Assembly: GCF_013488225.1 (NCBI RefSeq) | Contig: NZ_CP041241.1 | Location: 1,364,001 to 1,428,000, forward strand | DNA length: 64,000 nucleotides | Origin: Sinorhizobium mexicanum | Lineage (GTDB): Bacteria > Pseudomonadota > Alphaproteobacteria > Rhizobiales > Rhizobiaceae | Reading direction: 5' to 3' | Part shown: positions 1 to 64,000 of the stretch, in pieces | Layout of the letters: each line of letters begins with the position of its first letter | Position numbering within the stretch: the first letter of the stretch is position 1 | The notes under the pieces: model-generated | The model's database searches: none | Seen by the model: only the letters and a program-made list of their open reading frames with translations | What the model was told of the DNA's origin: nothing | Program-made: the position numbers and the translations under genes

Positions 1-23
1 TGGAAACCCCAAGAACGAAAGGA

Positions 24-49
24 CAAGACAGTTTCTCAACGCTGTCTTG
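24..49. promoter_or_regulatory. Inverted repeat before the GntR gene
   Basis: Perfect 8-bp arms CAAGACAG and CTGTCTTG are separated by 10 nt. The repeat ends just before the ribosome binding site of the GntR-family gene. It could be that regulator's own operator or a leader hairpin. The symmetry is seen directly; the function is inferred. Confidence 0.4.
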
Positions 50-63
50 GAAGCAGGATAACC

Positions 64-795
64 TTGCACCCCGAATTGCCTGGTAAAGTCGAAACCAGCG
101 GCGCCTTACAGCCCGCATCGGCCCGAGAGAGGTTCGACCGGATATACCACACTCTCAGGGACCGCATCTGCATGCTCGAGTACGCGCCGAGCAGCCGCCT
201 GTCCGAGGAAGAGCTGGCGAAAGAATTCTCCACCAGCCGCACGCCTGTGAGGCGTGTGCTGGCAAGGCTGGAGTCCGAGGGGCTGGTGGAATCGGTGCAT
301 GGTGTCGGGACGATCGTGACCGACCCCGATATCGGCGAATTGGTGCAGATCTATCATTTGCGCATGGAACTTGCGCTTCTGGTCGGCAAGCTTTCTCCGA
401 TCCCACGCAGCGCGGAGGATCTGGAACGGATCAGGGCGCTCATAGCCCGCTGCGACGAGGAGATGAAAAATCCGACACAAAGGGCGTTCCTGCACCTGAA
501 TATGGCGTTCTTTACCGAAATCAGGGCATTCACCGGAAACCTCCCGCTGCGGGAGATCAGCGAGCGGTTGTACTACCAGGTCGTTCGCGTCGTGTTGAAG
601 ATGATGCCGAAGCTGGGATTGGCGGAAGAGTACTCGGCCTTTCGCAACGAGATGCAGGCCGTCCTGTCTGCCGCCGAAATCGGCGACTGGGAGGCGATCG
701 GATACATTCGGCGGGCCCACATCTCCATGAGCTTCCACCGCATGATGGCCTACGCCGAGAGGTCGGAACGGTCCGAAGAGCCCACCAAGGCATGA
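64..795 (+). CDS. GntR-family transcriptional regulator, FCD type
   Basis: A 243-residue regulator. Residues about 25-90 form a winged helix with the typical GntR pattern (LSEEELAKEFSTSRTPVRRVL, then a wing with GVGTIV). Residues about 95-230 look like the all-helical FCD ligand domain. The start is TTG, chosen because an AGGA sequence lies 5-7 nt upstream and no better in-frame start is seen. The stop overlaps the start of the following AsnC-type gene by 4 bp, so the two regulators are co-translated. With the catabolic genes behind it, it probably senses an amine, amino acid or breakdown product. The ligand is unknown. Confidence 0.85.
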   Translation: MHPELPGKVETSGALQPASARERFDRIYHTLRDRICMLEYAPSSRLSEEELAKEFSTSRTPVRRVLARLESEGLVESVHGVGTIVTDPDIGELVQIYHLRMELALLVGKLSPIPRSAEDLERIRALIARCDEEMKNPTQRAFLHLNMAFFTEIRAFTGNLPLREISERLYYQVVRVVLKMMPKLGLAEEYSAFRNEMQAVLSAAEIGDWEAIGYIRRAHISMSFHRMMAYAERSERSEEPTKA

Positions 796-1277
796 TCAAG
801 CTTGACGCCATTGATTTGCGCATCCTGGAAGCGATCCAGAAGGATGGAAGAATTACCAAGCTCGCGCTTGCCGAGAAGGCGGGACTGTCGCCAACACCCT
901 GCTGGCTCAGACTGAGGAAGCTGGAAAAGGCCGGCATCGTGACGGGCTATCATGCGCGGCTCGCGATGCGCCGGGTCACCCCGGTCACAAGCGTTCTCAC
1001 CGAGATCACGCTCGGCAACCACCGCCAGACCGACTTCGAACGCTTCGAACGCGTGGTCGCCTCGATCCCGGAAATCGTCGCCTGCTGGTCGGTCGGCGGC
1101 GGCGTCGATTACATTCTGAAGATCATGACAGCCGACGTCGACGCCTACCAGCGGCTCATCGACAGCCTGCTGGATCGCGAATTGGGCATCGACCGCTATT
1201 TCACCTACATCGTCACCAAGACGGTCAAGGAAGAAACTCTGCTCCCGCTGACCAGCTTGCTCCCTGATACGCTGTAG
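792..1277 (+). CDS. Lrp/AsnC-family transcriptional regulator
   Basis: 161 residues, the normal AsnC/Lrp size. Residues 1-60 hold the helix-turn-helix (IDLRILEAIQKDGRITKLALA), and residues about 65-150 form the RAM ligand-binding domain. Its ATG overlaps the TGA of the upstream GntR gene. Regulators of this type often sit beside aminotransferase/aldehyde dehydrogenase sets for ectoine, diamines or amino acids. The downstream aldehyde dehydrogenase and class III aminotransferase fit local control by an amino-acid-like effector. The effector cannot be read from the sequence. Confidence 0.88.
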   Translation: MIKLDAIDLRILEAIQKDGRITKLALAEKAGLSPTPCWLRLRKLEKAGIVTGYHARLAMRRVTPVTSVLTEITLGNHRQTDFERFERVVASIPEIVACWSVGGGVDYILKIMTADVDAYQRLIDSLLDRELGIDRYFTYIVTKTVKEETLLPLTSLLPDTL

Positions 1278-1410
1278 ACCGGGACATCATAGACAATCCG
1301 GCTCTCCTGTCCCGGTTATTTAGTCCAACTCTCTGCCGCATGTGCCCGGAATAGACAACTTCTCTCCCCTTTGCGGTCCAGACTACCCGCAACAAGAGAG
1401 GAGATCGGAT

Positions 1411-2907
1411 ATGACTGCTGTTTTCGCGCGCACGACCTTCCACGACGCATTGAACCACCTGAATGATCGGCAGCTCCTGCGGGAGCTCGCTTATGTTGGA
1501 GGGCGGTGGGTTGCCGGGCGTGATGGCAAGGCCTTCGAGGTCTCAGATCCGGCAACGGGCGCGACGCTTGCCTGGGTCGCCTCGCTCGAGGCCACCCAGG
1601 CTTCGGAAGCCGTCGATGCCGCTGCCAAGGCTTTTCCGGCATGGCGTAGCATGCTGCCGCAAGCGCGCGCAGGCATTCTGCGCAAATGGTACGAACTGAT
1701 GCTTGCCGCCAAGGAGGATCTCGCCCTGCTGATGACGCTCGAGCAGGGCAAACCGCTTGCGGAATCCCGCGGAGAAATCGACTACGCCGCCTCCTTCATC
1801 GAGTGGTATGCCGAAGAAGGCAAGCGGCTCAACGCCGAGAGCGTGACGAGCCATCTGCCGGGCGCGGAGATGATCGTACGCCGCGAGGCGCTCGGGGTCG
1901 TCGGTGTCGTCACGCCCTGGAACTTCCCCTCGGCGATGATCACCCGAAAGGCGGCCGCTGCACTCGCCGCCGGCTGCACGGTCGTTGCTCACCCCTCCTC
2001 CGAGACGCCGCTTTCTGCCCTGGCGCTCGCAGAGCTTGGCGAACGCGCCGGTCTTCCGGCCGGTGTGTTCAACGTCGTCACCGGTGATGCTGCGACCATC
2101 GTCGGCCGCCTGTGCGAAGAGCCCCGTGTCCGCGCCATGAGCTTTACCGGATCGACCGAGATTGGTAGGCTGATCGCCGGCCAGTGCGCTCCGACGATGA
2201 AGCGGCTGGTGATGGAACTTGGCGGCCATGCGCCGCTCATCGTGTTCGCCGATGCCGATGTGGAGAAGGCGGCGGATATCGCGATCGCCGCAAAATTCGC
2301 GACCTCCGGTCAGGACTGCCTCGCAGCAAACCGGATCTATGTCGAGCGACCGATCCTCAAAGCCTTCAACGAGGCCTTCGCCGCACGCGTTTCCCGCCTC
2401 AAAGTCGGCGCGGGGCTGGCACAAGACACCGACATCGGACCGCTCATGCATGAGCGCGCCATCGCCAAGGTCGAGGAGCAGGTAACCGACGCGTTGAAGC
2501 GCGGCGCGAAAGTCGCGATCGGCGGCAAGCGGCACGCCGCGGGACCGCTGTTCTTCCAACCGACCGTGCTCACCGACGTAGCGGACGACGCCCTGATCAT
2601 GCGCGAGGAGACATTCGGCCCCGTGGCCGCCGTCACCGCATTCGACAGCGAAGATGAAGTCATCACCCGGGCGAACGACACCGAATATGGCCTCGTGGCC
2701 TACGTCGTCACCGAAAACGGCGCTCGCCAGCTGCGGCTCGCACGAGCCCTCGAGTATGGCATGGTGGCAATCAACCGGGTGAAGATCACCGGCGGACCGA
2801 TCCCCTTCGGCGGCTGGAAGCAGTCCGGCCTCGCACGCGAAGGCTCACGCCATGGCATGGAGGCCTTCACCGAACTCAAATATCTCTGCATCGATACCGC
2901 CGCCTGA
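1411..2907 (+). CDS. NAD(P)-dependent aldehyde dehydrogenase, succinate-semialdehyde dehydrogenase-like
   Basis: 498 residues when started at the ATG preceded by GAGAGGAGAT; an upstream in-frame start exists but lacks a ribosome binding site. ALDH hallmarks are present: the VTPWNFP segment, the nucleotide-binding FTGSTEIG, the general-base Glu in MELGGHAP and the catalytic Cys in SGQDCLAANR. The overall pattern is closest to the GabD-like succinate-semialdehyde dehydrogenases, which oxidise a semialdehyde to the acid. It precedes a class III aminotransferase, so it probably oxidises the aldehyde that enzyme makes from an omega-amino acid or diamine. The exact substrate is inference. Confidence 0.88.
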   Translation: MTAVFARTTFHDALNHLNDRQLLRELAYVGGRWVAGRDGKAFEVSDPATGATLAWVASLEATQASEAVDAAAKAFPAWRSMLPQARAGILRKWYELMLAAKEDLALLMTLEQGKPLAESRGEIDYAASFIEWYAEEGKRLNAESVTSHLPGAEMIVRREALGVVGVVTPWNFPSAMITRKAAAALAAGCTVVAHPSSETPLSALALAELGERAGLPAGVFNVVTGDAATIVGRLCEEPRVRAMSFTGSTEIGRLIAGQCAPTMKRLVMELGGHAPLIVFADADVEKAADIAIAAKFATSGQDCLAANRIYVERPILKAFNEAFAARVSRLKVGAGLAQDTDIGPLMHERAIAKVEEQVTDALKRGAKVAIGGKRHAAGPLFFQPTVLTDVADDALIMREETFGPVAAVTAFDSEDEVITRANDTEYGLVAYVVTENGARQLRLARALEYGMVAINRVKITGGPIPFGGWKQSGLAREGSRHGMEAFTELKYLCIDTAA

Positions 2908-2931
2908 ACGGATTTCATGAAAGGAAACACC

Positions 2932-4308
2932 ATGCTCGAAAAAAGCAACGAACTCACCGCCTGGGACCGCGACCATTTCTTCCATCCGTCCACGCATATG
3001 GGCATGCATGCGCGCGGTGAAACCCCGACGCGGGTCATCGGCGGCGGCGAAGGCGCTTACATCACCGACATTGCCGGCAAGCGCAGCCTCGACGCCTTCG
3101 CCGGTCTCTACTGCGTCAATGTCGGCTATGGCCGGCAGAAGATTGCCGAGGCGATCGCTGAACAGGCGAAGAACCTCGCCTACTACCACGCCTATGTCGG
3201 CCACGGCACCGAGGCGTCGATCCGGCTCTCCAAGATGATCATCGATCGCGCGCCGGAAGGCATGAGCCGCGTCTATTTCGGCCTTTCCGGTTCGGACGCC
3301 AACGAGACCAACATCAAGCTCATCTGGTACTACAACAACATTCTCGGCAGGCCCGAGAAGAAGAAGATCATTTCCCGCTGGCGCGGCTATCACGGTTCCG
3401 GCGTGATGACGGGCTCGCTGACCGGCCTGCAGCTTTTCCACAATGCTTTCGATCTGCCGCGCGCACCGATCCTGCACACCGAGGCGCCGTACTATTTCCG
3501 CCGTCCGGACCGCTCGATGAACGAAGAGCAGTTCTCGCAATATTGCGCCGACAAGCTGGAGGAGATGATTCTCGCCGAAGGGCCGGACACGATCGCAGCC
3601 TTCATCGGGGAGCCGATCCTTGGTACGGGCGGCATCGTGCCGCCGCCGAAGGGTTACTGGCAGAAGATCCAGACGGTGCTTGAGAAATACGACATCCTGC
3701 TCGTCGCAGACGAGGTCGTAACCGGCTTCGGCCGCCTGGGGACAATGTTCGGCTCCGACCACTATGGCATGAAGCCGGACCTCATCACCATCGCCAAGGG
3801 TTTGACGTCGGCCTACGCGCCGCTTTCCGGCAGCATCGTCTCGGAAAAGATGTGGCAGGTGCTGGTGCAGGGTTCGGATGAACTCGGCCCGATCGGTCAC
3901 GGCTGGACCTATTCCGCCCACCCGATCTGCGCTGCAGCCGGCATCGCCAATCTCGAACTGATCGACGAACTCGGCATCGTCGAGAATGCCGGTTCGACCG
4001 GAGCCTATTTCCGGTCCGAACTTGCAAAGGCGCTCTCGGAGCACAGGCACGTCGGCGAAGTGCGCGGAGACGGCCTTATGGCGGCGGTCGAGTTCGTTGA
4101 GGACCGCGATGATCGGAAGTTCTTCGATCCGGCGCAGAAGGTCGGCCCAAGAGTGGCTACGGCTCTGGCGGAGCGCGGTGTCCTCGGCCGGGCGATGCCG
4201 CAGGGTGACATCCTGGGCTTTGCACCACCACTCTGCCTGACGCGCGATGAGGCTGACATCGTCGTGAAGGCGGCAGTCGGCGCCATCTCCGAAGTCCTCG
4301 GCCGTTGA
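2932..4308 (+). CDS. Class III PLP-dependent aminotransferase (omega-amino acid/polyamine:pyruvate type)
   Basis: 458 residues with the start at 2932, which has AAGGA 7 nt upstream; an ATG at 2917 is less well placed. The fold-type I class III signature is clear: FGLSGSDANETNIK in the cofactor-phosphate region, RWRGYHGS, the PLP-stacking segment LLVADEVVTGFGR and the Schiff-base Lys in IAKGLTSAY. The sequence resembles putrescine/omega-amino acid:pyruvate aminotransferases such as SpuC. It lies 24 bp after the aldehyde dehydrogenase and just before an MDR oxidoreductase. Its last ~456 bp recur as a broken copy at 5465-5930. Confidence 0.88.
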   Translation: MLEKSNELTAWDRDHFFHPSTHMGMHARGETPTRVIGGGEGAYITDIAGKRSLDAFAGLYCVNVGYGRQKIAEAIAEQAKNLAYYHAYVGHGTEASIRLSKMIIDRAPEGMSRVYFGLSGSDANETNIKLIWYYNNILGRPEKKKIISRWRGYHGSGVMTGSLTGLQLFHNAFDLPRAPILHTEAPYYFRRPDRSMNEEQFSQYCADKLEEMILAEGPDTIAAFIGEPILGTGGIVPPPKGYWQKIQTVLEKYDILLVADEVVTGFGRLGTMFGSDHYGMKPDLITIAKGLTSAYAPLSGSIVSEKMWQVLVQGSDELGPIGHGWTYSAHPICAAAGIANLELIDELGIVENAGSTGAYFRSELAKALSEHRHVGEVRGDGLMAAVEFVEDRDDRKFFDPAQKVGPRVATALAERGVLGRAMPQGDILGFAPPLCLTRDEADIVVKAAVGAISEVLGR

Positions 4309-4319
4309 GGGGAATACGG

Positions 4320-5393
4320 ATGATGCATTCGGTTCCGAGGACCATGGCGGCCGTACAACTCACCGGGCATGGCGGTTTGGACAAGCTCGTCTACAGCCGG
4401 GACGTCCCCGTCCCGGCACCAGCCCCGGGCGAGGTGCTGATCAAGGTCACCGCCTGCGGCATGAACAACACCGATGTCTGGGTGCGCGAAGGTGCCTACG
4501 GCACCGAGGACGATCCCTCCGCCGTCTCGACGTGGCGGCGCCACGGCAACACGCTGACGTTCCCGCGCATCCAGGGCACGGACACGGTCGGCCACGTCGT
4601 CGCCGTCGGCGACGGCGTCGATGAGGCGCGCATCGGCGAGCGCGTCATGGTCGACTTCTCGATCTACAATCGCGACGACGATAGCCTCGCCGACATCGAT
4701 TACATGGGCCACGGCCGCGACGGCGGTTACGCCGAATATATGGCGCTTCCAGCCGAAAACGCCCATGTGGTCGCGACCGACCTGACCGACGTCGAACTTG
4801 CGACCTTTTGCTGCGCCTATCTGACCGGCGAACGCATGCTCGAAAGGGCGAGGCTCGCGGCCGGCGAGCTGGTCCTGGTGACCGGCGCTTCCGGAGGCGT
4901 CGGCTCGGCGATCATCCAGCTCGCCCGCGCCCGCGGCGCTATTCCGATCGCCGTCGCCGGCCGCGGCAAGGAAGCCGCGATTCGCGAGATCGGCGCCGAA
5001 GCCGTGGTCACCCGCGGGGAGGGCGACCTTACCGAGGCCGTGCACGCAGTAAGCGGCGGCCAGCCGATCGACGTCGTCGCCGATCTCGTCGGCGGCCCGC
5101 TCTTCAACGATCTTCTGAAGATCCTGCGCCCGGAAGGCCGCTATACCACCGCGGGCGCCATCGCCGGCCCCGTCGTTAAGCTCGATCTCAGGACGATGTA
5201 TCTGAAGCAATTGGAACTGCACGGATCGAGCCAGGGCAGCCGCGCCGATTTCCGGCGTCTGGTGCGCTATATCGAAGAGAGAAAGATCCGCCCGCTCGTC
5301 GGGGGGACCTATCCTCTGTCGGAATTTCATCGAGCGCAGACAGACTTCATGGCGAAGAACTTCGTCGGCAAACTCGTCGTCGTTCCGAACTGA
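4320..5393 (+). CDS. MDR-superfamily alcohol dehydrogenase / quinone oxidoreductase-like protein
   Basis: 357 residues from the ATG at 4320, preceded by GAGGGG at good spacing; a TTG at 4305 inside the aminotransferase gene is less likely. The N-terminal GroES-like domain has the CGMNNTDVW segment. The Rossmann domain carries VTGASGGVGSAIIQLA for NAD(P)H. The usual GHE zinc-site motif is replaced by GTDTVGH and no structural-zinc Cys cluster is seen, so it may be a zinc-independent reductase. It is probably co-transcribed with the aminotransferase. The substrate is unknown. Confidence 0.8.
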   Translation: MMHSVPRTMAAVQLTGHGGLDKLVYSRDVPVPAPAPGEVLIKVTACGMNNTDVWVREGAYGTEDDPSAVSTWRRHGNTLTFPRIQGTDTVGHVVAVGDGVDEARIGERVMVDFSIYNRDDDSLADIDYMGHGRDGGYAEYMALPAENAHVVATDLTDVELATFCCAYLTGERMLERARLAAGELVLVTGASGGVGSAIIQLARARGAIPIAVAGRGKEAAIREIGAEAVVTRGEGDLTEAVHAVSGGQPIDVVADLVGGPLFNDLLKILRPEGRYTTAGAIAGPVVKLDLRTMYLKQLELHGSSQGSRADFRRLVRYIEERKIRPLVGGTYPLSEFHRAQTDFMAKNFVGKLVVVPN

Positions 5394-5464
5394 CCCTGCG
5401 ACGGGCGGTCGCTCATAGGACCGGATTGCCGCCCCTCCCCTGCCGGATCTGAGACATGCTGGGC

Positions 5465-5930
5465 AAAGATGTGGCAAGTGCTGGTGCAGGGTTCGGACGA
5501 ACTCGGTCCGATCGGCCACGGCTGAACCTATTCCGCCCATCCGATCTGCGCAGCGGCCGGCATCACCAATCTCGAACTGATCGACGAACGGGGCATTGTC
5601 GAGAATGCCGGTTCGACCGGAGCCTATTTCCGGTCCGAACTTGCAAAGCCACTCGCGGGGCACCGGCATGTCGGCGAGGTACGCGGAGACGGCCTGATGG
5701 CGGCGATCGAGTTCGTTGAAGACCGTGACGATCGGACGTTCTTCGATCCGGCGCAGAAGGTCGGGCCAAGAGTGGCTACGGCGCTGGCGGAGCGCGGTGT
5801 CCTCGGCCGGGCGATGCCGCAGGGTGACATCCTGGGCTTTGCACCGCCACTCTGCCTGACGCGCGATGAGGCTGACATCGTCGTGAAGGCGGCAGCCGGC
5901 GCCGTCTCCGAAGTCCTCGGCAGCAAATAA
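5465..5930 (+). pseudogene. Truncated duplicate of the aminotransferase 3' end
   Basis: This stretch aligns without gaps to 3846-4302 of the aminotransferase gene at a constant offset of 1619 bp. By hand count there are about 31 differences in about 456 positions (~93% identity). The start of the gene is missing, and the Trp codon of HGWTYSAHP is TGA at 5523-5525. The remaining frame stays open and ends with its own terminus (GSK then stop, against GR then stop in the intact copy). It is a non-functional relic, probably from an old tandem duplication of the aminotransferase-oxidoreductase unit followed by deletion. Confidence 0.88.
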
Positions 5931-6020
5931 CGGCCTGAATTCCGGTCTTTCAATCGGGCGGAGCGCTGTCTCTACGGCGCTCCGCAAGCGTTCGCGCCTT
6001 TGCTGGTTCGCCATCACCAG

Positions 6021-6404
6021 TCAGCGACCGGCGGGCTGGAACAGCTCGACAAAATTGCCCGATGGGTCAATCAACAGGATTTGCGATCCGCCGGGTCCGG
6101 TCACCATGTCGTTGCGGAACTTAGCGCCGGCGGCTTGCAGTCGGGCGACTTCGGCAGCGAGATCATCGACAATGAGGTGGATCCGATTCCAGCCGCCGGG
6201 CGCCGGACGTTCGCCGTCGGGCATCGGGCGTCCCGCAGAGCTCAAGGGGCCGCTAAGCAATAGCCGCAATGCCCCCCGCTTGACGTCCGCGAAGGCCGGA
6301 GCGTGGTTGGAGAGAAGCGAAAATCCGAGGTGCTTCGTGTACCACTCGATGGCGGCCTCGACGTCATCGACCATGTAACGCACGTTGACGGTTACTTCCG
6401 ACAT
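6021..6404 (-). CDS. VOC-superfamily (glyoxalase/bleomycin-resistance-like) protein
   Basis: 127 residues from the start that follows GGGAGGCAGGA; upstream in-frame starts have no ribosome binding site. The beta-alpha-beta-beta-beta pattern of the VOC fold appears twice: VRYMVDDVEAAIEWYTKHLGF at the N-terminus and IHLIVDDLAAEVARLQAAGA in the second half, ending with DPSGNFVELFQP, whose Glu is a usual metal ligand. VOC proteins include lyases, dioxygenases and drug-binding proteins, so no reaction can be assigned. It lies 140 bp beyond the ABC ATPase gene and may be transcribed separately. Confidence 0.8.
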   Translation of the reverse strand: MSEVTVNVRYMVDDVEAAIEWYTKHLGFSLLSNHAPAFADVKRGALRLLLSGPLSSAGRPMPDGERPAPGGWNRIHLIVDDLAAEVARLQAAGAKFRNDMVTGPGGSQILLIDPSGNFVELFQPAGR

Positions 6405-6543
6405 TCCTGCCTCCCAATGTGAGTTCCACGAGCCAGAATGACGTTCGCATTCTACGCCAACGATCAAGGAAGAGAAATCTTCCGCCGCGCACGACCAAAA
6501 CCGCAGCCAAGAGCTTCCGGTGACAACCCGGCACCGCCGGCCG

Positions 6544-7677
6544 TCAGGCCGCCGCTGGATCGAAAAGCGCCATGTCGATATCGGTCATCTCGACACGACG
6601 CTCGAAGGCGATACCGCTTTCATCGAACAGGTGACAATCGGCGGCACGAAAGCCGGTCCTGACCTCTTCGTCCGCCCGGATCGCAACGGTGCCCGGCAGC
6701 ATTGCGCAATAGTTCTCCCCCTCGCCCCCGAGCGACGCATAGGCAACGGTATGCGCGCCGAGACGCTCGATGACTGAGGGTCTGACCGTCAACGTCAGGT
6801 CTCCGGAACCGATCTGGATATGTTCGGGGCGCACACCAAGGGTCAAGATCGCACCGGCCATGCCGCTGCGCGGCTTGACCGGAATGATCACCGCCTGCCC
6901 CTTGTATTCGACCTCTACGCCGGCCTCGCTGACACTCCTGCAGGTCACCGGCAGGAAGTTCATCTTCGGATTGCCGATGAAGCCGGCCACGAAGGTATTG
7001 GCCGGCTTATGGTAAAGTTCAAGCGGCGCGCCCGTCTGGGCGATCTCTCCGGCGTTCAGCACGACGATCCGGTCCGCCATCGTCATCGCTTCGACCTGGT
7101 CGTGCGTGACGTAGATCATCGTTGCCTTCAGTTGCCGGTGCAGTTTCGCCAGTTCGATGCGCATGTCGGCACGCAAAGCCGCGTCAAGGTTCGACAACGG
7201 CTCGTCGAACAGAAAGATCTTCGGCTCGCGCACGATGGCGCGGCCGATCGCGACACGCTGGCGCTGGCCGCCGGAGAGCATGCCGGGCTTCTGCTGCAGC
7301 CGCTGATCGAGATGGAGAATGCGCGCCGCGTGCTCGACCTTGGCCTTGAGCTTCTCCTCCGGCACCTTTTCCACGCGCAGTGGGAAGGCGATGTTCTCGA
7401 ACACGGTCATGTGCGGATAGAGCGCGTAGGACTGGAAGACCATGGCGATTCCGCGCTTGACCGGCGGCAGGTCGTTGACACGCTTGCCGTCGATGACGAT
7501 GTCGCCCGCCGTCGTCTCGTCAAGGCCAGCGATCATTCTGAGCAGCGTGGACTTGCCGCAGCCCGACGGGCCGACGAAGACCACGAACTCGCCGTTCCTG
7601 ACTTCGAGTTCGACACCCTTCAGCACTTCGTACGTGCCGTAGAATTTCTGAACCTTTTTTAGATTGAGCTGTCCCAA
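6544..7677 (-). CDS. Sugar ABC transporter ATP-binding protein, UgpC/MsmK type
   Basis: 377 residues. It has Walker A GPSGCGKST, the Q-loop, the signature LSGGQRQRVAIGRA, Walker B IFLFDEPLSNLD and the switch His in YVTHDQVEAMTMADR. The C-terminal ~130 residues form the TOBE/MalK-type regulatory domain (GVRPEHIQIG). It would power the carbohydrate importer whose binding protein and permeases are at 7869-10865. It is last in that operon, separated from the binding-protein gene by a 191-bp spacer with two palindromic repeats. Confidence 0.92.
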   Translation of the reverse strand: MGQLNLKKVQKFYGTYEVLKGVELEVRNGEFVVFVGPSGCGKSTLLRMIAGLDETTAGDIVIDGKRVNDLPPVKRGIAMVFQSYALYPHMTVFENIAFPLRVEKVPEEKLKAKVEHAARILHLDQRLQQKPGMLSGGQRQRVAIGRAIVREPKIFLFDEPLSNLDAALRADMRIELAKLHRQLKATMIYVTHDQVEAMTMADRIVVLNAGEIAQTGAPLELYHKPANTFVAGFIGNPKMNFLPVTCRSVSEAGVEVEYKGQAVIIPVKPRSGMAGAILTLGVRPEHIQIGSGDLTLTVRPSVIERLGAHTVAYASLGGEGENYCAMLPGTVAIRADEEVRTGFRAADCHLFDESGIAFERRVEMTDIDMALFDPAAA

Positions 7678-7694
7678 AAATCTGTCTCCGGCCG

Positions 7695-7738
7695 CTAGAG
7701 CGCCGTGCGTTCAAGTGCACGCACAAAGGACGCTCTAG
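7695..7738. repeat. Palindromic intergenic repeat
   Basis: Arms CTAGAGCG and CGCTCTAG enclose a second inverted pair, GTGCGT and ACGCAC. Together they can form a long hairpin between the solute-binding protein and ATPase genes. The form and GC content match short mobile palindromes known from rhizobial intergenic regions. In the transcript it could adjust expression of the two transporter genes. Confidence 0.6.
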
Positions 7739-7749
7739 CACTTTGATTC

Positions 7750-7800
7750 TAGAGCATCTCATCCGCTTTCAGTGATTCCACTTGAAAGCGGGATGCTCTA
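7750..7800. repeat. Palindromic intergenic repeat, second unit
   Basis: A 51-bp near-perfect palindrome. TAGAGCATC pairs with GATGCTCTA, and CCGCTTTCA pairs with TGAAAGCGG inside it. It lies 11 bp from the first palindrome in the same spacer. The form is typical of dispersed rhizobial repeats. It may stabilise the upstream binding-protein mRNA. Confidence 0.6.
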
Positions 7801-7868
7801 GGGCGAGGCGGCTTTGCCGCCAGAACATGGGGAGACCGCGGGCTGGCGCTCCGCGGTCTCCGTCGGGC

Positions 7869-9098
7869 TTACTTGTACTGCTCGAGTTCGCCAGCCGCTT
7901 TCTTCAGCGCGTCGCCGGGTTCGGCTTTGCCGGTGACGACGGACTGGACCATATCGATCATCGCATTCTGGAATCCTTTGTAGTCCTTAAAGAGCGGCTC
8001 TGGGCCACCATAGGCGATGCCGTCGATCAACGGCTTCCAGGACGCGTCGGCCTTGACGAATTCATCGACCTTCGGAGACGGGCGCAGCGGCGTCAGGCCT
8101 GCACCGCCCTGCAGTTCGTACTCGCCCTGCGGACCCGGGGAGGTGATAAACTTCGCGAATTCGATCGCCTTTTCCTCGACGCCAGTCCCCTTGAAGATCG
8201 CCAAGCTGTCGGTGATCAGCAACGTCCCTTCACCCTTGGCCGAGGGACCGAGCGGCAGCGGCGCGATGCCCCAGTTGATCTTCGTTTCCTTGAGCAGCGA
8301 AGCCGCCCCGGAGCCCGACTGGATCATGCCAGCCTTGCCGTCAAGGAAGATGGCACGAATTTCGTTCTGCTCGTAAGCGGTTGCCCCTTCGACCGAATAG
8401 GGCGTGATGTCCTTGTAGGCCTGTAGCGCCGCCAGCACTTCCGGGCTATCCATGACGATCTTATCGCCATCGATCACCTTGCCGTTGTTGGTGTAAACCC
8501 AGTGCATGAACTGGTGCATCGTGTTGTCGAAGGTCTTGGCCGGCAGACCATAGCCCGCAATGCCGGTCTTTTCCTTGATCTGCTTCGCAAAGGCGATTTC
8601 TTCGGCCCAGGTCTTCGGCGGCGTTTCTGGGTCGAGGCCCGCCTGCTTGAAGAGGTCCTTGTTCCAATAGAGCGCCTTGGTCGAGAAAGCCACCGGGACG
8701 CCCCACTGGGTGTCATCGAAGGTCACGGTGTCGACGATGTTCGGATAGTAGCTCTTCTTCTCTTCCTCGGTCATCGGGACCGGAACGATCATATCGTTCT
8801 CGGCGAACTCCTTGAGTGTGCGGGACCCCACATAGGCCATGCCGACCGGCGTACCGGCCGCGGCAAGCGTCGTCGCCTTGTCCTGGCACTGCGCCCAGCC
8901 GACGACTTCCGGCACCACCTTCCAGCCGGCGTTCTTGCCTTCCCATTCCTTGATGTATTTCTCATGAATCGGATCGATCTTGTCGCCACAGTAGATCCAA
9001 CTGATCTCCTGGTCGGCGGCCTGCGCGGCAACGCTCCCGAGCGCGGTCGAACCGAGCAAGGCAAGCGTTAGAAAAGCAGTCTTGTAAGCAATGGTCAC
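7869..9098 (-). CDS. Sugar ABC transporter periplasmic substrate-binding protein (family 1)
   Basis: 409 residues from a GTG start with GGGGAG upstream. The N-terminus is a Sec signal peptide (hydrophobic TAFLTLALLGSTALGSVAAQA, cleavage after AQAA). The body has the MalE-like family 1 pattern: the GVPVAFSTKALYWNKDLFKQAG hinge region and a conserved C-terminal stretch (TPLRPSPKVDEF). It would capture a sugar or sugar derivative in the periplasm for the two permeases next to it. The dehydrogenase at the head of the operon suggests a polyol, inositol-like or amino-sugar substrate, but nothing in the sequence fixes it. Confidence 0.9.
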   Translation of the reverse strand: MTIAYKTAFLTLALLGSTALGSVAAQAADQEISWIYCGDKIDPIHEKYIKEWEGKNAGWKVVPEVVGWAQCQDKATTLAAAGTPVGMAYVGSRTLKEFAENDMIVPVPMTEEEKKSYYPNIVDTVTFDDTQWGVPVAFSTKALYWNKDLFKQAGLDPETPPKTWAEEIAFAKQIKEKTGIAGYGLPAKTFDNTMHQFMHWVYTNNGKVIDGDKIVMDSPEVLAALQAYKDITPYSVEGATAYEQNEIRAIFLDGKAGMIQSGSGAASLLKETKINWGIAPLPLGPSAKGEGTLLITDSLAIFKGTGVEEKAIEFAKFITSPGPQGEYELQGGAGLTPLRPSPKVDEFVKADASWKPLIDGIAYGGPEPLFKDYKGFQNAMIDMVQSVVTGKAEPGDALKKAAGELEQYK

Positions 9099-9126
9099 GA
9101 TGGAACTCCCCTTCTCTGGTGGTTGC

Positions 9127-9984
9127 TTATTGTTTTACCGCGCCGGCGGTCAGACCGCTGACGAGATAACGTTGCAGGAAGAAAATCACGATGACGGCCG
9201 GCGCGATGCCTACGAAGCTTGCGGCCATCAGTTCGTTCCAGACCACTTCCTGCCGGCCGAAATAGGCGAAGAGGCCTACGGGCAGCGGCATGTACTCGGT
9301 CTTGGAATTGAAGGTCAGCGCGAAGATGAACTGCTGGGCATAGGACCCGATGAAGGTGGTGATCGCGACGACAGTGATGCCTGGCATGGCAATCGGCAGG
9401 ATCACCCGGCGAAGCGTGTAGAAGTGACTGGCGCCGTCGACGAAGGCTGCCTCGTCCAATTCGCGCGGAATGCGCATCATATAGGTGCGCAAGAGCCAGA
9501 TCGCCGAGGGAATGAGGAAGGCGACACCCGGCACGATCATGGCGAAGTAGGTGTTGAGCACGCCGAAGCTGCGCATCAGCCGGAAGAGCGGGATCAAAAG
9601 CACCGCGCCGGAGAACATGTTGACCGCGAGGAAGGCCGCAAGCAGCGGCCCGCTGCCGTGGAACCTGAAGCGTGCAAAGGCATAGGCAGCCGGCACCACC
9701 AGCGCCAGCACGACCGCGGTGACGATGGTGGAAACGAAGAACGAATTGAAGATATAGCGGGCAAAGCCCGGCACGCTCACCCACATGGTTCTGTAGGCGG
9801 CAAACGACCCATTCTCGGGCCAAAAGCGATAGGGCGATGAAAAGAGCAGGCTGAGCGGCTTCAGCGACACCAGGAAGCCTTCGACAAAGGGGGCGAGAAT
9901 GAAGCTCAGGAAAACCAAGATCCCCGCATAGATACCGATGAGTTCGTACCAGCGATAGCGATTGATCAGGGCCGGTTGGCTCAT
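9127..9984 (-). CDS. Carbohydrate ABC transporter permease, MalG type
   Basis: 285 residues with about six hydrophobic helices. The cytoplasmic EAA loop (ELDEAAFVDGASHFYTLRRV) contacts the ATPase. The start codon overlaps the stop of the other permease gene by 4 bp, so the two subunits are translationally coupled. It ends 28 bp before the binding-protein gene. It is the second of the two inner-membrane subunits of this importer. Confidence 0.92.
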   Translation of the reverse strand: MSQPALINRYRWYELIGIYAGILVFLSFILAPFVEGFLVSLKPLSLLFSSPYRFWPENGSFAAYRTMWVSVPGFARYIFNSFFVSTIVTAVVLALVVPAAYAFARFRFHGSGPLLAAFLAVNMFSGAVLLIPLFRLMRSFGVLNTYFAMIVPGVAFLIPSAIWLLRTYMMRIPRELDEAAFVDGASHFYTLRRVILPIAMPGITVVAITTFIGSYAQQFIFALTFNSKTEYMPLPVGLFAYFGRQEVVWNELMAASFVGIAPAVIVIFFLQRYLVSGLTAGAVKQ

Positions 9985-10865
9985 CGGCTTTCTCCCGAGG
10001 CGAGGCGGTGGGTGACGCGGAAGTAGAGCAGGCAGAAAATCGACAGAAAGATGCAGATCACCACGGCGCGCGCAGCACCTTCGCCGTATTTCTTCGAGCC
10101 GATGGCCGTTCGATAGGTGTCGATGATCATCGTCGTTGTGTCACCGTTCGGCCCGCCTTGCGTAAGAATCCAGATGATGTCGAAGGAGTTGAAGGTGGCG
10201 ATCAGCGACAGCATCGACATGGTGATCATCGCCGGCACGAGAAGCGGGAGCGTGATGCGGCGAAAGCGGTAGAAGCGGCCGGCCCCGTCCGTCCATGCCG
10301 CCTCGTAAAGATCCTGCGGAATCGCCTGGATCGAGGCCAGAAGATAGAGCGTCACCAGCGGCACGCCGATCCAGACATCGGTGATGATCGTTGCCCAGAA
10401 TGCCGTTGAACCATGGGCGAGGAAGGCGATCGGGCCGTCGACAAGGCCCATGTTCTGCAGCACGCCGGAGATCATCCCGAACTGGCCGTTGTACATCCAG
10501 CCCCACATGAAGATGCCGATCGCCATCGGCACGATCCATGGCGGCATGGTGAGCACGCGAAACAGCGCGCGCCCCGGTACGGCGGCGTTCAACATGACGG
10601 CGCCGAAGGTGCCGATGATCATCTTGATCGAGACCGAAAAGAAGGTCCAAACGAAGGTTCGGATGATCACCTCCGCGAAAGTGCCGTTGAAGATCTTGTC
10701 GTAGTTGAGCGTGCCGACCCACTTCGTCGTCTTCTTCAGTGAAGCATCCGTAAACGACAGGATGAAAGTGTCCACCAGCGGATAGGCGACGATGACCGAC
10801 ACATAGAGCAAGGCGGGAAGAAGCAGGATCCAGGCGAAGATGATGGTGCTGCGCCGAACGCTCAT
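9981..10865 (-). CDS. Carbohydrate ABC transporter permease, MalF/UgpA type
   Basis: 294 residues with six predicted transmembrane segments starting at TIIFAWILLLPALLYVSVIVAY. The EAA loop is QDLYEAAWTDGAGRFYRFRRI. It pairs with the downstream MalG-type subunit, which it overlaps by 4 bp. The chosen ATG directly follows GGGAGG, which is closer than usual, so the exact start is uncertain. It lies 14 bp after the Gfo/Idh/MocA dehydrogenase gene in the same operon. Confidence 0.92.
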   Translation of the reverse strand: MSVRRSTIIFAWILLLPALLYVSVIVAYPLVDTFILSFTDASLKKTTKWVGTLNYDKIFNGTFAEVIIRTFVWTFFSVSIKMIIGTFGAVMLNAAVPGRALFRVLTMPPWIVPMAIGIFMWGWMYNGQFGMISGVLQNMGLVDGPIAFLAHGSTAFWATIITDVWIGVPLVTLYLLASIQAIPQDLYEAAWTDGAGRFYRFRRITLPLLVPAMITMSMLSLIATFNSFDIIWILTQGGPNGDTTTMIIDTYRTAIGSKKYGEGAARAVVICIFLSIFCLLYFRVTHRLASGESR

Positions 10866-10879
10866 CCTCCCGCCCCCTC

Positions 10880-12037
10880 TCAGGCCGCGCGGACGTGAAG
10901 CGCTTCGTCGAAGCGGTCCCAGAGCGGTCTTAGATCGACGACCGCCCTCTTCATCCGCGCCTCGTCCATCGAAAGCGCCAGGATGCCGGCCTCCAGAGCA
11001 TCGAGCGGTGAGACCGGCAGCGCCCCCTCGTCCCTGACGTGGGCAATGATTTCGGCCGCCATCTGCTCGTCGGCGCCGTAATGCTGCGAAAGCACCGTCG
11101 CCGCATAGCGCTGCTCGACGACCTTCTTGCCGGAAAGCATTTCGTGGACGTCGAGATAGCCGCGGATGAAGTCGCCTTCCGCCATGCCGCGCGACCCCAT
11201 CACACAGAAGCGGCGGAACTGGTCCGGCACGTTCAGGTTGGTGTGGAAATTCATCGCGACCCCGTTGGCGTATTCGATGATCGCAACCTGATAATCAATG
11301 ATGTCGCCGTCGCTGTCGAAGACCTTGTCCGATCCGAGCCACCCGCTCGGCTTGCGGTGGAAGAGCTGCAGATCGTTGATGCCCTCGCGGGCGGGATCGT
11401 TGGCGGGGATGAAGCTCTTGCGACCGCCGAAGCTTGCGACCCGCTCGGGCCGTGCGCCGACGACGCCGTTATAGAGATCGAGGTCATGGCAGCATTTTTC
11501 GAGCATGAAACTGCCGGCGTAGCGTCCATAGCGGCGCCAGTCGCGCATGAAAAATGCGCCATGATAGGGTTCGATATGTTCCGCAGCCTCGATCGAGACG
11601 ACTTGGCCGAGCAATCCCGCATCCTGGGCGGCGCGAAGGTCGCGATATATCGGCGCGTAGCGCAGCACGAGGCCAACCATCAGACGGTCGTGACCGTGCT
11701 TTGCCAGAAGCCCTGCAAGCTCCAGGCTCTGCTCGATCGTGCTGACGATCGGCTTCTCGCAGAAAATCTTGAGGCCGGCCTCGAGGCCGATGCGGATATG
11801 ATCGAGATGCATGTGGTTCGGCGAGCCGATCATCAGAAGATCGAGCTTCTCGCTGGCGATCAGTTCCTTAGGCGAGGCATAGGCTTTGCCGGCGGATATG
11901 TCTTTTTCGATAAGGGTCGCAAGCCCGGCAGGCGCAGGATCGACATAGCCTGCAATCTCGAAGCTTTCGTCGATCGCCTTGAAAACGTAGCCCAGATAGC
12001 CAAGACGGAATCCGAGTCCGATTATACCGACTTTCAT
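10880..12037 (-). CDS. Gfo/Idh/MocA-family NAD(P)-dependent sugar dehydrogenase
   Basis: 385 residues from the ATG that gives MKVGIIGLGFRLG; a longer in-frame extension has no ribosome binding site. The N-terminal Rossmann motif is GLGFRLGYLG, followed by the family motif CEKPIVS with the conserved EKP Lys. The C-terminal alpha/beta domain includes the CCHDLDLYN segment expected at the active site. It probably oxidises or epimerises the sugar imported by the operon it heads. The substrate is unknown. Confidence 0.88.
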   Translation of the reverse strand: MKVGIIGLGFRLGYLGYVFKAIDESFEIAGYVDPAPAGLATLIEKDISAGKAYASPKELIASEKLDLLMIGSPNHMHLDHIRIGLEAGLKIFCEKPIVSTIEQSLELAGLLAKHGHDRLMVGLVLRYAPIYRDLRAAQDAGLLGQVVSIEAAEHIEPYHGAFFMRDWRRYGRYAGSFMLEKCCHDLDLYNGVVGARPERVASFGGRKSFIPANDPAREGINDLQLFHRKPSGWLGSDKVFDSDGDIIDYQVAIIEYANGVAMNFHTNLNVPDQFRRFCVMGSRGMAEGDFIRGYLDVHEMLSGKKVVEQRYAATVLSQHYGADEQMAAEIIAHVRDEGALPVSPLDALEAGILALSMDEARMKRAVVDLRPLWDRFDEALHVRAA

Positions 12038-12133
12038 GCTCGCGCTGTTCCCTTGCCTTTTGGCGTAATTTATTTTCGCAGACTGAGATAGAATTTTCAG
12101 GGCGTCAACAAAAAATCGGTCAATCCGGCAAAT

Positions 12134-12152
12134 TGTGAAATTCATTTTCACA
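12134..12152. promoter_or_regulatory. Candidate operator upstream of the sugar-uptake operon
   Basis: The interrupted palindrome TGTGAAATTCATTTTCACA (7-bp arms, 5-nt centre) lies about 100 bp upstream of the Gfo/Idh/MocA start in AT-rich DNA. It is a plausible binding site for a repressor or a CRP-like activator. No regulator gene for this operon is adjacent. Confidence 0.45.
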
Positions 12153-12232
12153 CTTGCGCCAAACGGCTTCAGCTTGCCTTTTGGAATGCTGCTGCCCCGA
12201 CTTCTGCGAGCAGTGGAAAGCCGCCGGGACGG

Positions 12233-12970
12233 CTAGGCGCGCACCCTGCCGGAAAGGAAGCGTTCCAGTGCCTGAAGCGCATCATGGATGAGGACGGCCA
12301 GCGCGGCGACAATGAGGCCACCCTGAAGCACGAAGGCGAGGTTGTTCGACTGCAGGCCGGCGATGATGACTTCTCCGAGTGTCTTGGCCGCAACCGTCGA
12401 ACCGATCGTTGCGGTCGCGAGACTGATGACGACGGACAATCGGATGCCCGTCAGGATGACGGGCAGCGCCAGGGGAAGCTCAATGTTGAAGAGCCGCTGG
12501 CGCTCCGTCATACCCGCGCCACGTGCAGCCTCCATCACGGCGGGTGGCAGGGTCGTCAAGCCTGTCAGCGCATTTTCGAAGATCGGCAGCAGGCCGTAGA
12601 GGAAGAGCGCGATCAGCGTCGGCTTCTCCCCGAAGCCGAAAATCGGCACCGCCAGCGCCAGAACGGCCACCGGCGGGAAGGTCTGGCCGATGTTCACGAG
12701 GCTACGCGAAAGCGGGAGAAACTCGGCCCCGGCCCTCCGCGTCACGAGGATGGCCAGTGCCACAGCGACGATCGCCGCGGCAAGCGTTGCGACAAAAACC
12801 GTCCTGAGATGCAGCACCGTCAGCCAGAACAGGCTGCCCTGATTATAGATCGCCGGCGCATTTTGCTGCACCAGCGGCCTCAACAAGGGTTCGAACCAGG
12901 AGGGCTGCAGCAGGAAGGCGAGCAACAGCACCAGGACCGCCATCCGGGCGAGCTTGGGAAGCCACGCCAT
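12233..12970 (-). CDS. Osmoprotectant ABC transporter permease (OsmY/YehY-like)
   Basis: 245 residues from the ATG whose first base is the last base of the ATPase stop (TGATG coupling); a GTG one codon earlier is possible. It has five or six hydrophobic helices. The loop EAARGAGMTERQRLFNIELPLALPVILTGIR is typical of glycine-betaine/choline permeases. It is last in the four-gene operon. It forms the channel together with the larger permease at 13905-15104. Confidence 0.88.
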   Translation of the reverse strand: MAWLPKLARMAVLVLLLAFLLQPSWFEPLLRPLVQQNAPAIYNQGSLFWLTVLHLRTVFVATLAAAIVAVALAILVTRRAGAEFLPLSRSLVNIGQTFPPVAVLALAVPIFGFGEKPTLIALFLYGLLPIFENALTGLTTLPPAVMEAARGAGMTERQRLFNIELPLALPVILTGIRLSVVISLATATIGSTVAAKTLGEVIIAGLQSNNLAFVLQGGLIVAALAVLIHDALQALERFLSGRVRA

Positions 12971-13908
12971 CACCGTGGCCTCGCCGCGCGTTTCGCCAAG
13001 CCTTCAAGGCTTACCTTGCCGAGGATCGCGCCATCCGGCGCGGCAACCGGCAGCGCGGCCCGCCCGGACCACAGGAGTTCGGAGAGCGCCTCGCGCTGGC
13101 TGAGCGTCGCCGGTATCGGCGCACCTTCGGCCACACCAGGCTCGACCGCGTCTGCGGCCGTGTCGATCGCGAGCAGCCGGAACGGCCGCTCGCTGGTGCC
13201 GATCAGCGTTTCGACGAAGGGTGTCGCGGGTTTGACCAGCATCTCGGCCGGTGTCGCGTATTGCACGACCTCTCCCTTGTCCATCACCGCGATCCGGTCA
13301 GCGAGATGAAAGGCCTCCTCCATGTCATGGGTGACGAGGATGATCGTGGTGCCAAAATGTCTCTGGATGGCGACGAGATCGTCCTGCGCCTTGGAGCGGA
13401 TGATCGGATCGAGAGCACCGAAAGGTTCGTCCATCAACAGCACGTTCGGCTCGGCGGCGAGCGCGCGGGCAACGCCGACCCGCTGCTGCTGGCCGCCCGA
13501 AAGCTCATGCGGATAGCGCGGGCCGAAGGCCGCGGGCTCGAGCTGGAAAAGCGTCAGCAGTTCCTCGACCTTAGCGTCGATGCGCCTCCTGTCCCAGCCG
13601 AGGAGCGTCGGCACGGTGGCGATGTTCTGGGCGACCGTGCGGTGCGGAAACAGCCCGTGGCCCTGGATGGCGTAGCCGATCCTCCGCCGAAGCTCGAAAT
13701 CCGGCAGGGCGCGGTTATCCTGCCCATCGATCCTGATCGTGCCCGAGGTCGGCTCGACCAGCCGGTTAACCATTCTGATCAGCGTCGTCTTGCCCGAGCC
13801 GGAGGTGCCGACGATCACCGTGATCGTATGCGGTTCGACTGTCAGCGACACGTCATCGACAACGGTCGTGTTGCCATAGCGCTTGGTAACGTGTTCGATT
13901 TCGATCAT
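12970..13908 (-). CDS. Osmoprotectant ABC transporter ATP-binding protein (OsmV/OpuCA-like)
   Basis: 312 residues from the ATG giving MIEIEHVTKRYG, which overlaps the upstream permease stop by 4 bp; open frame further upstream is only antisense or shadow sequence. It has Walker A GTSGSGKTT, the signature LSGGQQQRVGVARAL, Walker B VLLMDEPFGALD and the switch His in LVTHDMEEAFHLADR. The C-terminal ~80 residues look like a single CBS-type region (LSQREALSELLWSGRAALPV). In OpuA/OpuC systems such domains sense ionic strength, which would suit osmotic control. Confidence 0.9.
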   Translation of the reverse strand: MIEIEHVTKRYGNTTVVDDVSLTVEPHTITVIVGTSGSGKTTLIRMVNRLVEPTSGTIRIDGQDNRALPDFELRRRIGYAIQGHGLFPHRTVAQNIATVPTLLGWDRRRIDAKVEELLTLFQLEPAAFGPRYPHELSGGQQQRVGVARALAAEPNVLLMDEPFGALDPIIRSKAQDDLVAIQRHFGTTIILVTHDMEEAFHLADRIAVMDKGEVVQYATPAEMLVKPATPFVETLIGTSERPFRLLAIDTAADAVEPGVAEGAPIPATLSQREALSELLWSGRAALPVAAPDGAILGKVSLEGLAKRAARPR

Positions 13909-15104
13909 GCGGCATTGCCCTGGTTGCGGTCCGTTACGGTCATTTCGATCAAGGCGTCGAGGACAATCGCCGCCGCGAAAGCCAGGACGACGGTCGGCAC
14001 GGCGCCCAACAGCACGAGGTCCATCGCCGTCTGGCCTATGCCCTGAAAGACGAAAACACCGAAGCCGCCGCCGCCGATGAGGGCCGCGATCGTTGCGAGC
14101 CCGATATTCTGGACGAGCACGATGCGGATGCCGGTGAGGATCACCGGAAAGGCGAGCGGAAACTCGATGCCGGCAAGTCGCTGCCAGTCTGTCATGCCGA
14201 TGCCGCGCGCCGCGTCGTTGGCGTCGCGCGGAACGCCGGCGAGCCCGACCACCGTATTGGCGACGACGGGCAGCAGCGAATAGAGAAACAGCGCAACAAA
14301 AGCGGGCGCGACGCCGATGCCGCGAATGCCGATTGCCGCTGCGCCCGGCACGTGCATCGCGATCCAGCCGAGCGGCGCGATCAGAATGCCGAAAAGCGCA
14401 ATCGACGGAATTGTCTGGATAGCGTTGAGGACGTTCAACACGCCGGCACGCAACGGCTCCACCCGATGGCAAAGCACGCCAAGCGGCAAGCCGATCACGG
14501 TCGCCGCTGCGAGCGACCCGAGCGCGAGCGTTACGTGCCGCCCCGCCTCCTTCCAGAAGGTGTCGGCGCGGCTCGCATATTCCTTCAGCATGGAAAGCCC
14601 GTCCCAGCCGCCGGCGATCAGCATCGCACCGGCGGCTGCAAGAACAGCGACAAGGAAGAGGAGTCGGATGACCGGCCCGGGGTTCATGCGTGTCAGCGCA
14701 TCGGCAACCAGAAGCGCGAAGGCAAAAACCATGACCCAGAAGCCGGAGGCCGGCGAAACGCGGGCATAGGTGTTTTCCGGCGGCGTCAGATGATTGGCGG
14801 CCACTCCGATCAGAACGCCAAGCGCGACGAGAGCGGCAAAAGCCACCATCATTCGCACCAGGTTCGGCGTCTTGAAGAAGGCAATTGCGGCAGCCAATGC
14901 GACGAGGGCGAGAAGGGCGTATCCGAGCGATGGCGGCAAGGCCTCCAGAATTGCCTTCGCTTCACCCTGGACGATCCGGTTGGCCCGAAACGTTGCAAAT
15001 GGCGCGAGAAGCGCGCCGTAGACAGCAAGCGCGGCAATGACGACGCCGAGCTTGTCGAGGCGGAAGGGCACGCGTTCCTTTCCTTGGATCATGCCATCAC
15101 CCAT
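13905..15104 (-). CDS. Osmoprotectant ABC transporter permease, long form (YehW/OsmW-like)
   Basis: 399 residues. The N-terminal half adds several extra hydrophobic helices. The C-terminal ~210 residues are the core permease, with the loop DANDAARGIGMTDWQRLAGI. Long permeases of this kind occur in the YehZYXW/OsmVWXY osmoprotectant class. The ATG at 15104 has only a weak ribosome binding site; a second Met follows four codons later (15092). It is translationally coupled to the ATPase gene. Confidence 0.85.
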   Translation of the reverse strand: MGDGMIQGKERVPFRLDKLGVVIAALAVYGALLAPFATFRANRIVQGEAKAILEALPPSLGYALLALVALAAAIAFFKTPNLVRMMVAFAALVALGVLIGVAANHLTPPENTYARVSPASGFWVMVFAFALLVADALTRMNPGPVIRLLFLVAVLAAAGAMLIAGGWDGLSMLKEYASRADTFWKEAGRHVTLALGSLAAATVIGLPLGVLCHRVEPLRAGVLNVLNAIQTIPSIALFGILIAPLGWIAMHVPGAAAIGIRGIGVAPAFVALFLYSLLPVVANTVVGLAGVPRDANDAARGIGMTDWQRLAGIEFPLAFPVILTGIRIVLVQNIGLATIAALIGGGGFGVFVFQGIGQTAMDLVLLGAVPTVVLAFAAAIVLDALIEMTVTDRNQGNAA

Positions 15105-15176
15105 GGCGTTTCAGGAGTTGCCCGTCCGACCGGATGGACGAGGGGGCGCCTGTCCGAGCAAGCGCCCCTCCTCACA

Positions 15177-16088
15177 TCATTTCAGAAAGCCGTTCTTCTT
15201 CAAGAAGTCCTCGGCAACGGCCTTTGCCGGTTCGCCGCCAACTTGCACGCGGCCATTAAGCTCCTGCAGCGTCACCAGGTCGAGCTTTTCGAACACCGGT
15301 TTCAGGAGTTCTTCGATCTGCGGATTTTCCTTGAGCACAGCCTCGCGGATGATCGGCGACGGCTGATAGACCGGCTGCACGTTCTTGTCGTCTTCGAGCA
15401 CGACAAGGCCCGAGGGCGCGATGCCGCCATCGGTGCCATAGACCATCGCGGCGTTGGCGCCATTCGTCTGGTTTGCAGCCGCGGCAATCGTCGCCGCCGT
15501 ATCACCGCCGGAAAGCGTGATCAGTTGTTCCGGCTTCAGCTTGAAAGAATAGGTCGTCTGGAACGCCGGTAGTGCTGCGGCCGAGTTGACGAATTCGGAT
15601 GAAGCCGCAAGTTTGACCTCGCCACCGCCAGAGACATATTTGCCGAAGTCGGAGAGTGTCTTGAGCTTGTTGGCCTCCACGACATCCTTGCGCAATGCAA
15701 TCGCCCAGGTGTTGTTGGCGGGCGATGGCGTCAGCCAAACGATCTTGTTGGCGTCGTAGTCGAGCTTCTTTGCCTGCTCATAGGCCTTGGCAGCATCCTT
15801 CCAGGCCGGGTCGTCCGCCTTCTCGAAGAAGAAGGCCGCGTTGCCGGTGTATTCCGGATAGATGTCGATCTCCCCGGCGGTAATCGCCTTGCGCACGACG
15901 GGTGTTGCGCCAAGCTGAACACGATCCGTGGTCTTGATGCCGTTGGCATTGAGCACGGCGAGAATGATATTGCCGAGCACGCCCCCTTCCGTGTCGATCT
16001 TTGAGGAAACGACGACATCGGCCTCAGCCGCGGCTGCGGTGAGCACAATGGCAAAGGCGGTACCGATAACAGTCTTGATCAGGCGCAT
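15177..16088 (-). CDS. Osmoprotectant ABC transporter substrate-binding protein (OsmF/YehZ-like)
   Basis: 303 residues beginning with a signal peptide (MRLIKTVIGTAFAIVLTAAAAEA). The mature part has the OpuAC/ProX-like pattern: SSKIDTEGGVLGNIILAVL, then DIYPEYTGNAAFFF and AMVYGTDGGI. Related proteins bind glycine betaine, choline or similar quaternary amines, often at low affinity. It is first in a four-gene operon and has a clear GGGAG ribosome binding site. The spacer upstream separates it from the divergent DUF4126 gene. Confidence 0.88.
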   Translation of the reverse strand: MRLIKTVIGTAFAIVLTAAAAEADVVVSSKIDTEGGVLGNIILAVLNANGIKTTDRVQLGATPVVRKAITAGEIDIYPEYTGNAAFFFEKADDPAWKDAAKAYEQAKKLDYDANKIVWLTPSPANNTWAIALRKDVVEANKLKTLSDFGKYVSGGGEVKLAASSEFVNSAAALPAFQTTYSFKLKPEQLITLSGGDTAATIAAAANQTNGANAAMVYGTDGGIAPSGLVVLEDDKNVQPVYQPSPIIREAVLKENPQIEELLKPVFEKLDLVTLQELNGRVQVGGEPAKAVAEDFLKKNGFLK

Positions 16089-16309
16089 GATTGTCTCCCT
16101 CGGATTGGTCTCGCAGTTTGATCACGGATTCTCCGCCGCGTCGGGGTAAGCCATTCCATATATGTCAGGGTTCGGCGAAAAATAGAGCGAGTTGGGCGAC
16201 CGTACCTGCGGTTGAATTCTCCGGCGCGCGCACCCTTCTATTGGACATTGCAATCGATGCCATTCTCAGCCACTCTTCGGTCTGCGCATGGAATTGTTTC
16301 GGGGGAAAC

Positions 16310-16774
16310 ATGTCCGTCTATATTCTCGCGCTTTTGATCGGTTTGGTGGCGGGGCTTCGGGCCATGACCGCGCCCGCCGCCGTCAGCATCGCCGCGGCCG
16401 CCGGCTGGCTACCTGCCGCCAATAGCTGGGCGGCTTTCATGGGCTTCCGGTTCACACCCTATATCTTTGGCCTGCTCGCTCTCGTCGAATATGTCACCGA
16501 CCAGCTTCCGAGCACGCCGAGCCGCAAGGTGCCGCAGCAGTTCGGCGCGCGCATCGTCAGCGGCGGTTTCTGCGGCGCGGTGATCGGCACTGCGGCCGGA
16601 TCACCCATAGGCGGCGTCGTCGCCGGCGTGATCGGGGCCGTCATCGGCACGCTCGGCGGCTACGAGGCGCGAAAGCGACTTGGCCTTGCCATTGGCAAGG
16701 ACCTTCCGGCCGCCCTTCTCGAAGACCTGATAGCAGTTCTGCTAGCCTTCTGGGTGGTGTCCTCCGTGTCATGA
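16310..16774 (+). CDS. DUF4126-family inner-membrane protein
   Basis: 154 residues from the ATG with GGGGGAAAC just upstream; the open frame further upstream lacks start signals. Three to four hydrophobic segments are rich in Ala and Gly, including a glycine-zipper-like stretch (GGVVAGVIGAVIGTLGGYEA). The pattern matches DUF4126 membrane proteins of unknown function. Its stop overlaps the start of the flavoprotein gene by 4 bp, so the two are translated together. Confidence 0.78.
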   Translation: MSVYILALLIGLVAGLRAMTAPAAVSIAAAAGWLPAANSWAAFMGFRFTPYIFGLLALVEYVTDQLPSTPSRKVPQQFGARIVSGGFCGAVIGTAAGSPIGGVVAGVIGAVIGTLGGYEARKRLGLAIGKDLPAALLEDLIAVLLAFWVVSSVS

Positions 16775-18144
16775 GCAAGCACTTCGACGCAATCATCATC
16801 GGCGCCGGCCAAGCGGGACCATCGCTCGCCGGGCGGCTGACCGCTGCCGGCAAAACCGTTGCGCTCATCGAACGCAAACTCTTCGGCGGCACCTGCGTCA
16901 ATACCGGCTGCATGCCGACCAAGGCGATGGTTGCCAGCGCCTACGCAATCCACACAGCCCGCCGCGGCGCCGAATACGGCATGGTGACCGGCGCCGTTTC
17001 CGTCGACTTCGCCCGCGTCATGGCGCGCAAGGAAAAGGTTCGGCTCGATGCGCGCTCGGGCGTGGAAAGCTGGCTCAAGAGCATGAAGAACTGCACGGTC
17101 TTCGAAGGCCATGCGCGCTTCGAGAGCCCGACGGAGGTCCGCGTCGGCGATCAACTGATTTCCGGCGATGAGATTTTCATCAACACCGGCGGACGTGCCG
17201 CCGTTCCGGATTTTCCGGGCGTCGACGAGGTTCCCTATCTCACCAATACTTCGGTGATGGACCTCAGCGAACTCCCGGAGCATCTCGTCATCATAGGCGG
17301 CAGCTATATCGGGCTCGAATTCGCCCAGATGTTCCGTCGCTTCGGTTCGGAAGTCACGGTCATCGAGAAGGCGCAGCGCCTGATCGGGCGCGAAGATCCT
17401 GACGTCTCCGATGCGATCCGTGACATTCTCGAAAAGGAAGGTGTCCATATCCGCCTCAGTGCCGAATGCATCCGTTTCGCCAGGCACAAGGACGGAGTCG
17501 CCGCCGGCGTCGATTGCACGTCAGGGGCTCCGGAGGTCATCGGTTCGCATGTGCTGCTCGCCACAGGCCGCCGGCCGAACACCGACGATCTCGGGCTCGA
17601 CAAGGCTGGCGTCAAGACCGACGCGCGGGGCAATATCGAGGTCGATGATTTTCTGCGATCGAGCGTTCCGCATATCTTTGCGATGGGCGACTGCAACGGC
17701 CGCGGGGCCTTCACCCATACCGCCTACAACGATTTCGAGATCGTTGCCGCCAACCTCCTCGATAACGATCCGCGCCGGGTGACCGACCGGATCCCGACCT
17801 ACGCGCTTTATATCGACCCGCCGCTCGGTCGCGCAGGGATGACCGAAAGCGACGCCCGCAAGTCCGGCCGCAAGCTCATGATTGGCACACGACCGATGAC
17901 GCGGGTCGGGCGCGCGGTCGAGAAGGGCGAAACGCAAGGCTTCATCAAGGTGCTCGTCGACGCGGACACTGAGGAAATCCTCGGCGCATCGATCCTCGGC
18001 ACCGGCGGCGACGAGGCGATCCAGAGCATTCTCGACGTCATGTATGCGAAAAGGCCCTATACGACGATCACGCGCGCCGTGCACATTCACCCGACAGTGT
18101 CGGAACTGATACCGACGGTGTTCGGAGATTTGTCGCCTGCGTAG
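16771..18144 (+). CDS. FAD-dependent pyridine nucleotide-disulfide oxidoreductase, mercuric-reductase-like
   Basis: 457 residues. It has an N-terminal FAD motif GAGQAG, the redox-active disulfide GGTCVNTGCMPTK, an NAD(P)-binding GGSYIGLEFA, the second FAD motif FAMGDCNGRGAFTH, and a C-terminal dimerisation domain with the VHIHPTVSE His that completes the active site. It lacks the N-terminal metal-binding domain and C-terminal Cys pair of true MerA, and it has no dihydrolipoyl-complex neighbours. It is therefore best called a disulfide reductase of unknown substrate. Confidence 0.88.
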   Translation: MSKHFDAIIIGAGQAGPSLAGRLTAAGKTVALIERKLFGGTCVNTGCMPTKAMVASAYAIHTARRGAEYGMVTGAVSVDFARVMARKEKVRLDARSGVESWLKSMKNCTVFEGHARFESPTEVRVGDQLISGDEIFINTGGRAAVPDFPGVDEVPYLTNTSVMDLSELPEHLVIIGGSYIGLEFAQMFRRFGSEVTVIEKAQRLIGREDPDVSDAIRDILEKEGVHIRLSAECIRFARHKDGVAAGVDCTSGAPEVIGSHVLLATGRRPNTDDLGLDKAGVKTDARGNIEVDDFLRSSVPHIFAMGDCNGRGAFTHTAYNDFEIVAANLLDNDPRRVTDRIPTYALYIDPPLGRAGMTESDARKSGRKLMIGTRPMTRVGRAVEKGETQGFIKVLVDADTEEILGASILGTGGDEAIQSILDVMYAKRPYTTITRAVHIHPTVSELIPTVFGDLSPA

Positions 18145-18181
18145 AGTAGGCAGGCGTTGCCCTCATCCGGCCTGCCGGCCA

Positions 18182-18318
18182 CCTTCTCCCCGCAGGCGGG
18201 GAGAAGGGACGAGCGGCAACGCTCACGCCCTACAAGCCTGAAATAGGAGGGCCGGTATCGGGCACGTCCCCTCGCCCCGCGTGCGGGGAGAGGGTTAGTC
18301 CTCGGGTTAAACCCGAGG
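18182..18318. repeat. Cluster of short palindromes between convergent genes
   Basis: Three inverted repeats lie between the flavoprotein and dimethylargininase genes. CCTTCTCCCCGC and GCGGGGAGAAGG sit 2 nt apart (18182-18207). CCCTCGCCCCGC and GCGGGGAGAGGG follow (18269-18294). CCTCGGGTT and AACCCGAGG close the set (18300-18318). The GC-rich composition matches dispersed rhizobial repeats. They may act as two-way transcription terminators here. Confidence 0.65.
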
Positions 18319-18350
18319 AGAGGGGCAAATTCAGGATGGGGCGCAGATGC

Positions 18351-19163
18351 TTATGGCGCGTCCCGAAACCACCTCAGCGACATGCACGAGAGCCCTGCAT
18401 CGATCTTGCCGATTTCCGTCGTCTTCAGCGGTACGACCCTGAAGCCCGCCTTGTCGAGCATCTCGATCGTGCGCGGGAAGTCGGAGCCGACCATGACGAC
18501 GTCATTGACGCGGAGCGCATTGGCGGCCGCCTCCTCGCCCTCCGGAATGATCACCTGCTTGAATTTCCTGAAGACACCCGAGCGCGCCAGGCGGTTGGTG
18601 GAGAGCACGGTTTCGTCGTCGAGCAGCGAGCAATCGGTCTTGAAATGCAAGACCCCTTCAGGCGTCGCGACGATCTCGCTCTTGCGGCCGAGCCTTTCGA
18701 GGCAGTCCTGAAGCGCTTCGGCGCCCGCCTTGTCTGTGCGCGCAGAGAGACCGATCATCACGCTTTCGCGCGTTGTCAGCACGTCGCCTCCATCGGCATA
18801 GCCGGCACCCGGCAGGCCGAGAACTGTCTCGAACATTTCTCGCAGCGTCGGCTCGATTTCCGCGGTCTCCTTGACGCGGGTCGCCGCGCCCGGACGCAGA
18901 ACGATCGCGCCTTCGGTGAAGACCAGCGCCGGGTCCTCGACGAAGATCGAGTCCGGAAAGGCTTCGAGTGCCGGCAGAACGGTCACCTTGACGCCAGCTT
19001 CGCGCATGGCGCCGATGTAGGCGTCATGCTCGGCCTTCACGCCCTCAAAGGTCGGGTTGCCGCGATCGTCAGCGCGCAGGCCGTTGACGACGGACTGCGA
19101 CGGCGTGCGGACAATAATGGAGTTGAATTCGTAGGCGGGGCGTGGCTGCGGCATTCTTTGCAT
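18351..19163 (-). CDS. Dimethylargininase / arginine-deiminase-fold amidinohydrolase (DDAH-like)
   Basis: 270 residues, close to DDAH length. Key motifs of the guanidino-modifying fold are present: DSIFVEDPALV near the N-terminus, DGGDVLTT, the catalytic His in LHFKTDCS and the nucleophilic Cys in DAGLSCMSLR at the C-terminus. The expected reaction is hydrolysis of N-omega,N-omega-dimethylarginine to citrulline and dimethylamine, or a related guanidino substrate. Two Met codons (19163 and 19154) could serve as start. No arginine-metabolism neighbours are present to refine this. Confidence 0.85.
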   Translation of the reverse strand: MQRMPQPRPAYEFNSIIVRTPSQSVVNGLRADDRGNPTFEGVKAEHDAYIGAMREAGVKVTVLPALEAFPDSIFVEDPALVFTEGAIVLRPGAATRVKETAEIEPTLREMFETVLGLPGAGYADGGDVLTTRESVMIGLSARTDKAGAEALQDCLERLGRKSEIVATPEGVLHFKTDCSLLDDETVLSTNRLARSGVFRKFKQVIIPEGEEAAANALRVNDVVMVGSDFPRTIEMLDKAGFRVVPLKTTEIGKIDAGLSCMSLRWFRDAP

Positions 19164-19356
19164 CCTTTGGTTTGGACCAACCGTTTCTAAAGCCTGGCGA
19201 GGAAAGCTGTAAAGCGGTTCACTGGTTGCGAGCGCTCGGCGCGGAAGTTAAATTCGAGCCGAAGTGTAAGCGCGCGGTAACATCGCGACCACACGTCAGT
19301 CGGCCTCATCTGGGGTGCGGCGCCGCCAGTCCTCCTCACAGCAACTGGAAAATATC

Positions 19357-19890
19357 GTGAGCCATATTCCGCAGATTGATTATGACACCGCGTCCGAGGC
19401 AATCCGCACGGCGCACGATGAGGAGATCCGCGTTCGCGGGCGAATGACGAACATGAAGCGCACGCTGCTTCATTCGCCGACGGCACACCGCATCTACGCA
19501 GAATGGTTCACGCTGCGAGAGGAATTGCGGCCTGCGCTCAACGACCGTGCCGTCTGGCTGCTCTGCCACGCAATCTCCGAGGCCATGCGTTCGCGCATCG
19601 CGATGGGGTTCTTTCGCCGCGCCTTTGCCAATGCCGGGATTGATTTCAAGTCGATTGCGCCTAGCGAGGACGAAGAGCGCCTGATTGCGTTCGGCCGGGC
19701 GGTCGTTGCGGATTCCAACAATGTTCCCGCTGCGATCTGGGACGGGTTGAAGGCGCGCTATGACAGCGCCACGCTCGTCAACCTCGTCGCCTTTGCCGGC
19801 ATCATGGTTGCAACCGCGTTGTTCAACAATGTCGTCGAAGTCGATTTCGACCCGGAACTGCTGCCTTACGCGGACGCGTCATCAGCCTGA
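19357..19890 (+). CDS. Carboxymuconolactone decarboxylase (AhpD)-like protein
   Basis: About 177 residues from a GTG with GGAAAA upstream; a GTG at 19315 is possible. The helical stretch RTLLHSPTAHRIYAEWFTLREELRPALNDRAVWLLCHAISEA resembles the CMD/AhpD fold, where HSP-type segments precede the active helix. The CxxC pair of peroxidase-type AhpD is missing, with only a single Cys. Any peroxidase role is therefore doubtful. Confidence 0.6.
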   Translation: MSHIPQIDYDTASEAIRTAHDEEIRVRGRMTNMKRTLLHSPTAHRIYAEWFTLREELRPALNDRAVWLLCHAISEAMRSRIAMGFFRRAFANAGIDFKSIAPSEDEERLIAFGRAVVADSNNVPAAIWDGLKARYDSATLVNLVAFAGIMVATALFNNVVEVDFDPELLPYADASSA

Positions 19891-19913
19891 CGAGGCCAGC
19901 ACTGGCCGCGGTG

Positions 19914-20342
19914 TCAATGCGATACTCTGCTCGTGAAAGCGGGATTGCCGCGCAGCGTGTTGCTGACGGTGCAGATCTCGTTTTCCGCAGCCTCCGCGAT
20001 CGCTTGGCGAACGGTATCATCGAAATCGCCCTTGATGGAAAATTCGATGTCGAAGCGTGCAACACGCGACGGCTCGTCATGAGCTTTCTCGCCAGTGACC
20101 TTCGCGGAGACTTCCGTCAGCCTGTCAAGCACACCGAAGCGGCTTGCCGCGATGCGGGCGCTGAGCACCAGGCAACTCGCCAGCGAAGCATAGAGAAGAT
20201 CAAGCGGGCCATAACCCGGCTGTGACGGACCGGTGACGATATCGAGTTCGCCGCCGGTGACCGACATCACGTGCGGAAAGCCCGTCCGCCCGACGACGGC
20301 AGTCGCGCCCGTCTCCCTCGTCCTTACCTTCAATTCAGCCAT
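19914..20342 (-). CDS. OsmC-family protein
   Basis: 142 residues, the standard OsmC/Ohr size, preceded by AAGGGG. The sequence shows the family pattern GPLDLLYASLASCLVLSARIAA, whose Cys is the first redox Cys. The second half has the SIKGDFDDTVRQAIAEAAENEICTVSNTLRGN segment with the second conserved Cys. OsmC/Ohr proteins are thiol peroxidases for organic hydroperoxides. The wide spacing and context favour the broader OsmC-like group. Confidence 0.85.
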   Translation of the reverse strand: MAELKVRTRETGATAVVGRTGFPHVMSVTGGELDIVTGPSQPGYGPLDLLYASLASCLVLSARIAASRFGVLDRLTEVSAKVTGEKAHDEPSRVARFDIEFSIKGDFDDTVRQAIAEAAENEICTVSNTLRGNPAFTSRVSH

Positions 20343-20411
20343 TCACCATCCCCTTCTCGCCGCCGCACGCGACCGGCGCAATAGCAAGCCAAAGCTCCGC
20401 TCCTGCAACAA

Positions 20412-20440
20412 CGCCGCGGACCTTATTAGGCCCGCGGCGG
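20412..20440. terminator. GC-rich hairpin after the peptide-binding protein gene
   Basis: GCCGCGG..CCT and AGG..CCGCGGC form a strong stem with a TATT loop, 50 bp beyond the stop of the minus-strand solute-binding protein gene. No long T-run follows on the minus strand, so it is either a weak intrinsic terminator or an mRNA-stabilising hairpin. Confidence 0.5.
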
Positions 20441-20489
20441 GATTTGTTACCAGAAATGGACGTAGATCGCATAGCGATCCGCGCGTCGC

Positions 20490-22082
20490 TCAGTTCTTCT
20501 TCACCAGGCGATAGAAAACGAAGTCGGACGTGGCGCCGTTGACGTAGCCGGCGACATTGTTGTTCATCGCCACCTGCGTCGCCGCCTGGAACATGATCAC
20601 GATCGGCGACTTCTCCTGCACCTTCTTCTGCAGGTCGACATACATCGCGTTCCGCTTGGCGGGATCCGCCTCGGCTTTCGCTGCCTTGGTGGCCGCGTTG
20701 AGCTCGGCCGGCGCGGCCCAGCCATTCCGCCAGGTCGTCGTCGACTGGTAGTGATCGTCGGAGTTGTCCTCGTTGAAGGCGAAGGCTGCGGCATTGGAAT
20801 CCGGATCCATGAAATCGGGACCCCAATAGAGCAGCATCGCTTCATGGGTGCGGGCCCGGTACTTGGTGATCACCTGGCTCCCGGTCCCCGGAATGATTTC
20901 GAAATTGATGCCGGCTTCAGCGAACGATGCCTGCAACGACTGCGCCATGTCGGTGAAGGGCGTCGAGTTGATGACATCGAGCGTCACCTTGATCGGCGTC
21001 TTGATGCCGGCGTCGGCAAGAATTTTCTTCGCCTTCTCGACATCATAGCCATAGGGCGTCTCGTCGAGCGAGCCGGGGAAGCCTTTCGGCCAGAAGGCCT
21101 GGTGCACTTCCATCTGTCCCTTGAGGAAGCTCTCGGTCATGCCCTTGTAGTCGACGAGATAGCGCGCGGCCTCCCAAACGGCTTCCGGCTGCAGGGCGGT
21201 GGTCTTCTGGTTGAAGGAGAGGAAGTGAACGGCCGCCTGCGGATAGGACTCGACCTTCATGTTTTCCTTGCCGGTGATGCCGGCGACCTGGTCGGGCGTC
21301 AGGTTCTTCGCCATGTCGACGTCACCGGTCTCCAGCAGAAGCTGCTGGGTCGCCGCTTCCGCCACATGCCGGATGATCACGCCCTTGATCGCCGGAGCGC
21401 CGCCGAAATAGTTCGGATTGCTCTGGAGGTTCAGGAGTTCGCCGGCGCGGAAGGCGCGCAGCACGAAGGGCCCGGTTCCGGCCGAGTTGGCCTTGAGCCA
21501 GGCATTGCCGAAGTCGCCGTTCTGCTCGTTCGCCTTGACCGTCTCGGCATCGACGACCGATGCCGGGCGGGCGGCGAGAACGTTGAGCACGAAGGCGGAC
21601 GAGAAGTCACCCTCGTACTTGACGACGACCTTGTTGCCGTCGGCGGTCACCATCTTGTCGATGTTTTCCGGCGTCCAGCCGAGCTGCGTCAGGATGAAGG
21701 CCGGCGCCTTGTTCAGCGCCACGACGCGCTTGAACGAGTAGACGATGTCTTCCGCGCGCAGCGGATTGCCGGACGAAAAGGTCACGCCGTCACGCAAGGT
21801 GAAGGTGATCGTCTTGGAGGCATCATCCGCTGTCCACTCGCTGGCGAGGCCGGGCGCGAGTTTCTGAACGTCGGGAGCGTCATACTGCACCAGACGGTCA
21901 TAGGTTTGCGTGACATATTCGCCCGACGAGAACTCGTAAGCCTCGGCCGGATCGATGCTGACGATGTCGTCGATGTTCTGGGCGACAACCAGGACATCCG
22001 CCGGCGTTTCGGCGAATGCTGCCGGCGAGACGCTGAGCGCCAGTGATGCCGCGAACACCGCGGCCTTGAAGATTTTCATCAT
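20490..22082 (-). CDS. ABC transporter substrate-binding protein, family 5 (peptide/nickel class)
   Basis: 530 residues with a signal peptide (AAVFAASLALSVSPAAFA). The SBP_bac_5 signature follows: TYDRLVQYDAPDVQKLAPGLASEW, then FTLRDGVTFSSGNPLRAEDIVYSFKRV. Two adjacent ATG codons (22082, 22079) follow AGGAGA; the gene overlaps the stop of its upstream regulator by 4 bp. Family 5 proteins bind oligopeptides, nickel complexes, opines or glutathione. The permeases and ATPases that complete the importer lie on the other strand at 22892-26457. Confidence 0.9.
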   Translation of the reverse strand: MMKIFKAAVFAASLALSVSPAAFAETPADVLVVAQNIDDIVSIDPAEAYEFSSGEYVTQTYDRLVQYDAPDVQKLAPGLASEWTADDASKTITFTLRDGVTFSSGNPLRAEDIVYSFKRVVALNKAPAFILTQLGWTPENIDKMVTADGNKVVVKYEGDFSSAFVLNVLAARPASVVDAETVKANEQNGDFGNAWLKANSAGTGPFVLRAFRAGELLNLQSNPNYFGGAPAIKGVIIRHVAEAATQQLLLETGDVDMAKNLTPDQVAGITGKENMKVESYPQAAVHFLSFNQKTTALQPEAVWEAARYLVDYKGMTESFLKGQMEVHQAFWPKGFPGSLDETPYGYDVEKAKKILADAGIKTPIKVTLDVINSTPFTDMAQSLQASFAEAGINFEIIPGTGSQVITKYRARTHEAMLLYWGPDFMDPDSNAAAFAFNEDNSDDHYQSTTTWRNGWAAPAELNAATKAAKAEADPAKRNAMYVDLQKKVQEKSPIVIMFQAATQVAMNNNVAGYVNGATSDFVFYRLVKKN

Positions 22083-22774
22083 CGCTTCTCCTGTTTTCGA
22101 TGAGGCTTGGTTTTTGCAGGCAGTGCCGGTGTTCCCGTGGTCTCGGCACCGCCTGGTTCCTTCGATGCGGCGGTTCGGGGCCTAAAAAGCGGCAGCGTTC
22201 CGGTCCAGAGGATGCGCGCCGCCTTGTCGGTCGTGTTCCACCAGTAATGCGGCTGGACGCCCCTGAAATGCAGCCCGTCGCCGTTCGTCAGCGTCGTCTG
22301 CTCGCCATCGAGGCCGAAGAGGATCTCACCATCGAGGATGAAGACGATCTCCTCCCCTTCATGGCTGAACACTTCCGACCGGTGGCCCGGCGGGATGGTG
22401 ATGACGAAGCTCGAAAGCTGGTTGCCGGCAAAGTCTGCGCCGATGCGCTCGTAGGCGACCGGCGAGCCACCAACGGAAAAGACCATTCGATCTTCAGCGC
22501 GCGAGAGACCGGTGTCGATTGCCGGGGCCAGGATGAAATGGCTGATCTCGGTGTCGAGCCCGCGTGCGATCTGGGCGAGCGTGCCGAGCGAGGGCATGGC
22601 GAGATCCCGTTCGACCTGGCTGAGATAGCCGACCGAAACACCGGCTGCGTCGCTCAATTCCTGGAGCGTCATGTGCATCTGCCGCCGGCGCGCACGGACG
22701 AGCGCGCCGATCCTTGGCTGCGACGCGGAATTTGCGCTCCCTTGTGCGGCGCGTGCATCGTCCGATGCGGTCAC
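22079..22774 (-). CDS. XRE-family regulator with C-terminal cupin domain
   Basis: 231 residues from a GTG with GGAGGGGAG upstream. Residues about 25-85 are a Cro/CI helix-turn-helix (MTLQELSDAAGVSVGYLSQVERD). Residues about 125-205 are a cupin (IPPGHRSEVFSHEGEEIVFILDGEI, then GDGLHFRGVQPHYWWN). Such proteins often control amine and amino-acid uptake. It is co-transcribed with the binding-protein gene and divergent from the permease genes, so it probably controls both sides of the shared promoter region. Confidence 0.88.
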   Translation of the reverse strand: MTASDDARAAQGSANSASQPRIGALVRARRRQMHMTLQELSDAAGVSVGYLSQVERDLAMPSLGTLAQIARGLDTEISHFILAPAIDTGLSRAEDRMVFSVGGSPVAYERIGADFAGNQLSSFVITIPPGHRSEVFSHEGEEIVFILDGEILFGLDGEQTTLTNGDGLHFRGVQPHYWWNTTDKAARILWTGTLPLFRPRTAASKEPGGAETTGTPALPAKTKPHRKQEKR

Positions 22775-22801
22775 GACCGACTCCCCTCCCAGTAAAATTT
22801 T

Positions 22802-22816
22802 TTTGATTTAAGCAAA
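22802..22816. promoter_or_regulatory. Candidate operator in the divergent promoter region
   Basis: TTTGATTTAAGCAAA is an imperfect 15-bp palindrome in an AT-rich stretch between the XRE-cupin regulator and the permease operon. TTTATATAC just downstream could be a -10 region. Its position suits binding by the adjacent regulator. Confidence 0.4.
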
Positions 22817-22891
22817 TTTATTTATATACTCCAAGCGAATTGTCGCGCTATGGGCGTGGCCCAATGCAGGGCAATGAGGGATGGAGCCGCC

Positions 22892-23968
22892 GTGGCAAAT
22901 GACAGCACGACCACCGTCGCCGAACCGGCACGCCGCCGTGGGGCGATCGGCTCGGGCCACCGTCGGCTCATCGCACCTGCCGGCTTTCTCGTCACGCTGG
23001 CCGTAACGTTCCTCGGACTTCTCGCGATCACGTTCTTCATCGGCCGGATCGTGCCGATCGATCCGGTGCTCGCGGTCGTCGGCGACCGCGCCCCCGCCGC
23101 GGTATATGAGCGCGTGCGCGTGGAAATGGGGCTCGATCGCCCCTTGACGACACAGTTCGTAAGCTATGTCGGCGACGTGCTGACCGGCAATTTCGGCACG
23201 TCGGTTTCCACCGGCAGGCCGGTTCTCGAGGATCTTGCCCGCGTCTTCCCGGCAACGCTCGAGATGGCAACGCTCGGCATCGTCATCGGCGTCCTGCTCG
23301 GCGTCCCCCTCGGCGTCATTGCCGCAAGCCGGCGCGGCTCATGGCTCGACCAGGCAATCCGCGTCGTCGGCCTGCTCGGCTATTCCGTTCCGGCCTTTTG
23401 GCTTGGCCTTGTCGGGCTCGCGGTGTTCTATGCCCGGCTCAACTGGGTGGGAGGTCCCGGTCGCGTCGAGATCTTCCTCGATGGCATCGTGCAGCCGGTG
23501 ACCGGCCTCCTGCTGATCGACAGCATCATCGCCGGCGATTGGGAGGTCTTCGGCAACGCCGTCTGGCATCTGATATTGCCGGCCTCCTGCCTCGGCTTTT
23601 TCTCGTTGGCCTATATCGCCCGCATGACGCGCTCGTTCATGCTCGACCAGTTGAGCCAGGAATATGTCACCACCGCCCGGGTCAAGGGTGTTCCGGAGCG
23701 GCTGGTCATCTGGCGCCACGCGTTCCGGCCGATCCGCGTGCCGCTGATCACCGTCATCGGACTTTCCTATGCCGGCCTGCTCGAAGGCTCGGTGATGATC
23801 GAGACCATCTTCTCCTGGCCAGGCATCGGCAACTATCTCACGGTGGCGCTGCTCAACGCGGACATGTCGGCGGTGCTCGGCTCGACCCTCGTGGTCGGCG
23901 CGGTCTTCATCGGCATCAACAAGATTTCGGACGTGCTCTATCGCGTGCTCGATCCGCGTGCGCGCTAG
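22892..23968 (+). CDS. Peptide-class ABC transporter permease, DppB type
   Basis: 358 residues from a GTG with GGAG 5 nt upstream; an ATG at 22850 would add 14 residues but has no ribosome binding site. An N-terminal helix (FLVTLAVTFLGLLAITFFIG) is followed by the DppB-like periplasmic segment (VRVEMGLDRPLTTQFVSYV), five further helices and the loop YVTTARVKGVPERLVIWRHAF. It pairs with the DppC-type permease 13 bp downstream. Confidence 0.9.
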   Translation: MANDSTTTVAEPARRRGAIGSGHRRLIAPAGFLVTLAVTFLGLLAITFFIGRIVPIDPVLAVVGDRAPAAVYERVRVEMGLDRPLTTQFVSYVGDVLTGNFGTSVSTGRPVLEDLARVFPATLEMATLGIVIGVLLGVPLGVIAASRRGSWLDQAIRVVGLLGYSVPAFWLGLVGLAVFYARLNWVGGPGRVEIFLDGIVQPVTGLLLIDSIIAGDWEVFGNAVWHLILPASCLGFFSLAYIARMTRSFMLDQLSQEYVTTARVKGVPERLVIWRHAFRPIRVPLITVIGLSYAGLLEGSVMIETIFSWPGIGNYLTVALLNADMSAVLGSTLVVGAVFIGINKISDVLYRVLDPRAR

Positions 23969-23981
23969 GGAGGTGTGGGCC

Positions 23982-24887
23982 ATGGCAACGCTTCGCGACT
24001 GGCTGATCGACGACAGCCCCGCTTCCCCGATGCAGGCCCGACTTGGCCGGCTCTACCGCATCCTCGGCGCGCTGATGCACAATCCGCTGGCGGTGGTCGG
24101 CGCGATCATCATCGTCGCCCTGATCTTCGCAGCACTTTTTGCGCCGTGGCTCGCGACGCACGACCCGCTGCGCCAGGCGCTTGCCGAACGGCTGTTGCCG
24201 CCAAGCGCCGAACACTGGATGGGCACGGACGAGCTCGGACGTGATATCTGGTCGCGCGTCGTCTATGGCGCCCGCATCACCCTGGTGATCGTCGCGCTCG
24301 TTGCCGTGCTTGCGGCGCCGGCCGGACTCGTCATCGGCGTTGTCTCCGGCTATTTCGGCGGTTGGGTCGATCGCGTCCTGATGGGCGTCACCGATATCTT
24401 CCTGTCGCTGCCGAAGCTGATCCTGGCGCTCGCCTTCGTGGCCGCGCTCGGCCCCGGGATCGAAAACGCCATCATCGCCATCGCGATCACCTCCTGGCCC
24501 GGCTATGCCCGCGTCGCGCGCGCCGAAACGCTCACGTTCAAGAATTCCGAGTTCATCGCCGCCGTGCGCCTGCTCGGCGCGTCGAGCCTCAGGGTCAATC
24601 TCGGCCATGTGCTGCCGCTCTGCACCTCGTCGATGATCATCCGCGTCACCCTCGACATGGCGGGCATCATCCTGACGGCCGCCGGCCTCGGCTTCATCGG
24701 CCTCGGCGCCCAGCCCCCGCTGCCGGAATGGGGCGCGATGATCTCGCGCGGACGCTCCTTCATTCTCGATCAATGGTGGGTCGCAACGATGCCGGGCTTC
24801 GCGATCATCCTCGTCAGCCTCGGCTTCTGCTTCCTCGGCGATGGTCTGCGCGACGTGCTCGACCCGAAGAGCGGAGAACAGCGCTGA
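23982..24887 (+). CDS. Peptide-class ABC transporter permease, DppC type
   Basis: 301 residues from the ATG with AGGGAGGTG upstream. It has the DppC hallmark HWMGTDELGRDIWSRVVYGARI after the first helix, and the EAA-type loop FIAAVRLLGASSLRVNLGHVLP. Six transmembrane helices are predicted. Its TGA overlaps the next ATG, coupling it to the ATPase gene. Confidence 0.9.
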   Translation: MATLRDWLIDDSPASPMQARLGRLYRILGALMHNPLAVVGAIIIVALIFAALFAPWLATHDPLRQALAERLLPPSAEHWMGTDELGRDIWSRVVYGARITLVIVALVAVLAAPAGLVIGVVSGYFGGWVDRVLMGVTDIFLSLPKLILALAFVAALGPGIENAIIAIAITSWPGYARVARAETLTFKNSEFIAAVRLLGASSLRVNLGHVLPLCTSSMIIRVTLDMAGIILTAAGLGFIGLGAQPPLPEWGAMISRGRSFILDQWWVATMPGFAIILVSLGFCFLGDGLRDVLDPKSGEQR

Positions 24888-25720
24888 TGAATCCGCTTCT
24901 CGAAATCGAAAACCTGCGCATCACCTTCCCGACGGCACGCGGTGACATCGATGTCGTGCGTGGCGTCTCCTTCACGCTCGGGCGCGAGCGCCTCGGAATC
25001 GTCGGCGAAAGCGGCTCCGGCAAATCGATGACCGGCCGCTCGATCCTGAAGCTCGTGCGCGCGCCCGGTCGCGTGACCGCCGACAAGCTCGCCTTCGACG
25101 GCATCGATCTTCACGCCCGCTCGGAGAAAGAGATGCGCGCCATCCGCGGCGCCCGCATCTCGATGGTGATGCAGGATCCGAAATTCTCGCTCAATCCGGT
25201 GATGACCATCGGCGAGCAGATCGCCGAGGCGCTGCTGACGCACAAACGTCTGCCGCGGCGCGAAGTGAAAGACCGCGTGCATGCGATGCTCGAATCGGTG
25301 CGCATCACCGATCCGGAGCGCGTTGCCCGGCTTTACCCGCACGAGGTTTCCGGCGGCATGGGGCAGCGGGTGATGATCGCGATGATGCTCATTCCCGAGC
25401 CGGACCTGCTCATTGCCGACGAGCCGACCTCGGCGCTCGACGTCTCGGTCCAGGCACAGGTGCTCGACATCATCGACGAGCTCGTTCGGCGCAAGGGTAT
25501 GGGGCTGATTTTCATCAGCCACGACCTCAATCTCGTCTCGAGCTATTGCGACCGGATCCTGGTGATGAATAGCGGCGAGGTCGTGGAAGAATGCACGGCC
25601 GGCGAATTGATGAAGGCCACACACCCCTATACGCGCGGCCTTATCGCCTCCATTCCGCGTCTCGATGAAACAAGGGACGAGCTGCCCGTGCTCGACCGCA
25701 ACGCCTGGTCGAAAGCATGA
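24887..25720 (+). CDS. Peptide-class ABC transporter ATP-binding protein, DppD type
   Basis: 277 residues from the ATG that overlaps the permease stop; the longer open frame upstream is a shadow of the permease gene. It has Walker A GESGSGKS, the Q-loop MQDPKFSLNPVMTI, the signature VSGGMGQRVMIAMML, Walker B LLIADEPTSALD and the switch His ISHDLNLVSSYCDR. It ends with the HPYTRGLIASIPRL motif typical of the oligopeptide class. Its stop overlaps the start of the second ATPase. Confidence 0.9.
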   Translation: MNPLLEIENLRITFPTARGDIDVVRGVSFTLGRERLGIVGESGSGKSMTGRSILKLVRAPGRVTADKLAFDGIDLHARSEKEMRAIRGARISMVMQDPKFSLNPVMTIGEQIAEALLTHKRLPRREVKDRVHAMLESVRITDPERVARLYPHEVSGGMGQRVMIAMMLIPEPDLLIADEPTSALDVSVQAQVLDIIDELVRRKGMGLIFISHDLNLVSSYCDRILVMNSGEVVEECTAGELMKATHPYTRGLIASIPRLDETRDELPVLDRNAWSKA

Positions 25721-26457
25721 CCGCTCTCTCTCTCAAAGACCTCGACATCTTCTACGGCGACACGCAGATCACCTACAACGTAAGCCTCGATATCGCCGAG
25801 GGCGAAAGCTTCGCGCTCGTCGGCGAAAGTGGCTCAGGCAAGTCCACCGTGCTAAAGGCGATCGCCGGGCTCGCGCCTCAGTGGACCGGCAAGATCAGCG
25901 TTCTCGGCAAGGCGCGCGGCCACGGCGTCGACCGCGGCTTCTCTCGGGTCTGCCAGATGGTGTTCCAGGATCCCTATGGTTCGCTGCATCCTCGAAAAAC
26001 CGTCGACGCAACGCTCGGCGAAGCCCTGACGATCCATGGCATTGGCGACCGCAGCGCCCGGGTCGAAGAGGTCATGGCCTCCGTCGGCCTCGACCGGAAA
26101 TTCCGCTTCCGCTTTCCGCACCAGCTTTCCGGCGGCCAGCGCCAGCGCGTGGCGATTGCCCGTGCGCTGATGTTGAAGCCAAAGATCCTGCTGCTCGACG
26201 AGCCGACCTCGGCGCTCGATGTTTCGGTCCAGGCGGAAATCCTCAACCTGCTCAAGCGACTGCGCCGCGAGCAGAATCTCACATTCCTGATGGTCACCCA
26301 CAATCTGCCCGTCGTCTCCTTCCTCTGCGACCGGCTGGCCGTCATGCGCCAGGGCCGCATCGTCGAAGTGGCCGGCATCGACGAGCTCAAGCGCAGTGAA
26401 CTCAAGGAACCTTATTCGCGCGAGCTGATGCAGATCAGCGCCGCACACGCCACCTAG
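25717..26457 (+). CDS. Peptide-class ABC transporter ATP-binding protein, DppF type
   Basis: 246 residues. It has Walker A GESGSGKST, the Q-loop FQDPYGSLHP, the signature LSGGQRQRVAIARAL, Walker B LLLDEPTSALDVSVQ and the switch His VTHNLPVVSFLCDR. It forms a heterodimer with the upstream DppD-type subunit. It is slightly short because the C-terminal oligopeptide extension is brief. Confidence 0.9.
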   Translation: MTALSLKDLDIFYGDTQITYNVSLDIAEGESFALVGESGSGKSTVLKAIAGLAPQWTGKISVLGKARGHGVDRGFSRVCQMVFQDPYGSLHPRKTVDATLGEALTIHGIGDRSARVEEVMASVGLDRKFRFRFPHQLSGGQRQRVAIARALMLKPKILLLDEPTSALDVSVQAEILNLLKRLRREQNLTFLMVTHNLPVVSFLCDRLAVMRQGRIVEVAGIDELKRSELKEPYSRELMQISAAHAT

Positions 26458-26510
26458 ATCCTTTCCTGGTTTCATTGAAACAGTGAAACGATCTAACCTT
26501 CTGAAACCAC

Positions 26511-26553
26511 GCAATTCCGGACGGAAACCGTTACACACTTTTCCTGGAATTGC
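26511..26553. repeat. Palindromic intergenic repeat
   Basis: A 43-bp element with outer arms GCAATTCC and GGAATTGC enclosing GGAAA and TTTCC. It sits in the 133-bp spacer between the DppF-type ATPase and the GAF-domain gene. A looser relative with the same inner sequence (CACACTTTTCCT) lies at 45368-45412. Confidence 0.65.
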
Positions 26554-26590
26554 TCCAACCCCCTCACACCAATCCTCCCAAGGAAACACG

Positions 26591-27094
26591 ATGAATACCG
26601 AGCATATCGCCGCCCTGGCGGATTTCGACGCGACCATTGCCAACGACGCCGGCACGGAGGCGGCCTATCGCGCTCTGCAGACGCTCAGCCGAAAGCTGAT
26701 CGGCGCCAAGCTGTTCACGATCATGACGGTGGACATGGCGAACGAGCTGGCGCGCCGCGCCTATACTTCGCATCCCGACGAATACCCGGTCTCCGGCACC
26801 AAGCCGATCCATTACGATCGCTGGTTCGACACGGTCCACAAGGCGCGCGAAACCTTCGTCGCCAATACGATTGCCGACATTTCGACCGTCTTCGGCGACT
26901 ACGAGACGATCGCCGCGCTTGGCTGCGGATCGGTCGTGAACATTCCCGTTGTCGTCGGCGGCGAACTGCTCGGCACCGTCAACTGCCTGGACGTCGAGCA
27001 TCACTACACGCCGGAGAGAGTCGCGCTTTCAAAGCTCCTCGAGATGCCGGCGAAGCTCGCATTCCTCGCAGCTGCGCGGAACACGGCAAAATAA
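26591..27094 (+). CDS. GAF-domain protein linked to the peptide ABC importer
   Basis: 167 residues from the ATG preceded by AAGGAAAC; an upstream open stretch lies in repeat DNA. Nearly the whole protein is one GAF-like domain: AYRALQTLSRKLIGAKLFTIMTVDMAN, then CGSVVNIPVVVGGELLGTVNCLDVEHHYT. The last part matches the ligand-pocket strand of GAF proteins. There is no attached output domain. It may bind or process the imported ligand, or modulate the system. Enzymes such as free methionine sulfoxide reductase also use lone GAF domains, but their Cys set is not evident here. Confidence 0.7.
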   Translation: MNTEHIAALADFDATIANDAGTEAAYRALQTLSRKLIGAKLFTIMTVDMANELARRAYTSHPDEYPVSGTKPIHYDRWFDTVHKARETFVANTIADISTVFGDYETIAALGCGSVVNIPVVVGGELLGTVNCLDVEHHYTPERVALSKLLEMPAKLAFLAAARNTAK

Positions 27095-27187
27095 GGAGCG
27101 GTCGGTCGCTTGCGAGAGCTTGATCGGGTCGCGGCGCGGTCGCGACCCTCTGCCCTTGGTCGTCCGGCCTGTTGTCGCTCTGACGCG

Positions 27188-27643
27188 TCAGGCGGATTCC
27201 GGCGGAACGACACCCTTGGTGAAGAGGAAGCAACCGTAGAAGCGCGTCTCGCCTGTGGTGATGACGCAATAGGCCTTCTTCGCCTCCTCGTAGAAAGCGA
27301 AGCGCTCGATGCCGTACATCGGCGCCGGCTTGCCCTCGGCGCGATCGATTTCGGCCTGAACTTCCCGCTGCACCGTCGGACGCTCGTCGGGTGCTCCCAT
27401 CACTTCCATGCGTCCGGCCGAAGGTTGCAGCGGCGTATCCAGCGGCAGGACCGAAAGCACCGCCCTCACGGCGCGCGCGGCCGAGACATTGTCGATATGC
27501 AGCAATTTTCCGAGCGTCGTCTGGCGCGCGATCGCGTCAGACGGGAAATTGGTGTCCGAGATGACCAGCGTGTCGCCGTGACCCATCGAGCGCAGCGCGT
27601 GCAGTACGTCGGCGTTGAGAGCGGGGTCGATATTCTTGAGCAT
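27188..27643 (-). CDS. RbsD/FucU-family sugar mutarotase (L-fucose mutarotase-like)
   Basis: 151 residues from the ATG with GGAGGAAGACAGGA upstream. It begins MLKNIDPALNADVLHALRSMGHGDTLVISDTNFPSD, the FucU pattern with the catalytic His in GHGD. The C-terminal part (AYCVITTGETRFYGCFLF) matches the conserved Tyr-containing end of FucU. These enzymes interconvert anomers of fucose or ribose. It follows the ALDH16 gene at 243 bp in the same direction and is probably a separate unit. Confidence 0.85.
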   Translation of the reverse strand: MLKNIDPALNADVLHALRSMGHGDTLVISDTNFPSDAIARQTTLGKLLHIDNVSAARAVRAVLSVLPLDTPLQPSAGRMEVMGAPDERPTVQREVQAEIDRAEGKPAPMYGIERFAFYEEAKKAYCVITTGETRFYGCFLFTKGVVPPESA

Positions 27644-27886
27644 TCCTGTCTTCCTCCCCTGCATGATTCCTTAGATCGAAGCCGGACCAAAGGAATCGTG
27701 CCGCAATTCACAGATCTATAGCGAGCTTTTGCGCGTCCTATCAACGCATGGCGCCATAGGCAACCGCCGGCAAAGGTCCAGCGGCGCACGGCCGCATCAG
27801 GCCGTTTCCAGCGCCGGTCGTCAACAGATTGTTGTTATTTCCGCGCTCTTTCGGCCGTATCTTCCGCCGGAAGGATGCTTGGCCCC

Positions 27887-30271
27887 CTACTCGCCGTAGG
27901 GGATCCAGATGTTCTTGACGTCGACGGCACGACGCAGGAATGCCGGGCCTTCGGCGGCCGTCCGGTCCATCCAGTCGATCGCCTTGCCGTAGTCGACAAA
28001 GGTGCGCTTGAGGTTGCCGACGGAGAGCTTCTCGACCAGCGTCGAGAGCTCCGGCGACCCGAAGGCCCAGAGCGCATCGACATCGTTGTGGGCGGCAAGC
28101 GTCTTGGCGAGCTCGACCGCCGAACCGGTGACGATATTGATGACGCCAGCCGGTACATCCGAGGTTTCGAGCACGGAATAGAAATCCGTTACTGCCAGCG
28201 GATGCTGCTCGCTCGGAACAGCAACGACGCGGTTGCCGACGGCGATCAACGGGGCCACAAGGCTGATGAAGCCAAGCAGCGGTGCCTCGGGCGGGCAGAT
28301 GACGCCAACGACACCCTGCGGCTCCGGCATCGCGAGCGCAACGCCGCGCAGCGGCGGCTGGTGCACGACGCCATCGTACTTGTCGGCCCAGGCGCCATAG
28401 GTGAAGAGACGCGCGATCGCGGCATCGACCTCGGCCGTGGCACCGGCTGCCGAGGCACCGGTCATCGCGCCAATACGATCGGCAAATTCCGCCGCACGGC
28501 CGCTCAGGTTTTCGGCAATATAATAGAGGATCTGCGCGCGGTTGTGGGTCGTTGCGGAGGACCAGGCCGACGCGGCCTGCGCCGCGACGACGGCGTTGCG
28601 GATATCCTTGCGATTGCCCTCGCCGACCTCGCCGATCACCTTGCCCTTCGAGGAAAGCACCGGCCGCGAATAGTTTCCATCCGGCCGCGCCTGCTTGCCG
28701 CCGATGAAGAGCTTGGTGGTGCGGTCGAGCGCCGGCATGGAGAAGTCGCCCGCGGCCGCTTTCACGGCCGGCTCGGCCGGAGCAGCACGGAGCTTGCGCC
28801 CGATCCAGGCCTTCGGCTTCAGGTATTCATAGACGCCCTCGCGCCCGCCCTCACGGCCGAAGCCGGACTCGCGTTTGCCGCCAAAACCGGCCGCAGCATC
28901 GAAGAGATTGGTGGCATTGACCCAGACCACGCCGGCCGCAAGCTTCGCGGCAACATGCAAGGCAAGCCCGATCGTTTCGCTCCAGACGCTGGCGGCGAGG
29001 CCGTAGCGCGAATGATTGGCGAGCTGGATCGCCTCCTCCGGCGTGCGGAAGGTCATGGAAACCGCCACTGGCCCGAAGATTTCCTCGGTGGCAACGATCG
29101 ATGTCGGCTGGACATTGGTGAGCAGCGTCGGCGGGTAGAAGCTGCCACCCTTCGGCAGCTCGATCTTCGGCTGATGCAGCGATGCGCCCTCGGTCACACC
29201 CTGGGCGACGAGGCTCTCGATCCGCCGCAACTGCACCGGCGCGACGATTGCCGCCATGTCGATCGCCTTGTCGAGCGGATGCCCGACACGCAAGGTCCCC
29301 ATGCGCCGCGTCAGACGCTCATGAAAAAGCGGCGCGATGCCCTCCTGGACGAGGAGGCGCGAACCTGCACAGCATACCTGGCCCTGGTTGAACCAGATGG
29401 CATCGACCACGCCTTCGACCGCGCCATCGATATCGGCATCGTCGAAGATGATGAAGGGCGACTTGCCGCCGAGTTCCAGCGTCAGCGACTTGCCGGTTCC
29501 GGCGGTCTTCTCGCGGATGAGGCGCCCGACCTCTGTCGAACCGGTGAAGGCGATCTTGTCGATATCGTCATGCTCGACGATCAGCGCGCCTGTTTCGCCC
29601 TCGCCCGTCACCACATTCAGGACGCCCGGCGGCAGGCCGGCCGCGGCGGCGAGTTCGGCGAAGAGCAGCGCCGTCAGCGGCGTGAATTCGGCGGGCTTCA
29701 AGATGACTGTATTGCCGAGAGCCAACGCCGGCGCGACCTTCCAGGCAAGCATCAGGAACGGGAAGTTCCACGGGATGACCTGGCCGACGACGCCGACCGG
29801 AACCTGATCGGCAAACTCGGTCTCCTGCAACTGCGCCCAGCCGGCATGATGGTAGAAGTGGCGTGCGGCAAGCGGGACGTCGATGTCGCGTGTCTCGCGG
29901 ATCGGCTTGCCGTTGTCCATCGCCTCCACCACTGCGATGAGGCGCGCGTGACGCTGGATCATTCGTGCCAGCGCATAGAGATGACGCGCGCGAGCATGGC
30001 CCGGCAACTTCGCCCAGGCGCCCTGCGCCTTGCGAGCGGCAGCAACCGCGCTGCTGACGTCCTCACGGCCACCGAGCGCGATCTTGGCGAGCAAGGCACC
30101 GGTCGCCGGCTCGTAGGTATCGAACGTCTTTCCAGACTCCGAAGCGACAAAGGCGCCGTTGATGAAGTGGCCGAACTCGCCCTTGTGGCGCGCGAGCCAC
30201 TGGCGTGCTTCCGTATCGCCCTCAGGTGCGGGACCGTAGGACATTTCGTCAAAATACCTGGCAACCGTCAT
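27887..30271 (-). CDS. ALDH16-type two-domain aldehyde dehydrogenase
   Basis: 794 residues from the start giving MTVARYFDEMSYG. The first ~490 residues are a full aldehyde dehydrogenase with VIPWNFP, FTGSTEVG, the Glu in LELGGKSPF and the catalytic Cys pair in GQVCCAGSR. A linker leads to a second, shorter ALDH-like domain (residues about 510-790: KLFIGGKQARPDG, VIGEVGEGNRKDI) with no Cys-containing catalytic segment. This matches the ALDH16 family, known for a non-catalytic second domain. It starts 5 bp after the deoC stop and would oxidise the acetaldehyde that DeoC releases. Confidence 0.85.
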   Translation of the reverse strand: MTVARYFDEMSYGPAPEGDTEARQWLARHKGEFGHFINGAFVASESGKTFDTYEPATGALLAKIALGGREDVSSAVAAARKAQGAWAKLPGHARARHLYALARMIQRHARLIAVVEAMDNGKPIRETRDIDVPLAARHFYHHAGWAQLQETEFADQVPVGVVGQVIPWNFPFLMLAWKVAPALALGNTVILKPAEFTPLTALLFAELAAAAGLPPGVLNVVTGEGETGALIVEHDDIDKIAFTGSTEVGRLIREKTAGTGKSLTLELGGKSPFIIFDDADIDGAVEGVVDAIWFNQGQVCCAGSRLLVQEGIAPLFHERLTRRMGTLRVGHPLDKAIDMAAIVAPVQLRRIESLVAQGVTEGASLHQPKIELPKGGSFYPPTLLTNVQPTSIVATEEIFGPVAVSMTFRTPEEAIQLANHSRYGLAASVWSETIGLALHVAAKLAAGVVWVNATNLFDAAAGFGGKRESGFGREGGREGVYEYLKPKAWIGRKLRAAPAEPAVKAAAGDFSMPALDRTTKLFIGGKQARPDGNYSRPVLSSKGKVIGEVGEGNRKDIRNAVVAAQAASAWSSATTHNRAQILYYIAENLSGRAAEFADRIGAMTGASAAGATAEVDAAIARLFTYGAWADKYDGVVHQPPLRGVALAMPEPQGVVGVICPPEAPLLGFISLVAPLIAVGNRVVAVPSEQHPLAVTDFYSVLETSDVPAGVINIVTGSAVELAKTLAAHNDVDALWAFGSPELSTLVEKLSVGNLKRTFVDYGKAIDWMDRTAAEGPAFLRRAVDVKNIWIPYGE

Positions 30272-30276
30272 CGGGA

Positions 30277-31290
30277 TTATCCTATCGGGTGTCTGTTGAG
30301 GGCCGAGTACGCGCCGCTGACGTGATGTTCGAGCTGGCGTTCGATGTCGGCGAGCAGGCTCGACGCCCCGACGCGGAAGAGATCGGGTTCCAGCCATTCA
30401 CGGCCGAGCTCGTCCTTCATGAGGAACTGGTAGTTCAGCACGTCTTTTGCCGCCGAGATGCCGCCGGCCGGCTTGTAGCCGACCTTGCGCCCGGTGCGCT
30501 CCTGATAGGCGCGGATCATCCTCAGCATGACAAGCGTTACGAGCAGCGTCGCGTTGACGCCCTCCTTGCCTGTCGAGGTCTTGATGAAGTCCGCGCCAGC
30601 CATCATGCAGACCAGCGATGCGCGCGCCACATTGCGCAAAGTCTTGAGGTCACCGGTCGCCAGGATCGCCTTGACATGGGCGTCGCCGCAGGCGGCACGG
30701 AAATCGCGCATCTCGTCGTAAAGCGCCTGCCAATTGCCGGTCAGCACATGCTCGCGCGTGATGACGATATCGATCTCGCGCGCACCGTCGGCGACCGAGG
30801 CCTCGATTTCCTTCAGCTTCACGTCATGCGGCACGAGACCCGCCGGAAAGCCGGTGGAGACAGCGGCAACCGGAATGCCGGAACCTTCAAGCGCCTCGAC
30901 GGCGGTTGAAACGAAGCGATGATAGACGCAGACGGCGCCGGTCGCGATGCCGCGATCGCCCATGCCGAGCGCCTCGAGAATGTCCTGGCGCACCGGCTGG
31001 CGCGCCTTCGCGCAGAGACGCTTGACGCGCTCCGTCGTGTCGTCGCCGTTGAGCGTGGTGAGATCGATGCAGGTCACGGCCTTCAGCAGCCAAGCCGCCT
31101 GCGCATCTTTCTTGACCGTACGCCGCCCCGGCAGCGTTGCGACGCGCCGCTCCGCCGCAGACAGATTGACGCGCTGATCGACGACCCACGAAAGGTCGAG
31201 CTCGATGCCATCATTGCGCGGCCAATTGTGGCCTACACCGGCCGTCTCAGCGGGCCCCGCCGCCGTGCTCTTCACAGCAAGGTCTTGCAA
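30277..31290 (-). CDS. deoC: Deoxyribose-phosphate aldolase
   Basis: 337 residues, the longer form of the DeoC family. It shows the aldolase barrel pattern: CIDLTTLNGDDT, then EIDIVITREHVLTG, VKAILATGDL and the Schiff-base Lys in ADFIKTSTGK, followed by VGYKPAGGIS with the second active-site Lys. It cleaves 2-deoxyribose 5-phosphate to glyceraldehyde 3-phosphate and acetaldehyde. It lies between a DeoR-type regulator and an ALDH16 enzyme, so the set handles deoxyribose or deoxynucleosides. A DeoR-like operator lies 95 bp upstream. Confidence 0.93.
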   Translation of the reverse strand: MQDLAVKSTAAGPAETAGVGHNWPRNDGIELDLSWVVDQRVNLSAAERRVATLPGRRTVKKDAQAAWLLKAVTCIDLTTLNGDDTTERVKRLCAKARQPVRQDILEALGMGDRGIATGAVCVYHRFVSTAVEALEGSGIPVAAVSTGFPAGLVPHDVKLKEIEASVADGAREIDIVITREHVLTGNWQALYDEMRDFRAACGDAHVKAILATGDLKTLRNVARASLVCMMAGADFIKTSTGKEGVNATLLVTLVMLRMIRAYQERTGRKVGYKPAGGISAAKDVLNYQFLMKDELGREWLEPDLFRVGASSLLADIERQLEHHVSGAYSALNRHPIG

Positions 31291-31384
31291 CCGACTACTC
31301 CCTGGTATCGCCGATGTCGCCCTCGGCGCGCATCTTCGCAGCTTTTGTCCGCCTTGGCGATATTGTTATCGTTCTATCGATTTA

Positions 31385-31400
31385 TGTTAGAATTCCACCA
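31385..31400. promoter_or_regulatory. DeoR-like operator upstream of deoC
   Basis: TGTTAGAATTCCACCA differs at two positions from the 16-bp DeoR operator palindrome known from E. coli (TGTTAGAATTCTAACA). It lies in the deoR-deoC spacer, about 95 bp before the deoC start. The match is seen directly; binding by the local regulator is inferred. Confidence 0.5.
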
Positions 31401-31443
31401 AACCGTCCATCTGTCAAGCAAACGGCCGCGTCCGCGAAACGGC

Positions 31444-32169
31444 CTATGCGACCGCCGTCTCGCCCTCTTCGGTGATGATCGCGCCAAAGGCACTCGTCGG
31501 CGCGAAGAAGGCCGGCTTAAGCTTGCCGATCTTGCTGCGATCGACGACGAGGTAATTCTCCCGCGCGAGCGAAATCACCCTTTGCTTGATCGGCACCTCA
31601 TGGAAATGGACGCAGGTCGCACCCCGCTGACGGTCGATCCCGGCGGCGGAGAGAAACGCGACATTGATGCCGAGCCTGTCCAGCGTTTCCAGGCCGGCGT
31701 CGCCGGAAAACGATGCCGAGGACGGGTGGTAGACGCCGCCCAGCATGACGATCCGCACATTGGGCTTGCGGGTCAGGCGGTCGGCCGCATTCAAAGAATA
31801 ACAGACTGCCGTTATTGAATAATTTTCCGGAATCAGGTCGACGAGATACTCAAGCGTCGTGCCGCAGTCGATGAAGATCGTCTCATCGGGGCGAATGTAT
31901 CGCGCCGCATGGGCGCAGGCCTCGCGTTTGGCGGTGGCGTGGCTGTCGGCCGCGCGCGCGAGTTCATAGGGAACGTCGCTTTCGATATCAGCCGCGGGAA
32001 CGATGTGGCCACCAAGATAGCCAAAAAGCCCGGGATTGTCGGCGATGTCCCGGCGCACCGTCATCTCCGATACGCCAAGCAGAGCGGCGGCGTCTTTCAG
32101 GTGCAGCACGCGCCGCGCCGAAAGCGCGTCGGTCAAGGTCGTGATGCGCGTCGCTTTGCGGTTGGCCAT
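31444..32169 (-). CDS. DeoR/GlpR-family repressor of the deoC set
   Basis: 241 residues from the ATG giving MANRKATRITTLTDALS; a longer frame begins in the divergent promoter region. Residues about 5-60 are the DeoR helix-turn-helix (LHLKDAAALLGVSEMTVRRDIA). Residues about 75-230 form the sugar-phosphate isomerase-like sensor domain (ETIFIDCGTTLEYLVDLIPE), which in this family binds phosphorylated sugars. Deoxyribose 5-phosphate is the likely inducer given the adjacent deoC. It precedes deoC on the same strand. Confidence 0.88.
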   Translation of the reverse strand: MANRKATRITTLTDALSARRVLHLKDAAALLGVSEMTVRRDIADNPGLFGYLGGHIVPAADIESDVPYELARAADSHATAKREACAHAARYIRPDETIFIDCGTTLEYLVDLIPENYSITAVCYSLNAADRLTRKPNVRIVMLGGVYHPSSASFSGDAGLETLDRLGINVAFLSAAGIDRQRGATCVHFHEVPIKQRVISLARENYLVVDRSKIGKLKPAFFAPTSAFGAIITEEGETAVA

Positions 32170-32559
32170 TGGTCTCGGTTTCCGCGATCCAGGATGCGAG
32201 CGACAGCCCGCGCAGAACAATATTTGTGAAAATTATCACAGAAATTATCCTGCGGGCAAGCGGGTTCGGTCGGACGCAGGCTAGGGGCAGGCAACCGCGG
32301 TATCCGGCCGTCAACGCGTCGATCGCGTCAACCACCCGCGAGGACCGCGCAACGAGTTCGTCCATGAAAACGCTGGAGAATGGCATTTCCGGTGATTGTT
32401 GGCGGAGTCTCCTGACCCTGAATTCCGCTCTCCGTCAATCGCTCCGGTTGCAGCCTCGCACAAGCGGTCTGCTTGCCGCGTGGGCGATTGACAAGCCCCC
32501 GAGAACGTTGACAAAGTGACGCTCAATCGAGACGGGCAGCATTGGGAGGACTTAAGTCT
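32170..32559. other. Divergent 390-bp spacer between deoR and the alpha-2-macroglobulin gene
   Basis: No convincing gene is seen. The deoR-proximal part is AT-rich and holds the TGTGA-N6-TCACA palindrome. The distal part contains two TTGACA sequences (32488 and 32508) that could be -35 elements for the alpha-2-macroglobulin gene, without clear -10 partners. A GGGAGGAC ribosome binding site lies at the right end. Confidence 0.5.
32225..32240. promoter_or_regulatory. TGTGA-N6-TCACA palindrome upstream of deoR
   Basis: TGTGAAAATTATCACA is a perfect 5-bp-arm palindrome 56 bp before the deoR start. It has the form of a CRP/FNR-type site but could equally be the regulator's own operator. Confidence 0.45.
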
Positions 32560-35500
32560 ATGCGCGCGCTTGTCGGCCTTTTCCCCCTTCTTCTCACCAT
32601 CGCTTCCCTTGGCTCACCGGCTGTGGCGGCTGAAACGACCCGCACCGTCGAGATGACCCAAGACGGCGACTATTTCGGGTTCGATCTCCGCACCGAGCAG
32701 AACGTCTCGCTTCAGCAATGTGAGACCGCCTGCATCGCCGACCAGGCCTGCCGCGCCTTCACCTACAATCCAAAGGTGAAGTGGTGCTTCCTGAAATCCG
32801 ACTTCAATCAGTTGAACACCTTCAAAGGCGCGATCGCAGGCAAGGTTGTCGAGACAGGCAGCAGCGAGCCCGATATCGGCGCGCCGCCACGTCTCTCCTT
32901 CATCTCGGACGATCTCCTGCAGCAGGCGCGTGACGTCAAGGCCAACCTTGCGCTCACCGAAGATCAGCAGGGTTTCGGCGTCAACGGCCTGATCGAAGCA
33001 GGACGGAGCGAGTTGACAGCCGGCAACGTCGAAAACGCGCTGAAGGCCTTTCGCGGCGCGGTGGCGATAACGCCGGATGACCGCGAGTTGTGGCTGGAGA
33101 CGGCGCGTGCAGCCAACCGGATCACCGGCAACACCGAGATCGCCGGCCAGGCAGCGCTTGCCGCCCTCAACGGCTACCAACTTACCCGCACGACTCGGAG
33201 CCGGGCAGACGCGCTTGCGGTTCTCGCCAGGGCACTCGAAAACGCGGAGAACTATCGCGCTGCGCTCCAGGCCTACAAGGCGAGCCTCGAACTCGTGCAG
33301 GCGAACACGGTCGAAGCGGCTTACCTCGATCTCAAGGCACGGCAGGGTTTCCGCGTCACCGACCATACGATCGATGCCGACAGCGCCAGCCCGCGTGCCT
33401 GCGTCCAGTTCTCCGAGCAGCTCGTCAAGAGTGGAGCGGACTATTCCTCTTTCGTCACCCTCGACGGCAAGGCTCCGAAAGCGGTCGAAGCCAAGGGAAA
33501 CCAGATCTGCGTCGAGGGGCTGGCCCATGGACAGCGCTATAAGCTGGTGCTGAGGCAGGGCCTGCCCTCCTCCGTCGACGAGGTCATCGAAACGCCCGTC
33601 AGCCTCGATATCTATGTCAAGGATCGCTCGCCGATGGTGCGCTTTACCGGCGACAGCTTCGTGCTGCCGTCGACCGCTCGGCGCGGCATTCCGATCGTCT
33701 CGGTCAATACCGAGAGCGCCAACCTCAAGCTCTATCGCATCGGCGACCGCAGCATTTCTTCGCTGCTCGTGAATTCGCAGTTCCTGACCCAGCTCGACGG
33801 CTACAGCGAGGAACTCATCAAGGACCAAAGCGGCGAACTCGTCTGGCAGGGCAGCATCGAGATCGCCACCGAACTCAACAAGGAAGTGGTGACCAGCTTT
33901 CCGGTGGACGAGGCGCTCCCTCAACGCAAGCCCGGCGTCTACGTCCTGACAGCAGTGTCGGGCGCCGGTCTCAGCCAGGATTGGGACGCCCGCGCCACCC
34001 AATGGTTCGTCGTCTCCGACATCGGCATCTCGACCTATGCCGGGACGGACGGCCTCACCGTCTTTGCCCGCTCGCTCGCCACCGCCAAGCCGCTCGACGG
34101 CGTCGAACTGCAACTCGTCGCGAAGAACAACGAGGTTCTCGGCACCGCAACGAGCGATGCGGAGGGCAAAGCGATCTTCGCCGCCGGTCTTATGCGCGGC
34201 ACGGCGAGCATGACGCCGGCAGTCATCACGGCGAAGAAGGCCGACGCGGACTACGTCTTCATAGATATGACGCGCGCCGGCTTCGATCTTTCCGACCGTG
34301 GTGTCACCGGCCGCGCTGCACCGGGCGCAATCGACCTTTTCGCTTGGACCGAACGCGGCATCTACCGCGTCGGCGAGATGGTGCATGCGGCAGCGCTTGC
34401 CCGCGACGTGAACGGCGCTGCGATCGAGAACCTGCCGCTGACCTTCGTCTTCCTGCGCCCGGATGGTGTCGAGGACCGGCGTATGGTCAGCAACGGTGGC
34501 AAGCTCGGCGGCCACACGCTCGACCTGCCGATTCCGGAAAACGCGATGCGCGGCACCTGGACCATGCAGATCTTCGCCGATCCGAAGGCGTCCGCGATCG
34601 GCGAAAAGCAGTTCCTCGTCGACGACTTCGTACCGGACCGCACCGAGTTTGATCTGACGAGCGAGGCAAACGAGATCACCGTTGGCACGCCGGTGCCTGT
34701 CTCTGTTGAAGGCCGCTATCTCTATGGCGCGCCGGCGGCCGGGCTGACGCTCGAGGGGGAAGTCTCGATCAAGCCGACGCGCGAGAGCGCTGCATTCAAG
34801 GGCTACGTCTTCGGCCTTGCCGACGAGGAGGCGAGCGAAGACACGCGCCTGCCGCTCGAGGCGCTGGAGCCGCTGGACGAGAACGGCAGATCCATGTTCG
34901 ACGTCGATCTGACCGAGGTCCCCTCGACGACGCAATTGCTCAACGCCAATGTCACCGTCCGCATGCGGGAAGCCGGCGGCCGCGCCGTGGAGCGCTCGCT
35001 CACCCTGCCGGTCAAGCCGGAGGGGCCGATGATCGGCATCAAGCCGGAGTTTTCGGGGGATCTTGCCGAAAGTTCGGTCGGGCGGTTCCACGTCATTGCA
35101 GTCGGGGAGGATGGCGCGAAAATCCCGATGCCCGGCCTGCTCTGGAAGCTGATCAGCGTCGAACGCAATTACCAATGGTATCGGGACGGAAGCGCCTGGA
35201 AATACGAGCCGGTCATCTCTACGAAACAAGTGGCGAACGGCACCGTCGACGTGACCGCAGACGGTGCCACGATCGCCGTGCCGGTCGGCTGGGGCCGCTA
35301 CCGCCTCGAGATCGAGACGGCTGCGATCGACGGTCCCGCCTCCAGCGTCGAGTTCGATGCCGGCTGGTATGTCGAGGCTACCTCGACTGAAACGCCGGAC
35401 GGGCTAGAGATCGCGCTCGACAAGGAGAGCTACACGATCGGCGAGACCGCGAGACTCAAGGTCTCGCCGCGCTTTGCCGGCGAATTGCTGGTCACGGTCG

Positions 35501-38016
35501 GCACGGAAAACCTGATCACGACGAAGACGGCGACCATTTCCGAGACCGGCGGCGAGGTGGAATTGCCCGTGACCGCCGAGTGGGGCGGCGGTGCCTATGT
35601 CACCGCGACGCTCTATCGGCCCGGCGATGCCCACGAGAGCCGCATGCCGATGCGGGCCATCGGCATCAAGTGGCTAGCGGTCGATCCGGCGGAGCGCAAG
35701 CTCGCAATCACGCTCGACGCGCCGGAGAAAATGCAGCCGCGCCAGCCCCTCGGCGTCAACCTCAAGGTGCGCGGCGCAGGCGCGAACGAGGACGCATACG
35801 TGACAATCGCCGCCGTCGACGTCGGCATTCTGAACCTCACACGCTATGAGGCACCCGATCCGGATGGCTGGTACTTCGGCCAAAGGCAGCTCGGCCTCGA
35901 GATCCGCGACCTCTACGGCCGCTTGATCGACGGTTCACTCGGAGCCACCGGCCGGCTGCGCACCGGCGGAGATGGCGGGCAAATGCCGCTGCAAGGCAGC
36001 CCGCCGACCGAAAAGCTGGTTGCCTTCTTCTCGGGGCCGGTGAAGCTCGATGCGGACGGCGAGGCGAAGGTCAGCTTCGATATTCCGCAGTTCAACGGCA
36101 CGGCGCGGGTCATGGCCGTCACCTGGACGAAAGCCGGTATCGGCCATGCGGTCAAGGACGTCGTGATCCGCGATCCGGTCGTGGTGACCGCAAGCCTGCC
36201 GAAATTCCTGGCCCCCGGAGACCGCGCGGAGCTCAGGCTCGACATCGCCAACACGGATGCACCTGCCGGCAACTACCAATTGCAGGTGACGACCAGTGGT
36301 CCCGTGACCGTCGAACAGACCGGCGCTGCCGAAACCGTGCATCTTGACGCCGGCGGCAAGACCGCCGTCACGCTGCCGCTGGCGGGCCAATATCCCGGAA
36401 ACGGGCTTGTCACCGTGGCACTTTCCAACGCCTCCGGCTTGATGATCGAGCAGCCATTGAACGTTGCGGTCCGCCCGGCCGCCTTGCCGGTCACCCAGCG
36501 GCAGGTGGTCAACATTGCTGCCGGCAGCAGCCTGACGGTCGACGACCAACTGCTCGCCGACAGCCTGCTGCAGGGCGCTTCCGTCAGTCTCAACGTCACG
36601 CGCTCGGAAGCCTTCGACATTCCGGCACTGTTGATGACGCTCGACCGCTATCCCTATGGCTGCGCCGAACAGACGACGAGCCGCGCCCTGCCGCTGCTCT
36701 ATCTCAGCGAACTCGCAAAGCAGTCCGGCCTTGCCGACGACAGCGAGGTGGCGAAGCGGGTGCAGGAGGCGATCTACCGCGTGCTTTCCTACCAGTCCTC
36801 CTCCGGCAGCTTCGGCCTTTGGGGGCCCGGTTCGGGCGACCTCTGGCTCGACGCCTATGTGAGCGATTTCCTGACGCGGGCGCGCGAACAGAAATACGAC
36901 GTGCCCGAACAGGCGATGGTGCAGGCGCTCGAAAATCTCCAGAATGCGCTGAGCTACGAGACCAACGTCAAGGACCGCGGCAACGAGATCGCCTATACGC
37001 TCTATGTGCTCGCCCGCAATCGCAAGGCGGCGATCAGCGATCTTCGCTATTACGCCGACACGATGCTCGACGATTTCCCGACGCCGCTCGCCAAGGCGCA
37101 TATCGCCTCGGCGCTGGCGCTCTACGGCGATGCGGCGCGCTCGCAGAATATCTTCGCGGCATCCTTGAACATGTCGACCGGTTCCGGTCTTGTCAAAGTC
37201 AGCCTCGCCCGGTCCGACTACGGCTCGTCGCTGCGCGACGATGCGGCAGTGCTGGCGCTGGCCGCCGAAAGCCGCCCCGTGCCGGCGATCATTCCGGAGC
37301 TTTCCAGGATCGTCGCGAGGGAGTGGCAGCAGGCGCAATATACGAGCACGCAGGAACAGACCTGGATGCTGCTTGCAGCCCGTGCGATCCAGGGCGGTGA
37401 CGAGGATATGAAACTCGACATCAACGGCGCCGCGCGCACCGGGAGTTACGCCGCACGCATAACCGGGGATGCCCTCATCGAGCACCCGGTCGTCATTCGC
37501 AACAACGGCGCCGACGCGGTTTCCGCCGTGGTGACGACCGTCGCGGCTCCCGCCCAGCCACTTTCGGCCGGGGGTGATGGCTTCACGATCGAGCGCACCT
37601 ACTACACACTCGACGGCGCCGAGGCCGATGTCAGCGGAGCGCGGCAGAACGAACGTTATGTCGTCGTGCTCAAGGTCACCGAAAGCAATGATTGGCCGTC
37701 GCGCATGCTGATCACCGACTTGTTGCCGGCCGGGTTCGAGATCGACAATCCGAGCCTTGTCGACAGCGCGCAGCTGACAAACTTCGAATGGATCGGCGAA
37801 GTCGAGGCCGCCCATACCGAGTTCCGGAGCGATCGCTTTGTCGCAGCCTTCGATCGGTCGACCGGCGACAACCGTGAGATCACGCTTGCCTATGTCGTGC
37901 GCGCGGTGACCCCCGGCACCTATGATCATCCGGCCGCAAGCGTGGAGGATATGTACCGGCCGCAATTCTCGGCGCGAACGGCAACCGGCCGCATGGAGGT
38001 GCTGGCAGCCCAGTAG
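32560..38016 (+). CDS. Bacterial alpha-2-macroglobulin with N-terminal PAN/apple-like domain
   Basis: 1818 residues from the ATG after GGGAGGAC. A signal peptide (residues 1-24) is followed by a short Cys-rich PAN/apple-like domain (about 25-95; CETACIADQACRAFTY). A helical TPR-like stretch follows (about 130-260), then macroglobulin domains (MG, A2M_N), with the bait region probably around 1100-1170. The thioester motif CAEQ is at residues 1368-1371, in the segment YPYGCAEQTTSRALPLLY, and precedes the helical thioester domain and C-terminal receptor-like domain. Such periplasmic proteins trap proteases. It lies 7 bp before pbpC, the usual partner. Confidence 0.92.
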   Translation: MRALVGLFPLLLTIASLGSPAVAAETTRTVEMTQDGDYFGFDLRTEQNVSLQQCETACIADQACRAFTYNPKVKWCFLKSDFNQLNTFKGAIAGKVVETGSSEPDIGAPPRLSFISDDLLQQARDVKANLALTEDQQGFGVNGLIEAGRSELTAGNVENALKAFRGAVAITPDDRELWLETARAANRITGNTEIAGQAALAALNGYQLTRTTRSRADALAVLARALENAENYRAALQAYKASLELVQANTVEAAYLDLKARQGFRVTDHTIDADSASPRACVQFSEQLVKSGADYSSFVTLDGKAPKAVEAKGNQICVEGLAHGQRYKLVLRQGLPSSVDEVIETPVSLDIYVKDRSPMVRFTGDSFVLPSTARRGIPIVSVNTESANLKLYRIGDRSISSLLVNSQFLTQLDGYSEELIKDQSGELVWQGSIEIATELNKEVVTSFPVDEALPQRKPGVYVLTAVSGAGLSQDWDARATQWFVVSDIGISTYAGTDGLTVFARSLATAKPLDGVELQLVAKNNEVLGTATSDAEGKAIFAAGLMRGTASMTPAVITAKKADADYVFIDMTRAGFDLSDRGVTGRAAPGAIDLFAWTERGIYRVGEMVHAAALARDVNGAAIENLPLTFVFLRPDGVEDRRMVSNGGKLGGHTLDLPIPENAMRGTWTMQIFADPKASAIGEKQFLVDDFVPDRTEFDLTSEANEITVGTPVPVSVEGRYLYGAPAAGLTLEGEVSIKPTRESAAFKGYVFGLADEEASEDTRLPLEALEPLDENGRSMFDVDLTEVPSTTQLLNANVTVRMREAGGRAVERSLTLPVKPEGPMIGIKPEFSGDLAESSVGRFHVIAVGEDGAKIPMPGLLWKLISVERNYQWYRDGSAWKYEPVISTKQVANGTVDVTADGATIAVPVGWGRYRLEIETAAIDGPASSVEFDAGWYVEATSTETPDGLEIALDKESYTIGETARLKVSPRFAGELLVTVGTENLITTKTATISETGGEVELPVTAEWGGGAYVTATLYRPGDAHESRMPMRAIGIKWLAVDPAERKLAITLDAPEKMQPRQPLGVNLKVRGAGANEDAYVTIAAVDVGILNLTRYEAPDPDGWYFGQRQLGLEIRDLYGRLIDGSLGATGRLRTGGDGGQMPLQGSPPTEKLVAFFSGPVKLDADGEAKVSFDIPQFNGTARVMAVTWTKAGIGHAVKDVVIRDPVVVTASLPKFLAPGDRAELRLDIANTDAPAGNYQLQVTTSGPVTVEQTGAAETVHLDAGGKTAVTLPLAGQYPGNGLVTVALSNASGLMIEQPLNVAVRPAALPVTQRQVVNIAAGSSLTVDDQLLADSLLQGASVSLNVTRSEAFDIPALLMTLDRYPYGCAEQTTSRALPLLYLSELAKQSGLADDSEVAKRVQEAIYRVLSYQSSSGSFGLWGPGSGDLWLDAYVSDFLTRAREQKYDVPEQAMVQALENLQNALSYETNVKDRGNEIAYTLYVLARNRKAAISDLRYYADTMLDDFPTPLAKAHIASALALYGDAARSQNIFAASLNMSTGSGLVKVSLARSDYGSSLRDDAAVLALAAESRPVPAIIPELSRIVAREWQQAQYTSTQEQTWMLLAARAIQGGDEDMKLDINGAARTGSYAARITGDALIEHPVVIRNNGADAVSAVVTTVAAPAQPLSAGGDGFTIERTYYTLDGAEADVSGARQNERYVVVLKVTESNDWPSRMLITDLLPAGFEIDNPSLVDSAQLTNFEWIGEVEAAHTEFRSDRFVAAFDRSTGDNREITLAYVVRAVTPGTYDHPAASVEDMYRPQFSARTATGRMEVLAAQ

Positions 38017-38023
38017 ACGCGCC

Positions 38024-40411
38024 ATGTCCTTCCTGCGAAAGCTTTTCATCGGCTTCGGGATGAGCCGCAAGGGCGTTGTTCCGGCGCCACCCCCCTCTGC
38101 CCTGCCGGACGTCTCCCCCACAGGGGAGGAGAACAGGGATGCGGCCGCTCGCTCCCCGGCGGCCATCGAGCTTGAGAGGCGTCCATCAGCCGGAGATGTC
38201 GCCTCCAATTCCGGCGGGGGTTGGGGACCGAAGCGTGGCCACTCGCCGATCTCCCCCCTTGTGGGGGAGATGCCCGGCAGGGCAGAGGGGGGTGCGGTCG
38301 GCACGGTCAAACCCGATTGTTTTCGACATCCCCGCCTCGGCGCGATTTTGATCGCACTGCCGATCGTCCTCGTCCTCACCGCGCTCACAATCGTCGGCCT
38401 CGAATGGGCGGACAAGGCCTTTCCGCCGCCGCTCGAGGAAGCCGGTACCGTCTCTGCCGAGGTGCTGGACAAAGACGGCCGCCTGCTGCGCGCTTTCGCG
38501 ACCAAGGATGGTCTGTGGCGGCTGAAGACCACCGTGGAAGATGTCGACCCACGCTTTCTGAACATGTTGATCGCCTATGAGGACCAGCGCTTTCGCGATC
38601 ACCACGGAGTCGACCCCTTGGCGCTGGGTCGCGCGGTGCTGCAGTTCGTCACAAGCGGCCGCATCGTTTCCGGCGCATCGACGCTCTCGATGCAGGTGGC
38701 AAGGCTGATCGAACCGCGCGGAGAGCGGACGCTGCCGGCGAAACTTCTGCAACTCGTCCGCGCCATCCAGATCGAGCTTCGCCTCAGCAAGGACCAGATC
38801 CTCGATCTCTACCTCACCCATGCGCCCTATGGCGGCAATCTCGAAGGGGTGCGCGCCGCAAGCCTCGCCTGGTTCGGCAAGGAGCCGCGCCGTCTCTCGG
38901 TTGCCGAGGCGGCGCTTCTCGTCGCGCTGCCGCAATTGCCGGAAAAGCGTCGTCCCGACCGCAATCTCGCCGCCGCAGAAGCTGCCCGCAAACGGGTCCT
39001 CGGCCGTGCGGCGGTTGCCAACGCAATCGGGGACGGCGAGGCCGAACGGGCGGCGGTGGCTGCCATACCAACCCGGCGGCTCCAGCTTCCCGCCTATGCA
39101 GCACATCTTGCGGAAGTGGCGCGTCGGAAGGAGCCGACGATCCTTCAACACCATACGACACTACGACGCGACATTCAGCGCGGGCTCGAAGCCGTTGCGC
39201 GCGAGGGGGCGGCGAAGCTCGGGCCGAAGGTCTCCGTCGCCATGGTAATGGCCGATGTCCGCAGCGGCGAGATCGTCGGCGAGGTCGGTTCGGCCGACTA
39301 CTTCGACGCGAGCCGCGCCGGCTGGACCGACATGACGCGGGTCACGCGCTCGCCAGGTTCGACGCTGAAGCCCTTCATCTACGGGCTTGCGTTCGAGGAG
39401 GGACTGGTTGCCCAGGAAACCATCATCGAGGACCGGCCGGCGGATTTCTTCGGCTATCGCCCGCGCAACTTCGACATGAGTTATCAGGGCGACGTCAGCA
39501 TCCGGCAGGCGCTGCAGCTCTCGCTCAATGTGCCGGCGATCCGCCTGCTCGATGCTGTCGGCCCGGCCCGACTGATGGTGCGATTCCGCCGGGCCGATGT
39601 GCGCCCTGCCCTGCCGCCCAATGAGGCACCGGGGCTCGCGATTGGCCTCGGCGGCCTCGGCATCAGCTTGCGTGATCTCGTTCAGCTTTACGCGGGCCTG
39701 GCCAATCGCGGCTGGCCGGTGCGGCTCGGCGACGGCATCGAGGGCAAGGCGGGCCTCATTGACGGCGAGCCGCTGCTCTCGACCGTTGCCGCCTGGCAGA
39801 TCGCCGATATCCTCTCAGACGTATTGCCGCCCGCGGGCAGCCGCCAGCGCGGCATCGCCTACAAGACCGGCACCAGCTACGGTTATCGCGATGCCTGGTC
39901 CGTCGGTTTCGACGGCCGCTATGTGCTGGGCGTGTGGGTCGGCCGCCCGGACAACGGCGCAGTGCCAGGTCTGACCGGTTACGGTGCCGCCGCACCGATC
40001 CTTTTCGAAGGCTTTGCCAAATCGGGGATTGCCATCACGCCGCTGCCGGATCCCCCGGCTGGTGCCGTGCGTTTTGCGCAGGCCGACCTGCCGATCAGCC
40101 AGCGGCGCTTTTCGATGACGGCGAGCGGCCTGCTCTCAGCATCGGCCCGCGAGCCGGCGCCGCAGATCGTCTTTCCGCCGGAGGGCGCGCGCGTGGAGCT
40201 TGGCGGGACCAACAGTGAAACGATGATGCCGCTGACCCTCAAGTTGCAGGGCGGTCGCGCCCCGTTCCGATGGCTCGCCAATGGCCGGCCGTTACCCGAT
40301 GTCACTCGCCGCCGCACCAGCCAATGGCTGCCCGACGGCGGCGGCTATTCCACTCTCACGGTCATCGATGCTGCGGGGCGGGCGGCAAGCGTTCGCGTTT
40401 TTGTAGAGTAA
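38024..40411 (+). CDS. pbpC: Penicillin-binding protein 1C (bifunctional glycosyltransferase/transpeptidase)
   Basis: 795 residues. A membrane helix at about 103-125 is followed by the GT51 glycosyltransferase motifs (IAYEDQRFRDHHGVD, GASTLSMQVARL). The transpeptidase has the active-site Ser446 in STLK, the SLN motif (LSLNVPA) and KTGTSYGYRDAW. A C-terminal ~95-residue BiPBP-type domain follows (PQIVFPPEGARVEL). Residues about 22-90 are encoded by an inverted repeat and have no counterpart in the PBP1C family. The ATG has a weak ribosome binding site, but no in-frame ATG or GTG occurs between the repeat and the membrane helix. It works at the inner membrane in murein synthesis or repair beside the alpha-2-macroglobulin. 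Confidence 0.9.
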   Translation: MSFLRKLFIGFGMSRKGVVPAPPPSALPDVSPTGEENRDAAARSPAAIELERRPSAGDVASNSGGGWGPKRGHSPISPLVGEMPGRAEGGAVGTVKPDCFRHPRLGAILIALPIVLVLTALTIVGLEWADKAFPPPLEEAGTVSAEVLDKDGRLLRAFATKDGLWRLKTTVEDVDPRFLNMLIAYEDQRFRDHHGVDPLALGRAVLQFVTSGRIVSGASTLSMQVARLIEPRGERTLPAKLLQLVRAIQIELRLSKDQILDLYLTHAPYGGNLEGVRAASLAWFGKEPRRLSVAEAALLVALPQLPEKRRPDRNLAAAEAARKRVLGRAAVANAIGDGEAERAAVAAIPTRRLQLPAYAAHLAEVARRKEPTILQHHTTLRRDIQRGLEAVAREGAAKLGPKVSVAMVMADVRSGEIVGEVGSADYFDASRAGWTDMTRVTRSPGSTLKPFIYGLAFEEGLVAQETIIEDRPADFFGYRPRNFDMSYQGDVSIRQALQLSLNVPAIRLLDAVGPARLMVRFRRADVRPALPPNEAPGLAIGLGGLGISLRDLVQLYAGLANRGWPVRLGDGIEGKAGLIDGEPLLSTVAAWQIADILSDVLPPAGSRQRGIAYKTGTSYGYRDAWSVGFDGRYVLGVWVGRPDNGAVPGLTGYGAAAPILFEGFAKSGIAITPLPDPPAGAVRFAQADLPISQRRFSMTASGLLSASAREPAPQIVFPPEGARVELGGTNSETMMPLTLKLQGGRAPFRWLANGRPLPDVTRRRTSQWLPDGGGYSTLTVIDAAGRAASVRVFVE
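38089..38293. repeat. Rhizobial inverted repeat inside the pbpC coding sequence
   Basis: Two arms of about 40 bp run in opposite directions. The left begins ACCCCCCTCTGCCCTGCCGG, and the right (38249-38293) is its near-perfect reverse complement. About 120 bp lie between them. Both arms are open in the pbpC frame and are translated as Pro/Gly/Ser-rich sequence (PPSALPDVSPTGEE ... SPLVGEMPGRAEGG). Confidence 0.85.
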
Positions 40412-40461
40412 TTCCGTTTCCGGACGGCATCAGGCGCGGCGGGTTCCGGGCGACTTCGCGC

Positions 40462-40497
40462 CCGTCCACCGATCGTCCATTTTGGATCGGTGGACGG
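40462..40497. terminator. Bidirectional hairpin terminator between pbpC and the DUF982 gene
   Basis: A perfect 13-bp stem, CCGTCCACCGATC with GATCGGTGGACGG, has a 10-nt loop and lies between convergent genes (pbpC ends 50 bp to the left). No long T-tract is present. Confidence 0.65.
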
Positions 40498-40510
40498 CAC
40501 TCACTCTTCC

Positions 40511-40816
40511 TCACGCACGCCGGGTTGATTTGCCTTCACCCGCCTGCCGGTGCGATGGATGGCCCGCCATCACGATCGGCATTTCGGCTTCAAGGCAGGC
40601 GGCGACGAAAGCCTCTCGGGCGATCGCGGCCGGCGTCATCCGGTTGAGCGCGCCGCGGCACGTGCGTACCGCACGTTCGTAGCGCTGGCCATTGCGTAGC
40701 GGCCACTCATTTTCGAGAAAGTCCAGGGCTTCGTATACGGAATTGAAGGTGTGCTTGATACCACTTGAAAGGCGTACGGTGATGGGATTTGTCCACGGAA
40801 TCTCATTGAGAAGCAT
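40511..40816 (-). CDS. DUF982-family protein
   Basis: 101 residues preceded by AAAGGAGGAAGC. The segment ITVRLSSGIKHTFNSVYEALDFLENEWPL and the following RYERAVRTCRGALNRMTPAAIAREAFVAACLEA match the DUF982 pattern, a small family common in rhizobia with many paralogues and no known function. No signal peptide or membrane segment is seen. It is divergent from the first Hsp20 gene. Confidence 0.82.
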   Translation of the reverse strand: MLLNEIPWTNPITVRLSSGIKHTFNSVYEALDFLENEWPLRNGQRYERAVRTCRGALNRMTPAAIAREAFVAACLEAEMPIVMAGHPSHRQAGEGKSTRRA

Positions 40817-40980
40817 TGCTTCCTCCTTTCAGGCGCCATCAATGGATCGATGACACAGATATTGGCCCCGATCCCTGAAAATCAAGGCGCGGGCGCGTCG
40901 AAATTTTCCACGATATTACAAAGACTTGCATCCACCTTCTTGCGTGCCGCCGGATCATCCCGGCCGCGGCCGGCACAACC

Positions 40981-41009
40981 CCTTGAAACCGCTGCGGAAG
41001 TCACTAAAT
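40981..41009 (+). promoter_or_regulatory. Possible heat-shock (RpoH-type) promoter for the first Hsp20 gene
   Basis: CCTTGAAA (40981-40988) matches the -35 form of heat-shock sigma promoters, and CTAAAT lies about 15 nt downstream. The site is about 100 bp before the Hsp20 start. Confidence 0.4.
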
Positions 41010-41040
41010 CGCACTTGCGGGCCGCCTTTCGGGGTTCGCA

Positions 41041-41106
41041 GTCGAGGGGCATCGTCCTCTTCGACGCTGCTCCTCATCGTCCATGTTGCTCAAGGAGGAT
41101 ATGGCT
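41041..41106 (+). promoter_or_regulatory. Possible ROSE-type RNA thermometer in the Hsp20 leader
   Basis: GTCGAGGGG and CCTCTTCGAC can pair through G-U tolerant bases (41041-41065). Next comes CTGCTCCTC, whose CTCCT can mask the AGGAG of the AAGGAGGAT ribosome binding site at 41092-41100. TTGCT, frequent in ROSE elements of rhizobial small heat-shock genes, lies just before it. The folding is inferred by eye. Confidence 0.5.
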
Positions 41107-41586
41107 ATGAGAACAACACTCGACTTTTCGCCCCTGTCTCGGTCAAGCGTGGGATTTGACCACGTTTTCGACCTGCTCGACGCAGCGAGCCGTCTGGCGC
41201 CAACCGACAATTGGCCGCCCTACGACATTCTTCGCGTCGGCGATAACCAGTATCGCATCGTCATGTCAGTCGCCGGCTTCGCGCCCGAGGAGATAACGGT
41301 TACGCACGAGCCGCATCTTCTTGTCGTTCGCGGCGAAAAGCCCGGAGAAGACAAGGCCGAATATCTCTATCGCGGCATTGCTGGCCGCAATTTCGACCGC
41401 CGCTTCCAGTTGGCTGATCATGTGACGGTCACAGGTGCCAACCTCGCCAACGGTCTGTTGGCAGTCGATCTCGTCCGTGAGTTGCCCGAGCAGATGAAGC
41501 CACATCGGATCGAAATTCATCAGGCTGACACACTGCCCCCGATCGAGGACCGCGAGCGGGCCGAAGGCGGCAAGCACGCCGCCTAG
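41107..41586 (+). CDS. Hsp20-family small heat-shock protein (IbpA-like)
   Basis: 159 residues from the ATG at 41107, 8 nt after AAGGAGG; an ATG two codons earlier is too close to it. The alpha-crystallin domain spans about 35-130 (YRIVMSVAGFAPEEITVTHEPHLLVVRGEK, then the conserved GIAGRNFDRRFQLADHVTVTGANLANGLLAVDL). It is of the class A IbpA type that keeps unfolded proteins from aggregating. It is followed 98 bp later by a second Hsp20. Confidence 0.92.
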   Translation: MRTTLDFSPLSRSSVGFDHVFDLLDAASRLAPTDNWPPYDILRVGDNQYRIVMSVAGFAPEEITVTHEPHLLVVRGEKPGEDKAEYLYRGIAGRNFDRRFQLADHVTVTGANLANGLLAVDLVRELPEQMKPHRIEIHQADTLPPIEDRERAEGGKHAA

Positions 41587-41594
41587 GGCATGCT

Positions 41595-41634
41595 GGCGAC
41601 GGCCTTATGCCGAAGGCCGGCAAGCGCCGTCGCC
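41595..41634. promoter_or_regulatory. Strong hairpin between the two Hsp20 genes
   Basis: GGCGACGGC and GCCGTCGCC enclose a second hairpin (GGCCTT with AAGGCC). It could terminate or attenuate transcription, or be part of the leader structure of the second Hsp20 gene. Confidence 0.5.
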
Positions 41635-41684
41635 GCCGTTGCTTTGGCGGACGGCTATAAAGACAAAGGAAAAGGAGCTGAACA

Positions 41685-42197
41685 ATGAACGTACGTGATC
41701 TCATTCCATGGGGCCGCGCCCAGGAGCACGTGCCGACAACCTATCACGATGGCGACCGCAATCCGTTCCTGATGCTTCATCGGGAAATGAACCGGCTGTT
41801 CGACGACGTCTTCCGCAATTTCGATCAAGGAATGCCCTTTGCGCTGCCGAACCATCCTGGTTTCGGTGCCGGTTGGCCCAATGTCGAAGTCACCGACCGC
41901 GATAACGAGATCAAGGTCACGGCGGAACTACCCGGGCTCGACGAGAAGGATATCGAGCTATCCTTCTCCGAGGGCGTTCTGAGGCTGCGCGGCGAAAAGC
42001 GTGCCGAGAGCGAGGACAAGGAAAAGCAGTTTTCCGAACGCTACTATGGCCGCTTCGAACGGCGCATTCCGCTTGGATACGACATTGACGAAGGCAAGGT
42101 CAAAGCGTCGTTCAAGAACGGCGTACTGAGCGTCACGCTTCCGAAAACGGAGCAGAGCCAGAGCAAGTCCAAGCGTATTGCGATCGGGACCGAGTAG
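41685..42197 (+). CDS. Hsp20-family small heat-shock protein (class C/HspC-like)
   Basis: 170 residues with AAAGGAGC upstream. It has a longer N-terminal arm rich in Phe and Asn (RNPFLMLHREMNRLFDDVFRNFD), then an alpha-crystallin domain (VEVTDRDNEIKVTAELPGLDEKDIELSFSEGVLRLRGEK) ending in the conserved FKNGVLSVTLPK. The pattern is unlike the IbpA-type protein upstream, so the two belong to different Hsp20 classes and may form mixed complexes. Confidence 0.92.
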   Translation: MNVRDLIPWGRAQEHVPTTYHDGDRNPFLMLHREMNRLFDDVFRNFDQGMPFALPNHPGFGAGWPNVEVTDRDNEIKVTAELPGLDEKDIELSFSEGVLRLRGEKRAESEDKEKQFSERYYGRFERRIPLGYDIDEGKVKASFKNGVLSVTLPKTEQSQSKSKRIAIGTE

Positions 42198-42260
42198 AAG
42201 CCGGTAGCACCCATCAGGCTCGGCGGCGGCTCAGCGCCGCCGGGCCGTTTCGACGCCACC

Positions 42261-43529
42261 CTACTGTACGAGGATGGCTCGAAAATCGTTGACATTGGTG
42301 CCTGTGGGTCCCGGCTTGAAGATATCGCCGAGTGCATCGAATGCGGTCCAGCTATCGTTGCATTGAAGCAGTGCTGACGGGTCCAACCGCTCTCCCCTGA
42401 GCCTGGCAATCGTCGTGCTGTCGGCAAAGGCGCCGGCATTGTCTTCCGAACCGTCGATGCCATCGGTGTCGGCAGCCAGCGCAGATACACCTTGGATGCC
42501 GTCGATACCGAGTGCCAGCGATAAGAGGAATTCGCTGTTGCGGCCGCCCTTTCCCTCGCCCTTGATAGTCACGGTCGTTTCGCCACCCGAGAGGACGACG
42601 ACCGGCTTCGAGAACGGGCGGCTGCGCTGAGCCACTTCGCGCGCGATTGCGGCATGGACGCGCCCGACTTCGCGTGCCTCGCCTTCGATCGCGTCGGAAA
42701 GGATGATCGCCTCGATCCCGGCTTCACGGGCACGCGCGGCCGCAGCCTCCAGCGAGACGGCGGCGGAGGCGATCAGGCGCACTTCGTTTCGGGCAAACCT
42801 CGGATCGGACGGCGTCGGCGCGTCCGCAGCATCCGTCGCCAGCCACTGCATGACCTTTTCCGGCAACGACAGCCCGTAGCGCGCGACAATCTTCAAGGCG
42901 TCCCGGCGCGTGCTTTCGTCGGCGATCGTCGGACCGGAGGCGACCAGCGCCGGATCGTCGCCCGGGATGTCGGAGACGACAAGTGAGACGACTTTCGCGG
43001 GATAGGCGGCCGCTGCGAGCCTGCCGCCCTTGATCGTTGACACATGCTTGCGCACGCAGTTCATGGCGCTGATCGGCGCGCCGGAGGCGAGAAGAGCGCG
43101 ATTGAAGGCGATTTCATCCTGCAACGACAGGCCGGCCGGTGGCGAAGGCAGGAGCGCAGAGCCGCCGCCGCAGATCAGCGCCACGACCAGATCGTCCTTG
43201 GTCAGGCCGCGAACCTCGGCGAGAAGGCGTTTCGAGGCATGCAGCCCGCTTTCGTCCGGCACGGGATGGGCGGCCTCCAGCACCTCGATGCGTTCGCAAT
43301 GAACGCCGAAGCCGTAGCGGGTGACGACGGCACCGCTCAGCGGATCGTGCCAGAGGCTTTCGAAGGCGTGCGCCATCTGCGCGGCACCCTTCCCCGCCCC
43401 GACGACAACGGTCCGCCCCTTCGGCCTTTCCGGCAGGTTCGAGGCGATGACGAGGGCGGGATCGGCAGCGGCGACGGCCGAAGTGAACAGCGTTTCGAGA
43501 AAGGCGCGCGGGTCGGCGATCGGTGCCAC
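42261..43529 (-). CDS. Glycerate kinase (GckA/TtuD type, MOFRL domain)
   Basis: 422 residues from a GTG start with GGGAG upstream. It has the family pattern VVVGAGKGAAQMAHAFE near the N-terminus, VALICGGGSALLPSPPAG in the middle and the C-terminal MOFRL region with VVLSGGETTVTIKG and ALAADTDGIDGSEDNAG. It phosphorylates D-glycerate, usually to 2-phosphoglycerate in this family. It ends the gcl-hyi-glxR set and would send the carbon from glyoxylate into glycolysis. Confidence 0.88.
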   Translation of the reverse strand: MAPIADPRAFLETLFTSAVAAADPALVIASNLPERPKGRTVVVGAGKGAAQMAHAFESLWHDPLSGAVVTRYGFGVHCERIEVLEAAHPVPDESGLHASKRLLAEVRGLTKDDLVVALICGGGSALLPSPPAGLSLQDEIAFNRALLASGAPISAMNCVRKHVSTIKGGRLAAAAYPAKVVSLVVSDIPGDDPALVASGPTIADESTRRDALKIVARYGLSLPEKVMQWLATDAADAPTPSDPRFARNEVRLIASAAVSLEAAAARAREAGIEAIILSDAIEGEAREVGRVHAAIAREVAQRSRPFSKPVVVLSGGETTVTIKGEGKGGRNSEFLLSLALGIDGIQGVSALAADTDGIDGSEDNAGAFADSTTIARLRGERLDPSALLQCNDSWTAFDALGDIFKPGPTGTNVNDFRAILVQ

Positions 43530-43636
43530 GTTTATGTCTCCCAGAAAATGAAGGGCGGCGGCCTCCTCACTGCCGCCCCACGGATGAACGTTTCAAGGCT
43601 TCTTCGAAGCCCATGAAACGTTCTGCCCCTTCGAAC

Positions 43637-44521
43637 CTATGCAACCTGATGGTTGGCCATCCGCTCGAGCGCCCGAACGAGGCCGGAATGGTCGAGCCCG
43701 CTGTCGCCGTTGGCTGCGCAATTGTTGAAGAGTTCCTGGGTGGCCGCCGTGTTCGGCAGCGAGATGCCGAGGCTCTTTGCGCCCTGCAGGGCCAGATTGA
43801 GATCCTTCTGGTGCAGCGAGATACGGAAACCCGGATCGAAGGTGCGCTTGATCATCCGGTCGCCATGGACCTCGAGAATGCGCGAGGAAGCAAAGCCGCC
43901 CATCAGCGCCTCACGCACCCGTGCCGGATCGGCACCGGCCTTGGACGCAAAGACCAACGCTTCGGAGACTGCCTCGATCGTCAGTGCAACGATGATCTGG
44001 TTGGCAACCTTGGTGACCTGGCCGTCGCCGCAGTCGCCGACAAGGGTGATGTTCTTGCCCATCAGCTTGAACAGCGGCAGGGCGCGATCGAACGATTCCT
44101 GCGAGCCGCCGGCCATGATGCTCAGCGAGGCATTCCTTGCCCCGACTTCGCCGCCGGAAACTGGCGCGTCGAGGTATTCCGCGCCCGTTTCACGAACCCT
44201 CCTGGCGAATTCCTTCGTTTCGATCGGCGAGATCGAGCTCATGTCGATGACCAGCTTGCCCCTATCAAGGCCGTAGAAGACGCCGTTCTCGCCGAAGAGG
44301 ACATCCTTCACTTCCGGCGTGTCCGGCAGCATCAGGATGATCGTATCGACGGTCTCGGCGAGCGCCTTCGGCGTCTCGACAAATCTGAGGCCGTTATCGA
44401 CGAGCTCCTGGCGCGGCGGGATGGCGAATTTCGACGTGATGATCGTATGCCCGGCATCCTGCAGGTGACGCGCCATCGGCGTGCCCATGATACCCAGTCC
44501 AATGAAACCGATAGATGCCAT
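43637..44521 (-). CDS. glxR: Tartronate-semialdehyde reductase (2-hydroxy-3-oxopropionate reductase)
   Basis: 294 residues from the ATG giving MASIGFIGLGIMG; upstream in-frame sequence lies in the hyi spacer and gene. It has the beta-hydroxyacid dehydrogenase pattern: Rossmann GLGIMGTPMARHL, the substrate-binding DAPVSGGEVGARN and the catalytic Lys in GQVTKVANQI. It reduces tartronate semialdehyde from Gcl to D-glycerate with NAD(P)H. It follows hyi by 5 bp, so the genes are co-transcribed. Confidence 0.92.
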   Translation of the reverse strand: MASIGFIGLGIMGTPMARHLQDAGHTIITSKFAIPPRQELVDNGLRFVETPKALAETVDTIILMLPDTPEVKDVLFGENGVFYGLDRGKLVIDMSSISPIETKEFARRVRETGAEYLDAPVSGGEVGARNASLSIMAGGSQESFDRALPLFKLMGKNITLVGDCGDGQVTKVANQIIVALTIEAVSEALVFASKAGADPARVREALMGGFASSRILEVHGDRMIKRTFDPGFRISLHQKDLNLALQGAKSLGISLPNTAATQELFNNCAANGDSGLDHSGLVRALERMANHQVA

Positions 44522-44526
44522 CGTGC

Positions 44527-45342
44527 TTAGCTCCTGATTTTGATGATGTCTGCGGACTGCTTGCGCTTGCGCTCGGCACCCAGCCAGCCCAGCCCATCGG
44601 CCGTCGTCGTGAGCGGCTTGTATTCGCACCCGATCCAGCCGTCGTAGCCGGCCGCCTCCAGCGCGTCGAATACGAAGGGATAGTTGATCTCACCGGTGCC
44701 AGGTTCGTTGCGACCCGGATTGTCGGCAAGCTGGACGTGGGCGATGCGGTCGGCGAAGCGCTTGTAGGTGCCGGCCAATTCACCCTGCGTGCGCTGCTGG
44801 TGATAAAGATCGTACTGGATGAAGAGATTGTCGCTCCCGACCTCGGCGATGATAGAGGCCGCCTGCTCCACGGTGTTGAGATAAAAACCCGGAATATCGA
44901 ATCGGTTGATCGGCTCGATCAGGAGGCGGATGCCACTCTTGCCGAGTTCGGTTGCCGCGAGCTTCAGGTTCGCAACCAGCGTCGTGCGCAGGATATTGTC
45001 GGAGACGCCGTCCGGCGCGATGCCGACGAGGCAATTGACCTGCTTGCAATCGAGCGCGGTCGCGTAGTCGATGGCGGTCGCAACGCCTTTGCGGAATTCG
45101 TCGATACGGTCCGGAAGAATGGCGATGCCGCGCTCGCCGCGCGCCCAGTCGCCGGCCGGCAAGTTGTGCAGAACCTGGGTCAAGCCATGACGGTCGAGTG
45201 CGGCACGCAACGCCATCTTCTCGAACTCATAGGGGAAGAGATATTCCACCCCCTCGAAGCCCGCCTTGGCGGCCAGCGCAAAGCGATCGAGGAACGGCGC
45301 CTCGTTGAACAGCATGGTCAGGTTCGCAGCAAATCTCGGCAT
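44527..45342 (-). CDS. hyi: Hydroxypyruvate isomerase
   Basis: 271 residues from the ATG giving MPRFAANLTMLFNEAP, the usual Hyi opening. TIM-barrel motifs of the AP-endonuclease-2/xylose-isomerase-like family follow: EGVEYLFPYEF, LLIEPINRFDIPGFYLN with the metal-binding Glu, DLYHQQ, HVQLADNPGRNEPGTGEINY, and a C-terminal WIGCEYKP with the second catalytic Glu. It interconverts hydroxypyruvate and tartronate semialdehyde. It lies between gcl and glxR. Confidence 0.92.
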   Translation of the reverse strand: MPRFAANLTMLFNEAPFLDRFALAAKAGFEGVEYLFPYEFEKMALRAALDRHGLTQVLHNLPAGDWARGERGIAILPDRIDEFRKGVATAIDYATALDCKQVNCLVGIAPDGVSDNILRTTLVANLKLAATELGKSGIRLLIEPINRFDIPGFYLNTVEQAASIIAEVGSDNLFIQYDLYHQQRTQGELAGTYKRFADRIAHVQLADNPGRNEPGTGEINYPFVFDALEAAGYDGWIGCEYKPLTTTADGLGWLGAERKRKQSADIIKIRS

Positions 45343-45367
45343 GCGATTGTTCCTCCTGGAAGTTGAC

Positions 45368-45412
45368 GCGGGACGCGGGCGGAAAAACCGCACACACTTT
45401 TCCTCGTCCCGC
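45368..45412. repeat. Palindromic intergenic repeat between hyi and gcl
   Basis: Arms GCGGGACG and CGTCCCGC flank a GGCGGAAAAACCG and CACACTTTTCC core resembling the repeat at 26511-26553. It could form a hairpin in the gcl-hyi transcript. Confidence 0.55.
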
Positions 45413-45423
45413 TTTGATTGTTC

Positions 45424-47208
45424 TCAGTCGAGAAGGGCGGCGATCGCCGTCGGCACGTCCTCACCACGGGCGGCGAGTTCCTCGAATTCGACGACGGCGT
45501 TGATGTCGGCGCCCATGGCGATGTTCGTTACGCGCTCGAGAATGAACTCGATGACGACAGGGACCCGATGTTCATCCATCAGCGCCCGCGCCTTGTCGAA
45601 GGCTTCAGCGAATTCGTTGGGGCTGCGGACGCGGATCGCCTTGCAGCCCAGACCTTCGGCGACCGCGACGTGATCGACGCCGTAACCCTTCTCGGCATCG
45701 CCGCCGGCATTGATGTTGTCGAAGGCGAGGCTGACCTCGAAATCCATGTTGAAGCCGCGCTGCGCCTGGCGGATGAGGCCGAGATAGGAATTGTTCACGA
45801 CCACATGCAGATAGGGCAGCTTGTGCTGCGCGCCGACGGCGAGTTCCTCGATCAGGAACTGGAAATCATAATCACCGGAAAGCGCGACGATCGGCCGGTC
45901 TGGATCGGCAGCCCTGACGCCTAGTGCTGCCGGCAGCGTCCAGCCGAGCGGACCCGCCTGGCCGCAATTGATCCAGTTGCGCGGCTTGTAGACGTGCAGG
46001 AACTGCGCACCGGCGATCTGGCTGAGGCCGATGGTCGAGACGTAGCAAGTGTCGCGGCCGAAGGCCCGGTTCATTTCCTCGTAGACCCGCTGTGGCTTGA
46101 GCGGCGTCTGGTCGAAGTGGGTCTTGCGCAGCATTGTGCGCTTGCGCTCGCGGCACTCTTCGGCCCAGGCCGACCAGTCGCGCAATTTGCCGGCGGTCTT
46201 CCATTCGGTGGCAACGTCGAGGAAGAGCTTGAGCGCCGCACCCGCGTCCGAGACGATGCCGAAATCCGGCGCAAAGACACGACCGATCTGGGTCGGCTCG
46301 ATATCGACATGAACGAACTTCCGGCCTTCGGTATAGGTCGGGACGTTGCCCGTGTGGCGGTTGGCCCAGCGATTGCCCACGCCGAGCACGAAGTCGGAGG
46401 CGAGCAGCGTCGCGTTGCCGTAGCGATGAGACGTCTGCAGGCCGCACATGCCGGCCATCAGCGGGTGGTCGTCCGGGATCGTGCCCCAGCCCATCAATGT
46501 CGGAACGACCGGGATGCCGGTGATCTCGGCGAATTCGACCAGAAGGTCCGAAGCGTCGGCATTGATGATGCCGCCACCCGCGACGATCAGCGGTCGCTCG
46601 GCCTCGTTCAGCATGGCGATGGCCTTTTCGGCCTGCGCGCGGGTCGCCGACGGCTTATAGGGCTCAAGTGGCGAATAGGTTTCCGGGTCGAACTCGATCT
46701 CGGCGAGTTGAACATCGACCGGGAGGTCGATGAGAACCGGACCCGGTCTGCCGGAACGCATCAGGTGAAACGCCTTCTGGAAGACGAATGGGACCAGGGC
46801 TGGCTCCATGACCGTGACCGCCCATTTCGTGACAGGGCCTGCGATCGAAGCGATATCGACGGCCTGGAAATCCTCCTTGTCGAGGCGGGCGCGCGGCGCC
46901 TGGCCGGTGATGCAGAGGATCGGGATCGAGTCGGCGGAGGCCGAATAGAGGCCGGTGATCATGTCCGTGCCGGCCGGGCCCGAGGTGCCGATGCAGACAC
47001 CGATGTTGCCGTGCCTGGCCCGCGTATAGCCTTCCGCCATATGCGAGGCGCCTTCGACGTGACGGGCGAGAATGTGGCGGATCGACCCGCGCGCCTTCAA
47101 AGCCGAATAGAGTGGGTTGATTGCGGCGCCCGGAACACCGAACGCGCAATCGATCCCCTCCTTTTCCAGAACATAAACTGCCGCATCGACCGCGCGCATC
47201 TTGGCCAT
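45424..47208 (-). CDS. gcl: Glyoxylate carboligase (tartronate-semialdehyde synthase)
   Basis: 594 residues, the usual Gcl length. The ThDP-enzyme catalytic Glu is replaced by Val51 in [14 protein letters not shown], the hallmark of glyoxylate carboligase. The ThDP/Mg motif is [36 protein letters not shown]. It joins two glyoxylates to tartronate semialdehyde and CO2. It is first in the gcl-hyi-glxR-glycerate kinase operon, preceded by GGAGG, and faces a divergent IclR regulator. Confidence 0.95.
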
Positions 47209-47268
47209 GGAAACTCCTCCTGTTTGAATTAGGACGATAATCCATTTCCCGATTTCATCAATTAATAA

Positions 47269-47296
47269 ATGGAAATCATTTCCATCATATGGAAAT
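47269..47296. promoter_or_regulatory. Candidate IclR operator in the gcl promoter region
   Basis: ATGGAAATCATTTCCAT is a perfect 17-bp palindrome (47269-47285). A further half-site ATGGAAAT follows directly, and ATTTCC occurs at 47244. The cluster lies midway between gcl and the divergent IclR gene and suits IclR binding. Confidence 0.6.
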
Positions 47297-47380
47297 AAAG
47301 ATCTTCAACAAAAAGGAGAAAATCGAATGCAATCGCGGTAGAGGAAGATGGACCGAGGCAACCGATTTGGAGAATGATTC

Positions 47381-48202
47381 ATGGAGTTGACGGGCAAGGG
47401 AAAGCGCGGCCGCAAGGCCGCCGAGAATGCCGCGCCATCGTCCGTGCAAGTGCTCGACCGCAGCCTGGCGCTCCTGGCGATCGTTGCCGAAAACGACGAC
47501 TCGACGCTGACCTCGCTTTCGGAGCGCACCGGCATGGCGCCCTCGACCGTGCACCGGCTGCTCACCTCGCTCGCCTCCCACGGCATGGTCATGAACGATA
47601 GCGACACGGGTGTGTGGACGGTCGGCCTCAAGGCCTTCGAAATCGGCAATGCCTTTCTGCGCTTTCGCAAGCTCGGGACGATTAGCCGCCCGTTCCTCAA
47701 AGGACTGATGGAGGCCAGCGGCGAAACGGCCAATATCGGTATCGAGGAAGGCGGCGATGTCGTCTTCATCTCTCAGGTCGAGAGCCATGCGCCGATGCGG
47801 GCTTTCTTCCGGCCGGGGCGGCGTGGCCCGGTCCACGCGTCGGGCATCGGCAAGGCTATCCTGTCGACGTGGTCCGACAAGGAAATCGGCCAGTTGATGT
47901 CCGGCCGAACCCTCATCCACTTTACCGAGAAGACACGTGATACGCTGCCCGGCCTGTTGCGGGACATTCAGGAAACACGGCTCAGGGGCTGGTCGATCGA
48001 CGACGAGGAGCACACGCTTGGCATGCGCTGCGTTGCGGCCCCGATCTTCAACGAATATGGCGAGACGATCGCCGGCATATCGATCTCGGGCCCCTCGGTC
48101 CGGGTAACCGACGAAAAGCTCGCCACCCTCGGGCCGATGGTCAGAGAAACCGCCGATGCCCTGACACGCGCGATGGGCGGCAAGCGGCCGGAGGAACTGT
48201 AG
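47381..48202 (+). CDS. IclR-family regulator of the glyoxylate pathway
   Basis: 273 residues with GGAGA upstream. Residues about 20-80 are the winged helix (LTSLSERTGMAPSTVHRLLTSLASHGMV). Residues about 85-260 are the IclR effector domain with VHASGIGKAILSTWS and GMRCVAAPIFNEYGETIAGISISG. It probably responds to glyoxylate or a purine breakdown product (allantoate, ureidoglycolate), as AllR does. It is divergent from gcl. Its 3' end is echoed by a decayed copy at 56425-56603. Confidence 0.88.
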   Translation: MELTGKGKRGRKAAENAAPSSVQVLDRSLALLAIVAENDDSTLTSLSERTGMAPSTVHRLLTSLASHGMVMNDSDTGVWTVGLKAFEIGNAFLRFRKLGTISRPFLKGLMEASGETANIGIEEGGDVVFISQVESHAPMRAFFRPGRRGPVHASGIGKAILSTWSDKEIGQLMSGRTLIHFTEKTRDTLPGLLRDIQETRLRGWSIDDEEHTLGMRCVAAPIFNEYGETIAGISISGPSVRVTDEKLATLGPMVRETADALTRAMGGKRPEEL

Positions 48203-48276
48203 CGGAAGGCAAATTCCGGCGGCAGCTTCTATTGGCGCGCACCTCCGCCCCGCGGACCGTCAATTATGCAACTGTA

Positions 48277-49233
48277 CTATGAGAGCAGTCGTGCCCATGG
48301 TTTGACCAAGCTCAGATAGACATCCATCAGCCTCTGGAGATGATCAATCACACGCTGGTCGTCCAGAACCGGCACTTCGGAATGTCGCCGAACCATATAG
48401 AGCGTACGCGTGAGGGCAGGCTTTATGATGCGGCGAGCGGCGAGCGTTCCTTCGCGCACTTCTTTAGCGATCAAGCTGTAGGGCATGATCATCGCCGCGG
48501 CGCCAGACGCGATTGAATCGATCGAATGAACTTCATGGGCAATGCGAACGTCGAGCGACAATCTCCTGGCTTCGCTTTCGACAATATGACGCAGAACGCC
48601 GCGTTCGCCGCCAATTGCAAGGTCGTATTGCAAAGCCTCTGTAAATTCGATGCTTTCTTCCTGTGCGGCCTGGCTCGAAGCGGTGACGAACAGAAGATCC
48701 TCCTCCAGGACCGCTGTCCGTTTCAAGCCGGACCATTCACCGACATTGTTGAGGAATGCGACATCGACTTCTCCCGCTTCCAATGCATGCAACAGCGTTG
48801 GTGGCCCCTCTTCAACGACGCGGACCGTGACATCTGGCATTGTTTGGTCCGCATCGGCCAAGAGATCTTGGCCGAGTAGCTTTGACATTGTTCGACCCAC
48901 GCCGAGCCGCAGTTCAATCCGCTTGGCGGCCTTGAGCGCACGGACTTCGTTGGCTGCCGTCGCGACATCATCGAGAATATGCTGCGCATGCGTGTAGAGA
49001 AGTCTGCCGGCCGGGGTTGGGGTGATGCCGCGCGAATGCCGCACAAGCAATTCGATGCCAAGCTCGCCTTCGAGCTGCTTGATCTGCGAGCCGAGTGCAG
49101 GTTGCGCGACGTTCAGCGTTTCGGCCGCAGCTGTCATGTTGCCCAGCTCGACAACCTTGCGGAAATAGGTCAACTGCCGAAAATTTATGTGACGTTCCTC
49201 CCAAAGTGTGACGACATTGCTTCTCGTCCGCAC
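48277..49233 (-). CDS. LysR-family regulator, probable controller of the 49326-56095 cluster
   Basis: 318 residues from the GTG at 49233, or about 303 if translation starts at an ATA codon (49188-49186) that follows GGGAGGAA at good distance and gives the usual LysR opening (I/M)NFRQLTYFRKVVELGN. The winged helix covers residues about 1-60 of the short form (NVAQPALGSQIKQLEGELG), followed by the two-lobed effector domain (ELRLGVGRTMSKLLGQ, HALEAGEVDVAFLNN). It is downstream of, and on the same strand as, the ThDP-enzyme gene. Conventional starts exist only further upstream with no clear ribosome binding site. Confidence 0.82.
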   Translation of the reverse strand: MRTRSNVVTLWEERHINFRQLTYFRKVVELGNMTAAAETLNVAQPALGSQIKQLEGELGIELLVRHSRGITPTPAGRLLYTHAQHILDDVATAANEVRALKAAKRIELRLGVGRTMSKLLGQDLLADADQTMPDVTVRVVEEGPPTLLHALEAGEVDVAFLNNVGEWSGLKRTAVLEEDLLFVTASSQAAQEESIEFTEALQYDLAIGGERGVLRHIVESEARRLSLDVRIAHEVHSIDSIASGAAAMIMPYSLIAKEVREGTLAARRIIKPALTRTLYMVRRHSEVPVLDDQRVIDHLQRLMDVYLSLVKPWARLLS

Positions 49234-49325
49234 TTGAGGGATCAGTTCGCCCCTTTTTGCCAAGACTACGGCGCATGCGTACCTTTTCACGCATGCGCCT
49301 TTCTTGACAAGCGTCAAGCGGTTGT

Positions 49326-51125
49326 TCAACCGGTGAATTGAGTAATCGTGTCGATCAGGGCGGGAACGCCGCTTTTCACTTTGGCAATGGCACGTTCCAG
49401 TGCCGGGCCGATGTCCGCCGGATCCTCGATTGGGCCTTCCGCATACCAGCCGCATCCTCGGGCCAGCGTTGCGAAATCGGGGGCAGGATCAAACAAGTCC
49501 ATGCCGATATGCGCGCGGTTGACCGGCGTCCCGCGCTGTTCGGCCACGGTCACCTGGTGTTCCCAATCGTTGTAATAGGCGCGGTTGTTGTGCATGACAC
49601 AGAGGAACGGCACCTTGTGCTTGGCAGCGAACCAAAGCGCGCCGACATCGAAGAGCAGATCGCCGTCCGTCTGGCAATTGACCACCAGGCGACCCGTGCC
49701 GCGATGCGCAAGCGCGATGCCAAGGGAAATGCCTATCTGTGTTCCAGGACCGAGACCTCGGCCTGCCCAGCGATAATGCCTGTCGAAATCCCAGAGCTTG
49801 GGTGCCCAGTCCTCGAACGGGTTCGTGGTCAGGACCCAGTCCTCATGCCTGATCTTCTCCCACACCTCGCTGGCAAGGCGCGGCAGTGCAATCGGGCTGG
49901 CATTCCAGTTCTCACTCGCTTCCTCGCGCCATTTCGCGCGTTGGGCATCATGCATCCCGGCCACCGCGTGCGACCGTTCCTCTATGCGCCTTGCAAGATG
50001 TCTATCGTCCCTGGAACGTTTTGAAATCAGCGAGGTGAGCGCCGGCATTGCAAGGGCCGGATCGGCAAGCAGCCGCTGCGAACAATCAGGGTAGCGCTGA
50101 TAATCGGCTGCCCATTTTGAAATTTCGATATCGGCAAAGCCGATGTCCAGCCACTCGCACCCCTTCGGGTAAAGAGGTTGCAGTGTACGGTTGATCCGGT
50201 CGTTCACGTGGGTCGGTCGCTCCCAGTCCCGACAATCGAGCAAGGTGATGAGATCGGCCTGTTTGAAGACCTCTTTGTTCATGCGCATGTCGAGTGGATG
50301 CTCGGTAGGGAAGTTCAGACGCCATTGCGTGTCGACGACAGGCGCACCGAGCGCTTCGGCAAGCGCGACAGTATTGGAAAAGCCATTCGGATCGCAACCG
50401 ACGTATTGCGGAAGCAACACCGGCCATTCGGCCGAAACGAGGCGGTCCGCGGCTTCTTCCAGCGCTTTCGGATCGGGTGCTATGCGGCTCGGTACCGTTG
50501 CCGAAGCGGGTGACGGCAAGGTAACCGGTGCAGCAAGGGGCGCTTCCTGCAGCGCGGCATCATAGACCATGTAGATCGGACCGCGCGGCTCCGTCATCAT
50601 GATCGAATAGGCGCGGGCAAAACTGTCGACGACACCGTCGATGCCGCCTGGCTGGTAATCCCACTTGACGTAATCGCGCACCTGGGTGCCCTGAACATTG
50701 GCCGTATGAGCCCAATCGACGCGGGGGCGGCGCTTTCCTTCGTCCATCGGGCCGGTGGCGCCGATCAAGAAAACCGGCGCACGGTCCGTGTAGGCGGTAT
50801 AAACGCCGAGGGTCGCATGAAGCAGACCGACAACGTTGTGGACGATCACGGCAAGCGGCTTACCTGTCGCCTTGGCATAGCCATGCGCGATCTCGACGGC
50901 GATTTTTTCATGCAGGCAGACCAGCATTTCCGGCGTGTTGCCATTGTGATTGACAAGCGAGTCGTGCAGGCCGCGATAACTGGCGCCTGGATTGAGCGTG
51001 ATGAAGGGAAAACCGTATTGCTTGATCAGATCGGCGATCACATCGGACTGCCATCCGAACGGTGCCGAACCTTCGCTCTCCTCCAGCGCCTTGGCCTTCG
51101 GATCAACCTTCTCCTGCATCGTCAT
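49326..51125 (-). CDS. ThDP-dependent decarboxylase/synthase-like enzyme, substrate unknown
   Basis: 599 residues. It shows the three-domain ThDP enzyme plan: an N-terminal PYR domain with the catalytic Glu73 in CLHEKIAVEIAHGYAKATGK, a central domain, and a C-terminal PP domain with NCQTDGDLLFDVGALWFAAKHKVPFLCVMHNNRAYYNDWEHQ, the GDG-like ThDP/Mg motif ending in NN. It is unlike Gcl, which has Val in place of this Glu. The nearest types by eye are benzoylformate decarboxylase and acetolactate-synthase-like enzymes. With the aldehyde dehydrogenase in the same cluster it probably turns a 2-oxo acid into an aldehyde. The true substrate is open. Confidence 0.82.
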   Translation of the reverse strand: MTMQEKVDPKAKALEESEGSAPFGWQSDVIADLIKQYGFPFITLNPGASYRGLHDSLVNHNGNTPEMLVCLHEKIAVEIAHGYAKATGKPLAVIVHNVVGLLHATLGVYTAYTDRAPVFLIGATGPMDEGKRRPRVDWAHTANVQGTQVRDYVKWDYQPGGIDGVVDSFARAYSIMMTEPRGPIYMVYDAALQEAPLAAPVTLPSPASATVPSRIAPDPKALEEAADRLVSAEWPVLLPQYVGCDPNGFSNTVALAEALGAPVVDTQWRLNFPTEHPLDMRMNKEVFKQADLITLLDCRDWERPTHVNDRINRTLQPLYPKGCEWLDIGFADIEISKWAADYQRYPDCSQRLLADPALAMPALTSLISKRSRDDRHLARRIEERSHAVAGMHDAQRAKWREEASENWNASPIALPRLASEVWEKIRHEDWVLTTNPFEDWAPKLWDFDRHYRWAGRGLGPGTQIGISLGIALAHRGTGRLVVNCQTDGDLLFDVGALWFAAKHKVPFLCVMHNNRAYYNDWEHQVTVAEQRGTPVNRAHIGMDLFDPAPDFATLARGCGWYAEGPIEDPADIGPALERAIAKVKSGVPALIDTITQFTG

Positions 51126-51190
51126 GCATTCCGCTCCTTGGGTAAGAAAATGAGCGGCGGAGGCCGCCGCCCAACAGAAACGTTTGCCGA

Positions 51191-52192
51191 TCAGTCTTTC
51201 TTGAGGGCCTGCTTCAAAAACCCGACCATTTCCGGCGATTGATCGAGTGCCTTCTTGACCAGATCGGCGACTTCGTCACCAATGGCCGGGTCGAGCGGCA
51301 GACCGAGCTTATCGGCTTTGGCGACGAACTCCGGATCGGATATTGCTGCGGAATAAGCGTCCCGCAACGTCTTCAGGATGTCGTCGGGAATCCCCTCCGG
51401 ACCCACGGTAAGGCGCGAAATGTCGCTCTGCGATTCAACGAGTGCGATGGCCTTTTGCGCTTCCGCGTTGTCGACCAACGTTGCCAGCTGAGGAACATCG
51501 GTATCCGAGCCACCAATCTGCGCAAGGAACTTGCCATGGCCTTCCTTGACGAAGGGTTCGAAGCTCGACCGCGAACTGATCACACCCTGCACTTCGCCCC
51601 GCATGATGGCGAGCTGGTCGTCATTGCCGCTGTAGCCGCTGATGATATCAATCGGCAGCTTCAATGCGCTAACCAGGATCGTTGTGTTGACCTCCGACGC
51701 ACTGCCTGCTCCCGAAGTGGAGAACTTCAGCTTCTTGTCGAGACTCTGCAGTTCCTTGAAATCCTTGATATTGGCGTCAGCCGCTACGACAACCACACGC
51801 GGATCCGAGGCTGCCTTGCCGATCCACGACATCTTCGTGAGGTCGAACCTGACGCCTTCGTTTCCAGAGAGCTGGCTATAGACCAGCCCCGTGTTGAAGC
51901 TACCGATCGTCAGTCCGTCCGGGGTCGACGCAGCGATGTAATTTGCGCCAAGGAGGTTGCCGGCCCCGGGCATGTTGCGCACGACGAAGGTCGAGCCCGG
52001 CAGGTGCTTCTGCATGAACTCGCAGACCAGTCGGCCATAGGTGTCATAACCACCGCCGGGTTCGGTCGCGATGATGTAATTCACCGTTTTACCGTTGAAG
52101 TATTCTGGCCCCGATTGCGCCATGGCAACCGTTGCCCATCCACATGCAAGAAGAGCGGCACCAGCTGCGATGCCTCTCGAAAAAATAGTCAT
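51191..52192 (-). CDS. TctC/Bug-family periplasmic substrate-binding protein
   Basis: 333 residues from the ATG after GGGAGGAGTTCA. The signal peptide is MTIFSRGIAAGAALLACGWATVAMA. The Bug/TctC pattern follows: GKTVNYIIATEPGGGYDTYGRLV, FVVRNMPGAGNLLGANYIAAS and GEVQGVISSRSSFEPF. These proteins serve the tripartite tricarboxylate transporters, yet no TctA or TctB gene is in this window. It may feed a distant transporter or act in sensing. It would bind a carboxylated substrate of the cluster. Confidence 0.87.
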   Translation of the reverse strand: MTIFSRGIAAGAALLACGWATVAMAQSGPEYFNGKTVNYIIATEPGGGYDTYGRLVCEFMQKHLPGSTFVVRNMPGAGNLLGANYIAASTPDGLTIGSFNTGLVYSQLSGNEGVRFDLTKMSWIGKAASDPRVVVVAADANIKDFKELQSLDKKLKFSTSGAGSASEVNTTILVSALKLPIDIISGYSGNDDQLAIMRGEVQGVISSRSSFEPFVKEGHGKFLAQIGGSDTDVPQLATLVDNAEAQKAIALVESQSDISRLTVGPEGIPDDILKTLRDAYSAAISDPEFVAKADKLGLPLDPAIGDEVADLVKKALDQSPEMVGFLKQALKKD

Positions 52193-52383
52193 TGAACTCC
52201 TCCCTTTCGCTCTACACTGTTGCCGAGAACCCTCGGCAACGTGGCTGCCCAGCCAGCCAATTCCTCCAAACGACAAGCCTCCCTGGCCGCGCAGATCCAA
52301 TCCGACCGCGCCGCACGCTCACGTCTTTTCAGATGATGATGGACACGTCCTCTGCTGTGCCGCTCACCACCAGGGGCGACCGC

Positions 52384-53862
52384 TCACGACGCCGTTTGCG
52401 CCCGCGCCCCGGAGAAGTGGATGTTGATGTTCTTCTCCTGTGTCGCGGCAAGGAGTTCCTCGAGACACTCCTCGCGGCCCAGACCAGACTGTTTGTAGCC
52501 GCCGAAGGGCGCCCCGAGCACGTGCCGGCTGGTGCTGTTTACCCAGATATAACCCGCCTGAACTGCCGCCGCCGCACGATGCGCCTTTTCCAGGTCGTTG
52601 GTGTAGATCGACGAGGTCAGCCCGTATTCGACGCAATTGACGTCCTTCAGCATGGCGTGTTCATCAGACCACCGGATAACCGACTGCACGGGGCCGAAGA
52701 TCTCTTCCATGGCGATGCGCATCGATTGCTTCACGTCGACGAAGACTGTCGGCTCGATAAAACAGCCCTCTGCAAGCTCCGGATTATCGGGTCGCTTACC
52801 GCCATAGACGACGCGCGCTCCCTCCCGCTTCCCGGTTTCGATATACCCGAGAACCTTTTCGTAGTGCGCGCGGCTAATCAGCGATCCCATAGTCGTTGCA
52901 GGGTCGGTTGGCAGGCCGGGCTTGAAGCGGCTGATATATTTGCCGATGCGCTCAACAACTTCGTCATGAATGGCATCATGCAGGAAGAGGCGACTCATCG
53001 AGCCGCAGGATTGACCGCACCAAGCGTAGTTCATGCCGCTGACGGCTGCCGCCGCAACACGGTCCGGATCGGCATCCGGAAAGGCGATGAGCGCATTCTT
53101 GCCTCCAAGCTCCAGCGCCACCTTCTTCAGAGTATCGGCTGCCGAACGCATCACCGCTCGGCCGGTCGGAACGCTGCCGACGAGCGAGACGGCCGCAATC
53201 GACGGGTGCGATGACAAGACCTGGCCGAACTCGCGACCGCCTGTCAGCACATTGAGCGTCCCGGCAGGGAAAAGCGGACCGATCAGTTCTGCAAGGCGGA
53301 GCCCTGACAGTGGCGCCTGTTCGGACGGCTTCAGGATGACGGCGTTGCCGGCTGCCAGCGCGGAGGCGATCTTGCTCGCGCAGAACTGGAATGGATGATT
53401 GAACGCCGTAATTCTGGCCACGATACCGAGCGGTTCTCGTACGGAGAAATTGATGGCATCCGGCCCGACCGGTATCGAAGCTCCCTTCATCTCCGTCACG
53501 AGACCTGCAAAATATTCAAATCTCTGGACAGCCGAGACCGCATCCTTGACCATCGGTGTCATCGGATTGCCGCCATCGACCGCATCGAGCAAGGTCAGTT
53601 CCGGACCGTGGCGGCGGATGACCGCCGCCGCTTCCTTCATGATCTTGCCCCGCTCAAGCGGCAGGACGTTGCGCCATTCCTCAAAACCCTTCTGCGCCGC
53701 AGCAATCGCCCGTTCCGCATCTTCCAAGGTCGCTTCCGGAACCGGGCCGAGGTCCTCGCCGGTTGCCGGGCTGATGCTGTGCTTCACTCCGCCCCTGACG
53801 GGAGCGTGCCAGCCACCGCCGTAGAAGAGCGCGCGCTCCGCCGGGAAAACGATATCTCCCAT
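52384..53862 (-). CDS. Aldehyde dehydrogenase of the 49326-56095 cluster
   Basis: About 492 residues; starts at 53862 or 53871 are both possible near GGGAGGA. ALDH hallmarks are present: ARITAFNHPFQF in place of the usual PWNFP, VSLVGSVPTGRAV, the Glu in LELGGKNALIAF and the catalytic Cys in WCGQSCGSMSR. The C-terminal motif is APFGGYKQSGLGREECLEELLAATQEKNINI. It resembles aromatic and betaine-type aldehyde dehydrogenases. It probably oxidises the aldehyde made by the ThDP enzyme in the same cluster. Confidence 0.87.
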   Translation of the reverse strand: MGDIVFPAERALFYGGGWHAPVRGGVKHSISPATGEDLGPVPEATLEDAERAIAAAQKGFEEWRNVLPLERGKIMKEAAAVIRRHGPELTLLDAVDGGNPMTPMVKDAVSAVQRFEYFAGLVTEMKGASIPVGPDAINFSVREPLGIVARITAFNHPFQFCASKIASALAAGNAVILKPSEQAPLSGLRLAELIGPLFPAGTLNVLTGGREFGQVLSSHPSIAAVSLVGSVPTGRAVMRSAADTLKKVALELGGKNALIAFPDADPDRVAAAAVSGMNYAWCGQSCGSMSRLFLHDAIHDEVVERIGKYISRFKPGLPTDPATTMGSLISRAHYEKVLGYIETGKREGARVVYGGKRPDNPELAEGCFIEPTVFVDVKQSMRIAMEEIFGPVQSVIRWSDEHAMLKDVNCVEYGLTSSIYTNDLEKAHRAAAAVQAGYIWVNSTSRHVLGAPFGGYKQSGLGREECLEELLAATQEKNINIHFSGARAQTAS

Positions 53863-53915
53863 TACTTCCATTCCTCCCACAGCAGCCCGACCGATGGTCG
53901 TCGGTAGATCTTTCT

Positions 53916-55208
53916 TCAAAGAGCGGGTTGGGGCGGCGTCTGCTCCCGCGCCGGTGCGGCGGTCGAACCCCGATAGTTTCCATATTTGATCAGGTTCTGC
54001 CGTTGAGCGTCATTGCGGGGCTCCAGCTTGAAGAGGCGGGCCGCTGTTCCACCGATGATGTTGTGCTTCGCCCTATCGCTGAGAAAAGGGAGATCCCAGA
54101 TGGTCGACGGCAAGTCGAAATCCCAGTGAGGATAATCCGAAGCATACATCAGCTGCGTTTCGGCATTCATCATCCGAAACGTCGTTTCCAGGGCCTGCAT
54201 GTCCTGGATTTCCATCGGCTGCGTGGAATAGAACATGTCCCGCATGTAGTCCGACGGCTTCTTCTTCAGAAGCGGACATTCCGAGGGGCGGAGCATGAAT
54301 TCATGATCGAGCTTCTGCATGAGGAAGGGGATCCATGCCAGCCCGGATTCGATCCAGATGACCGGCAGCTTGGGGAACCGCTCGCCCATGCCGTTCACAA
54401 CCCAGTTGGTGCAGTGCAGAATGCTGAACCAGCTAAAGCCGAGAGCGTGCGCGGAAATAAAGCGGTTGCAGCTTTGGAAGGTCGAGGAGTTCCAGTTCGG
54501 CCCCGAATGGAATGCAAGCGCAAGCCCACGCTCCTCCAGAGCCCGATAGAGCTTCATATAGGCGTTGTCATAGACGGCCATCTTCTCTCGGACGGACGTG
54601 ACCATGAAACCGCCTACGCCTTTGCGGTCACCGAAGGTTTCCACCATGCGCAGACAGCCTTCCGGATCGCTGAAAGGCAGGCCCAGCATCGTGTACATGC
54701 GACCCTGCGATTCCGGCAGGACCTTCTCGGTCACCCAGCGGGCATAGGCCCAGGACAGTTCGAACTCCATTTCCTTCTGGGGATGCAGGCCGATATTCAG
54801 CATGCCCGTCGGAAAGAGGCATGAATAATCGACCCCCATTGCGTCCATCCAGCGAAAGCCGAGCTCGACATCCCGCTTCGGCCCCTTCTCGACAGGCGTC
54901 TTCTCTGACGACCGCATGGGATAACGGGTTACGCGCCCACCCATGTCTTGCCAGCCGTAGCCGACCGGCGAAATATGACCGCGTCCTTTCGTGCGGCTGG
55001 AAAGCGAGAGCTGCTTGAAGACCTCGTTTTCCATAAAGGGGATGATCTCGGAGAGATTTTCATTCTCGTAATGATGCGCATCGCAATCTACGATCAGCAC
55101 ATCTTCATATCTGCGGTCACGCGCCTGCTTGGCGGCATGATCGAGAAGCCTGGTCGTGTTGAGGTCTTCGATAGGGACGCGGCGGCCGCGATCGGAAATA
55201 AGGTCCAT
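53916..55208 (-). CDS. Amidohydrolase-2 (ACMSD-like) family metal-dependent hydrolase or decarboxylase
   Basis: 430 residues from the ATG giving MDLISDRGRRVPIEDL; the upstream open stretch is in the neighbouring gene. The ACMSD-type pattern is present: metal motif VDCDAHHYEN, then LAFHSGPNWNS, ERFPKLPVIWIESGLAWIPFLMQKLDHEF and the catalytic Asp in MYASDYPHWDFD, ending with NIIGGTAARLFKL. The family includes non-oxidative decarboxylases and hydrolases of aromatic or cyclic acids. It probably removes a carboxyl group or opens a ring early in the cluster's pathway. Confidence 0.82.
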   Translation of the reverse strand: MDLISDRGRRVPIEDLNTTRLLDHAAKQARDRRYEDVLIVDCDAHHYENENLSEIIPFMENEVFKQLSLSSRTKGRGHISPVGYGWQDMGGRVTRYPMRSSEKTPVEKGPKRDVELGFRWMDAMGVDYSCLFPTGMLNIGLHPQKEMEFELSWAYARWVTEKVLPESQGRMYTMLGLPFSDPEGCLRMVETFGDRKGVGGFMVTSVREKMAVYDNAYMKLYRALEERGLALAFHSGPNWNSSTFQSCNRFISAHALGFSWFSILHCTNWVVNGMGERFPKLPVIWIESGLAWIPFLMQKLDHEFMLRPSECPLLKKKPSDYMRDMFYSTQPMEIQDMQALETTFRMMNAETQLMYASDYPHWDFDLPSTIWDLPFLSDRAKHNIIGGTAARLFKLEPRNDAQRQNLIKYGNYRGSTAAPAREQTPPQPAL

Positions 55209-55254
55209 GGTGGCTTTGCTTTCAAAGAGATTGTCTGGCTGAGGCAAGCTGCGG

Positions 55255-55743
55255 TTATCGCGAACTCCAGCTCTGCCAGAGGGCGAGCTCGAACACCTGC
55301 AGATCGACGGCTTTGAGCAGCGCACCGCACAGAACCATCGCATCGGTTGCCGTGACCGTCGTCTGTTCGCTGAGCACGTCGAAATGATTGCCTCGTTCGT
55401 CATTTGCCGCATAGAGCCGGCAAAGCGCGCTCATGAGCGCCTGTTGTGCGCCAACATCGATGCGGCCAGGATCATCGTCGGAAACTGCCGTCTCGATCTC
55501 GGCCGCCATTGCCAGCATGGAAGCCGACAACTGATGGAGAGGCTGAGATTCTGACGATGGTTGCGCCGGGATCCGGCGCAACAGCTCCACCTGCGGCGCT
55601 GCTGCCTCACCCTGCTTTTTGCGCTCCACGATCCGGGCCGCTTCGGTTCCCGATTCGATGCCTTTGAAAACAGCCTTCACGAAGGCGACCTTTTCCGCCG
55701 CATCGGGTTCACAGGCCGAGACCATGCGTTCAGACGACGACAT
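55255..55743 (-). CDS. Hypothetical protein between the amidohydrolase and Rieske genes
   Basis: 162 residues from the ATG 8 nt after GGGGGAGG (55743); another ATG lies 6 bp upstream. The sequence is mostly helical and acidic, with two stretches that may be amphipathic helices (QLSASMLAMAAEIETAVSDDD and IDVGAQQALMSALCRLYA), and ends in ALWQSWSSR. I recognise no domain and see no signal peptide or membrane helix. It overlaps the Rieske gene by 14 bp, so it belongs to the operon. Confidence 0.6.
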   Translation of the reverse strand: MSSSERMVSACEPDAAEKVAFVKAVFKGIESGTEAARIVERKKQGEAAAPQVELLRRIPAQPSSESQPLHQLSASMLAMAAEIETAVSDDDPGRIDVGAQQALMSALCRLYAANDERGNHFDVLSEQTTVTATDAMVLCGALLKAVDLQVFELALWQSWSSR

Positions 55744-56095
55744 AGACATCCTCCCCCTTCTGCAAGACTTGATATTTGCGCAAGCGGACTCTGCGATCGG
55801 CAATGTGCTGGCCGGTGCGCATATCGTATTCATAGCCATGCCAGGGACAGGCGAAGCTCATGTCCTTCTCGGAAAAGAAGAGACCCATTGATGTCTTGTC
55901 AGGTCGCAGGCGCTCCTCGACCCGCGCGATAATCAGCCCTTCGCAAGCCGGGCCACCCTGGTGAACGCAATAATTGCTATAGGCGAAAAATTCGCCCTCG
56001 TGCCTGAACACGCCGATTTCATCATCGCCGATCCGAATGATCCGCCGTTCACCGTCCTTGAATTCGAACGACTTACAGACGTATTGCTCGCCCAA
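55730..56095 (-). CDS. Rieske [2Fe-2S] ferredoxin-like protein
   Basis: 121 residues from a TTG with AGGGAGG 6 nt upstream. The two cluster-binding boxes are clear: YCVHQGGPACEG (Cys-x-His) and CPWHGYEYDMRTG (Cys-x2-His). It is small and lacks an oxygenase catalytic domain, so it resembles the ferredoxin component of Rieske oxygenases or a small nitrite-reductase-D-like protein. No oxygenase or reductase gene is adjacent. It is first in the minus-strand cluster, so it is the promoter-proximal gene. Confidence 0.85.
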   Translation of the reverse strand: MGEQYVCKSFEFKDGERRIIRIGDDEIGVFRHEGEFFAYSNYCVHQGGPACEGLIIARVEERLRPDKTSMGLFFSEKDMSFACPWHGYEYDMRTGQHIADRRVRLRKYQVLQKGEDVYVVV

Positions 56096-56424
56096 AATTG
56101 ACCTCCCTTGACTGCATGCTTTGGAGCATCGTTCACTTGCCGAGATAGTCGGCTTTTGCTGCGATACTCTGTTGGACGCAGCATTCGACGGCACTGCCGT
56201 TGCGTCCAGAACATTCGATTTAGCTTAGCGATAGCTTTTTCTTTGGTCTGCGGTAGGCTTTTGAATTAATTATCAAATTACAGTGCACTTCAGCTTCGTG
56301 CACACGTGTATCCGTGAATATGACGCCGGTTCTTGCCGGTGCGGAGCTCTCCTTCGAGCGACGAGCGGCACTCTGCAATCGTGACAGTGGACGGCCTCGC
56401 GGCAACGGTCTTCAAAAATATCGG
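56096..56424. other. Upstream region of the Rieske cluster
   Basis: No gene is supported in this 329-bp stretch. It holds the likely promoter of the minus-strand cluster, including an AT-rich run at 56260-56280 and the TGCAC/GTGCA repeat at 56284-56302. The right part borders the IclR remnant. Confidence 0.5.
56284..56302. promoter_or_regulatory. Candidate LysR-type binding site
   Basis: TGCAC and GTGCA arms separated by 9 nt contain the T-N11-A core expected for LysR boxes. The site is about 190 bp upstream of the Rieske gene, in the region where the cluster's promoter should be. Confidence 0.4.
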
Positions 56425-56603
56425 GTGACGATCGCCGGCATATCGATGTCGGCCATTTCGTAGAGATGACGGATGCAAAACCCGCCATCCGCGGCCTGAT
56501 GGCGCGAGAAACCGCCGACGCCTTGACCAGTGCCGTGGGCGCGCAAGCGGCCGGAAAACTGCAACCGGCCGGAACACAAGTCCCGGCCGGCGTGGTCGTT
56601 TAA
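56425..56603 (+). pseudogene. IclR-family 3' remnant
   Basis: The start (ACGATCGCCGGCATATCGAT) is identical to codons for TIAGISI in the IclR gene at 47381-48202. After a stop codon and frame change, the sequence continues as MTDAKPAIRGLMARETADAL, matching VTDEKLATLGPMVRETADAL of that gene, then ends at 56603. Only the C-terminal ~60 residues remain, with at least one frameshift. It is a decayed paralogue or an old duplication, on the far side of the Rieske/ThDP cluster from the intact gene. Confidence 0.78.
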
Positions 56604-56611
56604 GATCGTGA

Positions 56612-57957
<1,346 letters not shown>

Positions 57958-57961
<4 letters not shown>

Positions 57962-59196
57962 TGAAGCTTTCCTTCCTTCGCCGCGGTTTCATACCAGGAG
58001 ACCAGCAGGCGGCGTTCTTCTTCGGTTACACCGGTGACATTGGCGGGCGGCATGGCGTGCGATCGCCCGGCCTGCAGATAAATCTCGCGGGCATGCGCGA
58101 CGATGTCGCCGTCGTTTTCGAGGACGACACCCTTCGGGGGCACGACGAGCCCCTCCCAGCCGGGTTCCTTGGCATGACACATGGAGCAGCGGCCGAGTAC
58201 GGTGTCGCGTACCTTTTCGAAGTCCGCCGACGCGACAACGGCCTGTTCGGCCGTTGAAGCTCGGGCTTCGCCGCCCTCGGAAAGAACCTTGGGCACGGTC
58301 GAAAGCCACATGATCACGATGAAAAGCACCGCCGTGACGAGCCACGTCCAGGTGGGGCTGCCCTTGCGGGCGTGGCGGGTGTTGAACCAGTGGCGGATCG
58401 TGACCCCCATTAGGAAGACGAGCGAGGCGATCATCCAATTGTACTGAGTGCCGAAGGCCAGCGGATAGTGGTTCGACAGCATCAGGAACAGCACGGGCAG
58501 CGTCAGGTAGTTGTTATGGGTCGACCGCTGCTTTGCCTGCTTGCCGAGTGCCGGGTCCGGCGTCCGACCCGCGATCAGATCGGCGACGACCTTCTTCTGG
58601 TTCGGAATGATGATGAAGAACACGTTCGCCGACATGATCGTCGCCGTGAATGCGCCGAGATGCAGATAGGCGGCACGGCCGGTGAAGAGCTGGGTGTAGC
58701 CCCATGCGACGCCCACAAGCACGAAATAGAGCAGCACCATCAGCCGGGTGTTGTCGTTGCCGAGCGGCGAGCGACAGACCCTATCATAGGCGAGCCAGCC
58801 GAAGGCGAGCGAAGCGAGCGAAATGGCAATCGCCGCCGGCTTCGACACGTCGAGCACGCTCGGATCGATCAGATAGAGGTCGGCACCGGCATAATAGACA
58901 AGAGCAAGCATGCCGAAGCCCGAAAGCCAAGTGACGTAGGACTCCCATTTGAACCAGATCAGGTGCTCGGGCATGTTTTCCGGCGCCACCAGATATTTCT
59001 GGATATGATAGAAGCCGCCGCCGTGGACCTGCCATTCCTCGCCATAGGCACCGACCGGCAGGCCCTGTCCCTGTCTCAAACCCAGGTCGAGCGCGACGAA
59101 GTAAAAGGACGAACCGATCCAGGCGATGCCGGTAATGACATGCAGCCATCTCACGGCAAATGTCAGCCAGTCCCAGGCAATGGCAAATTCATACAT
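57958..59196 (-). CDS. puuD: Membrane-bound cytochrome c urate hydroxylase PuuD
   Basis: 412 residues. The N-terminal ~300 residues have about eight hydrophobic helices (VRWLHVITGIAWIGSSFYFVALDL, then HLIWFKWESYVTWLSGFGML). The C-terminus is a cytochrome c domain with one haem-binding CSMCH and the Met ligand likely in HAMPPANVTG. This matches PuuD, which oxidises urate and passes electrons to the respiratory chain instead of making H2O2. It heads the puuD-guaD operon. Confidence 0.93.
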
Positions 59197-59437
59197 GCGG
59201 CTCTCCCATTTTTCTGGGCGGCATTATGTGTCATTGCTTGAGCAGGGGAGAACGCCGCGCGGGCATCAACTCTTTCAAAAAAAACTATAAAATCGAAGGA
59301 GCGCGAGTGCTTTACTGAATGGCCGGTTAAATCGGAGTCGATTTGCGAATAAAATTATGCAGAAATTCAAAGCGTTAAAGCGACTGTTTGCGCGCTGAAG
59401 CACGCCGGTCGGCATTGGAGGAGCATAGGCGGGAGGC

Positions 59438-60352
59438 ATGTCTTATCTCGATAATGTACGCGTTTTCGTGCGTGTCGTCGAACTCGGAACGTTGTCCGCG
59501 GCAGGGCGCGATCAGCGTGTGACGCCTGCGGTTGCCAGCAACCGGATCAAGGAGCTGGAGCGGCATATGGGCGTCCGCCTCTTCAACCGCACCACCCGCA
59601 AGCTGACGCCGACGGAGCACGGCCGCGTCTTCTATGATGGTGCCGTCAAAATTCTCGAAGCCGTAAACGAGGCCGAAAGCGCCATCGCCGACCTCTCGCG
59701 CAATCCCAAAGGCGCGCTTCGCATCACCGCGCCGCTCGGCATCGGCCGAAGGCTGATTGCCTCCGGCATTCCGGAGTTCCACGACAAATATCCGGATATC
59801 GAGGTGCGCCTGCGGCTTTCCGATCACAATGTCGATATCTTGAGCGAGGGCGTCGATGTCGCGTTCAAGCTCGGCATTCTGGAGGATTCGAACCTGCGCA
59901 TGCGCGGCATCATGAACTGCGAGCGGGTCGTCTGCGGCGCGCCGGCATATTTCGAGCGGCGCGGGACGCCGGGCACTCCCGACGAGCTCATCACCGACCG
60001 TCACGACTGTCTGCTGCTGCGCTACCCGGGCTCCAAGGAATATTACTGGACGCTGCAGACGGCAGACGGCGTGCGCAAGTTCGAAGTGACCGGCCCCTAC
60101 GATTCCGACGACGGCGACGTGCTGACACAATGGGCGCTCGATGGCCGCGGCATCATCAACAAACCGCTCTTCGAGGTGAAGCAGTATATCAACGAAGGTG
60201 TCCTGACCCCGATCCTGCAGGATACGCCGCCGCTCGGCGCGCAGCTTGCGGCGATCTATCCGCACAAGCGCTTCCAGGATCCGAAGGTGCGCCTGATCAT
60301 CGACTTCATGGCCGAACGCTGTCAGCGGCTGATTGGCAAATTGCTCGTCTGA
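59438..60352 (+). CDS. LysR-family transcriptional regulator
   Basis: 304 residues. Residues 1-60 are the winged helix (LDNVRVFVRVVELGTLSAAGRDQRVTPAVASNRIKELE), with the LysR opening SYLDNVRVFV. The effector domain includes LRITAPLGIGRRLIASGIPEF, typical of the CrgA/DhcR-like subgroup. It is divergent from puuD-guaD with a 241-bp spacer and could regulate purine use or an unlinked gene. Confidence 0.88.
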   Translation: MSYLDNVRVFVRVVELGTLSAAGRDQRVTPAVASNRIKELERHMGVRLFNRTTRKLTPTEHGRVFYDGAVKILEAVNEAESAIADLSRNPKGALRITAPLGIGRRLIASGIPEFHDKYPDIEVRLRLSDHNVDILSEGVDVAFKLGILEDSNLRMRGIMNCERVVCGAPAYFERRGTPGTPDELITDRHDCLLLRYPGSKEYYWTLQTADGVRKFEVTGPYDSDDGDVLTQWALDGRGIINKPLFEVKQYINEGVLTPILQDTPPLGAQLAAIYPHKRFQDPKVRLIIDFMAERCQRLIGKLLV

Positions 60353-60506
60353 CGCCTCGACCCGCCGGCTTACCGGCGCTCGCGGTGAGGCCCGTGGCGC
60401 CATGTAGATCGCGGCGGGTAGATTGCTTCGCGCTCGCCCCGCTTCGGTGCTTCGATCAAAGGAGGGCGGCCCTCCTGCAAGCGGCCGCCCTCACATGTTC
60501 TGTATG

Positions 60507-60917
60507 CTAACGATTGCCGTCGGTCTTGCCGGATTTCCCAGGCACGCCGTCACCGCCGCCATTGCCGAAGCCGTTGTTGCCCTTCGGGCCCTTGCCATTG
60601 CCGCCGCCTTCGCCGCCGCCGCCTTCGCCGCCGCCGCCGCCTTCGCCGCCGCCGTCACCCTCGCCGCCGCCGTCGCCTTCACCGCCGCCGTCACCTTCAC
60701 CGCCGCCGTCACCCTCGCCCCCGCCGTCACCCTCGCCGCCGCCGTCACCTTCGCCGCCGCCGTCGCTACTACCACCGCCCTCGCCCGTTCCGGTGCCGTC
60801 GGCTTTGGCAACATTGGTCGTGAAGGGAGCAGCGAAAGTCGCCAGCAATGCTGCTGCCGTGGAAATGGTCAGAATCCGCCGCAGTTTATCTACGGTATCT
60901 TCGCTGTTGCTATTCAT
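60507..60917 (-). CDS. Secreted Gly/Glu/Asp-rich repeat protein
   Basis: 136 residues from an ATG with AGGGAGAACG upstream. The N-terminus (LRRILTISTAAALLATFAAPFTTNVAKA) is a signal peptide with cleavage near residue 39. Residues 53-88 are six perfect GGGEGD repeats, then GGGEGG-type units to 106, then a Gly/Asn tail. The composition suggests a flexible, acidic, possibly calcium- or polysaccharide-interacting protein. I recognise no domain. Long open frames opposite it are proline-rich shadows of the repeat. Confidence 0.7.
   Translation of the reverse strand: MNSNSEDTVDKLRRILTISTAAALLATFAAPFTTNVAKADGTGTGEGGGSSDGGGEGDGGGEGDGGGEGDGGGEGDGGGEGDGGGEGDGGGEGGGGGEGGGGEGGGNGKGPKGNNGFGNGGGDGVPGKSGKTDGNR
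60600..60761. repeat. 18-bp tandem repeat (coding minisatellite)
   Basis: About nine copies of an 18-bp unit, read on the minus strand as GGCGGCGGCGAGGGTGAC with wobble changes. The first six encode GGGEGD exactly; later ones encode GGGEGG. Length change by replication slippage keeps the frame. Confidence 0.85.
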
Positions 60918-61355
60918 AACGTTCTCCCTTTCTCCTTGTTTGCAGGATCAGGAAAAGTAAATGAGCTTTTCTGGATCCAGTTTTATGTATTTTTAGGCAC
61001 GGTTGCGCCTTCTGATGATACAACCAAAACACGCCGTCACCTCATGTTAGGTTAGCGTAAGAATTTCAAGCTACGCACAGGCAATTCCAGAATCTGAGAA
61101 AGGATTTTCCTGACAGCCTTTCCACTATTTCATAATCATCATTCCGGATTAATTCTTTCTGCAATTATAGATGCACCATCATGCGCGGTATCACGGCGAA
61201 GGGTTGATCTGCAGCAGCACCGATCGGTTCGGGCGGCGCGGAACACCTGCGGTCACACTGTGCGGGCCTGAGCTCGCCCCATGCGGTTATCAAAGCGCTT
61301 GGGAACAAAGAGCGACGAATCGTGTTGAGGCAGCACAGGATTCAAATCACCCGCA
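60918..61355. other. Spacer between the Gly-rich gene and treY
   Basis: 438 bp with no supported gene. The middle (about 61110-61170) is AT-rich and could hold promoters for either side. The right part has an open frame (from 61171) that runs into treY in another frame and is probably spurious. Confidence 0.5.
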
Positions 61356-63986
61356 ATGCAGCCGCCCAAAGCAACCTACCGCCTGCAATTTCGAAACGGG
61401 ATGGACTTCGCAAAAGCCGTGGAGTTGGTCCCCCATCTCGTCGGCCTCGGCATATCCCATCTGTACGCCTCGCCGATATTTTCCGCCGTGCGTGGCTCGA
61501 CGCATGGCTACGACGTCATCGACTTTAACGAGATCGAGCCCGCACTGGGCGGTCGCGAGGGTTTCTCGCGGCTGGTCCACGAGTTGAACGCGCAAGGGCT
61601 TGGAATAATCCTGGACGTCGTCCCGAACCACATGGCTGCGAGCCTCGATAACGAATGGTGGCACAGCGTCATCGAATCGGGCCGTTCCAGTGCCTTCGCC
61701 GATCATTTTGACATCGACTGGCAGTCGCCTCTCACCTTACCCTTCCTGGGACGGTCTTTTGAGGAAGAGCTCGCCGCCGGCAACATCCGGCTCGCCCTCG
61801 ACCGCAAGCGCAATTGCCTGGCGCTCATGTATTACGACGCGCTCTATCCGCTCAATCCGGCCACCTATCCGGCAATTCTGAGGGCAGCGAACTCCGCTCT
61901 CGAAAGGATCTGCGCCATTGCCGCAGCGGCCGGACCAACGGGTATCGCACATCTTCATTCGGCAGTTTCTTCGATTGTGAAGGCGTCCGCGGTCGCCGCC
62001 GAGCTCGACGAATTTCTCGAACAACTCTCCGCCGACAAGGATCATCTGCGGCGCCTGCATCAGATGCAGGCTTGGCGGCTTACGAGCTGGAAGACTGCGC
62101 GGGACCAGCTGAGCTATCGCCGGTTCTTCGAGATAGCCGGTCTCATCGGCATGCGAGTCGAAGATCCATCCGTTTTCGAGGACACCCATCGACTGACTCT
62201 GGACCTCGTCCAGGGGGGCTTGGTTGAAGGACTTCGGGTCGATCACATCGACGGTCTCGCCGATCCCGAAGCCTATCTTCACAGGCTGCGGCAGCACGCA
62301 GGCAACAGCACCTACATCGTCGTCGAGAAGATATTGGGAGTGAATGAAACGCTGCCGCAGGATTGGCCCGTCGACGGCACCACAGGCTACGAGTTCATCT
62401 CCGCCCTGGCCGAGCTTCTGACCAACGAGCAGTCTTCTGCCCGGCTTTCGAGCGAGGCACGAAGATCGGCGGCGGAAAAGGCGGTCCTCGATTGCAAGCT
62501 GCAGCTACTGAGCCACAATTTCAACGCCGAAGCCACGCGGCTCGCCAGACTTGCCGCGCTCATCGAAAACAACGGCGGCTCCTCGCATCCCAACGGCCGC
62601 ATCATCGAAGCCGTTCGTCGGTTGATCGCAGCACTACCGATCTACCGGACCTATGTCAGCGACCGCGGCGTAGCCGAGCGCGACGGCCGCATCCTCGACG
62701 AAATGGAATTGAACGCTTTGACCGCAGCGCCGGTTGCCGGCGCCGAAATTGCCCTCATCATTGCCGCGCTGAAATCAAGGAGTGGCTTGGCGAATCGAAA
62801 ACCGCAATCCGAGTTCCGTACGCGCTTTCAGCAATTGAGCGGCGCCGTCATGGCCAAGGCGGTCGAGGATACCTTCTTCTACAGAAGGACCGACTATCTC
62901 GCGGCGAATGAGGTGGGGGCCGATCCTTTCTGGAGACCGGGGGGCACCGACCGCTTTCATGAGATGATGCAGGATCGCGCCCGCGACATGCCAAACGGCC
63001 TGTCGGCAACGTCGACGCATGACACCAAGCGCGGTGAGGACGCACGTGCCCGTCTCTATGCGGTGAGCGAGGCACCGGACGTCTGGACAGCCTCGGTCGC
63101 GCGCTGGCACGACATGAATGCCGCACGGATCCGCCGTTCCCCGGGTGGCGGCGCGCCGGAAGCCTCGGTGGAGCAGTTCCTCTACCAGAGCCTGCTTGGC
63201 ATCTGGCCTATCAACTCCTCTTTCGACGAAGACGAATTTTCCGCTTTACGCGAGCGTCTTTGCGGATTTGCCGTTAAGGCGCTCCGGGAAGCAAAACTCA
63301 GGACGAGTTGGGAGTCTCCGGATGAGTACTACGAAACGGCAGTGACGGCGTTTCTCTCTGACCTCCTCGATTTGCAGAACCGAACCTTTTTCGAAGACTT
63401 TGGGAGAGCGGCGAGGCCTTTCATCCAGGCCGGCTTGATCAACAGCCTCTCGCAAACCCTGGTCAAACTGACCGCACCGGGCGTTCCGGATGTTTATCAA
63501 GGCAGCGAGCGTCTCGACGTCAGCCTCGTCGATCCTGATAACCGCCGGCCTTTTTCACCACATCCGTCATCGCCCGCCCTTCCGCACGTGCCGACCGCGA
63601 GTACCTTCGAAGACTGCAAGCAAACGCTGATCGGAATATGCCTGAATCATCGTCGAAACAGGGGCTCGAATCTGCTGATGAGAGGCGGCTATATTCCCTT
63701 GCAAGTACGAGGCCCCGCCTCCCGCCACGCAGCCGCTTTCATGCGCCACACCGAGAACGACTTTTCAATCACGGTGGTCCCGCGCCTCATATTCCGCCAT
63801 ACGGACGGGGACCGGCTGTCCGTTCTCCCGGGCCTCTGGAAGGACACCTGTCTCGTATGGCCCGATGGCCGCGATCTCATGCGCTTGCGAAACCTCGCCA
63901 CAGGCGACCTCGTCGAACCTCATCACCATCTTCCTGTGGCGGATGTGCTACGCGGCTTCGCCGTTGCCTTCCTTGTTCCGGCGTGA
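61356..63986 (+). CDS. treY: Malto-oligosyltrehalose synthase
   Basis: 876 residues with GH13-type motifs: an opening ATYRLQFRNGMDFAKAVE, region I LDVVPNHMA, region II with the nucleophile in GLRVDHIDGLADPEAYLHRLR, region III TYIVVEKILG and region IV SATSTHDTKRGEDARARL. GVPDVYQGSE near the end is also typical of TreY. It turns the reducing end of maltodextrins into a trehalosyl unit, which TreZ releases as trehalose. No TreZ or GlgX is visible upstream; they may lie beyond the right edge. The ATG has no clear ribosome binding site but gives the usual N-terminus. Confidence 0.93.
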   Translation: MQPPKATYRLQFRNGMDFAKAVELVPHLVGLGISHLYASPIFSAVRGSTHGYDVIDFNEIEPALGGREGFSRLVHELNAQGLGIILDVVPNHMAASLDNEWWHSVIESGRSSAFADHFDIDWQSPLTLPFLGRSFEEELAAGNIRLALDRKRNCLALMYYDALYPLNPATYPAILRAANSALERICAIAAAAGPTGIAHLHSAVSSIVKASAVAAELDEFLEQLSADKDHLRRLHQMQAWRLTSWKTARDQLSYRRFFEIAGLIGMRVEDPSVFEDTHRLTLDLVQGGLVEGLRVDHIDGLADPEAYLHRLRQHAGNSTYIVVEKILGVNETLPQDWPVDGTTGYEFISALAELLTNEQSSARLSSEARRSAAEKAVLDCKLQLLSHNFNAEATRLARLAALIENNGGSSHPNGRIIEAVRRLIAALPIYRTYVSDRGVAERDGRILDEMELNALTAAPVAGAEIALIIAALKSRSGLANRKPQSEFRTRFQQLSGAVMAKAVEDTFFYRRTDYLAANEVGADPFWRPGGTDRFHEMMQDRARDMPNGLSATSTHDTKRGEDARARLYAVSEAPDVWTASVARWHDMNAARIRRSPGGGAPEASVEQFLYQSLLGIWPINSSFDEDEFSALRERLCGFAVKALREAKLRTSWESPDEYYETAVTAFLSDLLDLQNRTFFEDFGRAARPFIQAGLINSLSQTLVKLTAPGVPDVYQGSERLDVSLVDPDNRRPFSPHPSSPALPHVPTASTFEDCKQTLIGICLNHRRNRGSNLLMRGGYIPLQVRGPASRHAAAFMRHTENDFSITVVPRLIFRHTDGDRLSVLPGLWKDTCLVWPDGRDLMRLRNLATGDLVEPHHHLPVADVLRGFAVAFLVPA

Positions 63987-64000
63987 CTGGAGCGGACAGC

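Follow-up and report, generated by a model that had tools for sequence, protein, structure and literature searches.

Seven genes, all on the minus strand, lie at 48277..56095 of the window (the whole stretch of 64,000 nucleotides that was analysed), where the earlier note had placed them. Pfam matches above curated cut-offs were obtained for LysR (two domains), TPP_enzyme_N, TPP_enzyme_C, TctC, Aldedh, Amidohydro_2 and Rieske. The genes and the features around them are as follows:

48204..56393, no strand: inserted cassette of ~8,190 bp between IclR-gcl and guaD-puuD, with an empty site in L116–L121
48277..49240, minus: LysR regulator (PF00126 + PF03466), start uncertain, at about 49190–49250
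49326..51125, minus: ThDP enzyme, 599 aa (PF02776/PF02775; 4q9d, E 9.4e-29; C-terminal DGD...NN motif)
51191..52192, minus: TctC/Bug-type periplasmic binding protein, 333 aa (PF03401, 73.5 bits; hydrophobic leader)
52384..53919, minus: aldehyde dehydrogenase (ALDH), 511 aa from TTG or 495 aa from ATG at 53871 (PF00171, 484 bits)
53916..55208, minus: putative amidohydrolase-related dinuclear oxygenase (ARO), 430 aa from ATG, assigned from its solved relatives 8sm7, 8sm9, 8sm6, AibH2 and 8sm8 and from its ligand columns
55255..55743, minus: protein of an undescribed family, 162 aa, with a predicted four-helix core at residues 71–161
55730..56095, minus: small Rieske [2Fe-2S] protein, 121 aa, TTG start (PF00355, 52.9 bits; C43-x-H, C83-x2-H)
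56228..56247, minus: conserved promoter block ACCAAAGAAAAAGCTATCGC, ~150 bp before the Rieske gene, a candidate regulator site
56394..56587, plus: decayed direct repeat of the IclR 3' end, the other copy being at 48030–48203

The Rieske gene starts with TTG at 56095, just downstream of a GGGAGG ribosome site, and overlaps the gene for the 162-aa protein by 14 bp, while the ARO and ALDH genes overlap by 4 bp, provided that ALDH begins at its TTG. Since the corresponding site lacks ~8,190 bp in 6/6 cassette-free near relatives examined (L116–L121), the seven genes are, on comparison of these sequences, one unit that moves together. Among the near relatives, seven that lack the cassette match IclR at 96–97%; six of them were compared and the seventh, G607, which lies near a contig end, was left out, and the more distant L122–L124 have no guaD/puuD beside IclR and are hence uninformative on the empty site. 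Measured against L116, the decayed IclR repeat is identical at 124/162 positions and the IclR gene copy at 158/174. The promoter region (56096–56393) and the decayed copy (from 56394) both fall beyond the 48277..56095 interval.

A search for the same gene order in other genomes, as the earlier note had proposed, showed that the linkage holds in relatives: the whole block, with its order kept, is present in Sinorhizobium sp. 6-70 (L010), S. terangae (L041), L125 and Rhizobium sp. P32RR-XVIII (L011). The physical position of the cassette, between guaD-puuD and IclR-gcl-hyi-glxR-garK, would fit a role in purine or glyoxylate catabolism. However, those genes are contiguous without the cassette in the six near relatives and the cassette occupies another genomic place in L011, which marks the locus as a landing site; such a role is highly improbable, and was rejected because of the empty site.

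The LysR cluster was found in 25 of 51 loci, and the promoter block ACCAAAGAAAAAGCTATCGC is kept in L010, L011, L041 and L125. A palindrome, CCAAAG-N5-CTTTGG, precedes the Rieske gene with at most 2 mismatches in 10 of 28 regions, compared with 7 of 526 control stretches. As each member of the window's own lineage (L010, L011, L041) has 4 mismatches, the palindrome is not attributed to the window.

The amidohydrolase had been taken for a decarboxylase or hydrolase of the ACMSD type, an assignment that did not survive comparison with solved structures. Five ARO sequence entries top the ranking for the cassette protein, above every decarboxylase, the best ARO match being 8sm7 (E 7.6e-32) and the best decarboxylase 4icm (E 1.3e-13). 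The text of PMC7782822 gives D25, H27, H211, E265, D337 and H340 as the metal ligands of AibH2, with D342 in the second sphere; all seven are kept in the cassette protein (pattern DHHEDHD) as D43, H45, H234, E287, D358, H361 and second-sphere D363 in the 430-aa numbering (45...365 in the 432-aa frame used for alignments). The small Rieske gene, with CxH and CxxH motifs, adjoins the ARO gene, and Rieske neighbour genes are a hallmark of AROs in the published text (PMC10811679, PMC10401708). The protein is thus very probably, as far as its sequence tells, a dinuclear oxygenase of the ARO class as defined in the text of PMC10811679. That it is a mononuclear, non-redox enzyme of the ACMSD or 5-carboxyvanillate decarboxylase type, with the Rieske protein serving an oxygenase elsewhere, is very unlikely: it does share the family PF04909 (69.2 bits) with these decarboxylases, which are detectable as relatives, but they all rank below the five ARO entries, the cassette has no Rieske oxygenase gene, and every full-length relative of at least 45% identity among the loci collected for that comparison keeps the dinuclear ligand set with the marker Asp. 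The genome of the window has an AibH1-like paralogue with the pattern DHHEDHQ, and a separate AibH1H2-like pair (L004). At a threshold of E <= 1e-60, the cassette ARO was found in 4 of 33 genomes of the genus, this genome included.

Given the ARO identity, the Rieske protein is the probable electron donor of the oxygenase; no reductase gene was recognised in 48204–56393, where the ARO is single-copy. At E <= 0.001 the 162-aa protein has no match in Pfam or NCBIfam, and its homologues number 223. Its association with AROs is close: i) with overlapping loci counted again, 75 of 75 profile matches among 16,574 frames are no more than 1.5 kb away from an ARO, ii) in a class-wide sample the small gene is present at 16 of 22 non-own ARO matches, each of the 16 with an adjoining Rieske-motif frame, and the remaining 6 have neither gene within their short locus, one having both 5.8 kb away, iii) in two further genomes it stands between Rieske and ARO at 4/4 ARO loci (4 matches in 873 frames), and iv) the profile has 0 matches in twenty control stretches, which were hand-picked at round coordinates in five genomes and are not random. 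Across the Alphaproteobacteria sampled, the small protein is linked at the level of gene order to the ARO-Rieske pair, and we consider it a likely true component of the oxygenase system. A first model of the protein, from 20 sequences, was poor (pLDDT 67.1) and gave no structural match; a second, from 121 sequences, reached pLDDT 78.8, with block means above 90 over residues 71–140, and had no convincing match in the PDB, although a missing match does not prove a new fold. A search of the literature, confined to text, turned up no small ARO component.

Small effector proteins such as MmoB and TmoD belong to bacterial multicomponent monooxygenases, which are dinuclear and have a four-helix-bundle hydroxylase. 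The cassette resembles these systems in having an extra small protein beside a probable dinuclear oxygenase, and an effector-like role may be supposed by analogy; however, its hydroxylase has an unrelated fold (TIM barrel), and its small protein is without a Pfam match. SfbO and the candidate AROs 8SM7–8SM9, as described in the text of PMC10811679, are like the cassette ARO in the PF04909 fold, the dinuclear ligands and the adjoining small Rieske gene. The cassette ARO is distant from them (phmmer E 7.6e-32 to 4.4e-20), its clade has the extra conserved small protein, which may be a difference from the SfbO loci, and it has ThDP and ALDH partners here. The 2-aminoisobutyrate monooxygenase AibH1H2-AibG-AibF likewise combines, according to the text of PMC7782822, an ARO and a Rieske protein with an ALDH in the cluster, whereas the cassette lacks an AibH1-type second subunit and an AibF-type reductase and has the small helical protein instead.

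The ThDP enzyme was not placed in a characterised family, an outcome that would have spoken against the earlier note: it reaches no cut-off among the best 25 of its 42 NCBIfam matches. It scores 117.5 bits against benzoylformate decarboxylase PRK07092 (equivalog cut-off 493) and 249.9 bits against the thiamine pyrophosphate-requiring protein PRK08327 (cut-off 456), neither cut-off being reached. Its closest solved relative is benzoylformate decarboxylase (4q9d), with whose residues Glu73 and His96 align. The ALDH, with the motifs ELGGKN and GQSC, is below the cut-offs of the best 25 of its 40 NCBIfam matches. That the two enzymes act in sequence, as had been proposed, is supported by a distant relative of another family (L182), in which the order Rieske-small-ARO-ALDH-binding protein-ThDP is repeated, and we regard it as moderately likely. 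In the mandelate pathway, benzoylformate decarboxylase is followed by benzaldehyde dehydrogenase. The same order of ThDP and ALDH chemistry may apply to the cassette, which differs in having an oxygenase at the cluster head and no racemase or mandelate dehydrogenase gene.

A ThDP gene lies within 10 kb of an ARO in 7 of 24 lineage groups and 2 of 20 hand-picked control stretches, and an ALDH gene in 7 of 24 and 1 of 20, respectively, the groups having been drawn by eye and several loci having short flanks; a weak, short, sub-threshold ThDP match near the G258 ARO (L164) was left out of the count. In the ThDP tree, ARO-linked enzymes occupy at least three separated places (window and f106; Beijerinckiaceae-type, Thioclava and G028; Neorhizobium), which is a hint only, given a long-branch warning and rows mostly picked by likeness to the window enzyme. 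Of eight other genomes with a ThDP relative at E <= 1e-100 whose loci were examined, three, all of one family, have an ARO nearby, and none was found in the examined stretches of the remaining five. Because the Phyllobacterium enzyme (81%) adjoins TctABC, with no ARO within ~10 kb, the ThDP-TctC pair may act on a substrate of its own. An amidohydrolase-family gene at the Phyllobacterium locus belongs to another cluster. TctA and TctB genes were not found in the cassette.

The ThDP enzyme could instead be a lyase of the benzaldehyde-lyase or cyclohexanedione-hydrolase type, supplying the ALDH with aldehydes after the ARO has hydroxylated beside a ketone or formed an aromatic acyloin, as from lignin-derived dimers or cyclic ketones. 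Such a route needs no linked 2-hydroxy acid dehydrogenase, one ThDP homologue has the source name cyclohexane-1,2-dione hydrolase, and genes for a LigXa-like oxygenase and a VanB-type reductase are near the ARO in L183 and L131. We nevertheless consider it unlikely, since the f106, Rhodobacterales, Neorhizobium (L128) and G414 (L162) loci have linked genes for a 2-hydroxy acid oxidase or dehydrogenase, the closest solved ThDP enzyme is benzoylformate decarboxylase, and TctC suits a carboxylate. The preferred alternative, alpha-oxidation of an acid by the ARO, is itself tentative, its chances on these gene contents being somewhat below even; it calls for a 2-hydroxy acid dehydrogenase gene, although none is in the cassette.

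The view that the genes form a catabolic unit for a carboxylated, perhaps aromatic, compound degraded via an aldehyde gains from L182, where the block stands beside LysR, pcaD-, pcaH-, pcaG-like, CoA-transferase and thiolase genes (protocatechuate genes). In Thioclava (L131), ARO, small, Rieske, alpha-hydroxy acid oxidase, ThDP, ALDH and pcaDCHG genes are found inside 33 kb of one plasmid, and in G302, G408 and G498, of one family, tandem ThDP relatives (56–57%) lie 5.7–8.2 kb from ARO-Rieske-small-ARO, with FMN_dh genes. In the genome of the window, a pcaH-type gene shares the contig with the cassette, and a single full FMN_dh gene is located elsewhere. NikR-like and GMC genes are recurrent neighbours in the MAG loci, which does not bear on the cassette of the window. 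The chances that the substrate is aromatic appear about even. An aliphatic or N-heterocyclic acid is a somewhat less probable candidate: AibH2 acts on a small aliphatic acid, 2-aminoisobutyrate, in the text of PMC7782822; a molybdenum hydroxylase gene neighbours the ARO in L076/L077, and a formamidase-family gene does so both there and in L074; and a query-based search found no pca genes around the AROs closest to that of the cassette (mostly of Beijerinckiaceae-type MAGs), the only matches there being LigXa-like oxygenases in L023 and L028 (38–39%). Against it stand the pca, PobA-like, LigXa-like and CHA-aldolase-type genes near the ARO in L182, L131, L129/L075 and L183. A homarine or trigonelline connection gained nothing from a search of papers and was dropped.

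Most likely, this 8-kb cassette of a nodule-type bacterium combines an O2-activating dinuclear enzyme, its Rieske donor and a small partner with carboxylic acid catabolism. In the whole model, to which we assign a probability of about 0.6, the cassette would encode a monooxygenase of several components with a dinuclear site (Fe2 or Mn/Fe), along with downstream enzymes. TctC would serve the uptake of a carboxylic acid, and the ARO would receive electrons from NAD(P)H, by way of an unlinked reductase and then the Rieske protein, for the O2-dependent oxidation of the C-H bond adjoining the carboxylate. The product, formed directly or via an unlinked dehydrogenase, would be a 2-oxo acid (or acyloin), which the ThDP enzyme would cleave to an aldehyde, and ALDH would oxidise this in turn to a probably aromatic acid that feeds protocatechuate. 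The system would not work without the small protein, which may be an effector or a subunit for metal loading, and LysR would control the cassette. A bolder proposal, which we hold to be rather doubtful, is that of a separate alphaproteobacterial class of amidohydrolase-fold dinuclear monooxygenases needing a dedicated small helical third subunit (effector or metal-loading, like none known), one use of which may be an O2-driven alpha-oxidation that, with a ThDP decarboxylase and an aldehyde intermediate, shortens aromatic carboxylic acids to protocatechuate-type acids.

Among O2-activating enzymes, AROs form a young class, for which two native substrates are known to us, 2-aminoisobutyrate and, for PtmU3, a diterpenoid. 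Hundreds are orphans, 555 being listed in the text of PMC10401708. The cassette offers a testable ARO context, with a ThDP enzyme, an ALDH, an uptake protein and a regulator in an 8-kb unit that is mobile. It also draws attention to a conserved ARO partner protein that did not turn up in the literature searched. If this partner is real, reconstitutions of such AROs without the small protein would be incomplete. A further caution is that an 'amidohydrolase' label on a gene with a small Rieske gene next to it probably hides an oxygenase.

The seven-gene minus-strand cluster described in the earlier note was borne out by the genes located in the 64-kb window, which lies on a 1.93-Mb contig (C4 of the Sinorhizobium mexicanum genome, G000). 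In transcription order the genes are as follows:

56095–55730, minus strand, Rieske gene (first)
55743–55255, minus strand, unknown small protein (second)
55208–53916, minus strand, "amidohydrolase", here assigned as ARO (third)
53919–52384, minus strand, aldehyde dehydrogenase, ALDH (fourth)
52192–51191, minus strand, TctC (fifth)
51125–49326, minus strand, ThDP enzyme (sixth)
about 49240–48277, minus strand, LysR regulator (seventh)

The third gene, previously read as an amidohydrolase, is predicted from its sequence to encode an amidohydrolase-related dinuclear oxygenase (ARO). Its best solved relatives were 8sm7, 8sm9, 8sm6 (SfbO), AibH2 (6m1w_B) and 8sm8 (E 7.6e-32 to 4.4e-20), with 5-carboxyvanillate decarboxylase ranking next after these ARO structures (E 1.3e-13); PtmU3 and DitZ likewise match it. 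According to PMC10811679, 8SM6–8SM9 contain redox-active dinuclear sites and were discovered via the small Rieske gene adjoining each. The ligands of AibH2 given in PMC7782822 (Asp25, His27, His211, Glu265, Asp337 and His340, with second-sphere Asp342) correspond to D43, H45, H234, E287, D358, H361 and second-sphere D363 of the window's ARO. Among the loci collected, these columns read DHHEDHD in every full-length relative with at least 45% identity, some columns being missing where the end of a contig or locus truncates the frame; L155, shortened and at 44% identity, read DHHET--. As an internal control, the AibH1-like paralogue of the same genome (first copy in L004) read DHHEDHQ, AibH1 being the published mononuclear partner. 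The genome thus contains at least three ARO-type systems: that of the window, an AibH1H2-like pair accompanied by a Rieske gene (L004, G000:C4 about 973845–975595), and a lone ARO whose locus includes genes for a Rieske protein and a VanB-type reductase (L003, G000:C1 about 1768819–1769679). The latter two, distant types have Rieske genes but lack the small gene.

At E <= 0.001 the unknown protein matched neither a Pfam nor an NCBIfam family; it has 223 homologues, and its gene neighbourhood points to a linked third component of the ARO system. Each of the 31 public-genome loci in which it was detected has an ARO, and 29 have a Rieske gene, the other two (L023 and L040) being cut there by the contig end. 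An iterative search of 16,574 stop-to-stop frames with a profile of 120 homologues yielded 75 matches (the same gene counting again in overlapping loci), every one at 1.5 kb or less from an ARO. Since most loci in this set were fetched around AROs or the small gene, other samples provide fairer tests of linkage. In a class-wide ARO sample, the small gene was found at 16 of the 22 non-own matches (10 genomes), each of the 16 with a Rieske-motif frame alongside, and neither gene was found in the loci of the remaining 6. One of these six (G209) has both genes together 5.8 kb away in a wider stretch, one more is a second copy within a tandem that includes both (L142/L149), and four had neither within about 8–10 kb. 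In a later phylum-wide sample, the small gene lay between the Rieske and ARO genes at 4/4 new loci (2 genomes; 4 matches in 873 frames), and none was found in twenty control stretches. A structure model built from 121 sequences has a four-helix core, with pLDDT block means above 90 over residues 71–140, and found no convincing match in the PDB.

In six near relatives (L116–L121; IclR 96–97% identical; a seventh, G607, was left out), the cluster is absent and the IclR-gcl locus comes immediately after guaD. Alignment of their flanks to the window stops at 56394 in 6/6 on one side and at 48203 (four relatives) or 48205 (two) on the other, leaving 48204–56393 without counterpart. The 3' end of IclR forms a direct repeat of about 174 bp on both sides of this 8.2-kb insertion (48030–48203 and 56394–56587); the copy in the IclR gene is identical to L116 at 158/174 positions, and the second copy, at 124/162, is decayed. 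No integrase gene was recognised in the cassette. The identical seven-gene order occurs at a different site in Rhizobium sp. P32RR-XVIII (L011), and the ARO is present in 4 of 33 genomes of the genus, including the window's own. The purine and glyoxylate neighbours are therefore a landing site of the cassette.

In the near relatives these neighbours form one contiguous locus, corresponding to garK-glxR-hyi-gcl with the IclR regulator (42261–47208) and guaD-puuD (56612–59196) in the window. The name gcl is an NCBIfam match; garK, glxR, hyi, guaD and puuD are putative names. Farther out are what we take to be a large gene of alpha-2-macroglobulin type and, after it, one resembling penicillin-binding protein 1C (32542–40411), and presumably a maltooligosyltrehalose synthase-like gene (61356–63986).

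The nearest PDB relatives of the ThDP enzyme are benzoylformate decarboxylases (4q9d, E 9.4e-29), with whose catalytic Glu and His residues a Glu and a His of the window's enzyme align; it fell below the cut-off of every one of the best 25 of 42 NCBIfam matches. In G684, a genome of the same order but another family, locus L182 has the order Rieske-small-ARO-ALDH-binding protein-ThDP as in the window (ALDH 47%, ThDP 39–44% identity over two pieces), with a binding protein of a different type (SBP_bac_8), and is neighboured by genes for LysR, a pcaD-like alpha/beta hydrolase, two dioxygenases resembling pcaH and pcaG, both subunits of a CoA-transferase and a thiolase. A second locus there (L183) has Rieske-small-ARO, with ALDH (57%) and ThDP genes at 6–8 kb, a LigXa-type oxygenase and a VanB-type reductase. 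A 33-kb Thioclava locus (L131) contains the ARO with its small and Rieske genes, an alpha-hydroxy acid oxidase gene, ThDP (12.7 kb from the ARO) and ALDH (15.6 kb) genes, and pcaDCHG. Three genomes of one bacterial family (f106) have tandem window-type ThDP genes at 5.7–8.2 kb from an ARO-Rieske-small-ARO set; FMN_dh genes are close by, and TctA lies alongside in G408 and G498 and TctC in G408; in Neorhizobium, ThDP follows ARO within 200 bp. These contexts of ThDP, ALDH and hydroxy-acid oxidase genes suggest a route in which oxygenation next to a carboxylate would be followed by oxidation to a 2-oxo acid, cleavage of the latter by the ThDP enzyme and oxidation of the aldehyde. The cassette contains no 2-hydroxy acid dehydrogenase or reductase gene; elsewhere in the genome there is one full FMN_dh gene, and a pcaH-type gene lies on the same contig.

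The ThDP genes number five or six in islands of G302:C22, G408:C2 and G498:C1, which also carry a tandem ARO-Rieske-small-ARO and genes for FMN-dependent 2-hydroxy acid dehydrogenases, a molybdenum hydroxylase, a TauD-type oxygenase and MmgE/PrpD.

The Rieske-small-ARO trio is nearly universal in the clade; the same does not hold for its ThDP and ALDH partners. Each of these two was found at 10 kb or less from the ARO in 7/24 lineage groups, which were delimited by eye and in several cases had short flanks, and in hand-picked control stretches of 20 kb in 2/20 (ThDP) and 1/20 (ALDH). TctC was found in 17/48 ARO loci, always within 4 kb, and in 1/20 controls. Among 8 other genomes with a strong ThDP relative whose loci were retrieved, 3 (one family) had an ARO near it and the other 5 none within the stretch seen. 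The ThDP enzyme of Phyllobacterium (81%) occurs with TctABC and without ARO.

LysR proteins of one cluster are encoded in 25 of 51 loci, mostly just before the Rieske gene. A promoter block is conserved among the carriers compared, including L011. Several MAG loci have a palindrome at this place. The perfect form, CCAAAG-N5-CTTTGG, precedes the Rieske gene of L012, L013, L014, L019 and L024 and may be a LysR operator; of its two arms, the block in the window has the left one only.

A NikR-like regulator gene (Pfam call on one representative, L012) lies close before the LysR-Rieske-small-ARO set in L012–L016, L018–L020 and L031, and before Rieske-small-ARO in L022. Seven of these loci have a ThDP gene upstream of the NikR-like gene, and in some of them the set adjoins infB/truB.

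Taken together, the cluster is a mobile catabolic cassette headed by a predicted ARO-type monooxygenase that has a third component not described before. The ARO family is already known; as far as the literature searched reaches, both this component and the setting within a pathway are new.
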